Positions 1-53,012 of a stretch of 53,012 nucleotides of DNA are shown here, one piece after another. The translations under genes and the position numbers were made by a program. The DNA lies in contig JAETNQ010000026.1 of NCBI GenBank assembly GCA_021772075.1, forward strand, positions 1 through 53,012, read 5' to 3'. The DNA comes from Lachnospiraceae bacterium (GTDB lineage Bacteria > Bacillota > Clostridia > Lachnospirales > Lachnospiraceae). The notes below the pieces were generated by a model. The model searched no databases. It was not told the origin of the DNA and saw only the letters and a list, made by a program, of their open reading frames with translations. Each line of letters starts with the position of its first letter. Positions within the stretch are counted from its first letter, which is position 1.

Positions 1-136
1 AAATAGAAAGACAGATTCGACAACACCAAGATCTTAAAGTCGACAGCAAAATTTTACATATCTAATTTTTATCAGAAAGATTCACGTTCCAAAGACACAA
101 GATTTTTTACGCCCTCCGGTTTGTTGTTGACTCAGT

Positions 137-559
137 CTATCGCAGCAGTGGCATACTGCCTGTGAGCTTATTAACTTTTTTCTTAGGACCGCAGATGGCA
201 AGACCGAAGTATTGCAGAGTGCTTTCTGATACGTTCCCCATCTTTTCAATAAACTCGTCATAGGTTTTGCAACCCTGTGCCAGATCGGAAAAGTCAACCA
301 CGGTCAAATCCTGAAAGTCAGGTTGATAGAGCTTTTCGCGGATTGCTTTGATGATTTCTGGTGAACCTTTCAAAATTGGTACGGGGAACTCAACAATTCC
401 GAGATGTTCGTTTCCACTCTGGTCTGTAACATTTATACCGACCACCTCCGGCATCTCTTTTCCTAGGGTGATTCCCATGATAGCCGTCGTATTTGCGATA
501 ATGCCAAGTGGCAGATTGTCATCAATGACCATGACGCATTTTTTATTCTGTAAATCCAT
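137..559 (-). CDS. DUF2000 family protein
   Basis: Protein of the DUF2000 family; its biochemical role is not established. Visible family features are the N-terminal strand 'CVMVIDDNLP' (residues about 8-17), the following helix with 'GIIANTTAIMGITLG', and 'TVVDFSDLAQG' near residue 85. At 140 aa it is full length for the family, with no signal peptide or membrane segment. The ATG follows an AGGAGG site and overlaps the end of the EamA transporter gene by 17 bases, so it is the last gene of a three-gene minus-strand operon (AraC regulator, transporter, this gene). A role linked to the transported metabolite is inference only. Confidence 0.85.
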   Translation of the reverse strand: MDLQNKKCVMVIDDNLPLGIIANTTAIMGITLGKEMPEVVGINVTDQSGNEHLGIVEFPVPILKGSPEIIKAIREKLYQPDFQDLTVVDFSDLAQGCKTYDEFIEKMGNVSESTLQYFGLAICGPKKKVNKLTGSMPLLR

Positions 560-1457
560 TGCAGATTTCCTCCTGTTTTTGTGTCTTTCCTCTGTATTCA
601 GAAAGGAACAGTCCGATTAGTGCCAGAACCGTACCTATGCCGGACATCACGGTTACTTTTTCGTTCAGGATAAGGGCGGATGTGACAACCGTAATAACCG
701 GAACTAAGTAAATGTAAATGCTTGTTTTGACAGCGCCTAGAATCTTTACAGCCATGTTCCAGGTAACGAAACAGAGTGCGGATGCGCCCAAGCCCAGAAA
801 GATCAGATTTCCCAGGTAGACTGGATTTGCGAACCGTTCTGCTCCAATGCGGCAGTCAAACAGGAATAAAGCAGGTATCATAAATACGATACCATAAGCG
901 AATACCCGCCTTGTGGTTTGGATGGTGTGATATCCCAAACCGCTGATTTTCCGTGTCAATACAGAGTAGCAGGCCCACACAACTGCCGCAGCTACGGCCA
1001 AGAAGTCACCGATAGGACTTAACTGCATCTTTGTTCCGTTAAAGCTGATCAGGCAGATGCCGATCATTGCAACTACAAATCCGACGAAAAAATTTGCACG
1101 CAGTTTTTCTTCCTTTGTGAACAGGTGGGTGAGCATGGCTGTGAAAAAGGGTGCAATAGAAATAATCACACCTACGTTGGAGGCCATTGTATAAGTCAGG
1201 GCAATGTTCTCCAGCAGATAATACAGGCACACACCGCACACTCCCGCTGCAGCAAAGGCAACCTCCTGCCGTTTAGTAGTCCCTCTCATCCGATGAGGGT
1301 AGGCGATCAGGAGTGCGAGAAATCCCAGGATAAACCGGAAGAACAGGATTTCTATCGGCTCAAAATCTATTAAAAGCACTTTGGTGGAGATAAAGGTGAT
1401 TCCCCATATCAGGATCGTTACCAGTGCTGCCAGATGCCCGGCTGCCGTTTTATTCAT
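543..1457 (-). CDS. EamA/DMT-family transporter
   Basis: Inner-membrane permease of the drug/metabolite transporter (EamA) superfamily, normally an exporter of amino acids or other small metabolites. The 304 residues form about ten hydrophobic segments in two EamA repeats (about 8-135 and 150-290). Each repeat has the usual glycine-rich helices, e.g. 'LVTILIWGITFISTKVLL' at the start and 'LIGLFLSEY' at the end. The substrate cannot be read from sequence. The start codon overlaps the AraC regulator stop by 8 bases and the 3' end overlaps the DUF2000 start, indicating translational coupling. The adjacent regulator probably controls it. Confidence 0.9.
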   Translation of the reverse strand: MNKTAAGHLAALVTILIWGITFISTKVLLIDFEPIEILFFRFILGFLALLIAYPHRMRGTTKRQEVAFAAAGVCGVCLYYLLENIALTYTMASNVGVIISIAPFFTAMLTHLFTKEEKLRANFFVGFVVAMIGICLISFNGTKMQLSPIGDFLAVAAAVVWACYSVLTRKISGLGYHTIQTTRRVFAYGIVFMIPALFLFDCRIGAERFANPVYLGNLIFLGLGASALCFVTWNMAVKILGAVKTSIYIYLVPVITVVTSALILNEKVTVMSGIGTVLALIGLFLSEYRGKTQKQEEICNGFTE

Positions 1458-2295
1458 CTGGCGTCTCCTCCTTCGTGGCTTCTTTCTCTAAAAATATGTC
1501 ACGGTAAAGGCCCGGAGCCAAGCCGATAAATCGGTTGAAATAGTTCGTGAAATGGCTCTGGTCGGAAAAGCCTGTCTGCATGGCTGCCTCTATGGGAGGT
1601 ACACCCTGTTCCAGAAGTTTCTTTGCTTTGCCAATGCGTATGTTCTCTAAGTAGCTGTATGGCGTGACGCCTTTGGACTTGGTAAAGGCCCGGAGCAATG
1701 TGGATTTGCTAAGACCAGCATAACGGCAGATCTGATCTAAATAAATCCGATCCGCAAAGTGCTGTTCCATAAAAGCGCAGGCTTTGTCAATTTCCTCCCG
1801 GCATTCCGGGATACAGCTTTCAAAGGGCTGCCCATACCGTTGAATCAACAGAGATATGAGGAGCAGCAGATTTTCTTCTTTGCCGAACTCACAGGAGCCT
1901 TTCATGACCAGTTCGTGGAGTGGGTGCAGATAGCAGGTCACTTCCTCATCGAAAATCACGTTTTGGGAAAAGCCGGGAAGTTCCCTTCTCCCGGTCACTT
2001 CTTCTGCCAGGTCCAGCATGATTTCTTTGGTAATGTTAAATCCCCGGTAACCCAGTGTGCCGTCATCGCTCTGGACACAGGTGTGGTTATCTCCGGGATT
2101 GAAAAGAATGATATTGCCTTTTGTTATGGTGTATTCCTGATTGCGGCAGGAGAGGCAGCGTTCCCCGTCCTCTATAAACCCAATCACATAGTATTCATGG
2201 AAGTGGTTTGGAAACGGCTGCACGATTCCCTCAAAACGGTATGCCTCAATCCGAAGCTCATCATCATAAACCACCGTCCTTGTTTCTTTTTTCAT
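1450..2295 (-). CDS. AraC-family transcriptional regulator with cupin sensor
   Basis: AraC/XylS-type activator. Residues about 25-100 form a cupin-like sensor with 'NHFHEYYVIGFIEDG' and 'NIILFNPGDNH'. The last 100 residues carry the two helix-turn-helix motifs ('YLDQICRYAGLSKSTLLRAF' and 'PIEAAMQTGFSDQSHFTNYF'). I chose the internal ATG nine codons after the first possible start because AAGGAGGG lies directly upstream of it. It is first in the operon with EamA and DUF2000 and presumably activates it in response to a small effector, which is unknown. Confidence 0.9.
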   Translation of the reverse strand: MKKETRTVVYDDELRIEAYRFEGIVQPFPNHFHEYYVIGFIEDGERCLSCRNQEYTITKGNIILFNPGDNHTCVQSDDGTLGYRGFNITKEIMLDLAEEVTGRRELPGFSQNVIFDEEVTCYLHPLHELVMKGSCEFGKEENLLLLISLLIQRYGQPFESCIPECREEIDKACAFMEQHFADRIYLDQICRYAGLSKSTLLRAFTKSKGVTPYSYLENIRIGKAKKLLEQGVPPIEAAMQTGFSDQSHFTNYFNRFIGLAPGLYRDIFLEKEATKEETPDE

Positions 2296-2437
2296 GTGTG
2301 TTCCCTCCTTGCTGTCCTTCATTGTAGCATTTCAAAATGCAAAAGGCTTGTAAAATATCTTCATTTTTCACGGTCTACTGGATAGCCGACCGCAGATATG
2401 GTATGCTATAAGCAATTTATCTGACGGAGGTATGCGT

Positions 2438-2707
2438 ATGGATGAACACCAGAATCCATTAACTTATGAAATAATCAAAGCGGCGGTTGCCGGGGAAAAA
2501 TGGGCAACAGAAAAGATTATAGCACACTATGATTCTTATATTGCAGAACTGTCCACAGTGAAAGAAAGACAGTCGGACGGAAGCGTAAAAATCTATGTGG
2601 ATGAGGATATAAAGCAATCTATTATTTTAAAGCTACTCGAAGAAATACCTAATTTCCCGATGGAGGAAGCGGAGAAACGGGCAAAAGAAGAAGCTGTCGA
2701 TATTTGA
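2438..2707 (+). CDS. HTH_16-type conjugative-transposon regulatory protein
   Basis: Small helix-turn-helix protein of the kind found in the regulatory region of Tn916-like conjugative transposons (ORF8-like, HTH_16). The signature is 'AAVAGEKWATEKIIAHYDSY' (residues about 13-32) followed by a charged C-terminal half with 'DEDIKQSIILKLLEEIP'. An ATG six bases earlier abuts the GGAGG site, so the second ATG with 7-base spacing is used. No sigma-factor or integrase gene is adjacent, so it looks like a stranded relic. A fuller counterpart sits near 20.1 kb. Confidence 0.75.
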   Translation: MDEHQNPLTYEIIKAAVAGEKWATEKIIAHYDSYIAELSTVKERQSDGSVKIYVDEDIKQSIILKLLEEIPNFPMEEAEKRAKEEAVDI

Positions 2708-2984
2708 AATAGTTTCGATGCATTGTGATTTTAGACCGAAGGTTTTATTTATGAATACTAAACTCTGGAAAAGGCAAATTGATACGTTTTGCAAGAGTCA
2801 TATCACCAGATATGTTTTTGGGGGAAGAAAACAAGATATTGCATAGAGGACTTTTATATAAATAGCAAAACCGCAATATAGGGTATTTGAAATGGAGGCG
2901 CAAGAACCCTTCAAAACCGGAGATATAACATTGGGGTATAGTGGTGTCTGATTTTACGAAGTATCGGGCTTGAAAACGGTTCGA

Positions 2985-3319
2985 GGGTACATTATGTGGT
3001 AGAAAAGCCTGAAATAAGCCCTATATGTGGGAAAAATCCGGCTCATGCAGAAATTAGAGTACATAAAATTTGTGTGTTTCTTGGACGAACGGTTCATACT
3101 CATGGAAGAATAAAAGGGTGGGGTAAACTTCAGAAAAAGAAGCCCCCACCTTTTCGCGTAACTAAGAGGGTATCAGAACTTTTCCGCAAAACGGAAAATG
3201 CGGTTGTACCTTTTCGCAAAAGAGGTATGAGTGATAAAACGGTGGTTGCCGGAAAGAAATGGGCAACAGAACGAGTTCTTAGGTATTACGATGATTATAT
3301 GATACCCTGCTATAATTGA
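2985..3319 (+). pseudogene. Decayed mobile-element DNA ending in an HTH_16 gene fragment
   Basis: A frame open for about 107 codons whose parts do not fit one protein. The first part ('HYVVEKPEISPICGK', then 'RTVHTHGRIKGW') vaguely recalls the zinc-binding N-terminus of an ISL3-type transposase; that is weak. The last 20 codons ('VVAGKKWATERVLRYYDDYM') clearly match the HTH_16 protein encoded 600 bases upstream. In between are three TTTTCGC/TTTTCCGC words like those in repeats upstream of conjugative-transposon sigma genes. The 280 bases before this feature show no gene. Confidence 0.5.
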
Positions 3320-4779
3320 TTCCGGATAATATCGGCAAGTGTTATGGCAGCTTTTTTAAATTCTTCACAAGATGTATAGGCATAAGAAAGACGGAGGGAG
3401 TTATTGTGTTCGAAATCATAAATGTCTCCCGGATTTAACAGTATTTTATTTTTCGCAGCTTTTTCAAAAAGCCGCTCCATATTGGTGGCAACCTTTAAGG
3501 TAAGCCAGATATAAAAACCGCCTTTCGGAACAGTCCAATCTGCAAAGTCTTTATAATGCAGAGATAAAACAGCAAGGGCGTGATCTCTCCGGCGCAAGAG
3601 TTCTGCTTTTAAATCGGTCAAATAGTTTTGATACATTCCACTGGAAAGAAGTTCTGCAAATGCCCATTGGGAAATAGAACTGGCACCGTAGTCCGTTTGC
3701 ATCTTAACATCACCTAGTCTTTGAACGATTGGTTCGGCCGCAATGAGCCAGCCGATACGCAGACCGGGAGCAAAGGATTTTGAAGCACTTCCCAAGTAGA
3801 TTACCATGCCTGCTTTATCCATTGATTTCAGCGTTCCGGGTGGATTTCCCTCAAAACACAATTCCTGATAAGCACCATCTTCAATAATGGGCAGACGGTT
3901 GGCGGTACAGAAATCAATTAAATCTTTACGTCTGCTTTCTGACATTGTTATACCAGTAGGATTATGGTTGGTCGGTATGGTATAAAGAATGGAAGAATTC
4001 TGCTGATTGTTTTTTCTTAGTTGCTGTTCCATCTTTCCAAATTGCATACCCTTATCATCCATCGGTATACCGGATAATTTCATTCCGGCAGACTGGAATA
4101 CCTGTAGGGATTTCAGATAAGTCGGGGCTTCTGTGTATATGGTAGAACCGTTTTTTAACAGGCAGACAGAGATTAGCTGTAATGCCTGAAGCGAACCGGA
4201 TGTGACCAATATGCAGGATGGAGGAGCATCAATCCCTAAATTTTTCATGTGTCTGGAAATTGCTTCCCTTAATTCTGGAAGTCCCAATGGTTCTAAATAT
4301 CCCAACGAGGTCATTTTCTGGCTTAATTTTTCTAATACACATTGCCATATCTTTTTCGGGAAAAGACGTGGATCAAGTTCACCAGTCCCCAATCTTATCA
4401 TATCTGGCACAAACTCTAAGCGGTTGATGGCCTGAATTGTAGAATGGTTTGCCTTGAAAAATCCAGAAGAAACGTAATTGCTCCAATCTGGGGAAGGTGG
4501 CAGAAGCAGGGACCATGTATTACTGACAATTTGTGTTCCAGCTCCGTGACAGCCTTCGATAATGCCATAAGAGGCTAATTCATCTATGGCAGTGACAATC
4601 GTACTTCTGTTTACTCCAAAGCTCTCTGCTAAAGTACGTTGTGAAGGAAGTCTAGTTCCGATAGGCCATTCCCCTTTTGCAACTCTATTGCATACGAACT
4701 GTACAATCTGTTGATAAATAGGTGTTACTGATTTTTTATCCGGTTTCCAATCGATCTGGATCGGTGGTGTTCGTTTCAA
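3310..4779 (-). CDS. MocR-type PLP-dependent transcriptional regulator
   Basis: Fusion of a GntR-type winged helix (residues about 8-80, 'TPIYQQIVQFVCNRV', 'RLPSQRTLAESFGVNRSTIV') with a fold-type I aminotransferase domain (about 100-485). PLP-site residues are visible: 'TNHNPTG' and the Schiff-base lysine in 'SASKSFAPG' (about residue 334). The class usually controls amino acid, vitamin B6 or GABA metabolism. Upstream in-frame codons exist, but AGGAG lies 8 bases before a TTG, giving 489 aa, typical for MocR. It is divergent from a LysE exporter, its likely target. Confidence 0.9.
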   Translation of the reverse strand: MKRTPPIQIDWKPDKKSVTPIYQQIVQFVCNRVAKGEWPIGTRLPSQRTLAESFGVNRSTIVTAIDELASYGIIEGCHGAGTQIVSNTWSLLLPPSPDWSNYVSSGFFKANHSTIQAINRLEFVPDMIRLGTGELDPRLFPKKIWQCVLEKLSQKMTSLGYLEPLGLPELREAISRHMKNLGIDAPPSCILVTSGSLQALQLISVCLLKNGSTIYTEAPTYLKSLQVFQSAGMKLSGIPMDDKGMQFGKMEQQLRKNNQQNSSILYTIPTNHNPTGITMSESRRKDLIDFCTANRLPIIEDGAYQELCFEGNPPGTLKSMDKAGMVIYLGSASKSFAPGLRIGWLIAAEPIVQRLGDVKMQTDYGASSISQWAFAELLSSGMYQNYLTDLKAELLRRRDHALAVLSLHYKDFADWTVPKGGFYIWLTLKVATNMERLFEKAAKNKILLNPGDIYDFEHNNSLRLSYAYTSCEEFKKAAITLADIIRNQL

Positions 4780-4949
4780 GCGATCATCTCCTGTTTGGTT
4801 GGTTTTGCATTTACATATTTGGATGGTTACAAAATAGCATAATATCACTATAATTGACTGGTAGCGTGAAAAACAATTTGATTATACCATAGATTATTGG
4901 CTGCATGAAGAAGCAGAGATGAAATTTGGTTGGTTTGGGAGAAAGTGAT

Positions 4950-5561
4950 ATGAACTACTTTTTAGAAGGATTGACTATGGGACTTGCCTATGTTGCCCCT
5001 ATTGGGCTTCAGAACTTATTTGTGATTAATTCGGCGTTGACACATTCACGGAAACGAGCTTTGATCACTGCATTGATTGTAATTTTCTTTGATGTCTCAT
5101 TGGCGTTGGCCTGCTTTTTTGGGGTTGGAGCAGTGATGCAGCGATACGAATGGTTGCAGATGGTGATTTTATTAGTAGGTAGTCTGATTGTAATGTATAT
5201 AGGAATAGGATTGTTGAGGTCGAAGGTGGAAGAATTGAAAAAAGCAGAAGCGGATATGTCCATTCGGAAAACAGTTTCTTCTGCCTGCGTTGTAACTTGG
5301 TTTAATCCACAGGCTGTTATAGATGGGACGATGATGCTCGGTGCATTTCATGTAACACTTTCAGCATCGCAGTCAACACCGTTTATATCAGGTGTTGCTG
5401 CGGCTTCCTGCTTATGGTTTACGGGATTGACTCTGGTGATTTCAATTTTCAGCAGTAGATTTAATGCTAATGTTTTGAGGATGATCAATCGGGTGTGCGG
5501 TGTAATTATTATTTTCTATGGAATAAAATTGTTTTGGAAATTTATATCAATGGTAGTCTGA
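4950..5561 (+). CDS. LysE-family amino acid exporter
   Basis: Membrane exporter of the LysE/ArgO family with about six hydrophobic helices in 203 residues. The N-terminal 'GLAYVAPIGLQNLFVINSAL' is the LysE signature, and 'VTWFNPQAVIDG' matches the conserved central motif. Substrates in the family are basic or other amino acids; the substrate here is not determinable. The first possible TTG lies 24 bases upstream, but ATG with GGGAGAAA ahead matches homolog N-termini better. The divergent MocR gene suggests amino-acid-responsive control. Confidence 0.88.
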   Translation: MNYFLEGLTMGLAYVAPIGLQNLFVINSALTHSRKRALITALIVIFFDVSLALACFFGVGAVMQRYEWLQMVILLVGSLIVMYIGIGLLRSKVEELKKAEADMSIRKTVSSACVVTWFNPQAVIDGTMMLGAFHVTLSASQSTPFISGVAAASCLWFTGLTLVISIFSSRFNANVLRMINRVCGVIIIFYGIKLFWKFISMVV

Positions 5562-5659
5562 GGCTAGGAAAAACTGGTGGTTTGTGTACCATAAATTGTT
5601 ACAATGCATCAGTGGCAGTCAGCGCATTTGGATGAGATATGGAAAATACCAAACTCGTA

Positions 5660-5668
5660 TGTTATACT
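5660..5668 (+). promoter_or_regulatory. Extended -10 promoter for the two-HTH gene
   Basis: TGTTATACT is an extended -10 element (TGnTATACT). TGGAAA lies 17 bases upstream as a poor -35. It lies about 50 bases before the start of the downstream small regulator gene. Confidence 0.4.
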
Positions 5669-5716
5669 GGACGCTGAAAACAAAGAAACAAACGTAAAGA
5701 ATTTATAGAGGTAAAA

Positions 5717-6145
5717 ATGGACGAAAAAAATAATGTGACAAAACAGTTAAAAGAACTTATTTTTGCATACGGGTTTAATAAGAATACGCTTTCCAGATAT
5801 TTAGAATTACCTGTAGATCGTGTGGAAAATCTGGCACAAGGGGATATTGATTTTTTGCCAGATGAACCGACAGATCGTTTTCAGATATTCAATAAAATTA
5901 TGTTTCTCTATGCAAGTGCAACAGAGGATAAAGATTTAAAACTAAGGGCATTTTTACAAGTGCTTATTTCAGAACATAAATTATCAAAGCAGACGATTGC
6001 TAAAATGGCAGATGTGGAAATAAAAGATATTGAAAAATTCTTATCCTATCCGCCCCAAAAGATAGAGGCGGAAGTTAAGTATAAGATAGCAGTTACAGTT
6101 ATGACCTTACGGTTTTTCTTAAAAGATTGTGAATCAAAACTGTAA
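5717..6145 (+). CDS. Small protein with two helix-turn-helix-like segments
   Basis: 142-residue cytoplasmic protein I recognise only as a type seen in Firmicutes. Two similar helical segments can be seen: 'NKNTLSRYLELPVDRVENLA' (about residues 20-39) and 'SKQTIAKMADVEIKDIEKFL' (about 95-114). Each has the spacing of a Cro/XRE or homeodomain-like helix-turn-helix, so DNA binding is likely but unproven. The gene has its own upstream promoter candidate and is followed by a truncated racemase gene. Confidence 0.65.
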   Translation: MDEKNNVTKQLKELIFAYGFNKNTLSRYLELPVDRVENLAQGDIDFLPDEPTDRFQIFNKIMFLYASATEDKDLKLRAFLQVLISEHKLSKQTIAKMADVEIKDIEKFLSYPPQKIEAEVKYKIAVTVMTLRFFLKDCESKL

Positions 6146-6168
6146 TTTTCCAGTTTATAGGAGAGCAA

Positions 6169-6309
6169 TTGCAAATTATTAAAATAAAAGATGGAAAGGA
6201 AATAGAAATAAAAACTATTGGTTTGATTGGCGGAATGACTTGGGATGCGGTATCGCACTATCAGATTATTAATGAAACAATTAATGATATTTATATCGAA
6301 GGAGAGTAA
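6169..6309 (+). pseudogene. N-terminal remnant of aspartate/glutamate racemase
   Basis: A 46-codon frame beginning at TTG behind AGGAGAG. It encodes a short lead followed by 'TIGLIGGMTWDAVSHYQIIN', the conserved N-terminus of Asp/Glu racemases (glycine-rich loop plus the Y-x-x-IN helix). The frame stops after 'ETINDIYIEGE', so roughly 180 residues of the enzyme, including both catalytic cysteines, are absent. The final GGAGAG doubles as the ribosome binding site of the DUF523 gene, suggesting a deletion that joined the two. Confidence 0.7.
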
Positions 6310-6311
6310 TA

Positions 6312-6728
6312 TTGAAAATATTGGTTAGTTCCTGTGTGATGGGTAAAAACTGTAAATATAATGGTGGTAATAATTACAACTCAAGAGTTATGGAATTTTT
6401 AAAGGATAAAGAAGTAATTGAAATTTGTCCAGAATTGTTGGCCAATTTGCCAATTCCCCGGCCATCGGCAGAATTGGTGGACGGAGTTGTAATGAGTATA
6501 GACGGAGAAAATGTTGATAATGAATACCGTCATGCTGTTGAATTAGCAATGAGAGAGATTGGAAATGTGGATATTGATTTGGTAATTCTCCAGTCAAGAA
6601 GTCCTACCTGTGGTGTGAACCAGGTTTATGATGGGAGTTTTACAGGCAGACTGATTAAGGGACAAGGTCTGTTTGCCCAAGCATTGATTAAGGCTGGATA
6701 TAAAGTAGTGGATGCTGAAGATTTTTAG
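6312..6728 (+). CDS. DUF523 family protein
   Basis: 138-residue DUF523 protein of unknown function. Conserved cysteine motifs are present: 'SSCVMGKNCKYNGGNN' at the N-terminus, 'EICPELLANLPIPRP' near residue 40 and 'SRSPTCGVNQVYDGSFTGRL' near residue 95. The cysteine arrangement suggests metal or Fe-S binding, which is inference. The start is TTG with GGAGAG six bases ahead. It is directly downstream of the racemase remnant, with which it may once have formed an operon. Confidence 0.85.
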   Translation: MKILVSSCVMGKNCKYNGGNNYNSRVMEFLKDKEVIEICPELLANLPIPRPSAELVDGVVMSIDGENVDNEYRHAVELAMREIGNVDIDLVILQSRSPTCGVNQVYDGSFTGRLIKGQGLFAQALIKAGYKVVDAEDF

Positions 6729-6858
6729 AAAGTCATTATTGTCCTGGGTTCTATCTAAAGAGCAAATCTACGAAGCAGTCTGGAAAGTGGACCCGGAGCA
6801 TTGCGGGGCGGCAGTGACGAATGTGGTATATTCGCTTAGACGGAAGATTGGGGATGGG

Positions 6859-6864
6859 TACATA
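6859..6864. repeat. Target site duplication, left copy (TACATA)
   Basis: TACATA directly precedes the left inverted repeat and recurs directly after the right one. The uninterrupted homologous gene near 15.1 kb has TACATA only once at this point, which confirms duplication on insertion. Confidence 0.85.
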
Positions 6865-8480
6865 GTGTCTGCTGATTAATAGTCAAAAGCTTGAAAATAC
6901 TGAATTTCTGTTCCTTATGTGGTAAAATAATTGCAAGGGTTTCAATATTTTGAGTTTATTTTTCTTGCAGTTTTTCTGCTGAAAACCATATAGAAGGAGC
7001 TGAAATTCATGTACAAGGAAGTTGATAAGTCACATTTTTCTTTTCTGGATTTTAATCAGCCACTGGGGCTTCATATGAATCCGAACAACCGTTGGATCAA
7101 GATGGCTGATGCCATCCCGTGGGATGTTTTTGAAAAGAAGTATTCCAGACTTTTTAAAGTAAAGACTGGAAATGTTGCAAAGCCGCTTCGTACAGCACTT
7201 GGCGCCCTGATCATACAGACAAAGTTCCAGTATTCTGACAGGGAACTGGTTGAGCAGATCACAGAAAACCCGTATCTACAGTACTTTATCGGGCTGCCGG
7301 GGTATCAGGAAACACCACCATTTGATGCAAGTACGTTGGTGCTGTTCCGTAAGAGAATTAATGCTCGAATGATAGCGGAAGCCAACGAATACATGTTGGA
7401 TGCCCTGAATAGAAAGCAGGATGATGACGATCATCCAAAGCCGCCATCGGGAGGAGGAAGCTCTTCATCAGATATCCATGCAGAAGAGGAGCCTGAAAAC
7501 GAAGGTACATTGATTCTGGATGCCACCTGTGCTCCTGCAAATATCAGATATCCGCAGGATGTTTCTTTACTGAACGAGGCAAGAGAAAAACTGGAAGCCA
7601 TCATTTACAGGTTCCATAAAGCATATGGTCTGCCGTTGCCTCGTCGCTATCGCAGGAAAGCCAGGAAAGATTATCTGGCATTTGCCAAGTGTAAAAAACG
7701 TACCGTAAAGAAGATACGCAGGGCTTTGCGTCAGCAGCTGCAATACGTCAGACGTGATATGGGATATCTGGAAGGCTTTATGTCAGAAGGATATGCGCCA
7801 ACCAGCAAGGAAATCCCACTACTGCAGACCATCTTCCAGTTATATGAGCAACAGCAGTACATGTTTGAAAACAAAGTGCATTCTGTTGACAACCGAATTG
7901 TAAGCATAACCCAGCCATGGCTGAGGCCAATTGTTCGGGGAAAGCTGAATGCACCGGTTGAATTCGGGGCAAAGCTTGATGTCAGCCTTGATTCACAAGG
8001 TTATGCAAGGCTCGAAAAAATATCCTTCGAAGCCTATAATGAAAGCACTTGTCTGCGGGAAGCGGTGGAACGTTTCAAGACTCGAACCGGTCATTATCCG
8101 GAGAGAGTCCTTGCAGATCAGATATACAGGACCAGAGATAACAGAAGCTTCTGTAAATCAAAAGGCATCCGCCTTTCCGGTCCCAAGCTTGGGAGACCAA
8201 GCACAGAAACAATCAAATCAGATAAAAAGACTGAATATCAGGATAATACAGATAGAATAGAAGTGGAACGCGAGTTTAGCCTCGAGAAACGTTGCTACGG
8301 TCTAGGCAAGCTCGTTACCAAACTGGAGGAGACCCAACTTACATCTATTGCATTATCTGTATTCGTTGCGAATCTCTTTAAGATCCGGCGACGAATACTT
8401 TTCGCATTTTTTTATCTGTTTGAAATTTTTACAGAGTATTCTGCTGAGTTAAGACTGAAAATGGCTTAATCAGCAGACAC
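6865..8480 (+). mobile_element. IS1182-type insertion sequence, complete
   Basis: 1616-bp element bounded by perfect 15-bp inverted repeats (GTGTCTGCTGATTAA and its complement) and a 6-bp direct duplication TACATA. It carries one transposase gene whose TAA stop lies within the right inverted repeat. It has inserted into a winged-helix gene fragment; precise removal of the element plus one TACATA restores that reading frame. Intact ends and gene suggest a fairly recent insertion. Confidence 0.92.
7009..8469 (+). CDS. IS5/IS1182-type DDE transposase
   Basis: 486-residue transposase of the IS5/IS1182 kind. The N-terminal DUF772-like domain contains 'PLRTALGALIIQTKFQYSDR' and 'VLFRKRIN'. The catalytic DDE core reads 'LILDATCAPANIRYPQD' (first Asp about residue 172), 'ERVLADQIYRTRDNRSFC' (second Asp) and 'EFSLEKRCYGLG' (Glu). 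A low-complexity acidic/serine linker (about 135-168) sits between. The ATG has AGAAGGAGC upstream. No internal stop or frameshift was seen, so it may be active. Confidence 0.92.
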   Translation: MYKEVDKSHFSFLDFNQPLGLHMNPNNRWIKMADAIPWDVFEKKYSRLFKVKTGNVAKPLRTALGALIIQTKFQYSDRELVEQITENPYLQYFIGLPGYQETPPFDASTLVLFRKRINARMIAEANEYMLDALNRKQDDDDHPKPPSGGGSSSSDIHAEEEPENEGTLILDATCAPANIRYPQDVSLLNEAREKLEAIIYRFHKAYGLPLPRRYRRKARKDYLAFAKCKKRTVKKIRRALRQQLQYVRRDMGYLEGFMSEGYAPTSKEIPLLQTIFQLYEQQQYMFENKVHSVDNRIVSITQPWLRPIVRGKLNAPVEFGAKLDVSLDSQGYARLEKISFEAYNESTCLREAVERFKTRTGHYPERVLADQIYRTRDNRSFCKSKGIRLSGPKLGRPSTETIKSDKKTEYQDNTDRIEVEREFSLEKRCYGLGKLVTKLEETQLTSIALSVFVANLFKIRRRILFAFFYLFEIFTEYSAELRLKMA

Positions 8481-8486
8481 TACATA
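8481..8486. repeat. Target site duplication, right copy (TACATA)
   Basis: Second copy of TACATA, immediately after the right terminal inverted repeat of the insertion sequence. Confidence 0.85.
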
Positions 8487-8534
8487 GAAACGGTGGTTGG
8501 GAGCGGGTATCGGTTTGTAGGATAGATGATATGT

Positions 8535-8570
8535 CAGAGACAGTTTTGTATGAACTGTTTCTGTCTTTTT
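8535..8570 (+). terminator. Rho-independent terminator after winged-helix fragment 1
   Basis: Stem CAGAGACAGTT / AACTGTTTCTG (11 bp, one G-U pair), 7-base loop, followed by CTTTTT. Confidence 0.75.
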
Positions 8571-8703
8571 GCATAATAGTTTGCCAAGCATTAAATATTG
8601 TGATTTCAGTGATGCAACTGCTGGTTGCACAAATTCAAACTAAAATTGGTTGTGATAATAACAAATTTCCAGTATGCTATAAATAAAAAAGGGGGCTGGT
8701 AAT

Positions 8704-9234
8704 ATGACGTTAGGAGAAAAAATACAGAAACTCAGAAAGTCATGTGGTCTGTCGCAGCTTCAGTTAGCTGAGCAATTGGATGTATCCCGTCAGTCAGTTT
8801 CAAAATGGGAATTGAATGAGTCAGTTCCTGATATAAATAAAATAGTAAGACTGAGTGAATTGTTTTCTGTTTCTGTGGATGAATTATTGAAAGAGCAATA
8901 CACATCTTATGTAGAGAATGTCGATACAAAATCAACGATTGAGGATATTGTTCAAATGAATTATATAAATAGTTTAATTAAAATCGGTATTAAAACAACT
9001 ATTTTAGGAACGGTGCTAATTGTTTTAGAATGCTTGTTTTTACCGGTGTTGGCAATTATTCAGAAATCACAGGTTAATGGGCAGGGGTTTTATACGGATT
9101 TTATGGATTATATATCTGTTCAGCCAATGCCAATTATATATATCCTTACGATTATAATAATTTGTGTGGGGATTTTCCTTGTTTTTTGGGGGAGTAGAAG
9201 AAAAAGGAAAAGTCATAATGGCGAAGGTGATTGA
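8704..9234 (+). CDS. XRE regulator with two C-terminal membrane helices
   Basis: N-terminal Cro/XRE helix-turn-helix (residues about 5-60, 'LSQLQLAEQLDVSRQSVSKW', 'VDELLKEQY'), a linker, then two hydrophobic helices (about 97-120 and 141-163) and a basic tail. Membrane-tethered XRE regulators of this layout are common in Firmicutes and sense envelope or unknown signals. The gene is alone between two winged-helix fragments. The ATG follows a run of Gs (AAAGGGGGCTGGTAAT). Its 3' end overlaps a spurious longer frame of the next fragment. Confidence 0.85.
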   Translation: MTLGEKIQKLRKSCGLSQLQLAEQLDVSRQSVSKWELNESVPDINKIVRLSELFSVSVDELLKEQYTSYVENVDTKSTIEDIVQMNYINSLIKIGIKTTILGTVLIVLECLFLPVLAIIQKSQVNGQGFYTDFMDYISVQPMPIIYILTIIIICVGIFLVFWGSRRKRKSHNGEGD

Positions 9235-9273
9235 TATGTCGAAGTGTTATATAGAAGCTCTCATGTTTTTCCC

Positions 9274-9424
9274 AAAAGAGCAGATCTACGAAGCGGTCTG
9301 GAAAGCGGACCCGGAGCATTGCGGGGCGGCGGTGGCGAATGTGGTGTATTCCCTCAGACAGAAAATTGAAGATGAGTACATAGAAACGGTGGTTGGGAGC
9401 GGGTATCGGTTTGTGGGATATTGA
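9274..9424 (+). pseudogene. Winged-helix gene 3' fragment (copy 2)
   Basis: Encodes 'KEQIYEAVWKADPEHCGAAV', 'ANVVYSLRQKIEDEYIETVV' and 'GSGYRFVGY' before a stop. It is nearly identical to the last 50 codons of the winged-helix gene near 15.1 kb. The open frame runs upstream into unrelated sequence, so there is no proper N-terminus and expression as a functional regulator is unlikely. Confidence 0.8.
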
Positions 9425-9427
9425 GTT

Positions 9428-9480
9428 AAGTGCCGATGGCAATGAGCGTTTATGCGCTGTTGCTGTCGGCACTTTTGATT
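9428..9480 (+). terminator. Terminator after winged-helix fragment 2
   Basis: Stem AAGTGCCGA / TCGGCACTT at the base, continued by an imperfect CAATGAGCG / CGCTGTTG arm with TTTATG loop, then TTTGATTT. Confidence 0.7.
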
Positions 9481-9587
9481 TGTATTAGAAATAACTTGAT
9501 AAGCGGAAAAGAACGATTTATAATGCTAGTTCACACCTTGTATTGTTCGAGCATAAGAACTATAATAAATGCGTTGGAGGTGCTGAA

Positions 9588-9767
9588 ATGGATTATATGA
9601 CGTTGAAAGAGGCAAGCGAGAAGTGGGGTGTTTCTCCGCGAAGAATAAATTATTACTGTACTGCAGGGCGAATCCCCGGTGCTGTGAAGATGGCGACAAT
9701 TTGGTTACTTCCGAAAAATGCGGAAAAGCCAGCAGATAAGCGTTATAAAAAGATAAAGCAGAGGTAA
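9588..9767 (+). CDS. Excisionase/MerR-like small DNA-binding protein
   Basis: 59-residue helix-turn-helix protein: 'MTLKEASEKWGVSPRRINYY' then 'CTAGRIPGAVKMATIWLLPK', the layout of MerR/excisionase-type domains that read 'wing' arginines and end with a basic tail. The ATG has GGAGG 7 bases ahead; a longer frame upstream lacks this. It lies 5 bases before the response regulator and likely belongs to its operon. A role as a local transcription factor is more likely than true excision, since no integrase is nearby. Confidence 0.7.
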   Translation: MDYMTLKEASEKWGVSPRRINYYCTAGRIPGAVKMATIWLLPKNAEKPADKRYKKIKQR

Positions 9768-9772
9768 ATGTT

Positions 9773-10444
9773 ATGAAGCCGTATAAAATATTGATTATAG
9801 AGGATGATCCTGTTATACAAAATGAACTCAGAATCTTATTAAGTGGAAATGGATATGATGCTGTTTTGGTAAAAGATTTTTCCGCTGTGATTGAAGTGGT
9901 TAAAGAGGAATGTCCGCATTTGATTTTACTGGATATCAAATTACCCCAGGAAAATGGATTTTCCCTCTGTTCAAAAATCCGCACGTTTTCCAATGTGCCA
10001 ATTATATTTGTGACAAGCTGTGACACTGATATGGATGAATTAAACAGTATCATGCTGGGCGGGGACGCTTTTATTACAAAACCATATAATACTGCTATTT
10101 TGCTTGCTAAAATAGCTTTCCTGCTCAAAAGAGTATATTCAGTGGAGCAAAGCGAAACCCTATCGTGGCAAGGTGTCATTCTCCATTTGGAAAGCAGCAT
10201 GATTGAATATAAAAACCAGCAGGCCGAGTTGACAAAAAATGAAGTCAAAATATTGTACTATCTATTCAAACACGCTGGTAAGATATGTTCTCGGAATGAT
10301 ATTGTGGATTTCCTTTGGGATAATCAGCTTTATGTGGATGATAATGCCCTTAGTGTAAACATTAACCGTATTCGTGATAAGCTATCAAGTATTGGGCTGA
10401 ATGATTTCATACGGACAAAACATCGACAGGGGTACACTCTATGA
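9773..10444 (+). CDS. OmpR-family response regulator (BceR-like)
   Basis: 223-residue two-component response regulator. The receiver domain (about 4-115) has the acidic pair in 'IIEDDPV', phospho-acceptor Asp54 in 'LILLDIKLP', 'FVTSC' and the lysine of 'FITKPY'. The C-terminal winged helix (about 130-223) ends with 'FIRTKHRQGYTL'. The ATG is in TTATGAAG, shortly after the small HTH gene, and the end overlaps the kinase start by 4 bases. Together with the next three genes it forms a BceRSAB-type peptide-antibiotic sensing module, which in known cases induces the neighbouring ABC transporter. Confidence 0.9.
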   Translation: MKPYKILIIEDDPVIQNELRILLSGNGYDAVLVKDFSAVIEVVKEECPHLILLDIKLPQENGFSLCSKIRTFSNVPIIFVTSCDTDMDELNSIMLGGDAFITKPYNTAILLAKIAFLLKRVYSVEQSETLSWQGVILHLESSMIEYKNQQAELTKNEVKILYYLFKHAGKICSRNDIVDFLWDNQLYVDDNALSVNINRIRDKLSSIGLNDFIRTKHRQGYTL

Positions 10445-11454
10445 GCAGAAAACAGTATGTAAAGAATCTGTTACCTACATTCCTGGTTAATTTCATAGGT
10501 ATGTTGGCACTTGCATTATTTCTTATAGCAAGCGGAAACAGCATTGATACCATAATACTTATTCTGGTAGTGTGGAGTGTAATTCTGCTTATTTATATTT
10601 CGGTAAGCTGCACTTTGCGAAAAAGATATGTTGAAAGGCTCTTGTCAATGGCCGAGCAATTAGAAGAACGATATTTGATTCCAGAACTAATGAAAGAGCC
10701 TGAAAGAGCTGATGATCGTGTTTTTTATCAGATTTTGAAGATGGCTGAAAAAGCTATGCTTGAAAAAATCAATACAATACAGAGAGAGCGCAAAGAATAT
10801 CGGGAATACATTGAACAGTGGGTACATGAAGTAAAAACCCCCATTACCGCAATGAAACTTCTTTGTGAGAACAATCATTCTGACTTTACCAGAGAGTTGT
10901 TAGTTGAATTGGAAAAAACCAATCGTTTTACAGAACAGGCACTTTACTATGCCCGCAGTGAATATACGGAAAAAGACTATTCAATCCGGGAAGTTCCGTT
11001 AGCAGATGTGATACATGAAGCCATAGCTGACAACAAATACCTACTACGGCAAAATCATATTACGATTGATATTGCGGGAGTTGGCGATTCTGTTTATACA
11101 GACGAAAAATGGGTGCGTTTTATTTTGAATCAGCTAATCGGCAATGCGGTAAAATACCGTACTGAACAACCCTTACTGTGTTTTCGTTCTGAAAAGCAGG
11201 ACGATCAAGTGCATCTATTTGTAGAGGATAACGGTATAGGTATTTCCGAAAGTGACTTACCTCGTATTTTTGAAAAGGGATTTACTGGACAGAATGGCCG
11301 AATGATTCAAAGTTCAACAGGTATTGGTCTTTATCTTTGTAAGCGTCTGTGTGATAAATTAGGAATCGGATTAGAAGCTCATTCAGATGGCAGTGGAACA
11401 TCCATCGTATTGTCTTTTCATGTTAATCACTTTATTGTTCAGGTGCAGGGCTAA
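10441..11454 (+). CDS. Sensor histidine kinase (BceS-like, intramembrane-sensing)
   Basis: 337-residue kinase with two N-terminal membrane helices (about 12-32 and 38-58) separated by only a few residues. It therefore lacks an extracellular sensor domain, as expected for BceS-type kinases that take their signal from the transporter. The dimerisation box has the phosphorylated histidine in 'EQWVHEVKTPITAMKL' (His about 129). ATPase motifs: N-box 'NQLIGNAVKYR', 'VEDNGIGI', 'FEKGFTG' and 'STGIGLYLCKRLC'. It overlaps the regulator gene by 4 bases. Confidence 0.92.
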   Translation: MSRKQYVKNLLPTFLVNFIGMLALALFLIASGNSIDTIILILVVWSVILLIYISVSCTLRKRYVERLLSMAEQLEERYLIPELMKEPERADDRVFYQILKMAEKAMLEKINTIQRERKEYREYIEQWVHEVKTPITAMKLLCENNHSDFTRELLVELEKTNRFTEQALYYARSEYTEKDYSIREVPLADVIHEAIADNKYLLRQNHITIDIAGVGDSVYTDEKWVRFILNQLIGNAVKYRTEQPLLCFRSEKQDDQVHLFVEDNGIGISESDLPRIFEKGFTGQNGRMIQSSTGIGLYLCKRLCDKLGIGLEAHSDGSGTSIVLSFHVNHFIVQVQG

Positions 11455-11564
11455 AAGTCCTGCACTTCTTACATTTTTGTTAGAACTTCGTAAGAAAACT
11501 TGATACAAAATGTCCTCCCCATTGCTTACAATAAGATTAGGACGATAAATATGGAGGTAAACAC

Positions 11565-12332
11565 ATGGATACAGTCTTGAAATTGGAACATATTCAGAAA
11601 TATTACGGAAATGAGGGAAGCCTCACAAAAGCCATTAAAGATATTAGTTTTTCTGTTACGCGAGGGGAATTTCTCGGAATCATGGGGGCCTCCGGCTCTG
11701 GCAAGACTACATTGCTAAATTGTATCTCTACCATTGATACTGTAAGTGCGGGACATATTTACTTAGAGGGAACGGATGTAACAGAATTAAAGCCGAGGGC
11801 GCTTGCACGTTTTCGCAGAGAAAACCTGGGGTTTGTATTCCAGGATTATAACCTGCTGGACACCCTGACTATTTCGGAAAATATTGCCCTGGCGCTCTCA
11901 ATCAATAAAGCTCCTGCTACTGAAATAGAACCGCGTATTTTGGAAATCGCAAAAAGCCTCAATATCGCTGATATTCTGAACAAATATCCTTATCAGGTAT
12001 CTGGAGGCCAGAAACAGCGGTGTGCTTGCGCCAGAGCAATTATAAATAAGCCCAAACTGATTTTAGCAGATGAACCGACAGGCGCATTAGACAGCCATTC
12101 TTCCCAAATGCTTTTATCTACCTTGCAAAGCATCAACGAACAACTCGGCGCAACAATTTTAATGGTAACACATGATGCGTTTTCTGCCAGTTACGCTGGC
12201 CGTATCTTGATTTTGAGAGATGGCGAGATTTTCACTGAAATTCATAAGGGCAGCGATACAAGAAAAGTGTTTTTTGAGAAGATATTGAATGTTCTCGCCA
12301 TGATTGGAGGTGGGCAAAACGATGTATGTTAA
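11565..12332 (+). CDS. ABC transporter ATP-binding protein (BceA-like)
   Basis: 255-residue ATPase of the MacB/BceA type. Walker A 'GASGSGKTT' (about 41-49), Q-loop 'GFVFQDYNLL', signature 'VSGGQKQR', Walker B 'LILADEPTGALD' and switch histidine in 'MVTHD' are all intact. It powers the FtsX-type permease encoded next, whose start lies 11 bases inside this gene. A 110-base gap with direct upstream ATGGAGG ribosome binding site separates it from the kinase. That gap probably holds the response-regulator-controlled promoter, since BceR-type regulators drive the transporter genes. Confidence 0.93.
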   Translation: MDTVLKLEHIQKYYGNEGSLTKAIKDISFSVTRGEFLGIMGASGSGKTTLLNCISTIDTVSAGHIYLEGTDVTELKPRALARFRRENLGFVFQDYNLLDTLTISENIALALSINKAPATEIEPRILEIAKSLNIADILNKYPYQVSGGQKQRCACARAIINKPKLILADEPTGALDSHSSQMLLSTLQSINEQLGATILMVTHDAFSASYAGRILILRDGEIFTEIHKGSDTRKVFFEKILNVLAMIGGGQNDVC

Positions 12333-14535
12333 GTTGGTTTTAAGAAATGTTAAGCGGTCAATAAAAGATTATTTGATCTATGTCGTAACCATGACTATTT
12401 GTGTTACACTTTTTTACGCCTTTCTTTCTATTTCAAGCAAATACTATCATCCTGATGTGGGAACGGAATACAATTTTACATTACTAAACGATGGCATGAA
12501 AATGGCAATCTGTGCAGTCACCTTATTACTGCTATTTTTGATACGATATGTAAATAACTATATGCTTCGGCGTAAACAAAAAGAGTTTGCCATCCAGTCA
12601 GTTATGGGCATGGAGCAAAAAACAGTTGGCTGGCTGTTTTTCGCAGAAACTTTTGTTATGGGAGCTGCTTCTATTGTAGTCGGCATTTGTCTCGGCGCAC
12701 TCTGTTCTCAATTTATTACGGCAATGTTGTTAGCATCTTACGATCAGAACTACCAACTATCTTGGACATTGTTTCCTGATACAGTGTCACTCACAATCTG
12801 TTTCTTTGTATTGAGCTTCTTTGTAGTAGGAATGTTTAATATCCGCACAATACGGAAAATCAAAATAGTTGATATGCTCTATGCAGACAAGAAAAATGAA
12901 TCAGCTTTGAAAAAGAGTATATGGATGCCAGCTATTGTATTGCTTTATGAAGTATTTTGTCTTTGGGTTCTAATAAATGGCATTCAGACAATGCACTACT
13001 TCTATGATAATCGCTTTGCGCTCCCTGTTCGTATGATGTTTTGGGGAAACATTATTGTTCCGGCAATGACTTTGCTGTGGGTGGTCATTTGGATTATCAA
13101 ATGGAAAAAATGTAGTTTCCATACTCTGATTCGTGGCCTTATTCTCTGCTCAATCTTAAATACGATTGTAGCTGCCAGTGTACCAAAATTCCAAAGTGCG
13201 TACTATTTGTCGCTCGGAACTGATACAACAACTCAATGTATGGTGTTTGTTTTAGCAGATTTGTTTTTCTTTATCTGCGGAATCATATATCTTGTGAATA
13301 GCCTAATTATTGCTTGGAAAGAGAAATCGCCTGAACATAAATATAGCGGCCATAATCTTTTCTTTTTGGGGCAGATAACTTCCAAACTGGCTACAAATAC
13401 TAAAACCATGACCCTGATTTGTATTACTTTAGTTGCAGCGATTTTCTTGTTTATCATATCGCCAGTGCTTACGGGATGGAGTTCTGGCTACTTGGATATT
13501 CGGTCTATGTACGATGTGCAAATAAGTACAAAATACAATAATGTTTATGAAGAGGAAGATCTTCCAACAGATAATTATGATCTTGTAACGGATTTCTTGA
13601 TTCAGCATGGTATTGAGGCCGATTACGATTGCACTTTTAATCTTTATCTGGCAAAGCATACAGATTTTTATAGTCGTGTAAAATCTGATTTCCCGGTTGT
13701 AGCAATCTCACTTAGTGATTATAACACGATACGAAAAATGCTTGGATATGACGCAATAACATTGAATGACAGCGAATTCACAACGCAATGGCAGTCTATC
13801 GCAACTGAAAATGAACGTGATATTTTTCTTCAGAGTCATTTTGAAATATCCACAGATACAGGAGCATTGACGCTTGCGGATCATGCTTATTATGAGGAAC
13901 CCATTGGAGAAACTGTATATAACTCTTATACGAATGTCTTATATGTTTTCCCGGATAGCGTTTGTCAAGAACTTCTTCCTGTCATCAGAAACCGTTATAT
14001 TATAACAGACGCAAATATCTCATACGAAGATGCACTTACTCTTGAACATGATTTTTCTGCGGAATATCCAGAAGGAAACGATAATGGCGTTTCTTATACA
14101 ATCCGCATGAAAACGCTACAAATCAATTCTACAAAAGCAAGCAACTTTGTCCTAAAGGCTACAATGATTTATGGTGCCATTGTACTGATAGTTATTTGCC
14201 TCACGATTCTTTCTTTGCAGCAGTTATTGGACGCAAATCATTACAGATACCGTTTTTCCGTACTCCGAAAATTAGGAGTGGAAGACCGGGAAATTGGAAC
14301 TATCGTGTTAAAACAATTAGGAGTATGGTTTGGATTGCCTATCGTTATTGCGATATTGGTATCAGGCGTCATTGTAATGTATTTTATTGGAACCATATCG
14401 GCAGAAATTGCAGCTTATATCGGTTTGGGGACATTATTAGCACAAGTGTCTGTTACCATAGGGATTCTTGCCCTCTTGTTAGTGTGTTATTTTATTAGCA
14501 CATGGATACTGTTCAAGAAATCCATATCGGAATAG
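12322..14535 (+). CDS. FtsX-like ABC permease (BceB-like)
   Basis: 737-residue permease with about ten predicted helices. One pair of FtsX helices is N-terminal, there are three to four central helices, then a large extracellular domain (about 400-610, from 'QISTKYNNVYEEEDLPTDNY' on) and three C-terminal helices. This eight-to-ten helix layout with one big extracellular loop marks BceB-type permeases, which remove peptide antibiotics such as bacitracin from lipid targets and signal to the kinase. The actual substrate is unknown. ATG follows GGAGGTGGGCAAAACG and overlaps the ATPase gene. Confidence 0.9.
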   Translation: MYVKLVLRNVKRSIKDYLIYVVTMTICVTLFYAFLSISSKYYHPDVGTEYNFTLLNDGMKMAICAVTLLLLFLIRYVNNYMLRRKQKEFAIQSVMGMEQKTVGWLFFAETFVMGAASIVVGICLGALCSQFITAMLLASYDQNYQLSWTLFPDTVSLTICFFVLSFFVVGMFNIRTIRKIKIVDMLYADKKNESALKKSIWMPAIVLLYEVFCLWVLINGIQTMHYFYDNRFALPVRMMFWGNIIVPAMTLLWVVIWIIKWKKCSFHTLIRGLILCSILNTIVAASVPKFQSAYYLSLGTDTTTQCMVFVLADLFFFICGIIYLVNSLIIAWKEKSPEHKYSGHNLFFLGQITSKLATNTKTMTLICITLVAAIFLFIISPVLTGWSSGYLDIRSMYDVQISTKYNNVYEEEDLPTDNYDLVTDFLIQHGIEADYDCTFNLYLAKHTDFYSRVKSDFPVVAISLSDYNTIRKMLGYDAITLNDSEFTTQWQSIATENERDIFLQSHFEISTDTGALTLADHAYYEEPIGETVYNSYTNVLYVFPDSVCQELLPVIRNRYIITDANISYEDALTLEHDFSAEYPEGNDNGVSYTIRMKTLQINSTKASNFVLKATMIYGAIVLIVICLTILSLQQLLDANHYRYRFSVLRKLGVEDREIGTIVLKQLGVWFGLPIVIAILVSGVIVMYFIGTISAEIAAYIGLGTLLAQVSVTIGILALLLVCYFISTWILFKKSISE

Positions 14536-14575
14536 GAAATAGCAAATTAGCATCTGTGCGATGAAAGGAGACAAG

Positions 14576-14770
14576 ATGCAAATGAGTAAAAAGCTAAGTA
14601 GGATTATTGCAATTATAATGTTACTGATTGGTATTTTCTTTATCCTCTTTGCGTTTAGCCATCCAGAAATGAGTTGGCCGTGGAGTAACACCATCAGCTA
14701 CACCCTATATTTGATCTATCTCATTGTGATGGTTGTTTTCTTTATTGCACCGTTCAAGAAGAAAGACTGA
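14576..14770 (+). CDS. Small two-helix membrane protein
   Basis: 64-residue protein with two hydrophobic helices (about 8-27 and 38-60) and a basic end 'APFKKKD'. It follows the transporter permease by 40 bases with AAAGGAG just before its ATG, so it is probably the last gene of the transporter operon and may assist or modulate the complex. No family recognised. Confidence 0.6.
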   Translation: MQMSKKLSRIIAIIMLLIGIFFILFAFSHPEMSWPWSNTISYTLYLIYLIVMVVFFIAPFKKKD

Positions 14771-14811
14771 CATAAAAACACAAATGGTAAAGTTAAAAGG
14801 CGGAGGTGATA

Positions 14812-15210
14812 TTGGTTGGAACGATAGAAATTGTGATGAGGAAGATTGCTCCCACCGGGAGCGTTTCAGAAACCGTCCTGGTTTCACTGCCGGGTGCGGA
14901 ATCCCAGGAAACCACCCATAGTTCCGACATCCTCACATTCCACAACCTGGAAATCCGCATCAACGAACAGACAGTCTACCACAATGGCATTCCCGTTCCA
15001 CTCACCCACCATGAGTTCTTTACCTTACTCTATCTAGCCCAACACCCATTCTGGGTTCTTAGCAAAGAGCAGATCTACGAAGCAGTCTGGAAAGCGGACC
15101 CGGAGCATTGCGGGGCGGCGGTGGCGAACGTGGTGTATTCCCTTAGACGGAAGATCGGAGATGGGTACATAGAAACAGTAGTCGGGAGCGGGTATAAGTT
15201 TGTAGTGTAA
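14812..15210 (+). CDS. Stand-alone winged-helix protein (copy 3, complete)
   Basis: 132-residue protein with a C-terminal OmpR-type winged helix (about 40-132: 'LTFHNLEIRINEQTVYHNGI', 'LTHHEFFTLLYLAQHPFWVL', then the segment shared with the two upstream fragments). There is no receiver domain; the first 35 residues are unrelated to CheY. TTG is chosen because GGAGG lies 5 bases ahead, whereas an upstream GTG would overlap the ribosome binding site. It may be a transcription factor acting without phosphorylation, or an older truncated response regulator. The last 50 codons are duplicated twice upstream. Confidence 0.7.
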   Translation: MVGTIEIVMRKIAPTGSVSETVLVSLPGAESQETTHSSDILTFHNLEIRINEQTVYHNGIPVPLTHHEFFTLLYLAQHPFWVLSKEQIYEAVWKADPEHCGAAVANVVYSLRRKIGDGYIETVVGSGYKFVV

Positions 15211-15273
15211 AAGAGCATCCCGGAGGGAATGTTATAAATGCTGCTCTGTGGTGTTCCTAAATTGAAAGTATCG

Positions 15274-15302
15274 TTGAATTTGTACTGACAAAATGCTATA
15301 AT
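15274..15302 (+). promoter_or_regulatory. SigmaA-type promoter before a leader ORF
   Basis: TTGAAT (-35), 17-base spacer, TATAAT (-10) with TG one base upstream (extended -10). It reads towards the 25-codon leader ORF and the CD3324-type gene. Confidence 0.7.
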
Positions 15303-15336
15303 GGCATTGATTTTACAGAATGAAAGAGGTGAGCTT

Positions 15337-15414
15337 ATGCGTGCCGATAAAAAAGGTCAAAATGAAGCTTGGCTCCATGCAAAACCAGTAGATAGCGACA
15401 TTTGCATGGAGTAA
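15337..15414 (+). CDS. Putative 25-aa leader peptide
   Basis: Short frame starting at ATG with GAAAGAGGTGAG ahead, encoding 'MRADKKGQNEAWLHAKPVDS' and five more residues. Its 3' half contains one arm of a strong hairpin, and it is followed by further inverted repeats before the next gene, the layout of a translated leader controlling a downstream gene. No similarity is claimed; its translation is inferred from the ribosome binding site and promoter. Confidence 0.5.
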   Translation: MRADKKGQNEAWLHAKPVDSDICME

Positions 15415-15445
15415 TTAAGGTCGCTTAATGAATATGCTGGTTTTG
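15373..15445 (+). promoter_or_regulatory. Leader with competing hairpins
   Basis: CTCCATGCAAA (15373-15383) pairs perfectly with TTTGCATGGAG (15401-15411). CAAAACCAG (15380-15388), which overlaps that arm, pairs perfectly with CTGGTTTTG (15437-15445). AGCGAC pairs with GTCGCT (15394/15420), and ATTAAG-GTCG-CTTAAT (15414-15429) is a further hairpin. Several of these exclude each other, as in attenuators. Confidence 0.55.
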
Positions 15446-15480
15446 TAACTTGACTATTTATAATCAAGGAGGAAGCCTGC

Positions 15481-15744
15481 ATGAAATATATGAATGCGAA
15501 AGATATTCTTCCGGACTTGCTGGTTAAGGAACTGCAGGGTTACATACAAGGAGGCTATATTTATATACCTGCGAGTGAAAATCAGCATCGACGCTGGGGA
15601 GAAGTATCTGGATATAAAGAGGAATTACGGCAAAGAAACATTGAGATAGTCAAAGCGTATAACAGTGGTTTTTCTATCGAATATCTTGCTGAAAAGTATT
15701 GTCTTTCCATTTCCGGTATTCGGAAGGTCATTTATCAGAAATAA
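15481..15744 (+). CDS. CD3324-type small HTH protein
   Basis: 87-residue protein of the CD3324 type. It begins 'MKYMNAKDILPDLLVKELQG', has 'YIYIPASENQHRRWGEVSG' in the middle and a C-terminal helix-turn-helix 'SGFSIEYLAEKYCLSISGIR'. The family's function is unknown; DNA or RNA binding is suggested by the terminal motif. The ATG has GGAGG upstream. It is preceded by a promoter, a small leader ORF and competing hairpins, so its expression may be regulated post-initiation. Confidence 0.8.
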   Translation: MKYMNAKDILPDLLVKELQGYIQGGYIYIPASENQHRRWGEVSGYKEELRQRNIEIVKAYNSGFSIEYLAEKYCLSISGIRKVIYQK

Positions 15745-15875
15745 TTAATAGAAGGGGCTGCTATATGCAGTCTCTTTCTTTTACCCAAAACATTACCGAA
15801 ACATTCTGTGGATTGCTATGATAAAAAGAGTTAGGTAAAATATGAGCAAACAACAGAAAGTGTGAGGTAAATCAA

Positions 15876-16505
15876 ATGGCTAATTTGGGGAAAATATATC
15901 CTCGTTCAGGGGATAAAGAAACAGTGTATTTAAAATCGGTTATTTCAAATCCTAATATATCAGTTGGCGAATTTACCATGTATAATGACTTTGTTAACGA
16001 TCCGATGCAGTTTGAAAGAAATAATGTGCTGTATCAGTACCCAATTAATCATGACAAATTGATAATTGGTAAATTTTGTTCGATTGCTTGTGGTGCAAAG
16101 TTTATTTTTAACAGTGCAAATCATACCTTATCTTCGGTCTCCACATATCCGTTTCCGATTTTTTTTGAAGAATGGGGCTTGAATATCAAGGATGTTGCTG
16201 CTGCATGGGACAATAAAGGAGATATTGTAATCGGCAATGATGTTTGGATTGGATATGAGGCAGTAATCATGGCTGGTGTTACCGTTGGCGACGGTGCGAT
16301 TATCGGAACTCGTGCCGTTGTTACAAAAGATGTGCCACCATATACAATCGTAGGTGGTGTGCCAGCGAAACCAATAAGAAAACGCTTTGACAATGAAACT
16401 TTAGATGAACTACTTAAAATAAGATGGTGGGATTGGACAGAAGAAAAGATAGCAAGAAATATTCAGGCTATCCAATCGGGTTGTTTAAAACATTTAAAAG
16501 AATAA
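15876..16505 (+). CDS. Vat/CatB-like xenobiotic acetyltransferase
   Basis: 209-residue left-handed beta-helix acetyltransferase of the xenobiotic (XAT) class. These enzymes acetylate streptogramin A or chloramphenicol with acetyl-CoA in the cytoplasm. The catalytic-histidine motif is seen in '[16 protein letters not shown]' (His about 83), followed by hexapeptide repeats '[20 protein letters not shown]', '[16 protein letters not shown]' and the closing '[18 protein letters not shown]'. It has AGGTAAATCAA before the ATG. Which drug, if any, is modified cannot be told; chromosomal homologs often have unknown substrates. Confidence 0.85.
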
Positions 16506-16528
16506 GAAAAAATGAAAGGTAAAAAATT

Positions 16529-16807
16529 ATGTTAATAAATAGGCGGTGTGGAATGTTAAGAACAATGAGAGTTGTAGCCCTACTTTTTTTGATGATGGTT
16601 TGTATAGGCGGAATAATGGTAGTTTCTAATACAGAAAAATACGAAAGCAAAAATTACTCATTTTCTGATTCTATGGACAAAATCGAGTTTGAAAAGATGT
16701 TGGATACAAATGAAATTCCCTACAGAATACGTTCGACTGATACCATATCTGTGACAAAAGACTATATAGATGAGGCTGATAAAGTCTATGATATTATCTT
16801 TGAATAA
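16529..16807 (+). CDS. Small membrane-anchored protein
   Basis: 92-residue protein with one hydrophobic helix (about 13-33, 'RVVALLFLMMVCIGGIMVV') and a soluble, probably extracytoplasmic domain of about 58 residues. No lipobox is convincing and no family is recognised. It follows the acetyltransferase by 23 bases and may be co-transcribed. A second ATG nine codons downstream has a GGCGG-like site and could be the true start. Confidence 0.55.
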   Translation: MLINRRCGMLRTMRVVALLFLMMVCIGGIMVVSNTEKYESKNYSFSDSMDKIEFEKMLDTNEIPYRIRSTDTISVTKDYIDEADKVYDIIFE

Positions 16808-16862
16808 AGTTGTAGATTATGAAAAATTACCGTTTGTCGCCCCTGTTCTTTTATACATAATG

Positions 16863-16940
16863 GGCAGGAAAAGCCTGCCGACAAAACGAGGTTCAGTGGG
16901 TTGCGTTCCCATGCTCTCATTTCACTCTGGATTTCGTTTT
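16863..16940. other. Inverted repeats in a 480-bp gap
   Basis: The gap before the next XRE gene holds a hairpin GGCAGG-AAAAG-CCTGCC and, just after it, AAAACGA (16883) paired with TCGTTTT (16934) around a 44-base interior. Neither is followed by a T-run, so termination is not supported. It may be a small structured RNA or recombination remnant. Confidence 0.35.
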
Positions 16941-17066
16941 GAGGTTTAGAGGGATTTTTATGTGCAGGCGCAATGAAATAGGTGATTTCTCATCTGGAAA
17001 TAAAGATGTTTCATGGAGGAGTGATTACAGTGGGGAGTTTCAAATTTATCATATTTTGCTGAAAAG

Positions 17067-17151
17067 TTTTCAAAATATTAGACCGTTCATAACTCATCAA
17101 TAAATTATCCAGAAGTCGGTGCTTTATGATGGCAGAAAATGAGAGAAACCA
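17067..17151 (+). repeat. 85-bp direct repeat, copy A
   Basis: Begins TTTTCAAAATATTAGACC and ends GAGAGAAACCA. It matches the copy near 18.4 kb at about 80 of 85 positions without gaps. The two copies bracket the XRE/KTR gene pair, suggesting duplication or insertion of that segment. Confidence 0.85.
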
Positions 17152-17287
17152 AAATAAGCTGGCATAAAATCTCATGTTACCATTTGGTTTACATGGATTT
17201 TTAGGGGTGTTTCTTTCATTTCACAGCAGGATATTTTATAATCAGCCTATCCTATAGGAATCAAAACAGAAAAGGTGGTTGATATTT

Positions 17288-18106
17288 ATGGTTGAATTTG
17301 GTGAGAAACTAAAAAGGGCAAGAGAAGAAAAAGGGATGACGCAGCAGACCTTGTCGGATCATCTCTATGTTACCAGACAGGCCGTGTCCCGTTGGGAATG
17401 CGGGGCGCGGTATCCAGACCTCTTGACAGCTAAGAAATTATCAGAAGTATTAGAGGTGTCTCTGGATGAGTTGCTGTCTGGCGAGGAAGTGAAAAAATGT
17501 GTTGAAAAGAATCCGGTTGTGGAGTCTCCCACTATAGGCCGAGTACAATCTGCACTATATGCTTTTGCCGGAATAGCATATTTGCTTATGGGAATTTTCG
17601 CAAGTCGATTTATGATACTGGAACTTCCAGAGGCGGAACCACAGGTAATAGGATATGGGATATCTTATTTCTTGGGATATGTGCTGATTACGTTGTTGCT
17701 TTTTTGCGGACTGGCATTTTCCATTCGCGGGAAATTAACACCCAAAAAGACAGGAGTAATTGCAGCGGCCTATTTTGGTATGACGATTTTCTCAAATATT
17801 TTTGAAATTGCTCAGACTTCAAATGTGTGGCCGGTTGTGCTTCAAAGTATTATTTGCCTGATCTGCATTGCCGTTATGGTCGGATATTATTTCCGGGCGA
17901 GGAGAGTTTCGTCTATACCAGTGTATTGTGTAGCTGCATTTGGAATGATAAGAAGCGGTATCATGTACTTCCAAATGCTTCAGTTTGAAAATGACTTTGC
18001 ATTCATTGTGAGAACTATATGGCTGATGGCGATTGTGGGGTATATGGGCTTAATGGCATATCAAGCATATGCGCTGGAGAAAAAATGGTGTTTAGCAATA
18101 AAATGA
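17288..18106 (+). CDS. XRE regulator with multi-helix membrane domain
   Basis: 272-residue protein with an N-terminal XRE helix-turn-helix (about 4-65, 'MTQQTLSDHLYVTRQAVSRW', 'VSLDELLSGEE') and about six hydrophobic helices from residue 90 to the end. Such membrane-embedded XRE regulators are common in Firmicutes; the signal is unknown. AAAGGTGG lies 9 bases before the chosen ATG; a TTG three codons earlier is possible. The gene sits between two 85-bp direct repeats together with the KTR gene, suggesting it arrived as a cassette. Confidence 0.85.
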   Translation: MVEFGEKLKRAREEKGMTQQTLSDHLYVTRQAVSRWECGARYPDLLTAKKLSEVLEVSLDELLSGEEVKKCVEKNPVVESPTIGRVQSALYAFAGIAYLLMGIFASRFMILELPEAEPQVIGYGISYFLGYVLITLLLFCGLAFSIRGKLTPKKTGVIAAAYFGMTIFSNIFEIAQTSNVWPVVLQSIICLICIAVMVGYYFRARRVSSIPVYCVAAFGMIRSGIMYFQMLQFENDFAFIVRTIWLMAIVGYMGLMAYQAYALEKKWCLAIK

Positions 18107-18137
18107 TGAAGATTTTGAGAAATTGGAGGAATGCTTA

Positions 18138-18326
18138 GTGCAAAAAGTAGACTGGGTACGGTGTCCGGCTTGTAGGAATAAGACTCGTACCAGGATTAGA
18201 GAGGATACAGTTTTGAAAAATTATCCTCTCTATTGTCCAAAATGTAAACAAGAAAATTTGATTGAAGCAGAAAATTTACATATAACAGTTATCAAAGAGC
18301 CAGACGCTAAGACGCAGAGCCGATAA
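18138..18326 (+). CDS. Cysteine-rich KTR domain protein
   Basis: 62-residue zinc-ribbon protein with two CxxC pairs, 'VRCPACRNKTRTRIREDT' and 'YPLYCPKCKQENLIEA', and the ending 'VIKEPDAKTQSR' typical of cysteine-rich KTR proteins. These occur on Tn916-like elements, often beside tetracycline-resistance genes; their function is unknown. GTG with GGAGG 8 bases ahead is the start. The stop codon lies in the terminator stem. No resistance gene is adjacent, so this is probably a leftover of a larger element. Confidence 0.85.
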   Translation: MQKVDWVRCPACRNKTRTRIREDTVLKNYPLYCPKCKQENLIEAENLHITVIKEPDAKTQSR

Positions 18327-18375
18327 CCCTATTGAGAAATCACACTCGCAGGTTATCGGCTCTGTTTGTTTTTGT
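18316..18375 (+). terminator. Strong terminator after KTR gene
   Basis: Perfect 13-bp stem AGAGCCGATAACC / GGTTATCGGCTCT with a 22-base loop, followed by TGTTTGTTTTTG. Confidence 0.85.
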
Positions 18376-18392
18376 CACATTCTGTCGAACAA

Positions 18393-18477
18393 TTTTCAAA
18401 ATATTAGACCGTTCATAACTCATCCATAACTTATCCAGAAGTCGGTGGTTTATAATGGCAGAAAACGAGAGAAACCA
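18393..18477 (+). repeat. 85-bp direct repeat, copy B
   Basis: Second copy of the 85-bp repeat found 1.3 kb upstream, immediately after the KTR terminator. The differences are a handful of substitutions, with no indels. Confidence 0.85.
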
Positions 18478-18508
18478 GCAGAAACAAGGAACTCTTGTCC
18501 TGCTGGCT

Positions 18509-18880
18509 TCACTTAGAGTCTTTCGTTTCGGACCCGGATTGGCGGGCAAGTAACTGCTCGACCATACAGTCCACGGTGTTCAGCATGAATTTCCGATCTT
18601 CGGAACTGCACACCTGAAATTTCCCGATGAGATGCTGTATTTCTTCCTCATCCTCTGTGCTGTCCGGGTTGAACAGTATGTTCGCTGAAATTCCTAACCG
18701 ATTCACAATCGGATAGAGAATTTCAAAGGAAGGGTTCATCTGTCCCTTCTCTATGTTCTGGATGGTCTTGATTGCCACATGGCAATCATCCGCCAGTTCC
18801 TGTTGGGTTAGTTTGCAGTCGTGCCTTGCAGTGCGGATACAGCTACCCAAATGTACTAATTTGTCTTTCGGCATAATCAT
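18509..18880 (-). CDS. XRE repressor of Tn916-like type (ORF9-like)
   Basis: 123-residue regulator with an N-terminal XRE helix-turn-helix (about 10-65, 'LTQQELADDCHVAIKTIQNI', 'MNPSFEILYPIVNRLGIS') and an acidic, helical C-terminus. It is encoded opposite to the downstream sigma-factor/HTH pair, the same arrangement as ORF9 opposite ORF7-ORF8 in Tn916. There ORF9 represses transfer-related transcription. GTGAGGTGA precedes the ATG. Repeated TCGTRCCGAT words just upstream are candidate operators for autoregulation. Confidence 0.8.
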   Translation of the reverse strand: MIMPKDKLVHLGSCIRTARHDCKLTQQELADDCHVAIKTIQNIEKGQMNPSFEILYPIVNRLGISANILFNPDSTEDEEEIQHLIGKFQVCSSEDRKFMLNTVDCMVEQLLARQSGSETKDSK

Positions 18881-18896
18881 TCACCTCACATATATT

Positions 18897-18965
18897 CTAT
18901 CGTGCCGATTTGGGTTTTCACATTCCCTAATCGTACCGATGATTTATGTACGATTATACCGATTT
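18897..18965. promoter_or_regulatory. Operator-like repeats upstream of the XRE repressor
   Basis: Three related words, ATCGTGCCGAT, TCGTACCGAT and GATTATACCGAT, lie in the same orientation about 25-31 bases apart. A perfect inverted pair TCGTAC / GTACGA spans 18931-18953. They sit directly before the minus-strand repressor start. Confidence 0.6.
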
Positions 18966-19074
18966 TGAAAAATAGAATACGCAAAGCTCTGCTGAGAGGC
19001 CCAATAAAAAAAACGGCTTTTCGCAGCAGGGCTTATTGTGCGTGCCATCTGTGACCTGCCGTTAGGAGGAAATC

Positions 19075-19140
19075 ATGGATGGCATTATTTTTGTAAAAGG
19101 ATACAGGCTCCGGCCGGGTGAGCCGTTAAAAAAATCTTAG
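19075..19140 (+). CDS. Short ORF ending at a possible -1 frameshift site
   Basis: 21-residue frame ('MDGIIFVKGYRLRPGEPLKK' plus Ser) with a near-perfect ribosome binding site TTAGGAGG four bases before ATG. It ends just after A AAA AAA, a canonical -1 slippery heptamer in the right phase. The -1 frame is open for another 98 codons to 19433 and begins protein-like with 'ILACDAEFYTLAYAGYCVFG'. Either a programmed frameshift joins the two or a base was lost in the A-run. It lies in the Tn916-like regulatory region; function unknown. Confidence 0.5.
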   Translation: MDGIIFVKGYRLRPGEPLKKS

Positions 19141-19363
19141 CTTGCGATGCGGAGTTTTATACCCTCGCATATGCAGGATACTGCGTATTCGGCAAGCATT
19201 ATCATACCTATTTTCATATTCTGGAACATTACGTCAGGAAGCAACGGAAGCTCCCTGGCGTTTTTCTATGTCTAATTCTGACGAAATCCCACGATTGCCG
19301 TAGGAGCAGAAGCCCTCCCTTCCCTGTCTGTTTTGTGCCTCGACTGATTGTAAAACAGCCCGT

Positions 19364-19648
19364 GAAAAATTTTTTTGAGAAATTTTCAAAAACCTTTCCG
19401 GTTTGGGGTGAGCAGATTTGTCTTAGTAGTTAAAGGGACAAAAGGATGATATTGCCGCCTGAAAAAATTTTATAAGAAATTTTGAAAAACCTTTCCGGTT
19501 TGGGGTAGGCAGATTCGTCTTAGTAGTTCAAAGAGGGACAAAAGGACGATTTTGCCATCCAGAAAAAAATTTTTGAGAAATTTTGAAAAACCTTTCCGGT
19601 TTTGCATGGGCAGATTTGTCTTAGTAGTTCAAAGGAGGCGATAAGGAC
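19364..19648 (+). repeat. Three ~100-bp tandem repeats upstream of the sigma gene
   Basis: Units start at 19364, 19461 and 19562. Each contains an A/T-rich GAAAAAATTTTTTGAGAAATTT-like block, then AAAACCTTTCCGGTTT (a small AAACC/GGTTT hairpin), a GGCAGATTTG word and TCTTAGTAGTTCAAAG. The spacing of 97 and 101 bases is kept despite sequence drift. The last unit ends about 30 bases before the sigma-factor start. Confidence 0.85.
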
Positions 19649-19680
19649 CACTCAAAACTGCATAGAAAGGGGGAACGATC

Positions 19681-20115
19681 ATGTCGGCTCCCTTAAGAGA
19701 TAAGGACTGCATCATTGCCATATTTGACAGTTTTGCCAAGACTGTGATGAAGAACGAGTGCAGGAATGCAGTGGAACAGGAAAAAAGAAAACGACAAAAA
19801 GAACATACGGCGACAGAGAAGATGCAGTATCTGTTTGAAACACAGGTGCAGGAAGACGTCTATCCATCCGAGCATCTGGTTCTGCAGGGGAAATCCCATA
19901 TCTGTGTGATTACCTGTGAACTGCTGTACAATGCCATGCTGAAATTGACGGAAACACAGCGGGAAGTACTGATCCTGGATTTCTGGTATGGGTACACGGA
20001 TACGGAGATTGCTGCACAGTTTTCTGTGACACCAAGAACAATCTACAACTGGCGGCAGAAGGCTTTTGCTGCCATACGAAAGTATTATGAAAGGAACCAT
20101 TATGAAAGAAAATGA
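19681..20115 (+). CDS. Sigma-70-family factor of conjugative element (ORF7-like)
   Basis: 144-residue sigma factor. Region 2 is reduced; the recognisable part is region 4 (about 92-140) with 'LTETQREVLILDFWYGYTDT' and helix-turn-helix 'EIAAQFSVTPRTIYNW'. Equivalent genes occur in Tn916-type elements ahead of an HTH_16 gene, as here, where the two overlap by 14 bases. GGGGGAAC precedes the ATG. Upstream tandem repeats and an opposing XRE repressor suggest tight control. It likely directs transcription of element genes no longer present downstream. Confidence 0.85.
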   Translation: MSAPLRDKDCIIAIFDSFAKTVMKNECRNAVEQEKRKRQKEHTATEKMQYLFETQVQEDVYPSEHLVLQGKSHICVITCELLYNAMLKLTETQREVLILDFWYGYTDTEIAAQFSVTPRTIYNWRQKAFAAIRKYYERNHYERK

Positions 20116-20350
20116 ACTTACATATGAGCTGATCTGCGCCGCCGTAAGAGGCGAGCGCGAAGCTCTCGACCAGATTCTAATTTACTATGACGATTATATC
20201 AACACATTAGCGACTGTGAAGGCAGAGGACGCCCAGGGGAAAGAGTATCAGTATGTCGATGGGGATTTAAAGACGCGGATTCAGATGAAGCTGGTGGATG
20301 CCATACCGAAATGGAGGGGACTTAGAAATGTTGACGACAGATTTATTTGA
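20102..20350 (+). CDS. HTH_16-type protein (ORF8-like)
   Basis: 82-residue helix-turn-helix protein: 'LTYELICAAVRGEREALDQI' then 'YYDDYINTLATV' and 'DGDLKTRIQMKLVDAIPKW'. It is homologous to the gene near 2.4 kb and to a fragment near 3.3 kb. AAAGGAA precedes the ATG and the gene overlaps the sigma gene's end. In Tn916 the counterpart lies between the sigma-like gene and xis/int; here a DUF3825 gene follows instead, with its start inside this gene's 3' end. Confidence 0.8.
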   Translation: MKENELTYELICAAVRGEREALDQILIYYDDYINTLATVKAEDAQGKEYQYVDGDLKTRIQMKLVDAIPKWRGLRNVDDRFI

Positions 20351-21137
20351 TTTTGCCTATGTGCCGGATTGGTACGGGCAGTTGGACGAGTTATCAAGGA
20401 TGGCCCTGCCGGAGCCGTGGCGGTTTAAGAAGCCAGCCAATGAGACAAAGAACGTAGATACTCCTATCCTTGAGCGATACATACATATCATTTTTCGCAA
20501 GCAATGCATTGAGTTTAATTCAGCAAGGGATGCCAGAAGAGCATCGCAGTTCTTCCATGTGGAGAATGAGCGTGCGTGTTTCCATACCGGGCTTTACAAC
20601 AGCCGGTATAAGGGAATCTATGCCTTCTTTGACCGGAACCACAAGAAGGATTCCATGTTGGACTGGTATTTCCGGGGATTCTGTGACGAACTGTCACCGT
20701 GGCTTCGATACATACAGCCGCTGCCGCAGAAGCCTTCCTACTATATGGCGCAGAGGGGCGCAGGCTTTAATCCGGACTGGCCGATAAGGGTAAAGGTAGA
20801 ACACATATTGGGGGATGAAGAAAATCTGGAGCGGATTCCAGCTAAAATCCGCAAGGCAAAGAACCTGCCGCTTTTATTTGAAACAGCGGTGGAGCTTGGC
20901 AGGCGGCGGGCCGTGGTGGAACCAGGGCTTGTGGTGCCGCAGGGGTACCAGGGGAAGATACAGTACCTTCTCCCGGTCTATCTGACGAACATGAAAAAGC
21001 CAGACCTTGCCATGACGTTGGCAGTCATGGACGGCTATTACATGGGACACACCTGCCTGACATTGGAGATGGCCTACTTAAATGCCAGGGTAATCGCAAG
21101 ACCGCTGGCTCCGTGGCTTACAGAATTAGTGCGGTAG
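20328..21137 (+). CDS. DUF3825 domain protein
   Basis: 269-residue DUF3825 protein. The domain is recognisable from 'FDFAYVPDWYGQLDELSRMA' at the N-terminus, 'FHTGLYNSRYKGIYAFF' near residue 85 and the C-terminal 'LVPQGYQGKIQYLLPVYL' with 'GHTCLTLEMAYLNARVI'. It has been suggested to have an OST-HTH/nucleic-acid-associated role in the family, but the reaction is unknown. GGAGGG lies 10 bases before the chosen ATG, and the start overlaps the HTH_16 gene. It ends the Tn916-like operon before a strong terminator. Confidence 0.75.
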   Translation: MLTTDLFDFAYVPDWYGQLDELSRMALPEPWRFKKPANETKNVDTPILERYIHIIFRKQCIEFNSARDARRASQFFHVENERACFHTGLYNSRYKGIYAFFDRNHKKDSMLDWYFRGFCDELSPWLRYIQPLPQKPSYYMAQRGAGFNPDWPIRVKVEHILGDEENLERIPAKIRKAKNLPLLFETAVELGRRRAVVEPGLVVPQGYQGKIQYLLPVYLTNMKKPDLAMTLAVMDGYYMGHTCLTLEMAYLNARVIARPLAPWLTELVR

Positions 21138-21159
21138 AGATAAAGGATTAGAGAAAGAG

Positions 21160-21206
21160 AACGCCCGACAAGATGCACTACGATTGTGCCTTGTCGGGCG
21201 TTTTTT
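21160..21206 (+). terminator. Strong terminator after DUF3825 gene
   Basis: Perfect 12-bp stem AACGCCCGACAA / TTGTCGGGCGTT with an 18-19 base loop, followed by six Ts. It marks the border between the Tn916-like operon and the prophage. Confidence 0.9.
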
Positions 21207-21380
21207 GCCTTTTCCGAGGGTTTCCTTTTGTCATCCAGGTGATTGATTTTATCCATTGTGCAGAAACAGCTATTTGAAAATTCAACTTTTACTATAAGGC
21301 TGTTGAGCTAAATTCAGATGGTTTTTCTGAGATAAGGACAAGCCTATGCTCCCCTTCTGAAAAAAATTGAAACAAATTTT

Positions 21381-21409
21381 TTAAAGGTGCAATTACCTTG
21401 CACCTTTAA
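21381..21409. promoter_or_regulatory. Perfect 12-bp inverted repeat before the prophage early genes
   Basis: TTAAAGGTGCAA and its complement flank a 5-base loop TTACC, about 45 bases before the first early gene. No T-run follows on either strand, so an operator or RNA hairpin is more likely than a terminator. The rest of the 250-base gap shows nothing clear. Confidence 0.5.
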
Positions 21410-21455
21410 CCGTTATTCTTGCTTCACAAAGCAGACAGGAAGGAGGTGAGCAAGG

Positions 21456-21791
21456 GTGAAGATGTCCGTAAACGAGCGGCGGGAAGCGATTTTAAGTATT
21501 TTATGCAGACGCCGGGAAGAAACTGTGGCAAATCTGGCACAGGAGTTGGAAGTGAGCCGCAGGACAATTTTATACGATATTGAGGCACTCACCCTTGCTC
21601 ATCCTCTGGAAACGGTGCGGGGACGGTATGGCGGAGGCGTCCGGGTTGCAGACGGCTATTACATCGGACGTAAATATCTGAAACCAAGCCAGCAGGAGCT
21701 TCTAAAGAGGCTGTCCGAGCAGTTGGACGGTGAGGACCTCGCCACCATGAACAGCATCCTTTCTGAGTTTGCTTTGAAAACCGAGAAATGA
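21456..21791 (+). CDS. HTH (DeoR/WYL-like N-terminal) phage regulator
   Basis: 111-residue protein with a winged helix of the HTH_11/DeoR type: 'ERREAILSILCRRREETVAN', 'LAQELEVSRRTILYDIEALT', 'GRYGGGVRV'. It resembles the DNA-binding part of WYL or BirA-like regulators without the effector domain. GTG is chosen with AAGGAGGTGAG 7 bases ahead; an ATG two codons on is the alternative. It opens the prophage early operon and may control it. Confidence 0.75.
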   Translation: MKMSVNERREAILSILCRRREETVANLAQELEVSRRTILYDIEALTLAHPLETVRGRYGGGVRVADGYYIGRKYLKPSQQELLKRLSEQLDGEDLATMNSILSEFALKTEK

Positions 21792-21815
21792 CGGAGGTGA
21801 AAGGATACGGAAAAA

Positions 21816-22148
21816 GTGTATGTTTGCAGTCCCTATCGAGGGGACGTGGAACGGAACACCCGTCTGGCGAGGCAGTATGCCAGGTTCGTTTATGACAAAG
21901 GGTTCCTTCCGGTAGTGCCGCATCTGTATTTCCCGCAGTTCCTTGAGGAACAGAAGGAGCAGGAGCGTCTGGCCGGGATGGAGTTCGGACTTTCCCTGAT
22001 GCTTCAGTGCCGTGAGGTGTGGGTATTCGGGGAGCAGATGAGCGAAGGGATGTGCAGGGAGATTTCCTATGCAGTGCGTCATGGAATCCCGGTACGGTAT
22101 TTTGCCAGTTCAGACGGAGCATTTGCAGAAAGGAGCGTAGGCAGATGA
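21816..22148 (+). CDS. DUF4406 / nucleoside deoxyribosyltransferase-like protein
   Basis: 110-residue protein with 'VCSPYRGDVERNTRLARQYA' at the start, 'GFLPVVPHLYFPQFL' in the middle and 'LMLQCREVWVFGEQMSEGM' towards the end. This is the Rossmann-like layout of DUF4406 proteins related to nucleoside 2-deoxyribosyltransferases. A role in nucleotide metabolism during phage replication is inference. No in-frame ATG is available upstream; the GTG is used with GAAAGG ahead. The 3' end overlaps the next gene by 4 bases. Confidence 0.75.
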   Translation: MYVCSPYRGDVERNTRLARQYARFVYDKGFLPVVPHLYFPQFLEEQKEQERLAGMEFGLSLMLQCREVWVFGEQMSEGMCREISYAVRHGIPVRYFASSDGAFAERSVGR

Positions 22149-22453
22149 ATGAGGAATTATTGAAGATTGCGGATGGGCTGCTGGTAGTGGCCGAGGGCAT
22201 CCGCGCAATGGCGGGAGGCAATACGGCTGGTGACAGTCCGGCAGAAACACACGCAGATGCTGGTAAGGCCGGAACGTCTGAACCTGAAAAGACAGTTACT
22301 ATTGAGGACGTCCGTGCGGTGCTGGCGGCAAAATCACAGGACGGCAAGACCAAAGAGGTCAAGGCGCTGCTGATGAAGTATGATGCCGGGAAGCTGTCTG
22401 GCGTCAAGCCGGAGGACTATGCCGCCCTTCTTAAAGAAGCGGAGGTGCTCTGA
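22145..22453 (+). CDS. Phage hypothetical protein
   Basis: 102 residues: a helical N-terminus 'LLKIADGLLVVAEGIRAMAG', a low-complexity Ala/Gly/Asp linker and a C-terminal helical part 'VTIEDVRAVLAAKSQDGKTK' then 'EVKALLMKYDAGKLSGVKPE'. The C-terminal part resembles a small helical domain common in phage early operons. No function is known. ATGA-type overlaps join it to both neighbours. Confidence 0.6.
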   Translation: MNEELLKIADGLLVVAEGIRAMAGGNTAGDSPAETHADAGKAGTSEPEKTVTIEDVRAVLAAKSQDGKTKEVKALLMKYDAGKLSGVKPEDYAALLKEAEVL

Positions 22454-23580
22454 TGGGCGCTCATGCCCGCTTTTCCCCATCTGCCAGTAAGCGTTATCTG
22501 AACTGTCCTCCGGCTTTACGTCTGGAGGAGCAGTTCGCAGATGAGGAGAGCGTCTATGCGGCTGAAGGTACTGCCGGACACGCTATGGCAGAACACCTTG
22601 TTAAGAAATACCTGAAGCGGAGAACCCGCCGCCCGGTATCGGATTATTACTCGGATGACCTTTTGGAAGCGGTGGAGGAGTATGTGGCCTATGTGGTGGA
22701 GCAGATCGAAGCTGCCAGGCGGGAGTGCGCCTCCCCTATCCTTTCGGTGGAGCAGAGGGTGGATGTATCGGAGTATGTGGCGGACTGCTTTGGGACAGCG
22801 GACATGATGATCGTGACCGACAGAAAGGTCCATATCATCGATCTGAAACTTGGCCGGGGCGTTCCGGTGTATGCCGAGGAAAATCCGCAGCTTATGATCT
22901 ATGGCCTGGGTGTCCTGCTGATTGCGGAGATGCTCTATGACATTGACACGGTGGAAATGACCATCGTGCAGCCGAGGCTTGAAATCTTAAGCACCTGGGA
23001 AATGGCAGCCGATGACCTGAAAGCGTGGGGCGAGGAAGTCCTGCGTCCGAAGGGAGCGATGGCGCTTGCCGGAGAGGGTGAGTTCTGTGCCGGGGACTGG
23101 TGTCGGTTCTGTAAGGCGAAGAACACCTGCAGGGCAAGGGCAGAGTCGTTTCTGAAGCTGGCGCAGAAGGAGTTTGCCCCTCCTCCCACCTTATCGGATG
23201 AGGAGATCGCGGAGGTGTTAAAGGTTGCGGACGAACTGTCCAAATGGGCGGCGGATGTATATGCCTATGCACAGGATGAAGCGGTCACTCATGGAAAAGA
23301 GTGGAGCGGGTTCAAGCTGGTGGAGGGCCGGACGAACCGGAAGTACACCGATGAGCAGGAAGTCATCGCCGCTGCCAACGCTGCCGGGTATACGGATATT
23401 TTCAAGCGTTCCCTGATCGGCATTACAGAGATGCAGAAGCTGATGGGAAAAAAGAAGTTTGATGCGGTTTTGGGTTCGCTGGTGTATAAGCCGCAGGGCA
23501 AGATCACCCTGGTCCCGGAATCGGACAAACGGGAAGCCATTCATAAATCAACCGCTGCGGCGGATTTTCAGGAGGATTAA
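22453..23580 (+). CDS. DUF2800 protein, Cas4/RecB-like nuclease
   Basis: 375-residue phage protein of the DUF2800 family, a PD-(D/E)XK nuclease relative of Cas4/RecB. Nuclease core motifs are an early Glu/His region 'EGTAGHAMAEHLVKKYLKRR', 'GTADMMIVTD' and the D-x-K strand 'VHIIDLKLGRGVPV' (about residue 130). A cysteine cluster 'CAGDWCRFCKAKNTC' near residue 215 resembles the Fe-S-binding segment of Cas4. It probably processes DNA ends in recombination or replication, acting with the DUF2815 protein encoded next. Confidence 0.85.
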   Translation: MGAHARFSPSASKRYLNCPPALRLEEQFADEESVYAAEGTAGHAMAEHLVKKYLKRRTRRPVSDYYSDDLLEAVEEYVAYVVEQIEAARRECASPILSVEQRVDVSEYVADCFGTADMMIVTDRKVHIIDLKLGRGVPVYAEENPQLMIYGLGVLLIAEMLYDIDTVEMTIVQPRLEILSTWEMAADDLKAWGEEVLRPKGAMALAGEGEFCAGDWCRFCKAKNTCRARAESFLKLAQKEFAPPPTLSDEEIAEVLKVADELSKWAADVYAYAQDEAVTHGKEWSGFKLVEGRTNRKYTDEQEVIAAANAAGYTDIFKRSLIGITEMQKLMGKKKFDAVLGSLVYKPQGKITLVPESDKREAIHKSTAAADFQED

Positions 23581-23582
23581 TC

Positions 23583-24125
23583 ATGAGTAATACACAGAAC
23601 AAAACCAAAGTTATCGTACCCTGCCGTTTTTCCTATCTCCATTGTTGGGAGCCGGATTCCATCAACGGCAGCGAACCGAAGTACAGCGTGTCTGCCATTA
23701 TTCCGAAGTCAGATACTAAGACTGTGGAGGCGATCAAGGCTGCGGTGGAACAGGCCAAGAAGGATTCCGTTTCCAAGTGGGGCGGCAAGATTCCGGCCAA
23801 CTTAAAGCTGCCTTTGCGTGACGGTGATATCGACCGCCCGGATGATGAAGCGTATGCAGGATGCTACTTCTTTAATGCCAACAGCCGACAGGCCCCGGAG
23901 ATCGTGGATGCCCAGGTGCAGCCGATCTTGAACCAGGCAGAGGTGTATTCCGGTTGTTACGGCAGGATCAGCGTGACCTTCTACGGTTACAACAGTAATG
24001 GCAATCGTGGCATTGCTGCCGGACTTGGCAACATCCAGAAGCTGCGTGACGGTGATCCGCTCGGCGGCAGAACCCGTGCAGAGGATGACTTTGAGCCGGA
24101 GGCAGACGAGGACTTCCTTTCCTAA
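23583..24125 (+). CDS. DUF2815 protein, probable ssDNA-binding protein
   Basis: 180-residue DUF2815 protein. Recognisable segments are 'VIVPCRFSYLHCWEPDSING', 'KYSVSAIIPKSDTKTVEAIK' and 'DAQVQPILNQAEVYSGCYGR'. It ends with an acidic tail 'DFEPEADEDFLS' like those of single-stranded DNA-binding proteins. Together with its position between the nuclease and DNA polymerase, this suggests an OB-fold ssDNA-binding role; that is inference. AGGAGG precedes the ATG. Confidence 0.8.
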   Translation: MSNTQNKTKVIVPCRFSYLHCWEPDSINGSEPKYSVSAIIPKSDTKTVEAIKAAVEQAKKDSVSKWGGKIPANLKLPLRDGDIDRPDDEAYAGCYFFNANSRQAPEIVDAQVQPILNQAEVYSGCYGRISVTFYGYNSNGNRGIAAGLGNIQKLRDGDPLGGRTRAEDDFEPEADEDFLS

Positions 24126-24190
24126 CCATTCAAAGGGTGGCGGGCAGCCGCCGCCCGGTACATAGCAAGAGGAAGGAGGACCTGAAACCT

Positions 24191-27076
24191 ATGGAACCAA
24201 TCAAAACGATATCTGTGGATATTGAAACATATAGCAGTGTGGATTTGGGAAAAAGCGGAGTTTACAGATATGCGGAGTCAGAAGATTTTGAAATCCTCCT
24301 GTTTGGATATTCCGTAAATGGAGGTCCGGTGCAGGTGGCTGATCTGGCCTGCGGGGAAGAAATCCCACCTGAGATCATTTCAGCCCTTTTGGATAATGCT
24401 GTCCTGAAATGGGCCTTTAACGCACAGTTTGAGCGCATCTGCCTTTCGCGGCATCTTGGGCTGCCGACAGGAAAATACCTCGATCCGGTATCCTGGCATT
24501 GCACCATGATCTGGTCTGCCACATTGGGACTTCCCATGTCACTGGCCGGAGTGGGTACCGTCCTGGGGTTGGAAAAACAGAAGCTCACGGAAGGCAAAGA
24601 CCTCATCCGGTATTTCTGTGTTCCGTGTAAGCCAACAAAAGCCAATGGCGGCAGGACCAGGAACCTGCCGGAGCATGACCGGGGCAAGTGGGAGCAGTTT
24701 AAGGCATATAACCTCCGGGATGTGGAAACGGAAATGGAGATACAGAAGAAGCTGTCAAAGTTCCCGGTACCAGAGAGCGAGTGGCAGAATTACCACTTAG
24801 ACCAGCAGATCAATGACCGGGGCGTTGCCCTGGATATGGTGCTGGCGCATCGGGCAGTCCGGTGTGATGAGCTGTTCCGGGAGTTGTATCTACAGCAGGC
24901 ACGGGATATTACCGGATTGGAAAATCCAAATTCCGTATTACAGCTTCGGGACTGGCTGCGGGAACACGGTGTGGAGCTGGATTCCCTGTCAAAGAATGCA
25001 GTTCAGGATTTATTGCCGGATACTGATGGGGCTGTGAAAAAAGTCCTGTCACTCAGGCAGGAGCTTTCAAAGAGCAGCGTCAAGAAATACACGGCAATGG
25101 AAAACGTGGCCTGCAGGGATTTTCGAGGACGGGGACTTATCCAGTTTTACGGTGCATCGAGAACCGGCCGATATTCCGGGAAACTTCTCCAACTTCAAAA
25201 TCTCCCTCAGAACCATCTGCCGGATTTGGAGGTTGCCCGTTCCCTTGTACGGACCGGGAATTTTGATGCTTTGGAGTTGCTCTATGACAGCGTTCCCAAT
25301 GTGCTGTCGGAACTGATCCGGACAGCGATTGTGCCAAGAAAGGGATGCCGCTTCATTGTATCCGACTTCTCAGCGATTGAAGCGAGAGTCCTCTCCTGGT
25401 TTGCCGGAGAGAAATGGCGGCTGGATACCTTTGTGCAGGGCGGTGACATTTACTGCGCTTCTGCATCTCAGATGTTCGGGGTTCCGGTAGAGAAGCATGG
25501 AGTCAACGGTGACCTCCGGCAGAAAGGAAAACAGGCGGAGCTGGCCTGCATTGCCGAGGGGCAGTTGGTTTTGACCGATCATGGGCTTATACCGATTGAA
25601 AAGGTCACTCCTTCCCACCTGCTGTGGGATGGCTGCTCATGGGTTGCCCATGAAGGCGTGGTATGCAATGGAGAACGGGAGGTGTTGGAATATGACGGAC
25701 TCATCGCAACAGCCGACCACCTCGTCTGGATCGAGGGGAAATCGGAGCCGATACCATTTGGAATCGCCGCCTCCTGCGGCGCACATCTCATACAAACCGG
25801 AGATGGTCGGAGAACAATACGGATGGGTGAAAATTATCAGCCCGGAGAAACGCTGGAACAAAGCAATGAACCATTGTTATGTGCTGACCAAGTGCCAGGG
25901 GTGCGGGAGCATCCAGTGGCAGAACCGGAACAATCTCATAAGCGGGAAGTCGAAGGGCTGCCAGAGCTGTTCGCAGCCGAGGCAGATTCCCAAATGGCTG
26001 GACAGACGATTAACAGCAGCAAAGCAGCGGTGCGAAAATCCCAACGATCCCGGATATGCCAATTATGGAGGACGGGGCATAAAGTTTTCGTTTCCAAGTG
26101 TGACAGCGGCGGGGCTGTATCTGATAAAGAAGTATGGCCTTCCACCCAGGCAGATGGAAATCGACCGTATCAACAACAATCTGGATTATGCTCCGGGCAA
26201 TTTGCGGTTTGTGACTCATGCAGAGAACAACAGAAACAAACGGGGTACGGTGCTGACAAGGTTCGCACCGGAGTTCTGGCCGTACTCCTACACCGTTGTG
26301 ATTCGCAAACTGTCCCAGGGACTAAGCCGGGAGGAGATTATCCGGGAGGCAGAAATTGCAGTGTTCGAGAGAAGGAAAAACTGGCGGCTCATCCTCGCAA
26401 GGTTAGAGTTTATGACATACGAAATGCCGGAGGACATCATCGTTTTACCGTATCGGGCAGGTTAGTCCATAACTGCGGGTATGGCGGCTCGGTGGGGGCT
26501 ATGAAGTCAATGGGCGCAGTCCGTATGGGAGTAAAGGAAGAGGAATTGAAACCGCTGGTGGATGCGTGGCGGCAGTCCAATCCGAAGATTGTGCAGTTCT
26601 GGTGGGAGGTGGACCGTGCGGCGAAGATGTGCGTGAAGCAGCGGATCACCACGCAGGCTGGCAGAATCCGGTTTGAGTACCAAAGCGGCATCCTGTTTGC
26701 CACGCTCCCCTCCGGCAGACGGCTTGCTTATGCAAAACCGCGCATGGGCGAGAACAAGTTTGGCAGTGAGGCGATCACCTATGAGGGTGTGGGAGCATCG
26801 AGGAAATGGATGCGTCTGGAAACCTACGGGCCGAAGCTGGTGGAGAACATTGTCCAGGGAACCGCCCGTGACCTTCTGGCCCTGGCGATGCTGCGGCTGG
26901 ATGCGGCAGGCTATTCGGTTGTGATGCACTGTCATGATGAGGCAATCTGCGAGGTTCCCATCGGGCAAGGCTCCGTGGAGGAAGTCAACCGGATCATGGC
27001 AATCGCACCGGATTGGGCCGGGGGACTCCCGCTCCGGGCAGACGGCTATGAATGCGAATTCTACAAAAAGGACTAA
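24191..27076 (+). CDS. Phage family A DNA polymerase with in-frame intein
   Basis: 961-residue precursor. The N-terminal DEDD proofreading exonuclease starts 'ISVDIETYSSVDLGKSG' with 'WAFNAQFERICL'. The polymerase domain shows 'FYGASRTGRYSGKLLQLQNL', motif A 'FIVSDFSAIEARVLSW', the O-helix 'RQKGKQAELACGYGGS' (interrupted) and motif C 'VMHCHDEAICEV'. An intein (residues about 453-761) sits in the O-helix between 'ELA' and 'CGYGGS'; removal gives a 652-residue enzyme of normal length. ATG with GGAGG 10 bases ahead is chosen over an upstream in-frame start. An HNH ORF lies inside the intein in another frame. Confidence 0.93.
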   Translation: MEPIKTISVDIETYSSVDLGKSGVYRYAESEDFEILLFGYSVNGGPVQVADLACGEEIPPEIISALLDNAVLKWAFNAQFERICLSRHLGLPTGKYLDPVSWHCTMIWSATLGLPMSLAGVGTVLGLEKQKLTEGKDLIRYFCVPCKPTKANGGRTRNLPEHDRGKWEQFKAYNLRDVETEMEIQKKLSKFPVPESEWQNYHLDQQINDRGVALDMVLAHRAVRCDELFRELYLQQARDITGLENPNSVLQLRDWLREHGVELDSLSKNAVQDLLPDTDGAVKKVLSLRQELSKSSVKKYTAMENVACRDFRGRGLIQFYGASRTGRYSGKLLQLQNLPQNHLPDLEVARSLVRTGNFDALELLYDSVPNVLSELIRTAIVPRKGCRFIVSDFSAIEARVLSWFAGEKWRLDTFVQGGDIYCASASQMFGVPVEKHGVNGDLRQKGKQAELACIAEGQLVLTDHGLIPIEKVTPSHLLWDGCSWVAHEGVVCNGEREVLEYDGLIATADHLVWIEGKSEPIPFGIAASCGAHLIQTGDGRRTIRMGENYQPGETLEQSNEPLLCADQVPGVREHPVAEPEQSHKREVEGLPELFAAEADSQMAGQTINSSKAAVRKSQRSRICQLWRTGHKVFVSKCDSGGAVSDKEVWPSTQADGNRPYQQQSGLCSGQFAVCDSCREQQKQTGYGADKVRTGVLAVLLHRCDSQTVPGTKPGGDYPGGRNCSVREKEKLAAHPRKVRVYDIRNAGGHHRFTVSGRLVHNCGYGGSVGAMKSMGAVRMGVKEEELKPLVDAWRQSNPKIVQFWWEVDRAAKMCVKQRITTQAGRIRFEYQSGILFATLPSGRRLAYAKPRMGENKFGSEAITYEGVGASRKWMRLETYGPKLVENIVQGTARDLLALAMLRLDAAGYSVVMHCHDEAICEVPIGQGSVEEVNRIMAIAPDWAGGLPLRADGYECEFYKKD
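25547..26473 (+). other. Intein in DNA polymerase (309 codons)
   Basis: Begins with Cys in 'CIAEGQLVLTDHGLIPI' (block A), has block B 'GLIATADHLVWIEG', and ends with block F/G 'VYDIRNAGGHHRFTV' and 'SGRLVHN', followed by Cys of the C-extein. Splicing residues Cys1, the block B Thr/His, the penultimate His and terminal Asn are present. The central ~190 codons in this frame make no recognisable domain, because the region encodes an HNH endonuclease in the +1 frame. Confidence 0.9.
25803..26465 (+). CDS. HNH homing endonuclease nested out of frame in the intein
   Basis: 220-residue frame, shifted +1 relative to the polymerase/intein frame. It encodes a typical phage HNH endonuclease: N-terminal 'GWVKIISPEKRWNK', a four-Cys zinc site ('LTKCQGCGSIQWQNRNNLIS', 'GKSKGCQSC'), 'RCENPNDPGYANYGGRGIKF', the HNH core 'EIDRINNNLDYAPGNLRFVT' with 'HAENNRNKRG', and a C-terminal helix 'SREEIIREAEIAVFERRKNW'. 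The start is uncertain: the ATG has GGAG too close, a GTG 24 bases on is possible, and frameshifting from the intein frame is another route. Its last ~25 codons overlap intein block F/G. Confidence 0.8.
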   Translation: MVGEQYGWVKIISPEKRWNKAMNHCYVLTKCQGCGSIQWQNRNNLISGKSKGCQSCSQPRQIPKWLDRRLTAAKQRCENPNDPGYANYGGRGIKFSFPSVTAAGLYLIKKYGLPPRQMEIDRINNNLDYAPGNLRFVTHAENNRNKRGTVLTRFAPEFWPYSYTVVIRKLSQGLSREEIIREAEIAVFERRKNWRLILARLEFMTYEMPEDIIVLPYRAG

Positions 27077-27089
27077 GGAGGTGCGTCTT

Positions 27090-27506
27090 ATGGGAATCAG
27101 CAGATATAACTCGGAAGGATACTATGATCCTACCGCGCATTTGGCAATCCGTACTATGGAGCAAAAGGACAAGGTTTTGCGTATCAGTTACCCCACGGGG
27201 TACATGGACATCCGGCTGGATGCTTTCTTCCCATGTACACTTAAGAAAGCGCGGAAGATCTTCCGGCTGGTGCAGAGCTACTCGTCTTTTGAGGATAAGA
27301 AACGGATACTTAGCTGCCTCCGGGGGAAGGAGCAGAAATACAAGTCACAGATACAGACCTTTTCCGGCAAGCTGGCCGCCAGTAAGGAGAAAGCAGAAAT
27401 GCAGAAGTGGGACGCAAGGCTTAGAGAAGCGAAGCGCCTCCTGCACCGGACACAGCGGAACATGGAACTGTTCCGGGAGGCGGCTGGCTATGGCGGGGAA
27501 ATGTAG
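27090..27506 (+). CDS. Phage hypothetical protein with basic coiled-coil
   Basis: 138 residues. The N-terminal part ('GISRYNSEGYYDPTAHLAIR') suggests a small globular domain, and from about residue 60 a long charged helix ('KEQKYKSQIQTFSGKLAASK' onward) looks like a coiled coil. I recognise it only as a common neighbour of phage polymerase genes. AAGGAGG overlapping the polymerase stop gives a good start. Confidence 0.65.
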   Translation: MGISRYNSEGYYDPTAHLAIRTMEQKDKVLRISYPTGYMDIRLDAFFPCTLKKARKIFRLVQSYSSFEDKKRILSCLRGKEQKYKSQIQTFSGKLAASKEKAEMQKWDARLREAKRLLHRTQRNMELFREAAGYGGEM

Positions 27507-27523
27507 CGATTGGAGGTAGAGAA

Positions 27524-27910
27524 ATGAGATTGTACGTTTCAACGGGAAACTCCCGTATGGATAAGACCTGGAACGGTCAGGAAATGGAGCTGGATGATTT
27601 TATTGCCCGGATTTCTGTAACCAGAAGGACTTCGGAGACTGTGGCGCAGTACCGGAAGCTGTCGAAGGCGAAGCAGGATGCCATCAAGGATGTGGGCGGT
27701 TTTGTCATGGGCCGCCTGAAGGATGGCCGCAGGAAGAAAGACAGCGTTATCTCCCGGTCGGCCTTAACGCTGGATATGGATTATGCGACTGCGGATGTTG
27801 CGGAGCAGTTGGAGATGTTCTCTCCTTCCAGTGCTTTTTGTATTCCACCCATAAAAGCACACCGGAGAAACCGAGGCTCCGGCTCATCATCCCTCTCTCC
27901 CGTGAGGTGA
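27524..27910 (+). pseudogene. N-terminal part of VapE-type primase/helicase, before a frameshift
   Basis: The first ~97 codons ('MRLYVSTGNSRMDKTWNGQE', 'KQDAIKDVGGFVMGRLKDGR', 'SALTLDMDYATADV') match the N-terminus normally fused to phage VapE-type proteins. After 'EQLEMFS' the frame goes into nonsense and ends 30 codons later. Inserting one base near 27821-27824 (CTCTCC to CTCTTCC) would give 'EMFSSFQCFLYSTHKS' and join the next frame. Therefore one base is missing, or a -1 shift occurs in translation. Confidence 0.75.
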
Positions 27911-29910
27911 CGCCGGATGAGTACATGGCGGTGGCCCGCAAGATTGCCGAGGATGTGGGCATGGAGCTGTTTGATGATACCACCTATGAGCCGAGCCGCC
28001 TGATGTACTGGCCTTCCACCTCTGCGGACGGGGAGTTTATCTACCGGGAGATCAAGGGCAGCCCGCTCGATCCGGATGCCGTGCTTGCCAGATACACCGA
28101 TTGGAGAAACTCTGCGGAGTGGCCCGTTTCCAAGCGGCAGGAAAAGATTGTGCAGCGGGAGATCAAGAAGCAGGCGGACCCATTGCAAAAACCCGGTCTG
28201 GTCGGAGCGTTCTGCCGCGCTTACTCTATCGAGGATGCCATCGACACCTTCATCCCGAATGTCTATAAGCACAGCGCCATGCCGGGGAGGTATGACTATA
28301 TCCCTGCGGACTCCCAGGCAGGCGTGGTGATCTATGAAGGGAGGTTTGCCTATTCCCATCATGCCACGGACCCGGCCTGCGGCAAGCTGATGAACGCCTT
28401 TGATGTGGTGCGCCTGCACAAGTTTGGCGATCTGGATGGAAAGGCGGATGAAGATACACTGCCTACGAAGCTGCCATCTTTCAAGGCCATGCAGGAATTT
28501 GCTTCTCAGGATGAGACCGTCCGGGAGGTGCTTGGCCGGGAGCGCCTGGAGGCCGCCAGTGAGGAATTTGACGATGCAGATTGGCAGAAGCATCTCAACA
28601 TCGACAAGAACGGCAAAGTGGTGGAGGATATCGGCAACTATGTCCTGATCCTGCGCCATGATGAGAATTTGCAGAGCATGGCGTTCAATAAGCACCGGGA
28701 CGGCATTGACGCCAGAGGGGAACTTCCCTGGCAGCAGATGAAGGATGGCTGGAATGATACGGATGACGCTGCTCTTGCCGTGTATCTGAACAAGGTCTAT
28801 GGGCTGTACTCCCCAACGAAGATGCGTCCTGCGATCCTGGCAGTGGCGGCGGAGCGGGCCTACCATCCGGTGCAGGAATATCTGGAGCATTTGCCAGCCT
28901 GGGACAATGTCCCCCGCGTGGAGCGCCTGCTGGTGGATTACTTTGGGGCGGAGGATACCAGTTACACCAGGGCAGTCACCCGCAAGACGCTGGTCGCGGC
29001 GATCGCACGGATTTATAAGCCGGGTACGAAGTTCGACTCCGTCCTCATCCTGAACGGTCCGCAGGGAATCGGCAAGTCCACCCTCTTTGCGAAGCTGGCG
29101 GGACAGTGGTTCTCCGACAGTCTGGCGGTTACCGATATGAGGGATAAGTCCGGCCCGGAGAAGCTGCAGGGCTATTGGATTCTGGAACTTGGCGAGCTGG
29201 CCGGAATGAAGAAAACCGATGTGGAGACGATCAAGTCCTTCATCTCCCGTGTGGATGATAAGTACCGCGCCAGTTACGGAACCAACGTGGAGAGCCATCC
29301 GAGGCAGTGTGTCATCGTGGGTTCCACCAATAACGAGAATGGTTTCCTGCGTGACATTACCGGAAACCGGAGATTCTGGCCGGTACGCATTAGCGGCGAA
29401 AGTGAGAAGCACACATGGGATATCACGGCGGAGATCGTGGAGCAGATATGGGCGGAGGCGCTGGTGATCTATGGCCGTGGCGAGAAGCTGTATCTGGAAG
29501 GAGAGGATGCGAAGCTGGCCGTGAAGGAGCAGTCAGACGCGATGGAGGTGGATGACCGGGAAGGTCTGGTGCGGACATATCTGGAAAAGCTGCTGCCGGA
29601 AGGTTGGGATGGTATGAGCATCTTTGACAGGAGGAATTTTCTGAACGGTAGTGAGTTTGGAGGAGGCGGACGTGTGGGTACGGTGCGCCGGACGAAGGTC
29701 TGCAACATGGAAATCTGGTGCGAGTGCTTTGGGAAAGAACCGTCAACCATGAAGAAAACGGATTCCTATGAGCTGACTGCCATCATGAACCGCATCGGCT
29801 GGAAGAAATATGCCGGAACCAAGACGGGAACGTGTCATTTTGCCATTTACGGGAAGCAGAGGGCAATGGTGCCGCCGGAACAAGGAACAGTTGGAACATC
29901 AAATGTATAA
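27838..29910 (+). CDS. VapE-family phage primase/helicase, main part
   Basis: 690 codons of a virulence-associated E (VapE) type protein, the replicative primase-polymerase/SF3-like helicase of such phages. Primase-like N-terminal motifs 'STPEKPRLRLIIPLSREVTP' and 'PSRLMYWPSTSADGEF' are followed by an ATPase with Walker A 'LNGPQGIGKST' (about residue 410), Walker B 'YWILELGELAGMKK', 'VGSTNNENGFLRDITGNRRF' and a C-terminal DNA-binding part. The formal start is TTG without a ribosome binding site. The true N-terminus is the preceding fragment in the other frame, so the gene is broken or uses frameshifting. Confidence 0.85.
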   Translation: MYSTHKSTPEKPRLRLIIPLSREVTPDEYMAVARKIAEDVGMELFDDTTYEPSRLMYWPSTSADGEFIYREIKGSPLDPDAVLARYTDWRNSAEWPVSKRQEKIVQREIKKQADPLQKPGLVGAFCRAYSIEDAIDTFIPNVYKHSAMPGRYDYIPADSQAGVVIYEGRFAYSHHATDPACGKLMNAFDVVRLHKFGDLDGKADEDTLPTKLPSFKAMQEFASQDETVREVLGRERLEAASEEFDDADWQKHLNIDKNGKVVEDIGNYVLILRHDENLQSMAFNKHRDGIDARGELPWQQMKDGWNDTDDAALAVYLNKVYGLYSPTKMRPAILAVAAERAYHPVQEYLEHLPAWDNVPRVERLLVDYFGAEDTSYTRAVTRKTLVAAIARIYKPGTKFDSVLILNGPQGIGKSTLFAKLAGQWFSDSLAVTDMRDKSGPEKLQGYWILELGELAGMKKTDVETIKSFISRVDDKYRASYGTNVESHPRQCVIVGSTNNENGFLRDITGNRRFWPVRISGESEKHTWDITAEIVEQIWAEALVIYGRGEKLYLEGEDAKLAVKEQSDAMEVDDREGLVRTYLEKLLPEGWDGMSIFDRRNFLNGSEFGGGGRVGTVRRTKVCNMEIWCECFGKEPSTMKKTDSYELTAIMNRIGWKKYAGTKTGTCHFAIYGKQRAMVPPEQGTVGTSNV

Positions 29911-30021
29911 AAGGAAATTTTTAAGTTTTTATATAGAAAAGGAAAAAGGGTGTGCGTATATACGCGCGTATAAGGGATTTTTGGTTCCAGTTGTTCCCTT
30001 GTTCCAGAGAGGAGGAGGCCG

Positions 30022-30303
30022 ATGAGGGAGTCAAAGGTAGAGGAAAAGTTAAGAACCGAGGCAAAACGCCGGGGCGGATGGGCTGTAAAGTTCACCTCTC
30101 CCGGTTTGGATGGGGTGCCGGACCGTCTGGTGTTGTTCCCCGGTGGCAGGCTGGCTTTTGTGGAAGTGAAGGCTCCTGGGAAAAAGATGCGGCCCCTTCA
30201 GGAACGGAGGGCAAAGCAGCTTCGGGCATTGGGATTTCAAGTTTACTGTTTGGATTGCATGGAGAAGATTGGAGGGATTTTGGATGAGATACAAGGCACA
30301 TGA
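30022..30303 (+). CDS. VRR-NUC domain nuclease
   Basis: 93-residue stand-alone VRR-NUC domain (PD-(D/E)XK nuclease). Catalytic motifs are 'SPGLDGVPDRLVLFPGG' and 'AFVEVKAPGKKMRPLQ' (E-x-K with the Q-x-x downstream). Phage homologs cut branched DNA and are found beside SNF2 helicases, as here. GGAGGAGG precedes the ATG, and the 3' end overlaps the helicase start by 20 bases. Confidence 0.9.
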   Translation: MRESKVEEKLRTEAKRRGGWAVKFTSPGLDGVPDRLVLFPGGRLAFVEVKAPGKKMRPLQERRAKQLRALGFQVYCLDCMEKIGGILDEIQGT

Positions 30304-31624
30304 TTATCAGGCTTACGCCACGGAGTTTATTCTGGAACACCCGGTCTGCTGCCTGATGCTGGACTGCGGCATGGGAAAGACGGTGGTTACCCTGACGGCA
30401 TTGTGGAGTTTGATCCTGGATTCCTTCGACACCGGACGTGTGCTGATCATCGCCCCAAAGCGTGTGGCTGAAACGGTATGGCAGCAGGAAATTGAAAAAT
30501 GGGAACATCTGACGGGCCTCGCTGCTGTCCGGGTTCTTGGCAGTGCCACGGAGCGCAGGGCTGCCCTTAACCGGAAGGCCAGCGTGTATATCATCAACCG
30601 GGAAAACCTGGTGTGGCTGACCAAGAATGCAGCGTGGAACTTTGACACGGTGGTGGTAGATGAACTTTCCAGTTTCAAATCCCACCAGTCGCAGAGGTTT
30701 AAAGCCCTGAAAGCTGTCCGGCCGAAGGTTGGAAGGATCGTGGGCCTGACCGGAACACCTGCGCCCAACTCCCTCATGGATTTATGGCCGGAGATGTATG
30801 TGCTGGATATGGGACAGCGGCTTGGGAGGTTTATCGGCGGTTTCCGGGAGAGGTTCTTCGTGCCGGATAAGCGGAACCGGGAGATCATCTATTCCTACAA
30901 ACCAAGAGAGGGTGCCGAGGAAGCCATTTATTCCCTGATCTCGGATATCTGCATTTCCATGAAGGCTGTGGACTATCTGGATATGCCGAAGCTGGTGGAT
31001 AACCGTGTGTTTGTGGAGATGAGCGCCAGGGAGCAGAAATCCTATGACCAGTTCTCAAAGGATATGGTGCTGTCACTGGATGGCGAGGAACTGGATGCCA
31101 TCAATGCGGCGGCCCTTTCCAATAAGCTGCAGCAGATGGCGAATGGTGCGATATACGGAGAGGACAGGAAAGTTCTCCGGCTCCATGACCGGAAGCTGGA
31201 TACTCTGGAGGATCTGATCGAGGCGGCAAACGGCAAGCCGATGCTGGTGGCCTACTGGTTTAAGCATGACCACGACCGCATCCATGAGAGGTTTTCCGTC
31301 CGGGACATTGATACCCCAAAGGACATCGAGGATTGGAATGCCGGGAAGATTCCGGTGGCGCTGATCCATCCGGCCTCCGCCGGACACGGGCTGAACCTGC
31401 AAAGCGGCGGTTCCACTCTGGTGTGGTTTTCCATGACCTGGTCTTTGGAGCTTTACCAGCAGATGAATGACAGGCTGTGGCGGCAGGGACAGGAACACAC
31501 CGTAGTGGTCCACCACATCCTGACGAAAGGAACCATTGACGAGGACATCATAAGGGCATTGGAGAGAAAGGACGTCAGCCAGTCTGCTCTTGTGGCGGCT
31601 GTCCGGGCGAGGATTGGAGGTTAG
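30284..31624 (+). CDS. SNF2-family DNA helicase/translocase
   Basis: 446-residue superfamily 2 (SNF2/RapA-like) ATPase. Motifs in order: Q-like 'HDYQAYATEFIL', Walker A 'LDCGMGKTVV' (about residue 30), 'LIIAPKRVAETVW', DEAD-equivalent 'VVVDELSSFKS', motif III 'GLTGTPAPNSL', and motif VI 'YQQMNDRLWRQGQEHTVVVH'. It acts in phage DNA replication or recombination, probably with the VRR-NUC protein encoded just upstream. GGAGGG lies 7 bases before the selected ATG. Confidence 0.92.
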   Translation: MRYKAHDYQAYATEFILEHPVCCLMLDCGMGKTVVTLTALWSLILDSFDTGRVLIIAPKRVAETVWQQEIEKWEHLTGLAAVRVLGSATERRAALNRKASVYIINRENLVWLTKNAAWNFDTVVVDELSSFKSHQSQRFKALKAVRPKVGRIVGLTGTPAPNSLMDLWPEMYVLDMGQRLGRFIGGFRERFFVPDKRNREIIYSYKPREGAEEAIYSLISDICISMKAVDYLDMPKLVDNRVFVEMSAREQKSYDQFSKDMVLSLDGEELDAINAAALSNKLQQMANGAIYGEDRKVLRLHDRKLDTLEDLIEAANGKPMLVAYWFKHDHDRIHERFSVRDIDTPKDIEDWNAGKIPVALIHPASAGHGLNLQSGGSTLVWFSMTWSLELYQQMNDRLWRQGQEHTVVVHHILTKGTIDEDIIRALERKDVSQSALVAAVRARIGG

Positions 31625-31628
31625 GTCT

Positions 31629-32120
31629 ATGAGTGAAAGGATAGAGGAAATGCTCCGGGAGTATCCATCAAAGAAAAGGTATCTGAAATGCCTGGAAAAC
31701 CAGCTTCGGAATTTTTATGGGATTTCAGATACCGAAATGATTGATGCCATGTGCTTTTATCAGCCGGAGGGAGAACGGGTGCAGACCAGCGCAGTGGCAA
31801 ATAAGACTGCCAGCATTGCACTGAGCTATCGGGAGAAAATGGAGGAGATTAACCAGGATTGGTATCGGCATTTAAGAAAGCAGTATGAGGTGTTGCGTGA
31901 GGAGGTACGTCTTTTTGAGTCGGCGCTGGATTCCTTAAGCGGCAGACTGCCAGACATCATGAGGGATATGGTGGTCAATGATTATACATGGGATTATATC
32001 TGTAACCATTACCATATCTCCCGGACTACTTTGGGAAAGTATCGCCGGAAGGCCATTCAGGAATTGGAAGTCTTGTATGAGAAGCAGGATGTTGAAATGA
32101 TAGATTATCTGTTGAGTTGA
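31629..32120 (+). CDS. Phage late-type transcriptional regulator (sigma-like HTH)
   Basis: 163-residue helical protein with 'MLREYPSKKRYLKCLENQLR' at the N-terminus, a central coiled region, and a C-terminal sigma region 4-like helix-turn-helix 'YTWDYICNHYHISRTTLGKY' with 'RRKAIQELEVLY'. Proteins of this kind (ArpU/RinA-like) at the end of phage early operons activate late genes. A candidate target with phased direct repeats lies about 1.1 kb downstream. The internal ATG after the helicase stop is chosen over a longer overlapping frame. Confidence 0.75.
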   Translation: MSERIEEMLREYPSKKRYLKCLENQLRNFYGISDTEMIDAMCFYQPEGERVQTSAVANKTASIALSYREKMEEINQDWYRHLRKQYEVLREEVRLFESALDSLSGRLPDIMRDMVVNDYTWDYICNHYHISRTTLGKYRRKAIQELEVLYEKQDVEMIDYLLS

Positions 32121-32130
32121 GGTGAATGGA

Positions 32131-32496
32131 ATGTGCAGGCGTGGAGATATTTACTATGTGGACTTTGGGAAAAACATAAACAGCAGCAAGCAGAACGGCA
32201 TCCGCCCTGCCGTGGTGGTCAGCAATAACCGGGCAAACCGCCACTCCCCTGTTATTACGGTGATACCGCTGACTTCCCGGATTTATAAGAAACGGTTCCT
32301 CCCCACCCATGTGCTGATTCCAAGAAGCAGCGGATCGGGACTGAGCCAGAACAGCTTGGCATTGGCGGAGCAGGTGGAGGCGATTGATAAGAGATGCCTA
32401 TTGGAAAAGCGGGGAGCAATACAGGATGCGGAGGTCATGGCGCAGATCACCTATGCCCTGCAGATACAGATCGGAGCAATAGAGGAATATAACTGA
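32131..32496 (+). CDS. MazF/PemK-family endoribonuclease toxin
   Basis: 121-residue toxin of the PemK/MazF family, sequence-specific mRNA interferases. Family motifs are complete: 'RRGDIYYVDFGKN', 'NGIRPAVVVSNNRANRH', 'VITVIPLTSRIYKKRFLPTH' and 'SLALAEQVEAIDKRCLLEK'. AGGTG lies about 8 bases before the ATG. No MazE-like antitoxin gene is adjacent; the upstream gene is a phage regulator. It may be a solitary phage toxin or be neutralised by an unrecognised partner. Confidence 0.85.
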   Translation: MCRRGDIYYVDFGKNINSSKQNGIRPAVVVSNNRANRHSPVITVIPLTSRIYKKRFLPTHVLIPRSSGSGLSQNSLALAEQVEAIDKRCLLEKRGAIQDAEVMAQITYALQIQIGAIEEYN

Positions 32497-32499
32497 GAG

Positions 32500-32536
32500 G
32501 ACAGTCGGTCGTTTGTGATTGGCTGTCTTTTTTTTT
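32500..32536 (+). terminator. Terminator after mazF-like gene
   Basis: GACAGTCGGTC pairs with GATTGGCTGTC (11 bp with three G-U pairs) around GTTTGT, followed by nine Ts. Confidence 0.8.
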
Positions 32537-32547
32537 AATATAAGAAA

Positions 32548-32562
32548 CCACGTTGAACGTGG
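32548..32562. promoter_or_regulatory. Palindromic operator, upstream copy
   Basis: Perfect 15-bp palindrome CCACGTTGAACGTGG, identical to the copy in the promoter spacer 30 bases downstream (about three helical turns), allowing cooperative binding on one face. Confidence 0.8.
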
Positions 32563-32569
32563 AAAAATG

Positions 32570-32598
32570 TTGACTTACCACGTTGAACGTGGTATTGT
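32570..32598 (+). promoter_or_regulatory. Promoter with an operator in its spacer
   Basis: TTGACT, 17-base spacer, TATTGT. The palindrome CCACGTT-G-AACGTGG fills the spacer (32578-32592), and an identical copy lies just upstream (32548-32562). Binding of a dimeric repressor here would block RNA polymerase. Confidence 0.85.
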
Positions 32599-32628
32599 GG
32601 GATTAGAAAAAGGTCGGGAGGTCTAACC

Positions 32629-32955
32629 ATGAAGTTTGGGTTATTTTTGGAATTATACGAAGAAGCAAAAGGGTGTGCGGATGTTGACGAGTTCATAGAT
32701 CATCGGGAGAATGATACTGCGCTTAAGAAAACGCCGGATGAGAACATCGTCCTGTTGCTGCGTTTTATTTATGAGATTGCCCACATGAGTATTCGGGACA
32801 TTCGGGAATATTTAGGAATGCCGCGACCGCAGTTTTGCGAGTATTACGAGATAAAAATGAGAACCCTGGAAGATTGGGAATATGGGAAAAATCCCGTGCC
32901 GCAGCGTTTTCTTAAACTGATAGCATACACGCTTGTGGAAGATTTTCTAAGTTAG
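32629..32955 (+). CDS. HTH protein, probable autorepressor
   Basis: 108-residue protein. The C-terminal half has 'HMSIRDIREYLGMPRPQFCE' and 'YYEIKMRTLEDWEYGKNPVP', the latter matching the recognition helix and 'W-x-x-G-x-x-x-P' turn of HigA/YiaG-type XRE domains. The promoter just upstream carries two identical palindromic operators, one inside the -35/-10 spacer, so autoregulation is likely. It could also act as antitoxin to the MazF-like toxin next door, but the operator separates them and no direct evidence exists. GGGAGGT precedes the ATG. Confidence 0.7.
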   Translation: MKFGLFLELYEEAKGCADVDEFIDHRENDTALKKTPDENIVLLLRFIYEIAHMSIRDIREYLGMPRPQFCEYYEIKMRTLEDWEYGKNPVPQRFLKLIAYTLVEDFLS

Positions 32956-32990
32956 CAAAGGCCATCTGCCATCCTGCAATTCTCCCCAGA

Positions 32991-33023
32991 GGACTAGGAG
33001 CATTCCGTTCCCAGTCCTTTTTT
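32991..33023 (+). terminator. Terminator hairpin 1 of a near-identical pair
   Basis: GGACTAGGAGC folds back on CGTTCCCAGTCC with one mismatch and short loop, followed by TTTTTTG. A near copy lies 230 bases downstream. Confidence 0.7.
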
Positions 33024-33152
33024 GTTGTCTGAATATATCCTTTTTACGATTGAACAAATCTGCTGCCGGGTGCCTGTGCAGATTACTTGATCCGTTTGGA
33101 AAGAGGCAGTCTGCCCTTTCTCATGAGCAGATGGGGTGAGTTACGCCGAAGG

Positions 33153-33204
33153 GGTGTACTAAAGGTGTACTGTTTTTTCAAATCTCATGTGCTATGATTA
33201 TACT
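33153..33204 (+). promoter_or_regulatory. Candidate late promoter with phased activator repeats
   Basis: GGTGTACT occurs twice, 11 bases apart start to start (33153 and 33164), exactly one helical turn. It is followed by TGTTTT, a 16-base gap and TATGAT (33193), overlapping TATACT (33199). It lies in a 290-base gap between early and late genes, downstream of the sigma-like regulator gene. Confidence 0.5.
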
Positions 33205-33221
33205 TGCCAGGATTGGATAGA

Positions 33222-33253
33222 GGACTAGGAGCGTTTCGTTCCCGGTCCTTTTT
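33222..33253 (+). terminator. Terminator hairpin 2 of a near-identical pair
   Basis: GGACTAGGAGCG pairs with CGTTCCCGGTCC (11 of 12 positions counting G-U) around TTT, followed by TTTTTC. Placed just after the candidate late promoter, it could serve as an antitermination or attenuation point. Confidence 0.7.
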
Positions 33254-33314
33254 CTTTGGCCGGATGCGGCTTTTATCCTTTCACGCATCCGTACATAGAA
33301 AGGAGCGAGGCTTT

Positions 33315-33512
33315 ATGGTTTTGACGAGCGTTCAGAAGAAAGCGATGGCTGATCTGAAAAGGAATAAGGGCAGGCTGACGGTGCAGCAGTACCGGACGGT
33401 CAAAGGCCAGATACTTGCAGGAGATACAGCGGGAGCAGAAAGAGGAATGAAGAAGCTGCTTGACCGAAGGAGCAGACTTGGAAGGAGTGAGACCTTTGCC
33501 AAGCAGACCTAA
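33315..33512 (+). CDS. Small phage protein, hypothetical
   Basis: 65-residue basic protein, 'VLTSVQKKAMADLKRNKGRL' then 'TVQQYRTVKGQILAGDTAGA', found as the partner upstream of phage HNH endonuclease genes. Function unknown; the basic charge suggests nucleic-acid contact. AAAGGAGCGAGG precedes the ATG. It overlaps the HNH gene by 17 bases. Confidence 0.65.
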   Translation: MVLTSVQKKAMADLKRNKGRLTVQQYRTVKGQILAGDTAGAERGMKKLLDRRSRLGRSETFAKQT

Positions 33513-33855
33513 GACACCGTGCAAGTATCCGGGCTGTCCGGCGCTGGTTCCTTACGGCCAGCAGTATTGTGAGGCACACAAGAGTCTGCATCCGGAAGTT
33601 ACCCGGTCAGCCGGGAAACGTGGGTACGGGAGCAGGTGGCAGAGGTTCAGTAAGAATTATCTGAAAGCACATCCGCTTTGTGCTGCCTGCCAGAAGGAAG
33701 GCAGATATGTGAAAGCAACGGTGGTGGATCATATAAAACCACACCGGGGTGATCAGACGTTGTTTTGGGATGTGGAGAATTTACAGCCGCTTTGCAAGCC
33801 CTGTCATGATAAGAAAACCTGGACGGAGGACAGCAATCCCGTGTATCGGTACTGA
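33496..33855 (+). CDS. Phage HNH endonuclease (packaging-associated)
   Basis: 119-residue HNH nuclease. N-terminal zinc motif 'PCKYPGCPALVPYGQQYCEA' is followed by 'GYGSRWQRFSKNYLKAHPLC', 'AACQKEGRYVKATVVDHIKP' and the closing 'LQPLCKPCHDKKTW'. HNH proteins of this size adjacent to terminase modules assist DNA packaging in HK97-like phages; here an accessory block separates it from terminase. TTG with GAAGGAG 8 bases ahead gives the N-terminus 'MPSRPKTP', matching family starts. Confidence 0.85.
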   Translation: MPSRPKTPCKYPGCPALVPYGQQYCEAHKSLHPEVTRSAGKRGYGSRWQRFSKNYLKAHPLCAACQKEGRYVKATVVDHIKPHRGDQTLFWDVENLQPLCKPCHDKKTWTEDSNPVYRY

Positions 33856-33861
33856 TTGTTA

Positions 33862-33875
33862 CCCCCCCCCCCCCC
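33862..33875. repeat. 14-base C homopolymer
   Basis: Fourteen consecutive Cs, 7 bases after the HNH stop codon, in a 300-base gap that otherwise shows only an imperfect inverted repeat around GTATCCC (33902) and GGGATACC (33959). Confidence 0.8.
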
Positions 33876-34156
33876 AGGGGCGGTCAACTTCTTCACGCTA
33901 AAGTATCCCAAAGACCGGCGCCCCCTCAAACGTGAATTTTCGCAGAATTAAAGAGGGGGGATACCCAGGAGGGCAGCTTTGAGCCTGAAAAAATTAAATA
34001 AATGATGGCGAAAGGCTGTAAAAATGGGCATTTTCCGATTTGGTTTTCCAGAATACTTTCGCCAGATTGTTAGGAAAAAGGGCTATAAAACGGTGCAAAA
34101 ACATCCGTTTTCGTGGCCCTTTTTTCATGTACTTTTTTGCGAAAGGATGTGATGGG

Positions 34157-34621
34157 ATGACGGAATTTCAAGCCGAACAGATAGAGAACCTGCGTAGGCA
34201 GGGCGTTGGATACCGGAGCATCGGCACGATTGTCGGGCTGTCCCGTGACATCGTCCGTAATTACTGTAAGTCCAAAGGGCTGGATGGCTATGCCAATGAC
34301 CTGACAGTCAATATGCAGGAGCGGATGTCGCAGGGAAAAGCCTGCTGGTGTTGCGGCAAGGAAATCGAACAGCCGCACACCGGACGGCGCAGGAAATTTT
34401 GCACAGAGAAATGCAGACGGGACTGGTGGGCAGCTCACCCGGAGGCCGGAAGGCACAGCGAGGCGGCTTCTTATCATCTGACCTGCGCCTATTGTGGGAA
34501 AGCATTTATTTCCTATGGCAATAGAACCCGGAAATATTGCTCACATCACTGTTACATTCGTGACCGCTTCTGGCGGGAGGAGGATGGCCGGGAGCCGTAT
34601 GTGAGTCCGGCTGTAAAGTGA
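34157..34621 (+). CDS. HTH plus double zinc-ribbon phage protein
   Basis: 154 residues. An N-terminal resolvase-type helix-turn-helix ('QIENLRRQGVGYRSIGTIVG', 'LSRDIVRNYCKSKGL', about 5-42) is followed by two cysteine sites: 'CWCCGKEIEQ...FCTEKC' and 'CAYCGKAF...KYCSHHC'. This combination is common in Clostridial phages upstream of methyltransferase genes and is probably DNA-binding. The internal ATG with AAAGGATGTGATGGG ahead is preferred over a start 39 codons earlier. Confidence 0.75.
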   Translation: MTEFQAEQIENLRRQGVGYRSIGTIVGLSRDIVRNYCKSKGLDGYANDLTVNMQERMSQGKACWCCGKEIEQPHTGRRRKFCTEKCRRDWWAAHPEAGRHSEAASYHLTCAYCGKAFISYGNRTRKYCSHHCYIRDRFWREEDGREPYVSPAVK

Positions 34622-34670
34622 ACAAAAATCATACGCAGAAGGGCCGGATATTCTACTGGATGATTTCCCG

Positions 34671-34708
34671 GTTCAGAGGTAATATGCCACTACCAAAAGA
34701 AAAGGAGG
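34671..34708 (+). repeat. Phage leader element L1
   Basis: Contains GTTCAGAGGTAATATGCCAC followed by TACCAAAAGAAAAGGAGG, directly before the next gene. It is one of six related leaders in the accessory block (L1-L6). Confidence 0.7.
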
Positions 34709-34715
34709 TAATGGC

Positions 34716-34991
34716 ATGACGAGTCAGGAAATATGGGAAAGGGCTAATGAGCAATTGATTTTTGTCGGAGTCTTGTTCACTTGGATTCAGGAAAATCCGA
34801 ATGACCTTCGTATTGGAGCAGGAGCCACAAAGCTGAAAGAGATGCTTCCCTGTTTTGTGGGAATCGATCTGGAAGCGAAGGCACTTGTCTTTCAGTCAGA
34901 AGACGAAGGCATCGTTGCGTTGTATATGAACCGGATTGATGAGCAGACGATCAGCCTTTCAATGGCAACGGGCTTGACATTGGAAAATTGA
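34716..34991 (+). CDS. Phage accessory protein, hypothetical
   Basis: 91 residues: 'MTSQEIWERANEQLIFVGVL' then a mixed alpha/beta pattern with 'VGIDLEAKALVFQSEDEGIV' and 'MNRIDEQTISLSMATG'. No family recognised. It is preceded by leader element L1 with AAAGGAGG. An overlapping ATG five bases upstream is out of frame and would make only a mini-ORF. Confidence 0.6.
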   Translation: MTSQEIWERANEQLIFVGVLFTWIQENPNDLRIGAGATKLKEMLPCFVGIDLEAKALVFQSEDEGIVALYMNRIDEQTISLSMATGLTLEN

Positions 34992-35070
34992 ATGTAATTG
35001 AAAGATGGAAAGACACTTACTGAGGTTTCTAGGTAGGTGTTTTTCTTTTGCAGAAAAAAGGAGGATACCC

Positions 35071-36327
35071 ATGAGTGAAGTAACAACAGCAATGGAATGG
35101 AGGACGATTCCCGTTGGGGACCTCCGCCCTGCTGCCTATAATCCGAGGAAGAAGCTGAAACCCGGAGATAAGGAGTATGAGAAAATCAAGAAATCCATTC
35201 AGGAATTCGGTTATGTGGAGCCTATCATTGTCAACTTTGATATGACAGTCATCGGCGGCCACCAGCGTCTGACCGTCTTAAAAGACCTGGGATACACCGA
35301 AGTCCAGTGCGTGGTGGTTCATATTGAGGACGATGCAAAGGTAAAAGCCCTGAACATCGCACTTAATAAGATCACTGGCGCATGGAATGAGCAGCTTCTG
35401 GCAGACCTCATTGTTGATTTGCAGAGTCAGGATTTCAACACCGATCTGACTGGTTTTGAGCCAGCGGAGATTGACCAGCTCTTTTCCAAAGTCCATAACA
35501 AGGAAATCAAAGAGGATGATTTCGATGTGGATGAGGAATTGAAAAAGCCGACCATGTCAAAGACCGGGGATTTGTGGCTGCTTGGCAGGCACCGTCTGGT
35601 CTGCGGTGATTCTCTGCTGCCGGAAACCTTTACTACATTGATGGATGGAAAACGTGCCAATCTTGTGGTAACGGACCCGCCCTACAATGTAAATGTGGAG
35701 GAAACTGCCGGGAAAATCAAAAATGACAATATGCCCGATGAGGATTTCTATAAGTTCCTCTTTGCGGCTTTTGTAAATATGGAACAGAACATGGAAAATG
35801 ACGCATCCATTTATGTGTTCCATGCTGACTCAAAGGGATTGATCTTCCGGCAGGCATTTCATGATGCCGGGTTCTATCTGTCCGGCTGCTGTATCTGGAA
35901 GAAGAATGCCCTGGTGTTAGGGCGCTCTCCTTATCAATGGCAGCACGAACCGTGCCTGTTCGGGTGGAAGGTCGGCGGTAAGCACCAGTGGTATTCCGAC
36001 AGGAAGCAGACGACCATTTGGGAATATGACCGTCCGAAGTCCTCCAAAGAACATCCGACTATGAAACCTGTCGCACTGATGGCATACCCTATCCAGAATT
36101 CCAGCATGAGTAACTGCATTGTGCTGGAGCCTTTCGGCGGTTCCGGCTCCACGCTTATTGCCTGCGAGCAGACAAACCGTATCTGCTATGCCGTTGAGCT
36201 GGACGAGAAATTTGTGGATGTTATCGTGAAACGCTACATTGAAACAGTAGGCAGCAGTGATGGTGTGTTCCTTATCCGTGATGGCGTTAAGTATCCGTAC
36301 CAGGAGGTGGCTGTCCATGAAGAATAA
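35071..36327 (+). CDS. ParB-like/beta-class DNA methyltransferase fusion
   Basis: 418 residues. N-terminal ParB/sulfiredoxin-like domain (about 10-120, 'PVGDLRPAAYNPRKKLKPGD', 'VIGGHQRLTVLKDLGY') is fused to an amino-methyltransferase with catalytic 'VVTDPPYNVNVE' (about 203) before the SAM-binding 'LEPFGGSGSTLIAC' (about 353), i.e. beta-class order. It methylates adenine N6 or cytosine N4; no restriction partner is present, so it is probably an anti-restriction or regulatory phage methylase. AAAGGAGG precedes the ATG; the 3' end overlaps the cytosine methyltransferase by 11 bases. Confidence 0.9.
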   Translation: MSEVTTAMEWRTIPVGDLRPAAYNPRKKLKPGDKEYEKIKKSIQEFGYVEPIIVNFDMTVIGGHQRLTVLKDLGYTEVQCVVVHIEDDAKVKALNIALNKITGAWNEQLLADLIVDLQSQDFNTDLTGFEPAEIDQLFSKVHNKEIKEDDFDVDEELKKPTMSKTGDLWLLGRHRLVCGDSLLPETFTTLMDGKRANLVVTDPPYNVNVEETAGKIKNDNMPDEDFYKFLFAAFVNMEQNMENDASIYVFHADSKGLIFRQAFHDAGFYLSGCCIWKKNALVLGRSPYQWQHEPCLFGWKVGGKHQWYSDRKQTTIWEYDRPKSSKEHPTMKPVALMAYPIQNSSMSNCIVLEPFGGSGSTLIACEQTNRICYAVELDEKFVDVIVKRYIETVGSSDGVFLIRDGVKYPYQEVAVHEE

Positions 36328-38299
36328 GAAGCTGACCCTCGGAAGCCTGTTTTCTGGCTCCGGGGGTTTTGAGTTAGCCGGCCTGCTGTCAGGGATTATT
36401 CCTTTGTGGGCATCGGAGATTGAGCCGTTCCCTATCCGGGTAACGACAAAACGGCTGCCCCAGGTAAAGCATTACGGAGATGTGTCTGCCCTTTGCGGGG
36501 CTGACATCGAGCCAGTGGACATCATCACATTCGGCTCACCGTGTACCGATCTTAGCGTGGCAGGAAAGAGGGCTGGCCTTGACGGGCAGCAGTCCAGCCT
36601 GTTTTATCAGGCAATACGAATCATAAAAGAAATGAGGTGTGCTACCAATGGAGACTATCCAAGATACATCGTGTGGGAGAATGTCCCCGGCGCTTTCTCC
36701 TCCAACAAAGGCGAAGATTTCAAGGCCGTCCTCGAAGCGGTCATCGGCGTCATCTGTCCGGGAACCGAGGTGCCTATGCCTGAAAAGGAACGATGGCCCT
36801 ATGCCGACTTATACATGGGAGACGGATGGAGCGTTGCGTACAGAGTTCTTGACGCTCAGTATTGGGGAGTCCCCCAAAGAAGAAAACGCATCTTTCTTGT
36901 CGCAGATTTTGCAGGCGGGAGTGCCGGAAAAATATTATTTGAGTCCGAAGGCGTGTCAGGGTATTCTGCGGAGGGCTTCCGTGCGTGGCAAAGAGCTGCC
37001 GGAAATCCTACGGCTTGCATTGGAGCGGCAGGCTGTGTCTGCTTGAATGACCAGGGCGGATGCCGGATGGATGTGACGGAGGATGTTACCTGCACCCTCC
37101 GGGCGGAAGCACACCATCCTCCCTGTGTGTTGGAATCGGCGGGCTTTTGTACTGAACATTCTGCACAGAGCAGGGGCATCGGTTATGAGGAGGAGACCTC
37201 CCCTACCCTGCGGGCCGGCACGGTTCCGGCAGCAGTAGCTTTGGAGAATCACCCAACAGACAGCCGTGTAAAAATTTCAGAGGACAACAAAGTACAGACA
37301 CTGACTTCCCGGATGGGAACTGGCGGCGGGAATGTGCCGCTGGTCATGACACCGGAGAATCCGTTGGAACCAGTAACGTTGAAAATCCGCTCCGGCTGTG
37401 AGGGTGGAGGCAAGGGCGTTCTGATCCAGGAGGACAAATCCGCAACGCTCTCCTGCAATAATGACCAAACAGTGTTTGTGCCGTTCTGCAAAGGGGCGCG
37501 TCCACATTCAAAAGAGGAAGCCCCGACCTGGAAGAACGGAGATGTTGCAAATACGCTGAATACCTTTGATGTTGGGGAGTCCCGGTGCAATGAACTGGTG
37601 GTGCAGGCATACGGCATCTGTTCCGATAAGAGCAATGCCATGCTGTCAGATAACCCGCACAGTGGGTTTTATGAAGCGGATACTTCCCGGACACTTGATG
37701 CGAATGGCGGCAATCCCGGATGCAACCAGGGCGGCATTGCCGTTGTTGCGGTACAGGGTTCCATGATTGGGCGGGATGATAAGAACGGACCGCAGGGCAG
37801 CGGCATAGGCGAGGATGTTTCTTTTACGCTGAACACCACGGATCACCATGCGGTGGCATATCCTGTCTACTGTGCAAGTAAGAGTTCCCATTTCACACGG
37901 GCGGAGAAGGAATTGGCAGGCACACTGGTGGCTACGGATTATAAAGACCCGCCTCTTGTGAATGACAAACCTGTGCCAGAGCCGGAGTACATTGTCCGCA
38001 GGCTGACACCGACCGAATGTGCAAGACTGCAGGGTTTCCCGGACTGGTGGTGTTCCGGTCTTGGGACTGAGAACCCTTCCGAGGAAGAGATCGCTTACTG
38101 GACAGAGGTATGGGAAACACACCGGAGGGTAACGGGTGCCGCGAAAAAGCCTAAGACCAGAAACCAAATCGTGAAGTGGCTGAAAGACCCTCATGCGGAT
38201 GCTGCGGAGTATAAGATGTGGGGAAACGGCGTCGCTTTGCCGTGCGTTGTTTTCGTCCTTTGCGGTGTGGCGTGGGCTTATTTTGAGCATGAAAAATAG
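36317..38299 (+). CDS. DNA (cytosine-5) methyltransferase with repeat-rich target domain
   Basis: 660-residue C5 methyltransferase. Motif I 'LGSLFSGSGGFELAG', catalytic PC motif IV 'FGSPCTDLSVAGKRAGLDG' (about 75), motif VI 'WENVPGA', motif VIII 'QRRKRIFLVAD' and C-terminal motifs IX/X 'LTPTECARLQGFPDWW' and 'WGNGVALPC' are intact. The variable region between VIII and IX (about residues 240-555) is very long. It consists of about eight repeats with a 'TL' core and hydrophobic 'VV' ending. AGGAGGTGG precedes the ATG, which overlaps the preceding methyltransferase gene. Confidence 0.92.
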   Translation: MKNKKLTLGSLFSGSGGFELAGLLSGIIPLWASEIEPFPIRVTTKRLPQVKHYGDVSALCGADIEPVDIITFGSPCTDLSVAGKRAGLDGQQSSLFYQAIRIIKEMRCATNGDYPRYIVWENVPGAFSSNKGEDFKAVLEAVIGVICPGTEVPMPEKERWPYADLYMGDGWSVAYRVLDAQYWGVPQRRKRIFLVADFAGGSAGKILFESEGVSGYSAEGFRAWQRAAGNPTACIGAAGCVCLNDQGGCRMDVTEDVTCTLRAEAHHPPCVLESAGFCTEHSAQSRGIGYEEETSPTLRAGTVPAAVALENHPTDSRVKISEDNKVQTLTSRMGTGGGNVPLVMTPENPLEPVTLKIRSGCEGGGKGVLIQEDKSATLSCNNDQTVFVPFCKGARPHSKEEAPTWKNGDVANTLNTFDVGESRCNELVVQAYGICSDKSNAMLSDNPHSGFYEADTSRTLDANGGNPGCNQGGIAVVAVQGSMIGRDDKNGPQGSGIGEDVSFTLNTTDHHAVAYPVYCASKSSHFTRAEKELAGTLVATDYKDPPLVNDKPVPEPEYIVRRLTPTECARLQGFPDWWCSGLGTENPSEEEIAYWTEVWETHRRVTGAAKKPKTRNQIVKWLKDPHADAAEYKMWGNGVALPCVVFVLCGVAWAYFEHEK

Positions 38300-38339
38300 T
38301 CCTGGAAATATGGAATATTGGCTTGACTTATGGAGGCTT

Positions 38340-38373
38340 TAGAGTGATATATGGTGTACCAAAAGAAAAGGAG
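38340..38373 (+). repeat. Phage leader element L2 (divergent)
   Basis: GAGTGATATATGGTG followed by TACCAAAAGAAAAGGAGG, sharing the 3' half with L1; the 5' part is diverged. Confidence 0.5.
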
Positions 38374-38382
38374 GTCGCCATT

Positions 38383-39243
38383 ATGGAGATAAAAACAACT
38401 GCGGAAAACCGCAAAGATGTGGTGCAGGCAATCAGGGAGTTTTGCGGAGAGGATTCGGTTTACATGGGTCCCCCAACCTTCGCATATCAGGTTGGTAGCT
38501 ACACCATCGGACGTGACGGAACAGTCACCGCCGAGGGAGAAAATGAAGAATTGAGGGAGTTCCTTGTTGGGAAAGGGCTGGCTGCCCCGGAGGTCACAAT
38601 GATGAATGTGGCGGTTCCCACAGGGGACATTACTCCGGCAGGAATGAAAAATCTGATCTTCCTGTTACATTCCAAGCAGTACCTTATGAACCGCATGGTC
38701 GGGTACAACGCATTTTCGATTTCCGAAAAGCTGATAGAGGAACTGGAGCAGAAACAGCCGGAGGATATGGATGCATTCTATTCCCTGCTGGCCGGGTATG
38801 CAGATAAGAACCTGGGATTTGCGGCAGATGCCGAGCAGATCACCTTTGCCTTCCCAGTCCAGGAGGATTCTGAGAAAAATGCGGCCCTTACGGAGCTGAT
38901 GGCGAACATGGTGCAGTATGTACGGTCTGCCAAGCGCGTCAATCCGAAGCTGGTGATGGAGGAGAATGAAAAATACTATCTGCGGAGCTGGCTTTTGCGG
39001 ATAGGTTTCTCCGGTAAAGAGGCAAAGGAGAAACGGAGTGTTCTGCTAAAGGGGCTTAAGGGGCATACTGCTTTCCGCACTCCGCAGGATGAGGAGAAAT
39101 GGAAAGCGGCGAGGGCTGCTGAAAAAGCAGAGAAAGAGGATGATCCGATGGAGATTCCTGCCCTTACCCCGGAACAGGAGATGGCAGAGGCGATGGCGGA
39201 TGCAGCCCTGATCCATGAGGTCAACAGCAGCTTTGAGGATTGA
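38383..39243 (+). CDS. Phage accessory protein upstream of amidoligase
   Basis: 286 residues, sometimes labelled 'virulence-related' in Clostridial phages. N-terminal part 'AIREFCGEDSVYMGPPTFAY', 'GSYTIGRDGTVTAEGEN'; middle helical domain 'MKNLIFLLHSKQYLMNRMVG'; C-terminal segment 'YLRSWLLRIGFSGKEAKEKR' that is also found at the C-terminus of the downstream amidoligase ('MRTWLLRLGFIGDEFKTARE'). The shared module suggests the two proteins bind a common partner or each other. Function unknown. Start after AAAGGAGG of L2. Confidence 0.65.
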   Translation: MEIKTTAENRKDVVQAIREFCGEDSVYMGPPTFAYQVGSYTIGRDGTVTAEGENEELREFLVGKGLAAPEVTMMNVAVPTGDITPAGMKNLIFLLHSKQYLMNRMVGYNAFSISEKLIEELEQKQPEDMDAFYSLLAGYADKNLGFAADAEQITFAFPVQEDSEKNAALTELMANMVQYVRSAKRVNPKLVMEENEKYYLRSWLLRIGFSGKEAKEKRSVLLKGLKGHTAFRTPQDEEKWKAARAAEKAEKEDDPMEIPALTPEQEMAEAMADAALIHEVNSSFED

Positions 39244-39249
39244 TAAGGT

Positions 39250-39297
39250 GCCATAATGTACACAATTTCTGCCCCGGAAGTTTGTGTACATTATGGC
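39250..39297. promoter_or_regulatory. Perfect 16-bp inverted repeat before amidoligase
   Basis: GCCATAATGTACACAA and its complement flank a 16-base loop. The right arm is the conserved start of leader element L3. No T-run follows, so a protein-binding or RNA regulatory role is more likely than termination. Confidence 0.7.
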
Positions 39298-39385
39298 TCA
39301 GAATTGAGTTGCTATTATGTGCTTTTAGAGCGAATATGTGACTACCGAAAGGGAAAACAAACCGCACAGAAAGGAAGCACATACC
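39281..39385 (+). repeat. Phage leader element L3
   Basis: TTTGTGTACATTATGG, CAGAATTGAGT, then ACTACCGAAAGGGAAAAC and an AGGAAG ribosome binding site before the amidoligase ATG. It matches L4 and L5 over most of its length. Confidence 0.7.
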
Positions 39386-40330
39386 ATGAACGAAAAGATT
39401 ACAAGACAGATTGAGGAAATGAAAAAACAGACCATCGGGGTTGAGGTGGAGATGAACCACATCACAAGGAGCAAGGCAGCGAAACTTGCCGCCAGCTTTT
39501 TTGGAACAGGCAGATATGAGGACACGGCAGGCCGGAACGGATACTGCACCTGGTCAGCCTGGGATGCACAGGGCCGGGAATGGAAATTCCAGAGGGATGT
39601 CAGCATTGAGGGGCCGGACAGCGAAAAATGCGAGATGGTCACGCCGATCCTGACCTACGCAGACATGGAAACCCTGCAGGAGCTTATCCGCCAGCTTAGA
39701 CACGCGGGAGCAAAGAGCGATGCCTCAAGGGGATGCGGAGTCCACATCCACATCGGGGCAAAGGGACACACACCGCAGACGCTTAGAAATCTTGCAAACA
39801 TCATGGCGAGCCATGAGATGCTGATTGCAAAAGCCTTAAACCTGGACAGTTATCGGATGAACCGCTACTGCCGCACGGTTGATCCTGCATTTTTGGAGAG
39901 GCTGAACCGCAGAAAACCAACCACCATGTCAGCATTGGCAGACATTTGGTACGAAGGCACCTACGGAAGTAGGAACGCTCATTACAATAACAGCCGATAC
40001 CATATGCTCAACTACCATGCAACCTTTACGAAAGGAACAATTGAATTCCGGCTTTTCCAATTCGATGAGCCTACCGCAGAGCGGAGGGGCGGGCTTCATG
40101 CCGGACAGTTAAAGAGTTACATCCAGCTTTGCCTTGCACTGAGCCAGATGGCAAAGACGGTACGGTCGGCAAGCCCGAAGCCGCAGCAGAATGAGAATCC
40201 GAAATACGCGATGAGGACCTGGCTCCTCCGGCTCGGATTCATCGGGGACGAGTTCAAGACCGCAAGGGAAATCCTCACAAAGCGCCTTGACGGAGATGCC
40301 TCCTTCAGAAATGGAAGGGCAGCCGCTTGA
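39386..40330 (+). CDS. Phage amidoligase (Amidoligase_2 family)
   Basis: 314-residue ligase of the COOH-NH2 ligase/amidoligase superfamily (glutamine-synthetase-like fold). Diagnostic motifs are 'TIGVEVEMNHITR' (metal-binding Glu pair), 'WKFQRDVSIEGPDSEKCEMV', the 'RGCGVHIHIGAKGHTPQTLR' histidines and 'TIEFRLFQFDEPTA'. Such phage enzymes are predicted to form amide bonds on peptides or proteins, using ATP. Its neighbour is a gamma-glutamylcyclotransferase-like gene, a recurrent association. Leader L3 and AAAGGAAG precede the chosen ATG. Confidence 0.85.
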   Translation: MNEKITRQIEEMKKQTIGVEVEMNHITRSKAAKLAASFFGTGRYEDTAGRNGYCTWSAWDAQGREWKFQRDVSIEGPDSEKCEMVTPILTYADMETLQELIRQLRHAGAKSDASRGCGVHIHIGAKGHTPQTLRNLANIMASHEMLIAKALNLDSYRMNRYCRTVDPAFLERLNRRKPTTMSALADIWYEGTYGSRNAHYNNSRYHMLNYHATFTKGTIEFRLFQFDEPTAERRGGLHAGQLKSYIQLCLALSQMAKTVRSASPKPQQNENPKYAMRTWLLRLGFIGDEFKTAREILTKRLDGDASFRNGRAAA

Positions 40331-40411
40331 AGGGACCGCAGGAATTAGCCTCCTGCCACCTTACCCTTGACCGCTTCGGCGGTCTTAAGGTGGTAGAAGG
40401 GTGATCCCTTC
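40329..40411 (+). ncRNA. Predicted three-way-junction RNA element
   Basis: P1 GAAGGGA (40329-40335) with TCCCTTC (40405-40411); P2 GCAGGA (40338) with TCCTGC (40351), 7-base loop; P3 CACCTTA (40357) with TAAGGTG (40386), containing inner stem GACCGC-TTCG-GCGGTC with a UUCG tetraloop. All pairs are perfect. It begins at the amidoligase stop and ends next to the ribosome binding site of the following gene. Confidence 0.6.
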
Positions 40412-40430
40412 GGAAAGGATGGATACCATT

Positions 40431-40904
40431 ATGGAAAAAAGATACTACATTGCTTACGGAAGCAACCTGAACATTCCGCAGATGCGGATGAGATGCCCAG
40501 GGGCAAGGATCATCGGCACTTCGGAGATCAAGGATTATCAGCTTTTGTTTAAGGGCAGCAAGACCGGCTCCTACCTGACCATTGAGCCGAAGGAAGGCAG
40601 CAGTGTTCCGGTGGTGGCTTGGGAAGTCACAGCGGAGGATGAAGCGGCGCTTGACCGCTACGAGGGATTTCCCACATTCTATTATAAGGCAGAAATGAAA
40701 CTGCCTATCAAGGGGATCAGGTCCGGCAAGGTCAGAACCCGGAACACCTTTGTTTACATCATGCACGAGGACAGACCGCTCGGATTGCCGAGCAATTATT
40801 ACCTTGCAACCTGTCTGCAGGGATATCGGAGTTTTGGATTTGACAAAAAGATGCTGGCGCAGGCTTATACCGACAGTGACAGGAGGGACGGCTATGAAGA
40901 TTGA
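40431..40904 (+). CDS. Gamma-glutamylcyclotransferase-like (AIG2) protein
   Basis: 157-residue protein of the GGCT/AIG2 fold. The substrate loop 'YYIAYGSNLNIPQMRMRCPG' and the acidic catalytic region 'AALDRYEGFPTFYYKAEM' (Glu in DRYEG) are visible, followed by 'NTFVYIMHED'. Enzymes of this fold release gamma-glutamyl groups as 5-oxoproline. Beside an amidoligase it may remove or edit the ligase product, which is inference. GGAAAGG and a predicted structured RNA lie immediately upstream; an ATG four codons earlier is less well placed. Confidence 0.85.
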   Translation: MEKRYYIAYGSNLNIPQMRMRCPGARIIGTSEIKDYQLLFKGSKTGSYLTIEPKEGSSVPVVAWEVTAEDEAALDRYEGFPTFYYKAEMKLPIKGIRSGKVRTRNTFVYIMHEDRPLGLPSNYYLATCLQGYRSFGFDKKMLAQAYTDSDRRDGYED

Positions 40905-41112
40905 TGCAAACACACGAATTAAAATATGCCCACGCTGTGGGAACGCCTATCATGGCGCTCCCGCACTTTCGAGGACGGATAACCATATTTCGATATGCCC
41001 CGACTGTGGAACGAGGGAAGCCCTGGACAGCTTGGGAGTCAGTATTGAGGAGCAGGATGAGATCATTGCGACTATCCATCGGTATGAAAGGAACGTGAGC
41101 TTTGATGACTAA
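40894..41112 (+). CDS. Small zinc-ribbon phage protein
   Basis: 72 residues with two Cys pairs, 'IKICPRCGNAYHG' and 'ISICPDCGTREALDSLG', forming one zinc ribbon, then a helical tail. AGGAGGG precedes the ATG and it overlaps the cyclotransferase gene by 11 bases. Function unknown; typical of small nucleic-acid-associated phage proteins. Confidence 0.7.
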   Translation: MKIDANTRIKICPRCGNAYHGAPALSRTDNHISICPDCGTREALDSLGVSIEEQDEIIATIHRYERNVSFDD

Positions 41113-41287
41113 CGAAAAATACATGGCAGAGTGGACACAGATATGTGCCGCTTACTGCAAAAAAGTAAATGCGGAACTGCTGTTTGTAAATATCAGCAGC
41201 TTTGGGGTGCAGTACCCGGATGGAACGCTCCGCCATATTTATGCGGATGAACTGGCACAGATTTTAGGTGTGGAGGAAGGAGGCTGA
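41105..41287 (+). CDS. Small phage protein, hypothetical
   Basis: 60 residues, 'MTNEKYMAEWTQICAAYCKK' followed by 'LLFVNISSFGVQYPDGTLRH', suggesting a short helix plus beta-hairpin. Overlaps the zinc-ribbon gene by 8 bases, and GTGAG lies ahead of the ATG. No family recognised. Confidence 0.6.
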   Translation: MTNEKYMAEWTQICAAYCKKVNAELLFVNISSFGVQYPDGTLRHIYADELAQILGVEEGG

Positions 41288-41290
41288 GAT

Positions 41291-41725
41291 ATGAGGATAC
41301 CAGATAAAGACATCGTGGAGCGTATGCGGCGGGCATTTCCAACAGGCAGCCGTGTCCGGCTCCTTGTGATGGATGATCCACAGGCACCGCCTGTGGGGAC
41401 GCTTGGAACAGTCGAAGGCGTGGATGACATTGCCAGTGTTATGGTGCGATGGGATACGGGCAGCGGGCTTCATGTGATTTATGGCGAGGATGCCTGCTGC
41501 ATTGTGGATGATGAAGCCGAATTGGAGAACGCTGATCCGGTAAAGACCTACTGCTTTGGAGAAACCCAGGAATGGAAGTCAAGGAAACAGGCAGAGCAGT
41601 TTTTTATCAGGGTAATGCTGGCATCCGAGGGCAATGAGCAGAGACGCTGCCTTATCATTTACACAAAGCTGGTGTTGGGATTCCAGTTCTGTGATGACGA
41701 GGAGGGGAGAACAGATGGACATTAA
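41291..41725 (+). CDS. DUF4314 domain protein
   Basis: 144 residues. The N-terminal DUF4314 domain is clear: 'FPTGSRVRLLVMDDPQAPPV', 'GTLGTVEGVDDIASVMVRWD', 'GSGLHVIYGEDACCIV', a small SH3-like barrel. The C-terminal ~60 residues ('EWKSRKQAEQFFIRVM') are an additional segment seen in related phage proteins. Function unknown; often next to phage amidoligases. The start follows GGAGGCTGAG and the end overlaps the next gene by 11 bases. Confidence 0.8.
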   Translation: MRIPDKDIVERMRRAFPTGSRVRLLVMDDPQAPPVGTLGTVEGVDDIASVMVRWDTGSGLHVIYGEDACCIVDDEAELENADPVKTYCFGETQEWKSRKQAEQFFIRVMLASEGNEQRRCLIIYTKLVLGFQFCDDEEGRTDGH

Positions 41726-42026
41726 GGAAAGTGGGAAAAGCAGAGTGGATGCCCTGTTTGAAAAGATGGTGGGATTTCGCTTTGAATCCTATGCAGAGAT
41801 GGAGCGGTGGTTCCGGCGTGAACTGGGGGCGGAACTTCCCCAACTGAGTATCACAGAGTGCGGCGGCATCAATGCGGAGATTGAGAACGGCATGACGGAT
41901 GTGGATTATTCCACGGACTGTACTTTTGGAGAGAATATGTTCGGCATGGAATATGCGGATTTTACTATTGACTACATACTGGATAACCAGAAACGGATGT
42001 ATGTGACTTATGTGAGATGGAATTAG
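41715..42026 (+). CDS. Phage accessory protein, hypothetical
   Basis: 103-residue acidic protein: 'VDALFEKMVGFRFESYAEME', 'WFRRELGAELPQLSITECGG', then a beta-rich C-terminus 'FTIDYILDNQKRMYVTYVRW'. No family recognised. GGAGGGGAG is upstream and it overlaps the DUF4314 gene, so translation is coupled. Confidence 0.65.
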   Translation: MDIKESGKSRVDALFEKMVGFRFESYAEMERWFRRELGAELPQLSITECGGINAEIENGMTDVDYSTDCTFGENMFGMEYADFTIDYILDNQKRMYVTYVRWN

Positions 42027-42043
42027 GAAAGGATGATTGAACT

Positions 42044-42319
42044 ATGGCAAAATGTGAAGTGTGCGGAAATGAAATGCTGACTGCAAAAGGATGCAGTGTT
42101 TCAAAGATATTCTGCAACGGAAAAGAGTATAAAAGGATCAAGGCCGGGGATGAACGTGACTTTGATCCTGATATGGAGGATGGGGAGCGCTGCCATGACT
42201 GCGGTGCCGCAAAGGGGTATTACCACCATTGGGGCTGTGATGCGGAACGCTGCCCTGCGTGTGGCGGACAGCTTATAAGCTGCGGCTGTGAGGATGTGCA
42301 TTTGGAAGTAGAGAAATAA
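42044..42319 (+). CDS. Cysteine-rich zinc-binding phage protein
   Basis: 91 residues with several zinc sites: '[12 protein letters not shown]...[11 protein letters not shown]', '[18 protein letters not shown]' and '[17 protein letters not shown]'. The Cys/His pattern suggests two to three metal-binding knuckles. Function unknown. GAAAGGATGATTGAACT precedes the ATG. Confidence 0.7.
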
Positions 42320-42413
42320 GCAATCCCGAATTGGAGAAGCACTTGGGCAGCCAGGTGCTTTCCTCTGTCCACTGTATAAATCTGACAGATTTCCTCCCTT
42401 ATCTTTGTGTACA

Positions 42414-42504
42414 TTATGGCGCAGAATTGAGTGGATAATGTACCGGAACAGAGGTAATATGCTACTACCGAAAGGGAAAACAAAGAAAAACGGAGGAACA
42501 CACC
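42414..42504 (+). repeat. Phage leader element L4
   Basis: TTTGTGTACATTATGGCGCA, GAATTGAGTGGATAATGTA, AGAGGTAATATGCTACTACC and GAAAGGGAAAACAAAG, then GGAGG. TACATTAT and ATAATGTA form an inverted pair. About 90% identical to L5. Confidence 0.85.
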
Positions 42505-42861
42505 ATGAAGAGAATTGAAACATTTGAAAGCGCAAAGGACAGCGGAAAGACCTTTGATGAACTGAAAATCAACCACACCTTGTATTGGGCTTACATGACC
42601 GCCAGGGAAACCGGAAACGACCTGATCGATTTTAACGAGGTTATTTGGGATTACGACATTCAGCCGATTGTTGAGGAATGCAGGGTGCTTGGGATTGAGA
42701 AGTTTACAATTTCCAGCACCTTTTCAAGCCTGATCCCGACCCTCGCAGAATTTGAAAAGCAGGGATGCAAGATGGAAGGGCTGACACAGGTTAAGAGCAG
42801 ACACACGGATTGGCAGACTGGCGAGCGGGCAGAAATCCCGGCCATCCTGATGAGCCTGTAA
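42505..42861 (+). CDS. Phage accessory protein, hypothetical
   Basis: 118 residues: 'MKRIETFESAKDSGKTFDEL', 'YMTARETGNDLIDFNEVIWD', 'FTISSTFSSLIPTLAEFEKQ'. Pattern suggests an alpha/beta protein; related small proteins occur in phages with amidoligase blocks. Function unknown. Preceded by leader L4 with GGAGG. Confidence 0.65.
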   Translation: MKRIETFESAKDSGKTFDELKINHTLYWAYMTARETGNDLIDFNEVIWDYDIQPIVEECRVLGIEKFTISSTFSSLIPTLAEFEKQGCKMEGLTQVKSRHTDWQTGERAEIPAILMSL

Positions 42862-42877
42862 GGATGGGGGTGAGATC

Positions 42878-43411
42878 ATGGGATGGAAAACTGATGAAAC
42901 AATCAGAAAGAAAGCGCAAAAATTCAAGGAAGATTACAACAACCTTTTTGATGAAAGGCATGAATCCATGAAAGAGATCGTGGATGTGGTGGTCCCGTAT
43001 ATGAAGCGGGAGCATCTGTGGGAGGACCTGGAGGCGATTCTGAATGTGATCTGCGTACTGCCAAGCTGCCATTTCCGGGTTTATATGTATTCGCGTTATT
43101 ATGAAATCACAGATAAACCGCATGAGATTATCAAAAATCCGGATTGTGGAGTCTGGAAAGTGGATCGTGAAATACTGCTTAAGATTCAGGATTTTGCAGA
43201 TGACTATAAGGAAAAGGAACTGCGCCTTCGGCAGATGGAGCGTTCTGCGAAGAAAGAGATCATCACCTATCTCGAAGAAACCGGATTATGGAACAACTTG
43301 CAAGCGGTACATGAAATGCGGTGCTGCCTGCCAATATGTCTTTTGCAAAATAACCTGAATGAGCGTTACTATGAATTGTTCATGGCAGAAAGCGAGATGG
43401 ATGGTGAGTGA
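42878..43411 (+). CDS. Phage protein with an internal duplication
   Basis: 177-residue mostly helical protein consisting of two similar halves: 'VVPYMKREHLWEDLEAILNV...CVLPSCHFR...RYYEI' (about 30-75) and 'IITYLEETGLWNNLQAVHEM...CCLPICLLQ...RYYEL' (about 127-168). This indicates a tandem repeat of one helical module. No known family or function. It follows the L4-controlled gene by 16 bases, so probably shares its transcript. Confidence 0.65.
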   Translation: MGWKTDETIRKKAQKFKEDYNNLFDERHESMKEIVDVVVPYMKREHLWEDLEAILNVICVLPSCHFRVYMYSRYYEITDKPHEIIKNPDCGVWKVDREILLKIQDFADDYKEKELRLRQMERSAKKEIITYLEETGLWNNLQAVHEMRCCLPICLLQNNLNERYYELFMAESEMDGE

Positions 43412-43457
43412 GCCTTATTATTAAGCCATAAATCCTGAACAATTTCCCTCCCCTATC

Positions 43458-43558
43458 TTTGTGTATATTATGGCGCAGAATTGAGTGGATAATGTAGCGG
43501 AGCAGAGGTAATATGCTACTACCGAAAGGGAAAACAAAGAAAAACGGAGGAACACAGT
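43458..43558 (+). repeat. Phage leader element L5
   Basis: Near copy of L4 over about 100 bases, differing at a few positions, directly before the next gene's ATG. Confidence 0.85.
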
Positions 43559-43834
43559 ATGAAAGCATATTACGATTTTCCTGAGATCACCAGCATGGAG
43601 AACCTGCAGTCGAAAGTTACATCTTACGGGGCGGTCTTAAGATACGGGGACAAGGTTCTGGTAACCGACATCGCCTGGATGGGATTTGCGGCAGCGGTTT
43701 ATGAATTTGTTGAAACCCCGGATGTGGAAGGGCTGGCTGACATTGAATGCAGACTGAGCCTTTTGGAAATGACGGATGAGGTTTTCGAGGATGGCGGCCA
43801 CGCGATTGCATGGTGCATGGAGAAAGTGAAATAG
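43559..43834 (+). CDS. Phage accessory protein, hypothetical
   Basis: 91-residue acidic protein, 'MKAYYDFPEITSMENLQSKV', 'DIAWMGFAAAVYEFVETPDV', ending 'GHAIAWCMEKVK'. No family recognised. GGAGG of leader L5 lies 9 bases before the ATG. Confidence 0.62.
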   Translation: MKAYYDFPEITSMENLQSKVTSYGAVLRYGDKVLVTDIAWMGFAAAVYEFVETPDVEGLADIECRLSLLEMTDEVFEDGGHAIAWCMEKVK

Positions 43835-43851
43835 GACGGAGGGGATTGGTT

Positions 43852-44055
43852 ATGAATATTGCGGATAAGATGGAACGGGAGAACCGATTGAAAACAAACC
43901 TTTCCCGGTGGATGGAGCAGCACGGCACTGTCCTCGATGACCGGAGCAGGAGTAATGAATACGTCGGCTTGAGAATGGTGGAGATTTTGTGGAGAAATAA
44001 AACCTGGAGGATCACAGAAGTGGATGGCACGACCTGCCGGATTGAGAGGGTATAA
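43852..44055 (+). CDS. Small phage protein, hypothetical
   Basis: 67 residues: a charged helix 'MNIADKMERENRLKTNLSRW' followed by a beta-rich part 'EILWRNKTWRITEVDGTTCR'. GGAGGGG precedes the ATG. No family recognised; likely co-transcribed with the L5-controlled gene. Confidence 0.6.
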   Translation: MNIADKMERENRLKTNLSRWMEQHGTVLDDRSRSNEYVGLRMVEILWRNKTWRITEVDGTTCRIERV

Positions 44056-44150
44056 GATTTTTGAAAGCGGATAAAGGAAAGCGGCTGGAAATAACCAGCT
44101 CTTTTCCTTTGTCTGTTTTCCTGCAAGATACGCGGGTTTCTTTCTGTATC

Positions 44151-44239
44151 TTTGTGCAGTTTATGCTGCGGAATCAAGTGGATAAATATGAAGTTCAGAG
44201 GTAATATGCCATTACCAAAAGCAAAGGAGGGCATTTAGG
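44151..44239 (+). repeat. Phage leader element L6
   Basis: TTTGTGCAGTTTATGCTGCG, GAATCAAGTGGATAAATATG, GTTCAGAGGTAATATGCCAT and TACCAAAAGCAAAGGAGG. Where L4 pairs ATTAT with ATAAT, L6 pairs TTTAT with ATAAA, a compensatory change. Confidence 0.75.
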
Positions 44240-44464
44240 ATGTTTGAAACTTACAAAGGGTATGGCATAAGCGTAACCATGAGCTGCGGAGATGGTGGAT
44301 TTCATTATGCAGTGTATCATGCAGATGCAACAAAGGTTGTTCCCAACTCAGAAGCGTATTTTTTATATGAGAATGCGCTAAAAGATGCAAGGGAAATCGT
44401 TGACAAGCTGGTTCAGGAAGATTCGGAGGAGGATGAGGAAAATGCTGAAAATGTCATTTTATAA
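44240..44464 (+). CDS. Small acidic phage protein, hypothetical
   Basis: 74 residues: 'MFETYKGYGISVTMSCGDGG', 'FHYAVYHADATKVVPNSEAY' and a strongly acidic tail 'QEDSEEDEENAENVIL'. Start after GGAGG of leader L6. Acidic small phage proteins often mimic nucleic acid or bind host proteins, but nothing specific supports that here. Confidence 0.62.
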   Translation: MFETYKGYGISVTMSCGDGGFHYAVYHADATKVVPNSEAYFLYENALKDAREIVDKLVQEDSEEDEENAENVIL

Positions 44465-44678
44465 CGGAAGCCTGGACAGGGCTAAAGCAAGAGAGATTGT
44501 TGCGGCCACGGAAAAGGCGTTGAAATACAGATATGGTTTTGCATACCGTGGGGCCGAGGCGGTTCCTATCCGGAAAGAAAAGGCGCTGGAGGTCATCAGG
44601 AAAGAGGATTTCCTTGATATCGATGAAACGGAAACAGAGATTGTGTTGAATGCATATTCAAGCAACGATATGCTTTAA
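44442..44678 (+). CDS. Small phage protein, hypothetical
   Basis: 78 residues beginning 'MLKMSFYNGSLDRAKAREIV' with 'RGAEAVPIRKEKALEVIRKE' in the middle. It overlaps the previous gene by 23 bases, with GGAGGATGAGG ahead of the ATG; an ATG three codons later is possible. No family recognised. Confidence 0.6.
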   Translation: MLKMSFYNGSLDRAKAREIVAATEKALKYRYGFAYRGAEAVPIRKEKALEVIRKEDFLDIDETETEIVLNAYSSNDML

Positions 44679-44695
44679 AGATTCGGAGGGAACAG

Positions 44696-44929
44696 ATGAC
44701 CATAAGGGAATGGATGAAGGAAAAAGGGATTGACGGCTTGGACCTTATGACGGGCGGCGGATATGTTAAGATTTTCAAGCCGGATTTTCCAGCGGTTTCG
44801 GATGGAAAATATGTAACCGCCCACCTGGGTTGGCGGGGCAGCGAGTACAAGATGAACCCGGAAGAATTTTTAGACCTGGAACCGTCAGAGTACCGTATAA
44901 GCGATGGGATTCTACACGGGATTGTATAA
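44696..44929 (+). CDS. Small phage protein, hypothetical
   Basis: 77 residues: 'MTIREWMKEKGIDGLDLMTG', 'GGYVKIFKPDFPAVSDGKYV', 'EFLDLEPSEYRISDGIL'. GGAGGG precedes the ATG. Last gene of the accessory block before the terminator that precedes terminase. No family recognised. Confidence 0.6.
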   Translation: MTIREWMKEKGIDGLDLMTGGGYVKIFKPDFPAVSDGKYVTAHLGWRGSEYKMNPEEFLDLEPSEYRISDGILHGIV

Positions 44930-44943
44930 TTGATATTTCAAGA

Positions 44944-44969
44944 AAAGACTTCTTCGGAGGTCTTTTTTT
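44944..44969 (+). terminator. Terminator between accessory block and terminase
   Basis: AAAGACTTC-TTCG-GAGGTCTTT (9 bp with one G-U pair, TTCG loop), continued by Ts to a total of seven. Confidence 0.75.
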
Positions 44970-45002
44970 GTTGCCATTTTTCACGGAGAGGAGGTGAGGC
45001 TG

Positions 45003-45476
45003 ATGGCGCAGAGAGGAAGAAAACCGACTCCGACTGCGATTAAGGAGCTGGAGGGCAATCCGGGTAAGCGGAAATTGAATGCCAACGAACCGAAGCCGAA
45101 GAAAAAGGCTCCACGGTGTCCGGCATGGCTGGAGGACGAGGCAAAGAAGGAATGGAAGCGGATGTCTAAGGTGTTGGAGTCTATGGGGCTTCTGACAGAG
45201 ATGGATATGGCCGCCTTTGCCGGATACTGTCAGGCGTATGCCCGGTGGAAAGAGGCCGAGGAGTTTATCTCCCAACATGGTTCTATGGTGCGGACGCCGA
45301 ATGGCTACTTGCAGCAGGTACCGCAGGTTTCCATCGCACAGACCAACCAGAAGATCATGCTGAAATTCTGTGAGCAGTTCGGCCTGACGCCTTCCTCCCG
45401 GAGCCGCATTGTGGCTGGCACGGATGGAGATGGCTCCGGTGATGAGATGGAGGAGCTGTTGGGAGGTGGGATGTAA
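45003..45476 (+). CDS. Terminase small subunit (P27 family)
   Basis: 157-residue DNA-recognition subunit of the packaging motor, P27 family. N-terminal basic 'RGRKPTPTAIKELEGNPGKR' is the family hallmark, followed by 'PRCPAWLEDEAKKEWKRMSK', 'MAAFAGYCQAYARWKEAEEF' and the C-terminal 'KFCEQFGLTPSSRSRI'. GGAGGTGAGG precedes the ATG. The stop is directly followed by the large subunit ATG. Confidence 0.93.
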   Translation: MAQRGRKPTPTAIKELEGNPGKRKLNANEPKPKKKAPRCPAWLEDEAKKEWKRMSKVLESMGLLTEMDMAAFAGYCQAYARWKEAEEFISQHGSMVRTPNGYLQQVPQVSIAQTNQKIMLKFCEQFGLTPSSRSRIVAGTDGDGSGDEMEELLGGGM

Positions 45477-48176
45477 ATGGAAACAAGACCAGTAGATTAT
45501 CCAAAGCTAAAGGATTATAAACCGACAAAGTTTATGCTGCCCACATCCCATTATGATAAGGCAAAAGCGGATCGTGCGGTGAAGTTTATCGAGAACCTCC
45601 GCCATACAAAAGGAAAATGGTCTGGAAAACGATTCTGGCTGCTGCCGTGGCAGGAGCAGTTGGTCCGGGATATTTTTGGCATCGTGCAAGAGGATGGGAA
45701 CCGCCAGTTTCGTTCAGCGTATGTTGAAATATGCAAGAAAGTCGGCAAGAGTGAGCTTGCGGCAGCCATTGCCCTGTATCTTTTGTTTGCAGACAATGAA
45801 CCGTCAGCAGAGGTTTATGGCGCGGCGGCCGACCGCCAGCAGGCATCGATTGTATTTGATGTGGCAAACCAGATGGTGCAGATGGTTCCGGCACTTATGA
45901 AACGGTGCAAGATTATGGCGGCCACAAAGCGGATTGTAAACTATAATAATGCCGGGTTTTATCAGGTGCTATCGGCAGAGGTTGGCTGTATGGCCAGAGA
46001 AACAATCGTGCAGATGGCAGACGGTACCATTCGGCGGGCAGATGAAATTAAGGTGGGTGATGTCATTCTTGCTTCTGATGGACAGACTCCGGTATTTGAT
46101 GAAGTAGTTTCGATTGCGGAAGAAGCGCCTGCACCAGTGGTAGAAATTACCACCCATCACAATCGTAAGACGAAAGTGACCTTGAACCATCCATTTTGGC
46201 GTATGGAGCCAGGACGGAGACGGCAGGATTTAACTCATGTGTATGAGTGGATGGAGGCAGGGCAACTCCAAAAGGACGACCGTCTGGCTGTTTCGCTAGG
46301 CTGGCCGTCCTCTTTTGTAGTACCGGAGGATGCAATCGATCCATTAGATGCCTGGGCGCTTGGAGCCTGGGCCGGAGATGGCGACTGCACACATTTTCGC
46401 TTTATCAATCCGGATGAACCTGTTATTGAGAAATTGCGGGGTTTTATGGAGCGTATCGGCTGCGGATTAAAGTCTGTATATTCTACAAGACAGAAGCAGG
46501 CAGGAAAAGACCAATACCAGAAGCCGATTGAACATTTGATTACAGGCCAGGGAAAACGGAGAAAGTGTGCAGGACGGGAATGGGTAAGGGAGAACTTTGG
46601 ACAGGAGTGCAGAGCAAAAACGAAGCGTGTGCCAGTGGCTGTCTGGAGGGGCGGCCCTTTGGTTTGGGCGGCTTTTTTAGCGGGCTACATTGATACGGAT
46701 GGCTGTGTGATCTGCAAAGACCATCTGAGTGTGACGATTTGCAGTGTGAGTCAGGAAATGAGGGAGGATTGCCGAATCCTCTTGGCCCGTTTGGGTATCA
46801 ACGCTTCCAATTGTAGTAAATTTAACCTGAGAATATCCGGTAAGCCACAGCTTAGAAAGCTATGGAAGCTGCTCTCTCCCCATATGGTCCACCCAAGAAA
46901 AAGAGAACGGTTGGAAGTGTGTGCAAATCAGGAAATTAGCTGTTGGCAGAGAAGCTCCGAATCAGACAAGGTTATGACGGTAACGGAGCTTCCGGAGCAG
47001 AAAACGATCTCCTTTGAAATGAAACAATACCAGACTCATGTGACGGATGGGCTGGTTACCCATAATACCAAACATGGGTTCAATGTCAGTGGACTGGTGT
47101 TTGATGAGATACACACGCAGCCTAACCGGAAGCTGTATGATGTTCTGACCAAAGGCTCCGGCGATGCCCGTGAGCAGCCGCTTTTCTTCATTATTACAAC
47201 AGCGGGTACGGATAAGAACAGTATCTGCTATGAGCTGCATACCAAAGCACTGGATATTCTGAATGGCCGGAAGATCGATCCCTCCTTTTACCCGGTGGTA
47301 TATGGATTGACCGAGGAGGATGACTGGACGGATGAGGCGAACTGGTATAAAGCGAATCCGTCTCTTGGCTATACCGTGAAGATGGAACGTATGAGGGATG
47401 CGTTCCGTGATGCTTTGGATAACCCGGCAGAGCAGAACGTGTTCAAGCAGCTTCGTTTGAACATCTGGACATCGGCAACGGTGTGCTGGATACCGGATCA
47501 CATCTATGACCGGGGAAACACACCGGTTCCGGTCGAGTCGCTCCGTGGCCGGGACTGTTACGGCGGCCTGGACCTCTCCAGCACTTCGGACATTACAGCC
47601 TTTGTGCTGGTGTTCCCGCCACGGACAGAGGATGAAAAATACATTGTCCTTCCGTTCTTCTGGCTGCCGGAGGAAACGATGGAGCTTAGGTGCCGGAGGG
47701 ATCATGTCCCCTATGATGTCTGGCAGCAGCAGGGCTTTATCATGACCACGGAGGGAAACGTCATTCACTATGGATTTATTGAGAAATACATTGAACGGTT
47801 GGGAGAGATTTATCATATCCGGGAGATTGCCGTTGACCGATGGAATGCCACGCAGATGATCCAGAACTTAGAGGGTGACGGATTCACGATGGTTCCCTTC
47901 GGACAGGGCTATAAGGATATGTCCCCGCCGAGCAAGGAGCTGTATAAGCTGCTGATGGAGGGGAACTTCATTCATGGCGGCAACCCGGTCCTCAAATGGA
48001 TGGCGCAGAACATTGTGATGCACCAGGACCCGGCTGGCAACATCAAGCCGGATAAGGAAAAGTCCACGGAGAAGATCGATGGCATCGTGGCATGGATCAT
48101 GGCCCTTGACCGCTGCATCCGGCATAAGGATGAGGGTGGTAGCGTGTATGACGGCAGAGGAATTTTGGTTTTCTGA
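45477..48176 (+). CDS. Terminase large subunit with LAGLIDADG intein
   Basis: 899-residue precursor of the packaging ATPase/nuclease. N-extein: 'FWLLPWQEQLVRDIFGIVQE' and Walker A-like 'EICKKVGKSELAAAIAL'. After the intein comes Walker B 'VSGLVFDEIHTQPNRKLYDV', coupling motif 'FIITTAGTD', and nuclease domain 'CYGGLDLSSTSDITAF' (metal-binding Asp) with 'IAVDRWNATQMI'. Removing the intein (residues 171-530) leaves 539 residues, normal for the family. The insertion lies just before the Walker B strand, so unspliced protein should be inactive. Confidence 0.94.
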   Translation: METRPVDYPKLKDYKPTKFMLPTSHYDKAKADRAVKFIENLRHTKGKWSGKRFWLLPWQEQLVRDIFGIVQEDGNRQFRSAYVEICKKVGKSELAAAIALYLLFADNEPSAEVYGAAADRQQASIVFDVANQMVQMVPALMKRCKIMAATKRIVNYNNAGFYQVLSAEVGCMARETIVQMADGTIRRADEIKVGDVILASDGQTPVFDEVVSIAEEAPAPVVEITTHHNRKTKVTLNHPFWRMEPGRRRQDLTHVYEWMEAGQLQKDDRLAVSLGWPSSFVVPEDAIDPLDAWALGAWAGDGDCTHFRFINPDEPVIEKLRGFMERIGCGLKSVYSTRQKQAGKDQYQKPIEHLITGQGKRRKCAGREWVRENFGQECRAKTKRVPVAVWRGGPLVWAAFLAGYIDTDGCVICKDHLSVTICSVSQEMREDCRILLARLGINASNCSKFNLRISGKPQLRKLWKLLSPHMVHPRKRERLEVCANQEISCWQRSSESDKVMTVTELPEQKTISFEMKQYQTHVTDGLVTHNTKHGFNVSGLVFDEIHTQPNRKLYDVLTKGSGDAREQPLFFIITTAGTDKNSICYELHTKALDILNGRKIDPSFYPVVYGLTEEDDWTDEANWYKANPSLGYTVKMERMRDAFRDALDNPAEQNVFKQLRLNIWTSATVCWIPDHIYDRGNTPVPVESLRGRDCYGGLDLSSTSDITAFVLVFPPRTEDEKYIVLPFFWLPEETMELRCRRDHVPYDVWQQQGFIMTTEGNVIHYGFIEKYIERLGEIYHIREIAVDRWNATQMIQNLEGDGFTMVPFGQGYKDMSPPSKELYKLLMEGNFIHGGNPVLKWMAQNIVMHQDPAGNIKPDKEKSTEKIDGIVAWIMALDRCIRHKDEGGSVYDGRGILVF
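45987..47066 (+). other. Intein with LAGLIDADG endonuclease in terminase (360 codons)
   Basis: Starts 'CMARETIVQMADGTIRRADE' (block A), block B region 'TTHHNRKTKVTLNHPFW', two LAGLIDADG motifs 'ALGAWAGDGD' (about precursor residue 293) and 'FLAGYIDTDGCV' (about 403), then block F 'FEMKQYQTHVTDGLVTHN'. Cys1, block B His, penultimate His and terminal Asn are present, and the +1 residue is Thr. The endonuclease is in frame, unlike that of the polymerase intein. Confidence 0.93.
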
Positions 48177-48188
48177 TCATGTCGATAC

Positions 48189-48216
48189 TTGTTTTTCCTG
48201 GTTTGTGGGGTATGAT
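48189..48216 (+). promoter_or_regulatory. Candidate promoter of moron-like gene
   Basis: TTGTTT, 16-base spacer, TATGAT, about 120 bases before the gene. A 9-bp inverted repeat TTTCCTGGT / ACCAGGAAA spans the -10 region. Confidence 0.45.
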
Positions 48217-48333
48217 AAAGTATAGTTATCAAAACAGACCAGGAAAGTTATCTTTTTAGACAACGAATCATAAAAAAACCGTGGTAACATCCTATCGGTA
48301 ACGAAAACTGATCCTACAGAAAGGGTAAGAAGC

Positions 48334-48753
48334 ATGGAAAATGAAATATTTGAACGGGACTATGCCGATGAGTTCCGTAAGAGAAGTGAAGGACGCCAGG
48401 GAGCGGATTTCCTGGATGCATTAGAGGAATCTGGCTTTTGGCAGGCGTACAAAGAAGAAATGGATAAAATCCCAAAACGGGTAGTTCCAAAGGAAAAGGC
48501 GGACTATGAGTATTTACTGAGTGAGTGTGATGCCTATGTCCGGCAGTTCGGAGGAAAAGTCCGGGGTGAGGTGGACTATGAAAGATGGCAGGCAACGATT
48601 GACCTTTACATGGAGCATTTTGAATTCTGCGACAGGGAGCATCTGTCGCTCTTAAAGGAAATCGCAGAACGGGCGGAGAACGTGACGTTTTCCATGAAAG
48701 ACGGGGTGCTTCGTCTTTCTATCTTCATTGGCTATTTCGATGAAGTCTATTAA
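48334..48753 (+). CDS. Moron-like phage protein, hypothetical
   Basis: 139-residue acidic, largely helical protein: 'MENEIFERDYADEFRKRSEG', 'FLDALEESGFWQAYKEEMDK', 'YMEHFEFCDREHLSLLKEIA'. No family recognised. It sits between terminase and portal, normally adjacent genes, with its own promoter candidate upstream and a terminator downstream, the layout of a phage moron. Such genes often serve the lysogen rather than virion assembly. AAAGGG precedes the ATG. Confidence 0.65.
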   Translation: MENEIFERDYADEFRKRSEGRQGADFLDALEESGFWQAYKEEMDKIPKRVVPKEKADYEYLLSECDAYVRQFGGKVRGEVDYERWQATIDLYMEHFEFCDREHLSLLKEIAERAENVTFSMKDGVLRLSIFIGYFDEVY

Positions 48754-48778
48754 CCAATAACAAGATCATTTTTACTGA

Positions 48779-48818
48779 GCATCTGTCAGTTTGAAATACT
48801 GGCGGGTGCTTTTCTTTT
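48779..48818 (+). terminator. Terminator after moron-like gene
   Basis: GCATCTGTCAGT pairs with ACTGGCGGGTGC over 12 positions (three G-U pairs) with 7-base loop, followed by TTTTCTTTT. Confidence 0.75.
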
Positions 48819-48840
48819 GCCCATTTTTAGGAGGTGCAGT

Positions 48841-50094
48841 ATGGGACTAAGGGATTTGTTTGGACTGGCAAAGGCGAGGGATAAGCCTATGGATTACCGG
48901 GTGGGATCACAGTATTCCTTTTTATTCGGACCGACCACCAGCGGAAGGACAGTCAATGAATACACGGCCATGCAGACCACGGCAGTGTATTCCTGTGTGC
49001 GGATACTTTCCGAGGCGGTGGCATCCCTGCCGCTTCACTTATACCGCTATGCGGGAAGAAGTAAGGAACGGGTGTATGACCACCCGCTTTATCACATCCT
49101 GCACGATGAACCGAACCCGGAAATGACTTCTTTTATCTTCCGGGAAACGATGATGACGCATCTGCTCCTTTGGGGAAATGCTTATGCACAGATCATCCGG
49201 GACGGGGCTGGCCGTGTGGTAGGGCTTTATCCCCTGCTTCCCAATAAGATGCGTGTTGACCGGGACAGGAACGGGCAGCTTGTCTACACCTATACCCGTG
49301 ATTCCGATGATAACCCGAACTTTACAGGCTACGGGCAGGTGACGCTTGGCCGGGAGGATGTGCTTCATATTCCGGGGCTTGGGTTTGACGGGCTGGTGGG
49401 GTACTCCCCCATTGCCATGATGAAGAATGCCGTGGGGATCACGCTGGCCTGCGAGGAATACGGTGCCAGTTTCTTTGCCAACGGAGCCACACCGGGCGGT
49501 GTCCTGGAGCATCCGGGCATCCTAAAAGACCCGAAGAAGGTGCGCGATTCGTGGAATGAGGTGTACCGGGGCAGCGGAAATGCCCACAAGGTGGCCGTAC
49601 TCGAAGAGGGCATGAAGTACCAGCAGGTCGGCCTGCCACCGGAGGACAGCCAGTTCCTTGAAACGAGGAAGTTCCAGTTGGATGAGATCGCGCGGCTTTA
49701 CCGTATCCCTCCGCACATGGTTGGCGATCTGGATAAGAGCAGCTTTTCCAATATTGAGCAGCAGTCTTTGGAGTTCGTGAAATACACCTTAGACCCCTGG
49801 GTGATCCGGTGGGAGCAGTCATTACAGCGGGCGCTCCTTCTGCCGGGGGAAAAGACAGCGTATTTCATCAAGCTGAACGTGGACGGTCTGCTGCGCGGTG
49901 ATTACGCTTCCCGTATGGCCGGATATGCGACCGCAAGGCAGAATGGCTGGATGTCCGCCAACGATATCCGGGAGATGGAGGACATGAACCCGATTCCGGA
50001 TGAAGAAGGCGGCAACCTGTATCTGATCAACGGCAACATGACCAAGCTAAAGGATGCGGGCATTTTTGCCGGGAAGGGGCTGCCGGAGGAATAG
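48841..50094 (+). CDS. HK97-family portal protein
   Basis: 417-residue portal that forms the dodecameric DNA gate of the head. Family segments: 'AVYSCVRILSEAVASLPLHL', 'MTHLLLWGNAYAQIIRD', 'DVLHIPGLGFDGLVGYSPIA', 'FFANGATPGGVLEHPGIL' and 'LDEIARLYRIPPHMVGDLDK'. GGAGGTGCAGT precedes the ATG. The C-terminus 'NMTKLKDAGIFAGKGLPEE' is typical. It is followed by a 260-base non-coding gap before the protease gene. Confidence 0.95.
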   Translation: MGLRDLFGLAKARDKPMDYRVGSQYSFLFGPTTSGRTVNEYTAMQTTAVYSCVRILSEAVASLPLHLYRYAGRSKERVYDHPLYHILHDEPNPEMTSFIFRETMMTHLLLWGNAYAQIIRDGAGRVVGLYPLLPNKMRVDRDRNGQLVYTYTRDSDDNPNFTGYGQVTLGREDVLHIPGLGFDGLVGYSPIAMMKNAVGITLACEEYGASFFANGATPGGVLEHPGILKDPKKVRDSWNEVYRGSGNAHKVAVLEEGMKYQQVGLPPEDSQFLETRKFQLDEIARLYRIPPHMVGDLDKSSFSNIEQQSLEFVKYTLDPWVIRWEQSLQRALLLPGEKTAYFIKLNVDGLLRGDYASRMAGYATARQNGWMSANDIREMEDMNPIPDEEGGNLYLINGNMTKLKDAGIFAGKGLPEE

Positions 50095-50355
50095 CAACGA
50101 TTTGTTGCGAAGGTGGCGTTCTGCCACACTCTGCAAGGCACACCTTTGGTTGAGATTCGGAACCAGATGCTGCACTTGCGACAGGCCCGCAGATGCCGGG
50201 AAACGCCGGAAACTGGGGATTTCCGGGCAAATGCCGGAGGATAAATGGGTGTGTCTGAAACGCACCTGTTTTCTTTTGTGGAGAGAACTTAGTCCCGGAT
50301 AGTGTGTGTTTCAGACACACAGAGATTTTGACAGTAAGTAAGAAGGAGGAACTGC
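50095..50355 (+). other. Structured 260-bp gap between portal and protease
   Basis: No ORF is supported. Inverted repeats are dense: GTGGC-GTTCT-GCCAC (about 50111), GCCGG words around 50185-50240, and a perfect 13-bp pair GTGTGTCTGAAAC (50249-50261) / GTTTCAGACACAC (50308-50320). Unusual inside a head-gene operon; the AAGGAGG of the next gene lies at its end. Confidence 0.55.
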
Positions 50356-51066
50356 ATGAAACGAAAGTTCTGGAACTGGATAAAGAATGAAGCGGATGAA
50401 ACGAAGGGCGTACCTGAGAGCAGGACGCTCTTTTTAAATGGCGAGATTTCCGATGAGACATGGTTTGGGGATGAAGTGACACCGAAGCTGTTTAAGGACG
50501 AGCTGGAATCCGGCAGCGGGATCATTACGGTCTGGATCAATTCTCCGGGCGGCGATGTGTTTGCCGCAGCACAGATTTATAACCTGCTGATGGAGTACCC
50601 CTATGACGTGACCGTGAAGATCGACAGCCTTGCGGCATCGGCGGCCTCTGTCATTGCGATGGCAGGCACCGAGGTCCTGATGTCCCCGGTGGCGGTCATG
50701 ATGATCCACAATCCGGCCACCGTTGCCATTGGTGACGCAGCGGAGATGAAGAAGGCCATCGATATGCTCTCCGAAGTGAAGGAAAGCATTATGAACGCTT
50801 ATGAGATCAAGACGGGCTTGTCCCGTTCTAAGATTTCCCACCTGATGGATGCGGAAAGCTGGTTCAACGCCACGAAAGCAGTGGAGCTTGGATTTGCGGA
50901 CGGCATCCTTTTTGATGCCCCGGAGGATGAGGCAAGGCCGGAAGCATATCTGTTTTCCCGCATGGCGGTGACGAACTCCCTGCTTTCCAAACTCATCCCG
51001 CCGAAGGCAGAGAAGAAAACACCCATTGAACAGTTAGATAAGAGGCTTGCCCTCTTGAAACATTAA
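50356..51066 (+). CDS. ClpP-like prohead protease
   Basis: 236-residue head-maturation protease of the ClpP/S14 fold. 'ITVWINSPGGDVFAAAQIYN' is the substrate-binding loop, the nucleophile is Ser95 in 'IDSLAASAASVIAMAG', His118 lies in 'VMMIHNPATVAIG', and the third residue is in the following helix. It cleaves the capsid scaffold (delta) domain. AAGGAGGAACTGC precedes the ATG. The basic C-terminal tail may bind capsid protein during assembly. Confidence 0.94.
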   Translation: MKRKFWNWIKNEADETKGVPESRTLFLNGEISDETWFGDEVTPKLFKDELESGSGIITVWINSPGGDVFAAAQIYNLLMEYPYDVTVKIDSLAASAASVIAMAGTEVLMSPVAVMMIHNPATVAIGDAAEMKKAIDMLSEVKESIMNAYEIKTGLSRSKISHLMDAESWFNATKAVELGFADGILFDAPEDEARPEAYLFSRMAVTNSLLSKLIPPKAEKKTPIEQLDKRLALLKH

Positions 51067-51080
51067 AGGAGGATTTTATC

Positions 51081-52283
51081 ATGAACCAGATTTTAGTATT
51101 GCGCGAAAAGAGAGCAAAGGCGTGGGAGGCGGCTAAGGCATTCCTGGATTCCAAACGGGATAAGGACGGGTTTGTTTCTGCGGAGGATACGGCCACCTAC
51201 GACAAGATGGAGGCTGACGTGATTGCCCTGGGCAAAGAGATCGAGCGCCTGGAGCGTCAGGCAGCCATTGACCTGGAGCTTGCCAAGCCTACCAGCCAGC
51301 CCATCACCAACCAGCCGGGAAGCGGGATGAAGGAGGATAAAAAGTCCGGCCGCGCATCCGATGCGTACCGTAAGGCGTTTTGGGACAGCATCCGCAGGCG
51401 CAACTATTTTGATGTCCAGAACACCCTTTCCATTGGTACGGATACAGAGGGCGGCTATCTGGTGCCGGATGAGTATGAGCAGCGCCTGATTGACGCCCTG
51501 CAGGAGCAGAACTTCTTCCGTCAGTTGGCAACGGTCATCACTACATCCAGCGGTGACCGTAACATCCCGGTGGTATCCGGCCACGGCGAGGCGGCGTGGA
51601 TGGACGAGAATGGTCTTTACACCGAGAGCGATGATACCTTTGGCCTGATCTCTCTTGGCGCATATAAGCTCGGAACCGCCATCAAGGTTTCCGATGAATT
51701 GTTAAATGACAGCGTCTTTGACCTGGAAGGCTATATCGCTACGGAGTTTACCCGCCGTATCGGTGCGAAGGAGGAAGAGGCATTTCTGGTGGGCGATGGC
51801 AAGAAGAAGCCGACTGGCGTCTTTGTGTCTGCCGAGAACAGTGTCACCACTTCCGGCACCAGTATTACGTTTGATGATGTGATGGACCTTTACCATTCTT
51901 TGCGTGTTCCGTACCGCAAGAATGCGGTGTGGCTGTTAAATGACACCACGGTCAAGGCACTCCGTAAGGTGAAGGACGGAAACGGCAACTACATCTGGCA
52001 GCCTTCCGTACAGGCGGGAGAACCGGATACGATCCTGAACCGTCCGTACTACACCTCCAGCTTTGTGCCGGATCTGGCTGTGGGCAATAAGATTATGGCC
52101 TTCGGTGATTTTTCCTACTACTGGATTGCCGACCGTCAGGGACGTTCCTTCAAGCGGCTGAATGAGCTGTACGCTGCCAACGGGCAGGTCGGCTTCCTGG
52201 CAAGCCAGAGAGTGGACGGCAAGCTGATCCTGCCGGAAGCCGTCAAGACCATGACGCTCAAAGGCGGCAGTGCGTCTGCGTAA
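51081..52283 (+). CDS. HK97-family major capsid protein
   Basis: 400-residue capsid protein. The first ~100 residues are a charged coiled-coil delta (scaffold) domain ('KREKRAKAWEAA'-like repeats around 10-70) removed by the protease. The HK97 fold follows: 'IGTDTEGGYLVPDEYEQRLI', 'ATVITTSSGDRNIPVVSGHG', 'LISLGAYKLGTAIKVSDELL', 'EEEAFLVGDGKKKPTGVFVS' and 'VWLLNDTTVKALRKVKDGNG'. It lies 14 bases after the protease gene with AAAGGAGG, as usual for high expression. Confidence 0.96.
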   Translation: MNQILVLREKRAKAWEAAKAFLDSKRDKDGFVSAEDTATYDKMEADVIALGKEIERLERQAAIDLELAKPTSQPITNQPGSGMKEDKKSGRASDAYRKAFWDSIRRRNYFDVQNTLSIGTDTEGGYLVPDEYEQRLIDALQEQNFFRQLATVITTSSGDRNIPVVSGHGEAAWMDENGLYTESDDTFGLISLGAYKLGTAIKVSDELLNDSVFDLEGYIATEFTRRIGAKEEEAFLVGDGKKKPTGVFVSAENSVTTSGTSITFDDVMDLYHSLRVPYRKNAVWLLNDTTVKALRKVKDGNGNYIWQPSVQAGEPDTILNRPYYTSSFVPDLAVGNKIMAFGDFSYYWIADRQGRSFKRLNELYAANGQVGFLASQRVDGKLILPEAVKTMTLKGGSASA

Positions 52284-52311
52284 AGCATGATACGGGAGGA
52301 GGCGTGTCTTT

Positions 52312-52578
52312 ATGTTGGTGACTTTGGAGGAAGCGAAGGAATACCTCAAAGTGGAATATGAGGATGAGGACACCCTCCTCCTCACACTGCTCTCCACAGC
52401 GGAGAGCCTGTGCAGCGATATTTTACGGCGTGATCTGCCTGATGGGGACGATACAGTCCGTACCGCCATCCTCTATGCGGTGGGGGTTCTCTTTGAAAAC
52501 CGTGGGACACCGGAGGTAGCCGATCTGGTGCCGACCTTAAAGTGTATCTTATCCGGCAGGCGGCAGGAGGTGTTCTGA
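52312..52578 (+). CDS. Head-tail connector (gp6-like)
   Basis: 88-residue helical adaptor protein: 'MLVTLEEAKEYLKVEYEDED', 'LLLTLLSTAESLCSDILRRD', 'TAILYAVGVLFENRG' form the four-helix pattern of HK97 gp6/DUF3199-type connectors that extend the portal. GGGAGGAGG precedes the ATG. The stop overlaps the next start (TGATG). Confidence 0.9.
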   Translation: MLVTLEEAKEYLKVEYEDEDTLLLTLLSTAESLCSDILRRDLPDGDDTVRTAILYAVGVLFENRGTPEVADLVPTLKCILSGRRQEVF

Positions 52579-52904
52579 TGGTGGAAATCGGTACGATGCG
52601 TCAGCGCATTACCCTGCAGGAACACCGGACAGTGGTGGATGGCATCGGGAACCACACCTCTTTCTGGGAGGATTTCCATTCCTGCTTTGCCTATGTGAAC
52701 CTGTCCTCCGGCAAGGAATACGGACCGGCCCCGGAGACGGTTTCCGAGGACACGCTGGTGTTTGTGATCCGGTGGTGCAGGAAACTGAAAAATCTCAGCA
52801 GCCAGGAATACCGTATTTCCTATGCCGGGGCATTTTACAACATCACCTGTGTGGATGATGTGCAGTTCCGGCATGAGAAGCTGAAGCTGACAGCAGATAA
52901 ATGA
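52578..52904 (+). CDS. Phage head closure protein (SPP1 gp16-like)
   Basis: 108-residue beta-barrel stopper that seals the head after packaging. The family pattern is clear: 'MRQRITLQEHRTVVDGIGNH', 'WEDFHSCFAYVNLSSGKEYG', 'EDTLVFVIRWCRKLKNLSSQ', 'YRISYAGAFYNITCVDD'. GGCAGGAGG precedes the ATG. The next expected gene (HK97 gp10-like) is not seen; instead the window ends in hairpins. Confidence 0.9.
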   Translation: MVEIGTMRQRITLQEHRTVVDGIGNHTSFWEDFHSCFAYVNLSSGKEYGPAPETVSEDTLVFVIRWCRKLKNLSSQEYRISYAGAFYNITCVDDVQFRHEKLKLTADK

Positions 52905-52910
52905 AAAAGT

Positions 52911-53012
52911 CTTTTAATCCCCCATCTGAGATGGGGGAACAGGCAAAGCCGTAGCGTTGCGTGGAGTATAAAAAACTCCTATGCTATAATGATATTGGTT
53001 TCGCAGGCCATA
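52911..53012. mobile_element. Possible left end of an IS200/IS605-like element
   Basis: After the head closure gene there is TTTTAAT, a perfect hairpin CCCCCATC-TGA-GATGGGGG, a second hairpin GGAGT-ATAAAAA-ACTCC and an extended -10 TGCTATAAT pointing right. No tail gene begins. Subterminal hairpins next to a short T-rich target word are characteristic of IS200/IS605 ends; the transposase would lie outside the window. Confidence 0.4.

Follow-up and report, generated by a model that had tools for sequence, protein, structure and literature searches.

An apparent mobile intein in a prophage DNA polymerase, with a predicted HNH endonuclease overprinted in its +1 frame

Inteins are usually described as a single protein in which the endonuclease is fused in frame. 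Another arrangement is that of the "fractured genes" of Dassa et al. 2009, which are said to combine split inteins with a free-standing endonuclease gene and a host gene in two parts. The intein in the dCTP deaminase of cyanophage CL131 carries HintN and HNH_3 domains in one protein, and its excision has been demonstrated, according to the available text of PMC6293099. The closest precedent found for the locus described here is the ShiLan domain, an insertion without splicing blocks: the available text of PMC11855218 gives it no intein splicing motifs and, by its authors' account, no detectable ribosome binding site. A two-frame layout is not reported in the available text of PMC8425127, PMC3229294 or PMC5050341.

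The window analyzed here is a 53,012-nucleotide stretch from a Lachnospiraceae bacterium (contig JAETNQ010000026.1), in which a prophage gene for a family-A DNA polymerase is interrupted by a large insert (Table 1). The polymerase ORF opens with GTG, and the ATG at 24191 is the likelier start. The first-pass annotation had put intein blocks in a stop-free polymerase frame and an HNH endonuclease in the +1 frame, and both open reading frames were confirmed; within the insert the +1 frame has two stops, at 25572 and the HNH gene's own at 26463, and the +2 frame has 19. The extent first given for the HNH, about 25.8-26.46 kb, needed correction at its 5' end, as the start most likely lies at 25692. 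The protein matches the phrog_374 HNH endonuclease family (8.7e-23, using a 220-aa form), and the match of the window HNH to Pfam HNH_3 (0.0033) is below cutoff. While the first catalytic residue of an HNH motif is usually His, the corresponding position (DH motif) is Arg (DRI) in 32/32 aligned HNH sequences. The overprinted protein bears the HNH and zinc-site sequence signature, and is a predicted endonuclease.

Table 1. Coordinates of the features discussed, numbered along the window
Feature	Position	Strand	Basis
Family-A DNA polymerase gene of prophage, intein-interrupted	ORF 24137-27076	+	open frame throughout; DNA_pol_A 5.3e-19; phrog_17 DNA polymerase 3.9e-142
N-extein; C-extein	up to 25546; from 26474	+	
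Putative intein, 309 codons, polymerase frame	25547..26473	+	splicing residues; empty sites in other alleles
Shine-Dalgarno-like GGGAGGTG, inside intein codons, 7 nt 5' of ATG 25692	25677..25684	+	sequence; relatives
Overprinted predicted HNH endonuclease gene, +1 frame, 257 aa (ATG 25692, stop TAG 26463-26465)	25692..26465	+	32 aligned sequences; phrog_374; codon-position map
Intein block B (GLIATADHLVW), polymerase frame, over first HNH codons	25697..25729	+	T55, H58 invariant (alignment A2, 39 sequences)
Passenger stretch of intein frame, ~200 codons, stop-free, no sign of protein-level constraint	25803..26408	+	codon-position map
Four-Cys zinc site of HNH protein (C68, C71, C90, C93), +1 frame	25893..25970	+	all four invariant in alignment A3 (32 sequences)
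HNH core EIDRINNN.DYAPGNLRFVT..ENNRN, +1 frame	26157..26237	+	E156, D158, R159, N170, N179, N182 invariant in A3
Intein blocks F and G (VYDIRNAGGHHRFTVSGRLVHN), overlapping HNH C-terminus	26408..26473	+	codon-position map; alignment A2
Canonical LAGLIDADG intein in terminase gene of same prophage	45987-47066		in frame; other two frames 22 and 20 stops

Could the double openness be an accident? The frame offset and open linker were expected to recur in homologous phage polymerases if the endonuclease was a nested, overprinted gene, and they do. An HNH relative is present at 131 loci, counting the window. At 102 of these the HNH is nested, lying out of frame within a longer stop-free ORF on the same strand, in the phase seen in the window (+1) at 90 and in +2 at 12; the remaining 29 are not nested. 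A survey that used the intein N-part as query, and was therefore not selected for HNH, found an HNH match at +1 in 72/80 inteins and none in the other 8. The contrary outcome, an HNH always in frame in homologs, did not occur, as six HNH queries gave an in-frame match in 0/80 of these inteins. The 72 positives include one HNH lying beyond the intein and at least three remnants; starting at Cys1, their intein frame runs on without a stop for 213 codons or more. In-frame inteins of 120-143 aa that have no HNH persist in the same survey; the 11 mini-intein clusters include L142, L188, L189 and L212, which are also counted among the 72 HNH matches.

Sequencing errors, which the first-pass annotation had argued against, are excluded by many independent assemblies that show an identical offset, some of them at loci chosen without regard to the HNH. 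The GC content of 54% around the insert does lower stop frequency, but synonymous shuffling of the window HNH leads one to expect about 9 (9.1) polymerase-frame stops against none observed, and 0/500 shuffles were stop-free. Many AT-richer loci would be expected to have 8-18 stops and have none; the pooled stop-avoidance count is partly circular because nested loci were chosen for lacking stops. The two-frame layout is not chance, and we give an origin of the double openness in chance, composition or sequencing error almost no credence. At L037 the second frame is stop-free at the first match, yet it is neither polymerase nor intein; this locus was scored at another, better match in the nesting count, and there it is not nested. 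At L134, from a GC-rich Streptomyces, the HNH lies in an 855-aa open stretch whose translation begins like a free-standing HNH, with no polymerase recognized.

Class 1 Hint inteins have a nucleophile at residue 1, a TxxH in block B, an Asp in block F, a terminal HN and a nucleophile at +1. The window insert has all of these in the polymerase frame: C1 (CIAEG), T-x-x-H (ATADH), VYDI...HRF, and H-N followed by C+1. The junction reads ELA/C...HN/CGYGG, and intein-free alleles read ELA/LGYGG. Among 80 distinct inteins, parsed from 95/102 nested loci, C1 is kept in 79/80 and both TxxH and the block-F Asp in 80/80. At the C-terminal end the penultimate His is kept in 79/80, the Asn in 80/80 and C+1 in 80/80, counts that lean towards agreement because the pattern accepted only ends resembling HN with C, S or T as the next residue. 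The seven unparsed loci comprise three at contig ends (L025, L026, L111), one with a run of N (L102), two whose polymerase frame closes before the intein N-part or within it (L004, L058) and one whose ends fall outside the pattern (L055).

Similarity to known Hint profiles is weak, as might be expected if the insert were a ShiLan-like HNH insertion tolerated in the polymerase and not a working intein. The window intein has no Pfam match; intein_Nterm matches 9/39 intein members (best 0.0088); and the N-part profile gives seven matches up to E 1 among PDB sequences (best E 0.018), with titles naming DNA polymerase III alpha and NEQ068, entries that we take to be inteins. The ShiLan HNH is likewise out of frame, going by the available text of PMC11855218. 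A tolerated insertion would not account for the retention of the splicing residues in 79-80 of 80 distinct inteins, for the in-frame persistence of HNH-less inteins, or for the position of the insert next to the GYGG motif of intein-free polymerases, and we consider it improbable. The putative assignment of the insert to the class-1 Hint inteins draws on its splicing blocks and on profile matches that are weak.

How selection is divided between the frames was mapped by codon position (59 loci, 1634 pairs). Changes are intein-like at both ends of the insert and HNH-like between. Over 25803..26408, HNH codon position 3, the same base as intein position 1, shows differences of about 0.38-0.66 in each window of the map, and 26409-26444 is little changed at any codon position. 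HNH-frame selection begins near 25761, upstream of the ATG at 25803. Selection on both frames had been proposed from the sequence, and this is only partly borne out: the HNH frame is selected as protein, but in the middle of the intein frame nothing other than the lack of stops hints at selection on the protein. The map and the start tests omit L004, L024, L025, L030, L102, L107, L110 and L111, and the start test omits eight further loci with an unparsed intein start, leaving 119 loci in 67 clusters.

The first-pass annotation had left a choice between a nested gene and ribosomal frameshifting, and the evidence at the 5' end favors internal initiation. A +1 frameshift from the polymerase frame would yield a fusion of the N-intein with the HNH, in keeping with the +1 offset of 90/102 nested loci and with HNH-frame selection that precedes ATG 25803. 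However, an open-frame ATG with a Shine-Dalgarno sequence is found in 58/67 carrier clusters against about 5 expected by recoding, and the 12 +2-phase relatives would require a different shift. Nine of the 67 lack a good pair, and two of the 67 (L144, L211), which would suit frameshifting, have no open-frame ATG with any pairing in the zone; against it, seven carriers without the usual ATG (-111) have a replacement start at -123 behind AAAGGAG. Frameshifting is therefore unlikely, if the least so of the alternatives. Internal initiation at ATG 25692, probably the start of the HNH gene, is further backed by the contrast with the mini-inteins, where ATG and Shine-Dalgarno occur in 4/11 clusters, against 58/67 carrier clusters, and the HNH frame is open from the ATG in 5/11, against 67/67. 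On the other side, the excess of the ATG and Shine-Dalgarno pair is 60 vs 31 once the open-frame condition is lifted, and the strength of the Shine-Dalgarno, taken by itself, exceeds recoding only moderately (mean -7.7 vs -6.1; the stronger in 50/65, few loci being individually significant).

Two other arguments about the start were dropped. The ATG at 25803 was rejected because the codon varies (ATG in 57/67 distinct loci) and HNH-frame selection begins upstream of it. The choice of TAT for Tyr, which makes the ATG, is marked (59/65, vs 460/886 polymerase Tyr codons), but it was set aside as proof because most HNH-less mini-inteins also keep TAT. Upstream, a candidate conserved hairpin was looked at by eye.

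Trees of the HNH and the polymerase share 9/29 splits and show 45 strong conflicts (32 loci, quick trees), which points to mobility of the HNH independent of its host gene. An intein-free polymerase copy is present in the same genome as the window, the site is empty in 7/7 other relatives with a phage-type polA (61 genomes searched), and intein-free alleles also occur in named phages. The GYGG motif that the insert adjoins is common to intein-free polymerases; the junctions of 6/13 intein-free loci fit the strict pattern, and the other seven fall outside it. Among the nested phage records L040-L042, L046-L048, L053 and L055-L057, the HNH is listed as a gene only in Sodalis phage SO-1, whose record describes this relative as an HNH ORF carried by a group I intron. 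Against an intron stands the openness of the host frame at nested loci, and Rfam, searched up to E 1 over window positions 25000-27000 and up to E 0.1 in six relatives, gave no group I intron match (the relatives had one unrelated short weak match). We regard an intron as highly improbable.

Together, these results suggest a mobile intein in which the splicing domain and the homing endonuclease are encoded by separate genes that overlap, the endonuclease being translated by internal initiation, a reading to which we assign a probability of about 0.85. Splicing, internal initiation, DNA cleavage and homing are steps that we infer. Ribosomes on the polymerase mRNA would read through the insert, and the 309-aa class-1 intein would excise itself, with a passenger linker of about 200 residues in the place of the endonuclease domain of a normal intein. 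Other ribosomes would initiate at the Shine-Dalgarno and ATG (25677-25694) concealed beside block B, and translation in the +1 frame would give a separate zinc-finger HNH endonuclease. This enzyme would cut intein-free polymerase genes, and repair would copy the whole insert in. It is also likely that the locus belongs to a widespread and so far unrecognized class of two-frame inteins, overlapping independent genes joined at least twice (+1 and +2), at several sites in family-A polymerases and in a helicase, with the ribosome binding site in intein codons.

Splicing and endonuclease functions seem here to reside in distinct products of one stretch of DNA. If so, the ways in which the endonuclease can be regulated would change, as the enzyme need not await splicing and its dose may differ from that of the polymerase. 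The layout would also offer endonucleases a route into and out of inteins, with HNH-less mini-inteins as deletion products, and would be a phage example of overprinting over about 770 bp that comes with natural controls. Annotation can miss such overprinted endonucleases.

How does this locus compare with the known systems? Like the LAGLIDADG intein in the terminase gene of the same prophage, it has an endonuclease between two splicing halves, but there the endonuclease is in frame, with stops in the other frames, and the HNH of the polymerase intein is out of frame; the latter is not a canonical endonuclease-containing intein. As in split inteins, the endonuclease is a separate gene at the central position of the intein, but here host and intein form one continuous ORF that the endonuclease overlaps. 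The CL131 intein shares the combination of a Hint splicing domain, putative in the window, and an HNH endonuclease in one insert, whereas the window HNH lies outside the intein frame and would be a product in its own right (compared with the available text of PMC6293099). With ShiLan, as far as the available text of PMC11855218 describes it, the locus shares a mobile distribution, an insert that stays open in the frame of the host gene, and a zinc-finger HNH read from a different frame of that insert; unlike ShiLan, it carries splicing blocks and a hidden Shine-Dalgarno and ATG. Given that the two-frame layout recurs in many related phages, it seems to represent a genuine type of mobile element that has mostly escaped notice.

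The window is a prophage, and its family-A DNA polymerase gene holds the insert described here (see table). The first-pass annotation had read an HNH endonuclease in the +1 frame over an insert open in the polymerase frame, and this is borne out: the polymerase ORF has no stop, the +1 frame is open over the insert between a stop at 25572 and TAG 26463, and the third frame carries 19 stops across it. The +1-frame product is an HNH endonuclease (phrog_374, 8.7e-23) that matches Pfam HNH_3 at only 0.0033, below the HNH_3 cutoff. The window's helicase/primase gene is possibly divided between two frames that overlap, 27524-27910 and 27838-29910; a Pfam search with the first ORF gave no match, and the phrog_256 match of the second begins only at model position 109.

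Coordinates of the features of the prophage, the two-frame intein and the intein-free gene of the same genome
Feature	Position	Remark
Exonuclease	22453-23580	prophage gene
Single-strand-binding protein	23583-24125	prophage gene
Family-A DNA polymerase ORF	24137-27076	no stop along full length; DNA_pol_A 5.3e-19
Insert, 309 codons	25547-26473	inside polymerase ORF; Cys first, His-Asn last, then Cys
Shine-Dalgarno-like GGGAGGTG	25677-25684	7 nt spacing, then ATG 25692
Substitution map, intein-like	25689-25724	
Substitution map, mixed	25725-25760	
Substitution map, mostly HNH-like	25761-26408	two mixed stretches; HNH third positions differ 0.32-0.66
Substitution map, low	26409-26444	every codon position
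Substitution map, intein-like	26445-26471	
Terminase	45477-48176	prophage gene
Conventional intein, in-frame LAGLIDADG endonuclease	45987-47066	in terminase large subunit ORF; LAGLIDADG_3 2.7e-9
Portal	48817-50094	prophage gene
Intein-free prophage-type polymerase gene (L222)	contig C71, 7-1764	own genome (G000); match extends to contig end

The two-frame mobile intein is real, conserved and recurrent; its mechanism is one that we infer. Searches with the HNH found 37 loci in viral contigs and 77 in genome contigs. An HNH relative is present at 131 surveyed loci, a figure that counts the window, near-identical copies and some contigs that occur in duplicate. At 102 of them the HNH is nested, out of frame, within a larger ORF of the same strand that has no stop where the match runs (90 at the window's offset, 12 at the other); the remaining 29 are not nested. 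Since selection by the HNH was to be avoided, viral contigs were also searched with the N-terminal part of the intein as sole query. Of the best 80 of 219 candidates, many on contigs shared with the first search, 72 match one of six HNH queries, always at +1, and none has an in-frame HNH; the other eight of these best 80, all without an HNH match, are seven mini-inteins (short forms of the intein) and one truncated at a contig end. Within the 72, the intein frame is stop-free for at least 213 codons from Cys1; one match falls outside the intein, beyond its end (L188), and three are HNH remnants (L142, L189, L212). Intein length, measured in 54, is exactly 309 aa in 48 and 310-311 in three, the last three being mis-parsed at the start. 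Among the carriers named in phage records are Gardnerella phage vB_Gva_AB1 and, from Streptococcus, Javan113 and Javan255; in all three the annotation gives just one DNA polymerase.

Some loci have further peculiarities. One 214 kb viral contig has two polymerase genes with a two-frame intein in each (L011, L012), and the L206 polymerase shows an apparent further intein end (VWDIEVETDHSYVAHGLIHHN) upstream of 3501, ahead of its two-frame intein. In Vibrio phage ICP2 (L054) the polymerase CDS, 1218-3786, is annotated as two joined pieces and contains a small ORF, 2477-2926, with an HNH match that is not nested by the test used.

Judged from its sequence, the intein looks functional. Parsing succeeded for 95 of the 102 nested loci and gave 80 distinct inteins, in which TxxH and the block-F Asp are universal (80/80 each) and Cys1 is present in 79; penultimate His (79/80), terminal Asn and Cys+1 (both 80/80) were counted with an end pattern that favours such endings. 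Resemblance to described Hint families is weak: the window intein has no Pfam match, 9 of 39 members match intein_Nterm (best 0.0088), and the N-terminal part has seven PDB matches (best E 0.018), whose titles give host proteins and which we take to be intein entries. HNH-less inteins of 120-143 aa are kept in the polymerase frame, where the Javan422 intein also persists after losing most of its HNH.

Both frames are selected, in different ways. Synonymous shuffling of the window HNH leads to 9.1 expected intein-frame stops, and 0 of 500 shuffles were stop-free. An HNH codon ending in T creates such a stop when followed by AA, AG or GA; the 75 distinct genes of class I have this combination in 0/3589 cases against 2953/8492 elsewhere in the same genes (class II relatives, of +2 phase, 0/183 against 56/183 for the equivalent context; 28 non-nested homologs, 341/1163 against 802/2569), zeros that are partly circular because absence of a stop defined the nested loci. 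The number of qualifying loci and the intein-only survey are not circular. A codon-position substitution map (59 loci, 1634 non-independent pairs) can be set beside an extein third-position difference of 0.64 from an overlapping, non-identical locus set. The map therefore gives the HNH protein-level selection and leaves the middle of the intein frame with no visible protein-level constraint beyond the absence of stops, so the earlier claim of selection on both frames stands for the HNH protein and for intein-frame openness, and does not extend to the mid-intein amino acids.

How would the HNH be made? Probably from a hidden ATG, 25692, behind the Shine-Dalgarno-like sequence. Most carriers have an HNH-frame ATG 111 nt ahead of the codon aligned with ATG 25803, after a Shine-Dalgarno-like sequence and within the intein's REVI-Y-x-GL stretch. 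The 119 parsed carriers form 67 clusters at 90% identity. Of these, 58 have an HNH-frame ATG with an open frame after it and good Shine-Dalgarno pairing before it, against 5.0 under synonymous recoding of the intein; 4 of 11 mini-inteins do so, and three of those four retain HNH remnants. Much of the excess is due to the open frame, because it shrinks when that condition is dropped (carriers 60 vs 31.4 recoded; mini-inteins 7 vs 5.4); onward of the ATG the HNH frame is open in 67/67 clusters and 5/11 mini-inteins. Seven carriers lacking the -111 ATG have one at -123 after AAAGGAG (L104, L105, L168, L170, L171, L172, L193); L144, L209 and L211, without the -111 ATG too, have no such replacement. 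Against this start count nine of the 67 clusters, weak for ATG plus Shine-Dalgarno, a Shine-Dalgarno strength that by itself exceeds recoding only moderately (mean -7.7 vs -6.1; stronger in 50/65), and the Tyr codon that makes the ATG, which is TAT in most mini-inteins also. ATG 25803 is a less likely start, because the codon is ATG in only 57/67 and selection begins upstream. In most class II relatives an ATG stands near -153, and its pairing is weaker. Frameshifting, by which the HNH would be reached from the polymerase frame, is less favoured: the ATG with its Shine-Dalgarno, the open frame and the -123 replacements lead us to prefer internal initiation, short of proof.

The insertion site reads ELA-LGYGG when empty and ELA|C...HN|CGYGG when filled. 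The same genome has a second polymerase gene without the intein, at 61% identity, and phage-type polymerases in 7 of 60 other genomes searched are all intein-free there, the two matched parts adjoining. HNH and polymerase trees (32 loci; quick method, LG model) share 9 of 29 splits; in 45 pairs, clades with strong support contradict each other. Tree conflict and empty sites fit homing, with putative cleavage by the HNH. The usual first catalytic residue of HNH endonucleases is His; the position is Arg in 32/32 aligned sequences. Two intein-free polymerase genes, of Javan630 (L049) and Javan105 (L220), are annotated as two pieces near the insertion site.

A related HNH lies at the +2 offset inside an intein in Dhillonvirus and Jerseyvirus polymerases, EBPR siphovirus 2 and a few genome contigs, and the two phases would have arisen independently. 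The SO-1 record annotates the nested HNH, with the insert labelled as a type I intron; the Ent2 record annotates an intein encoding splicing domains, and no HNH. Each noticed half of the layout. Such inserts also occur at a different polymerase site in Caulobacter phage GB2A and in a helicase (L112).

Among the literature matches listed, seen mostly as titles and abstract openings with few full texts, none presents an intein with an out-of-frame endonuclease. A 2025 preprint by Gosselin et al., whose title concerns non-canonical intein architecture, may overlap with the present finding. The prophage's own terminase intein is conventional, its other frames carrying 22 and 20 stops, and ordinary HNH inteins with in-frame endonucleases exist (PMC6293099). 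The closest match in print that we found is the ShiLan domain, which has an out-of-frame HNH as here but, in the portion of its description consulted (PMC11855218), lacks splicing motifs.
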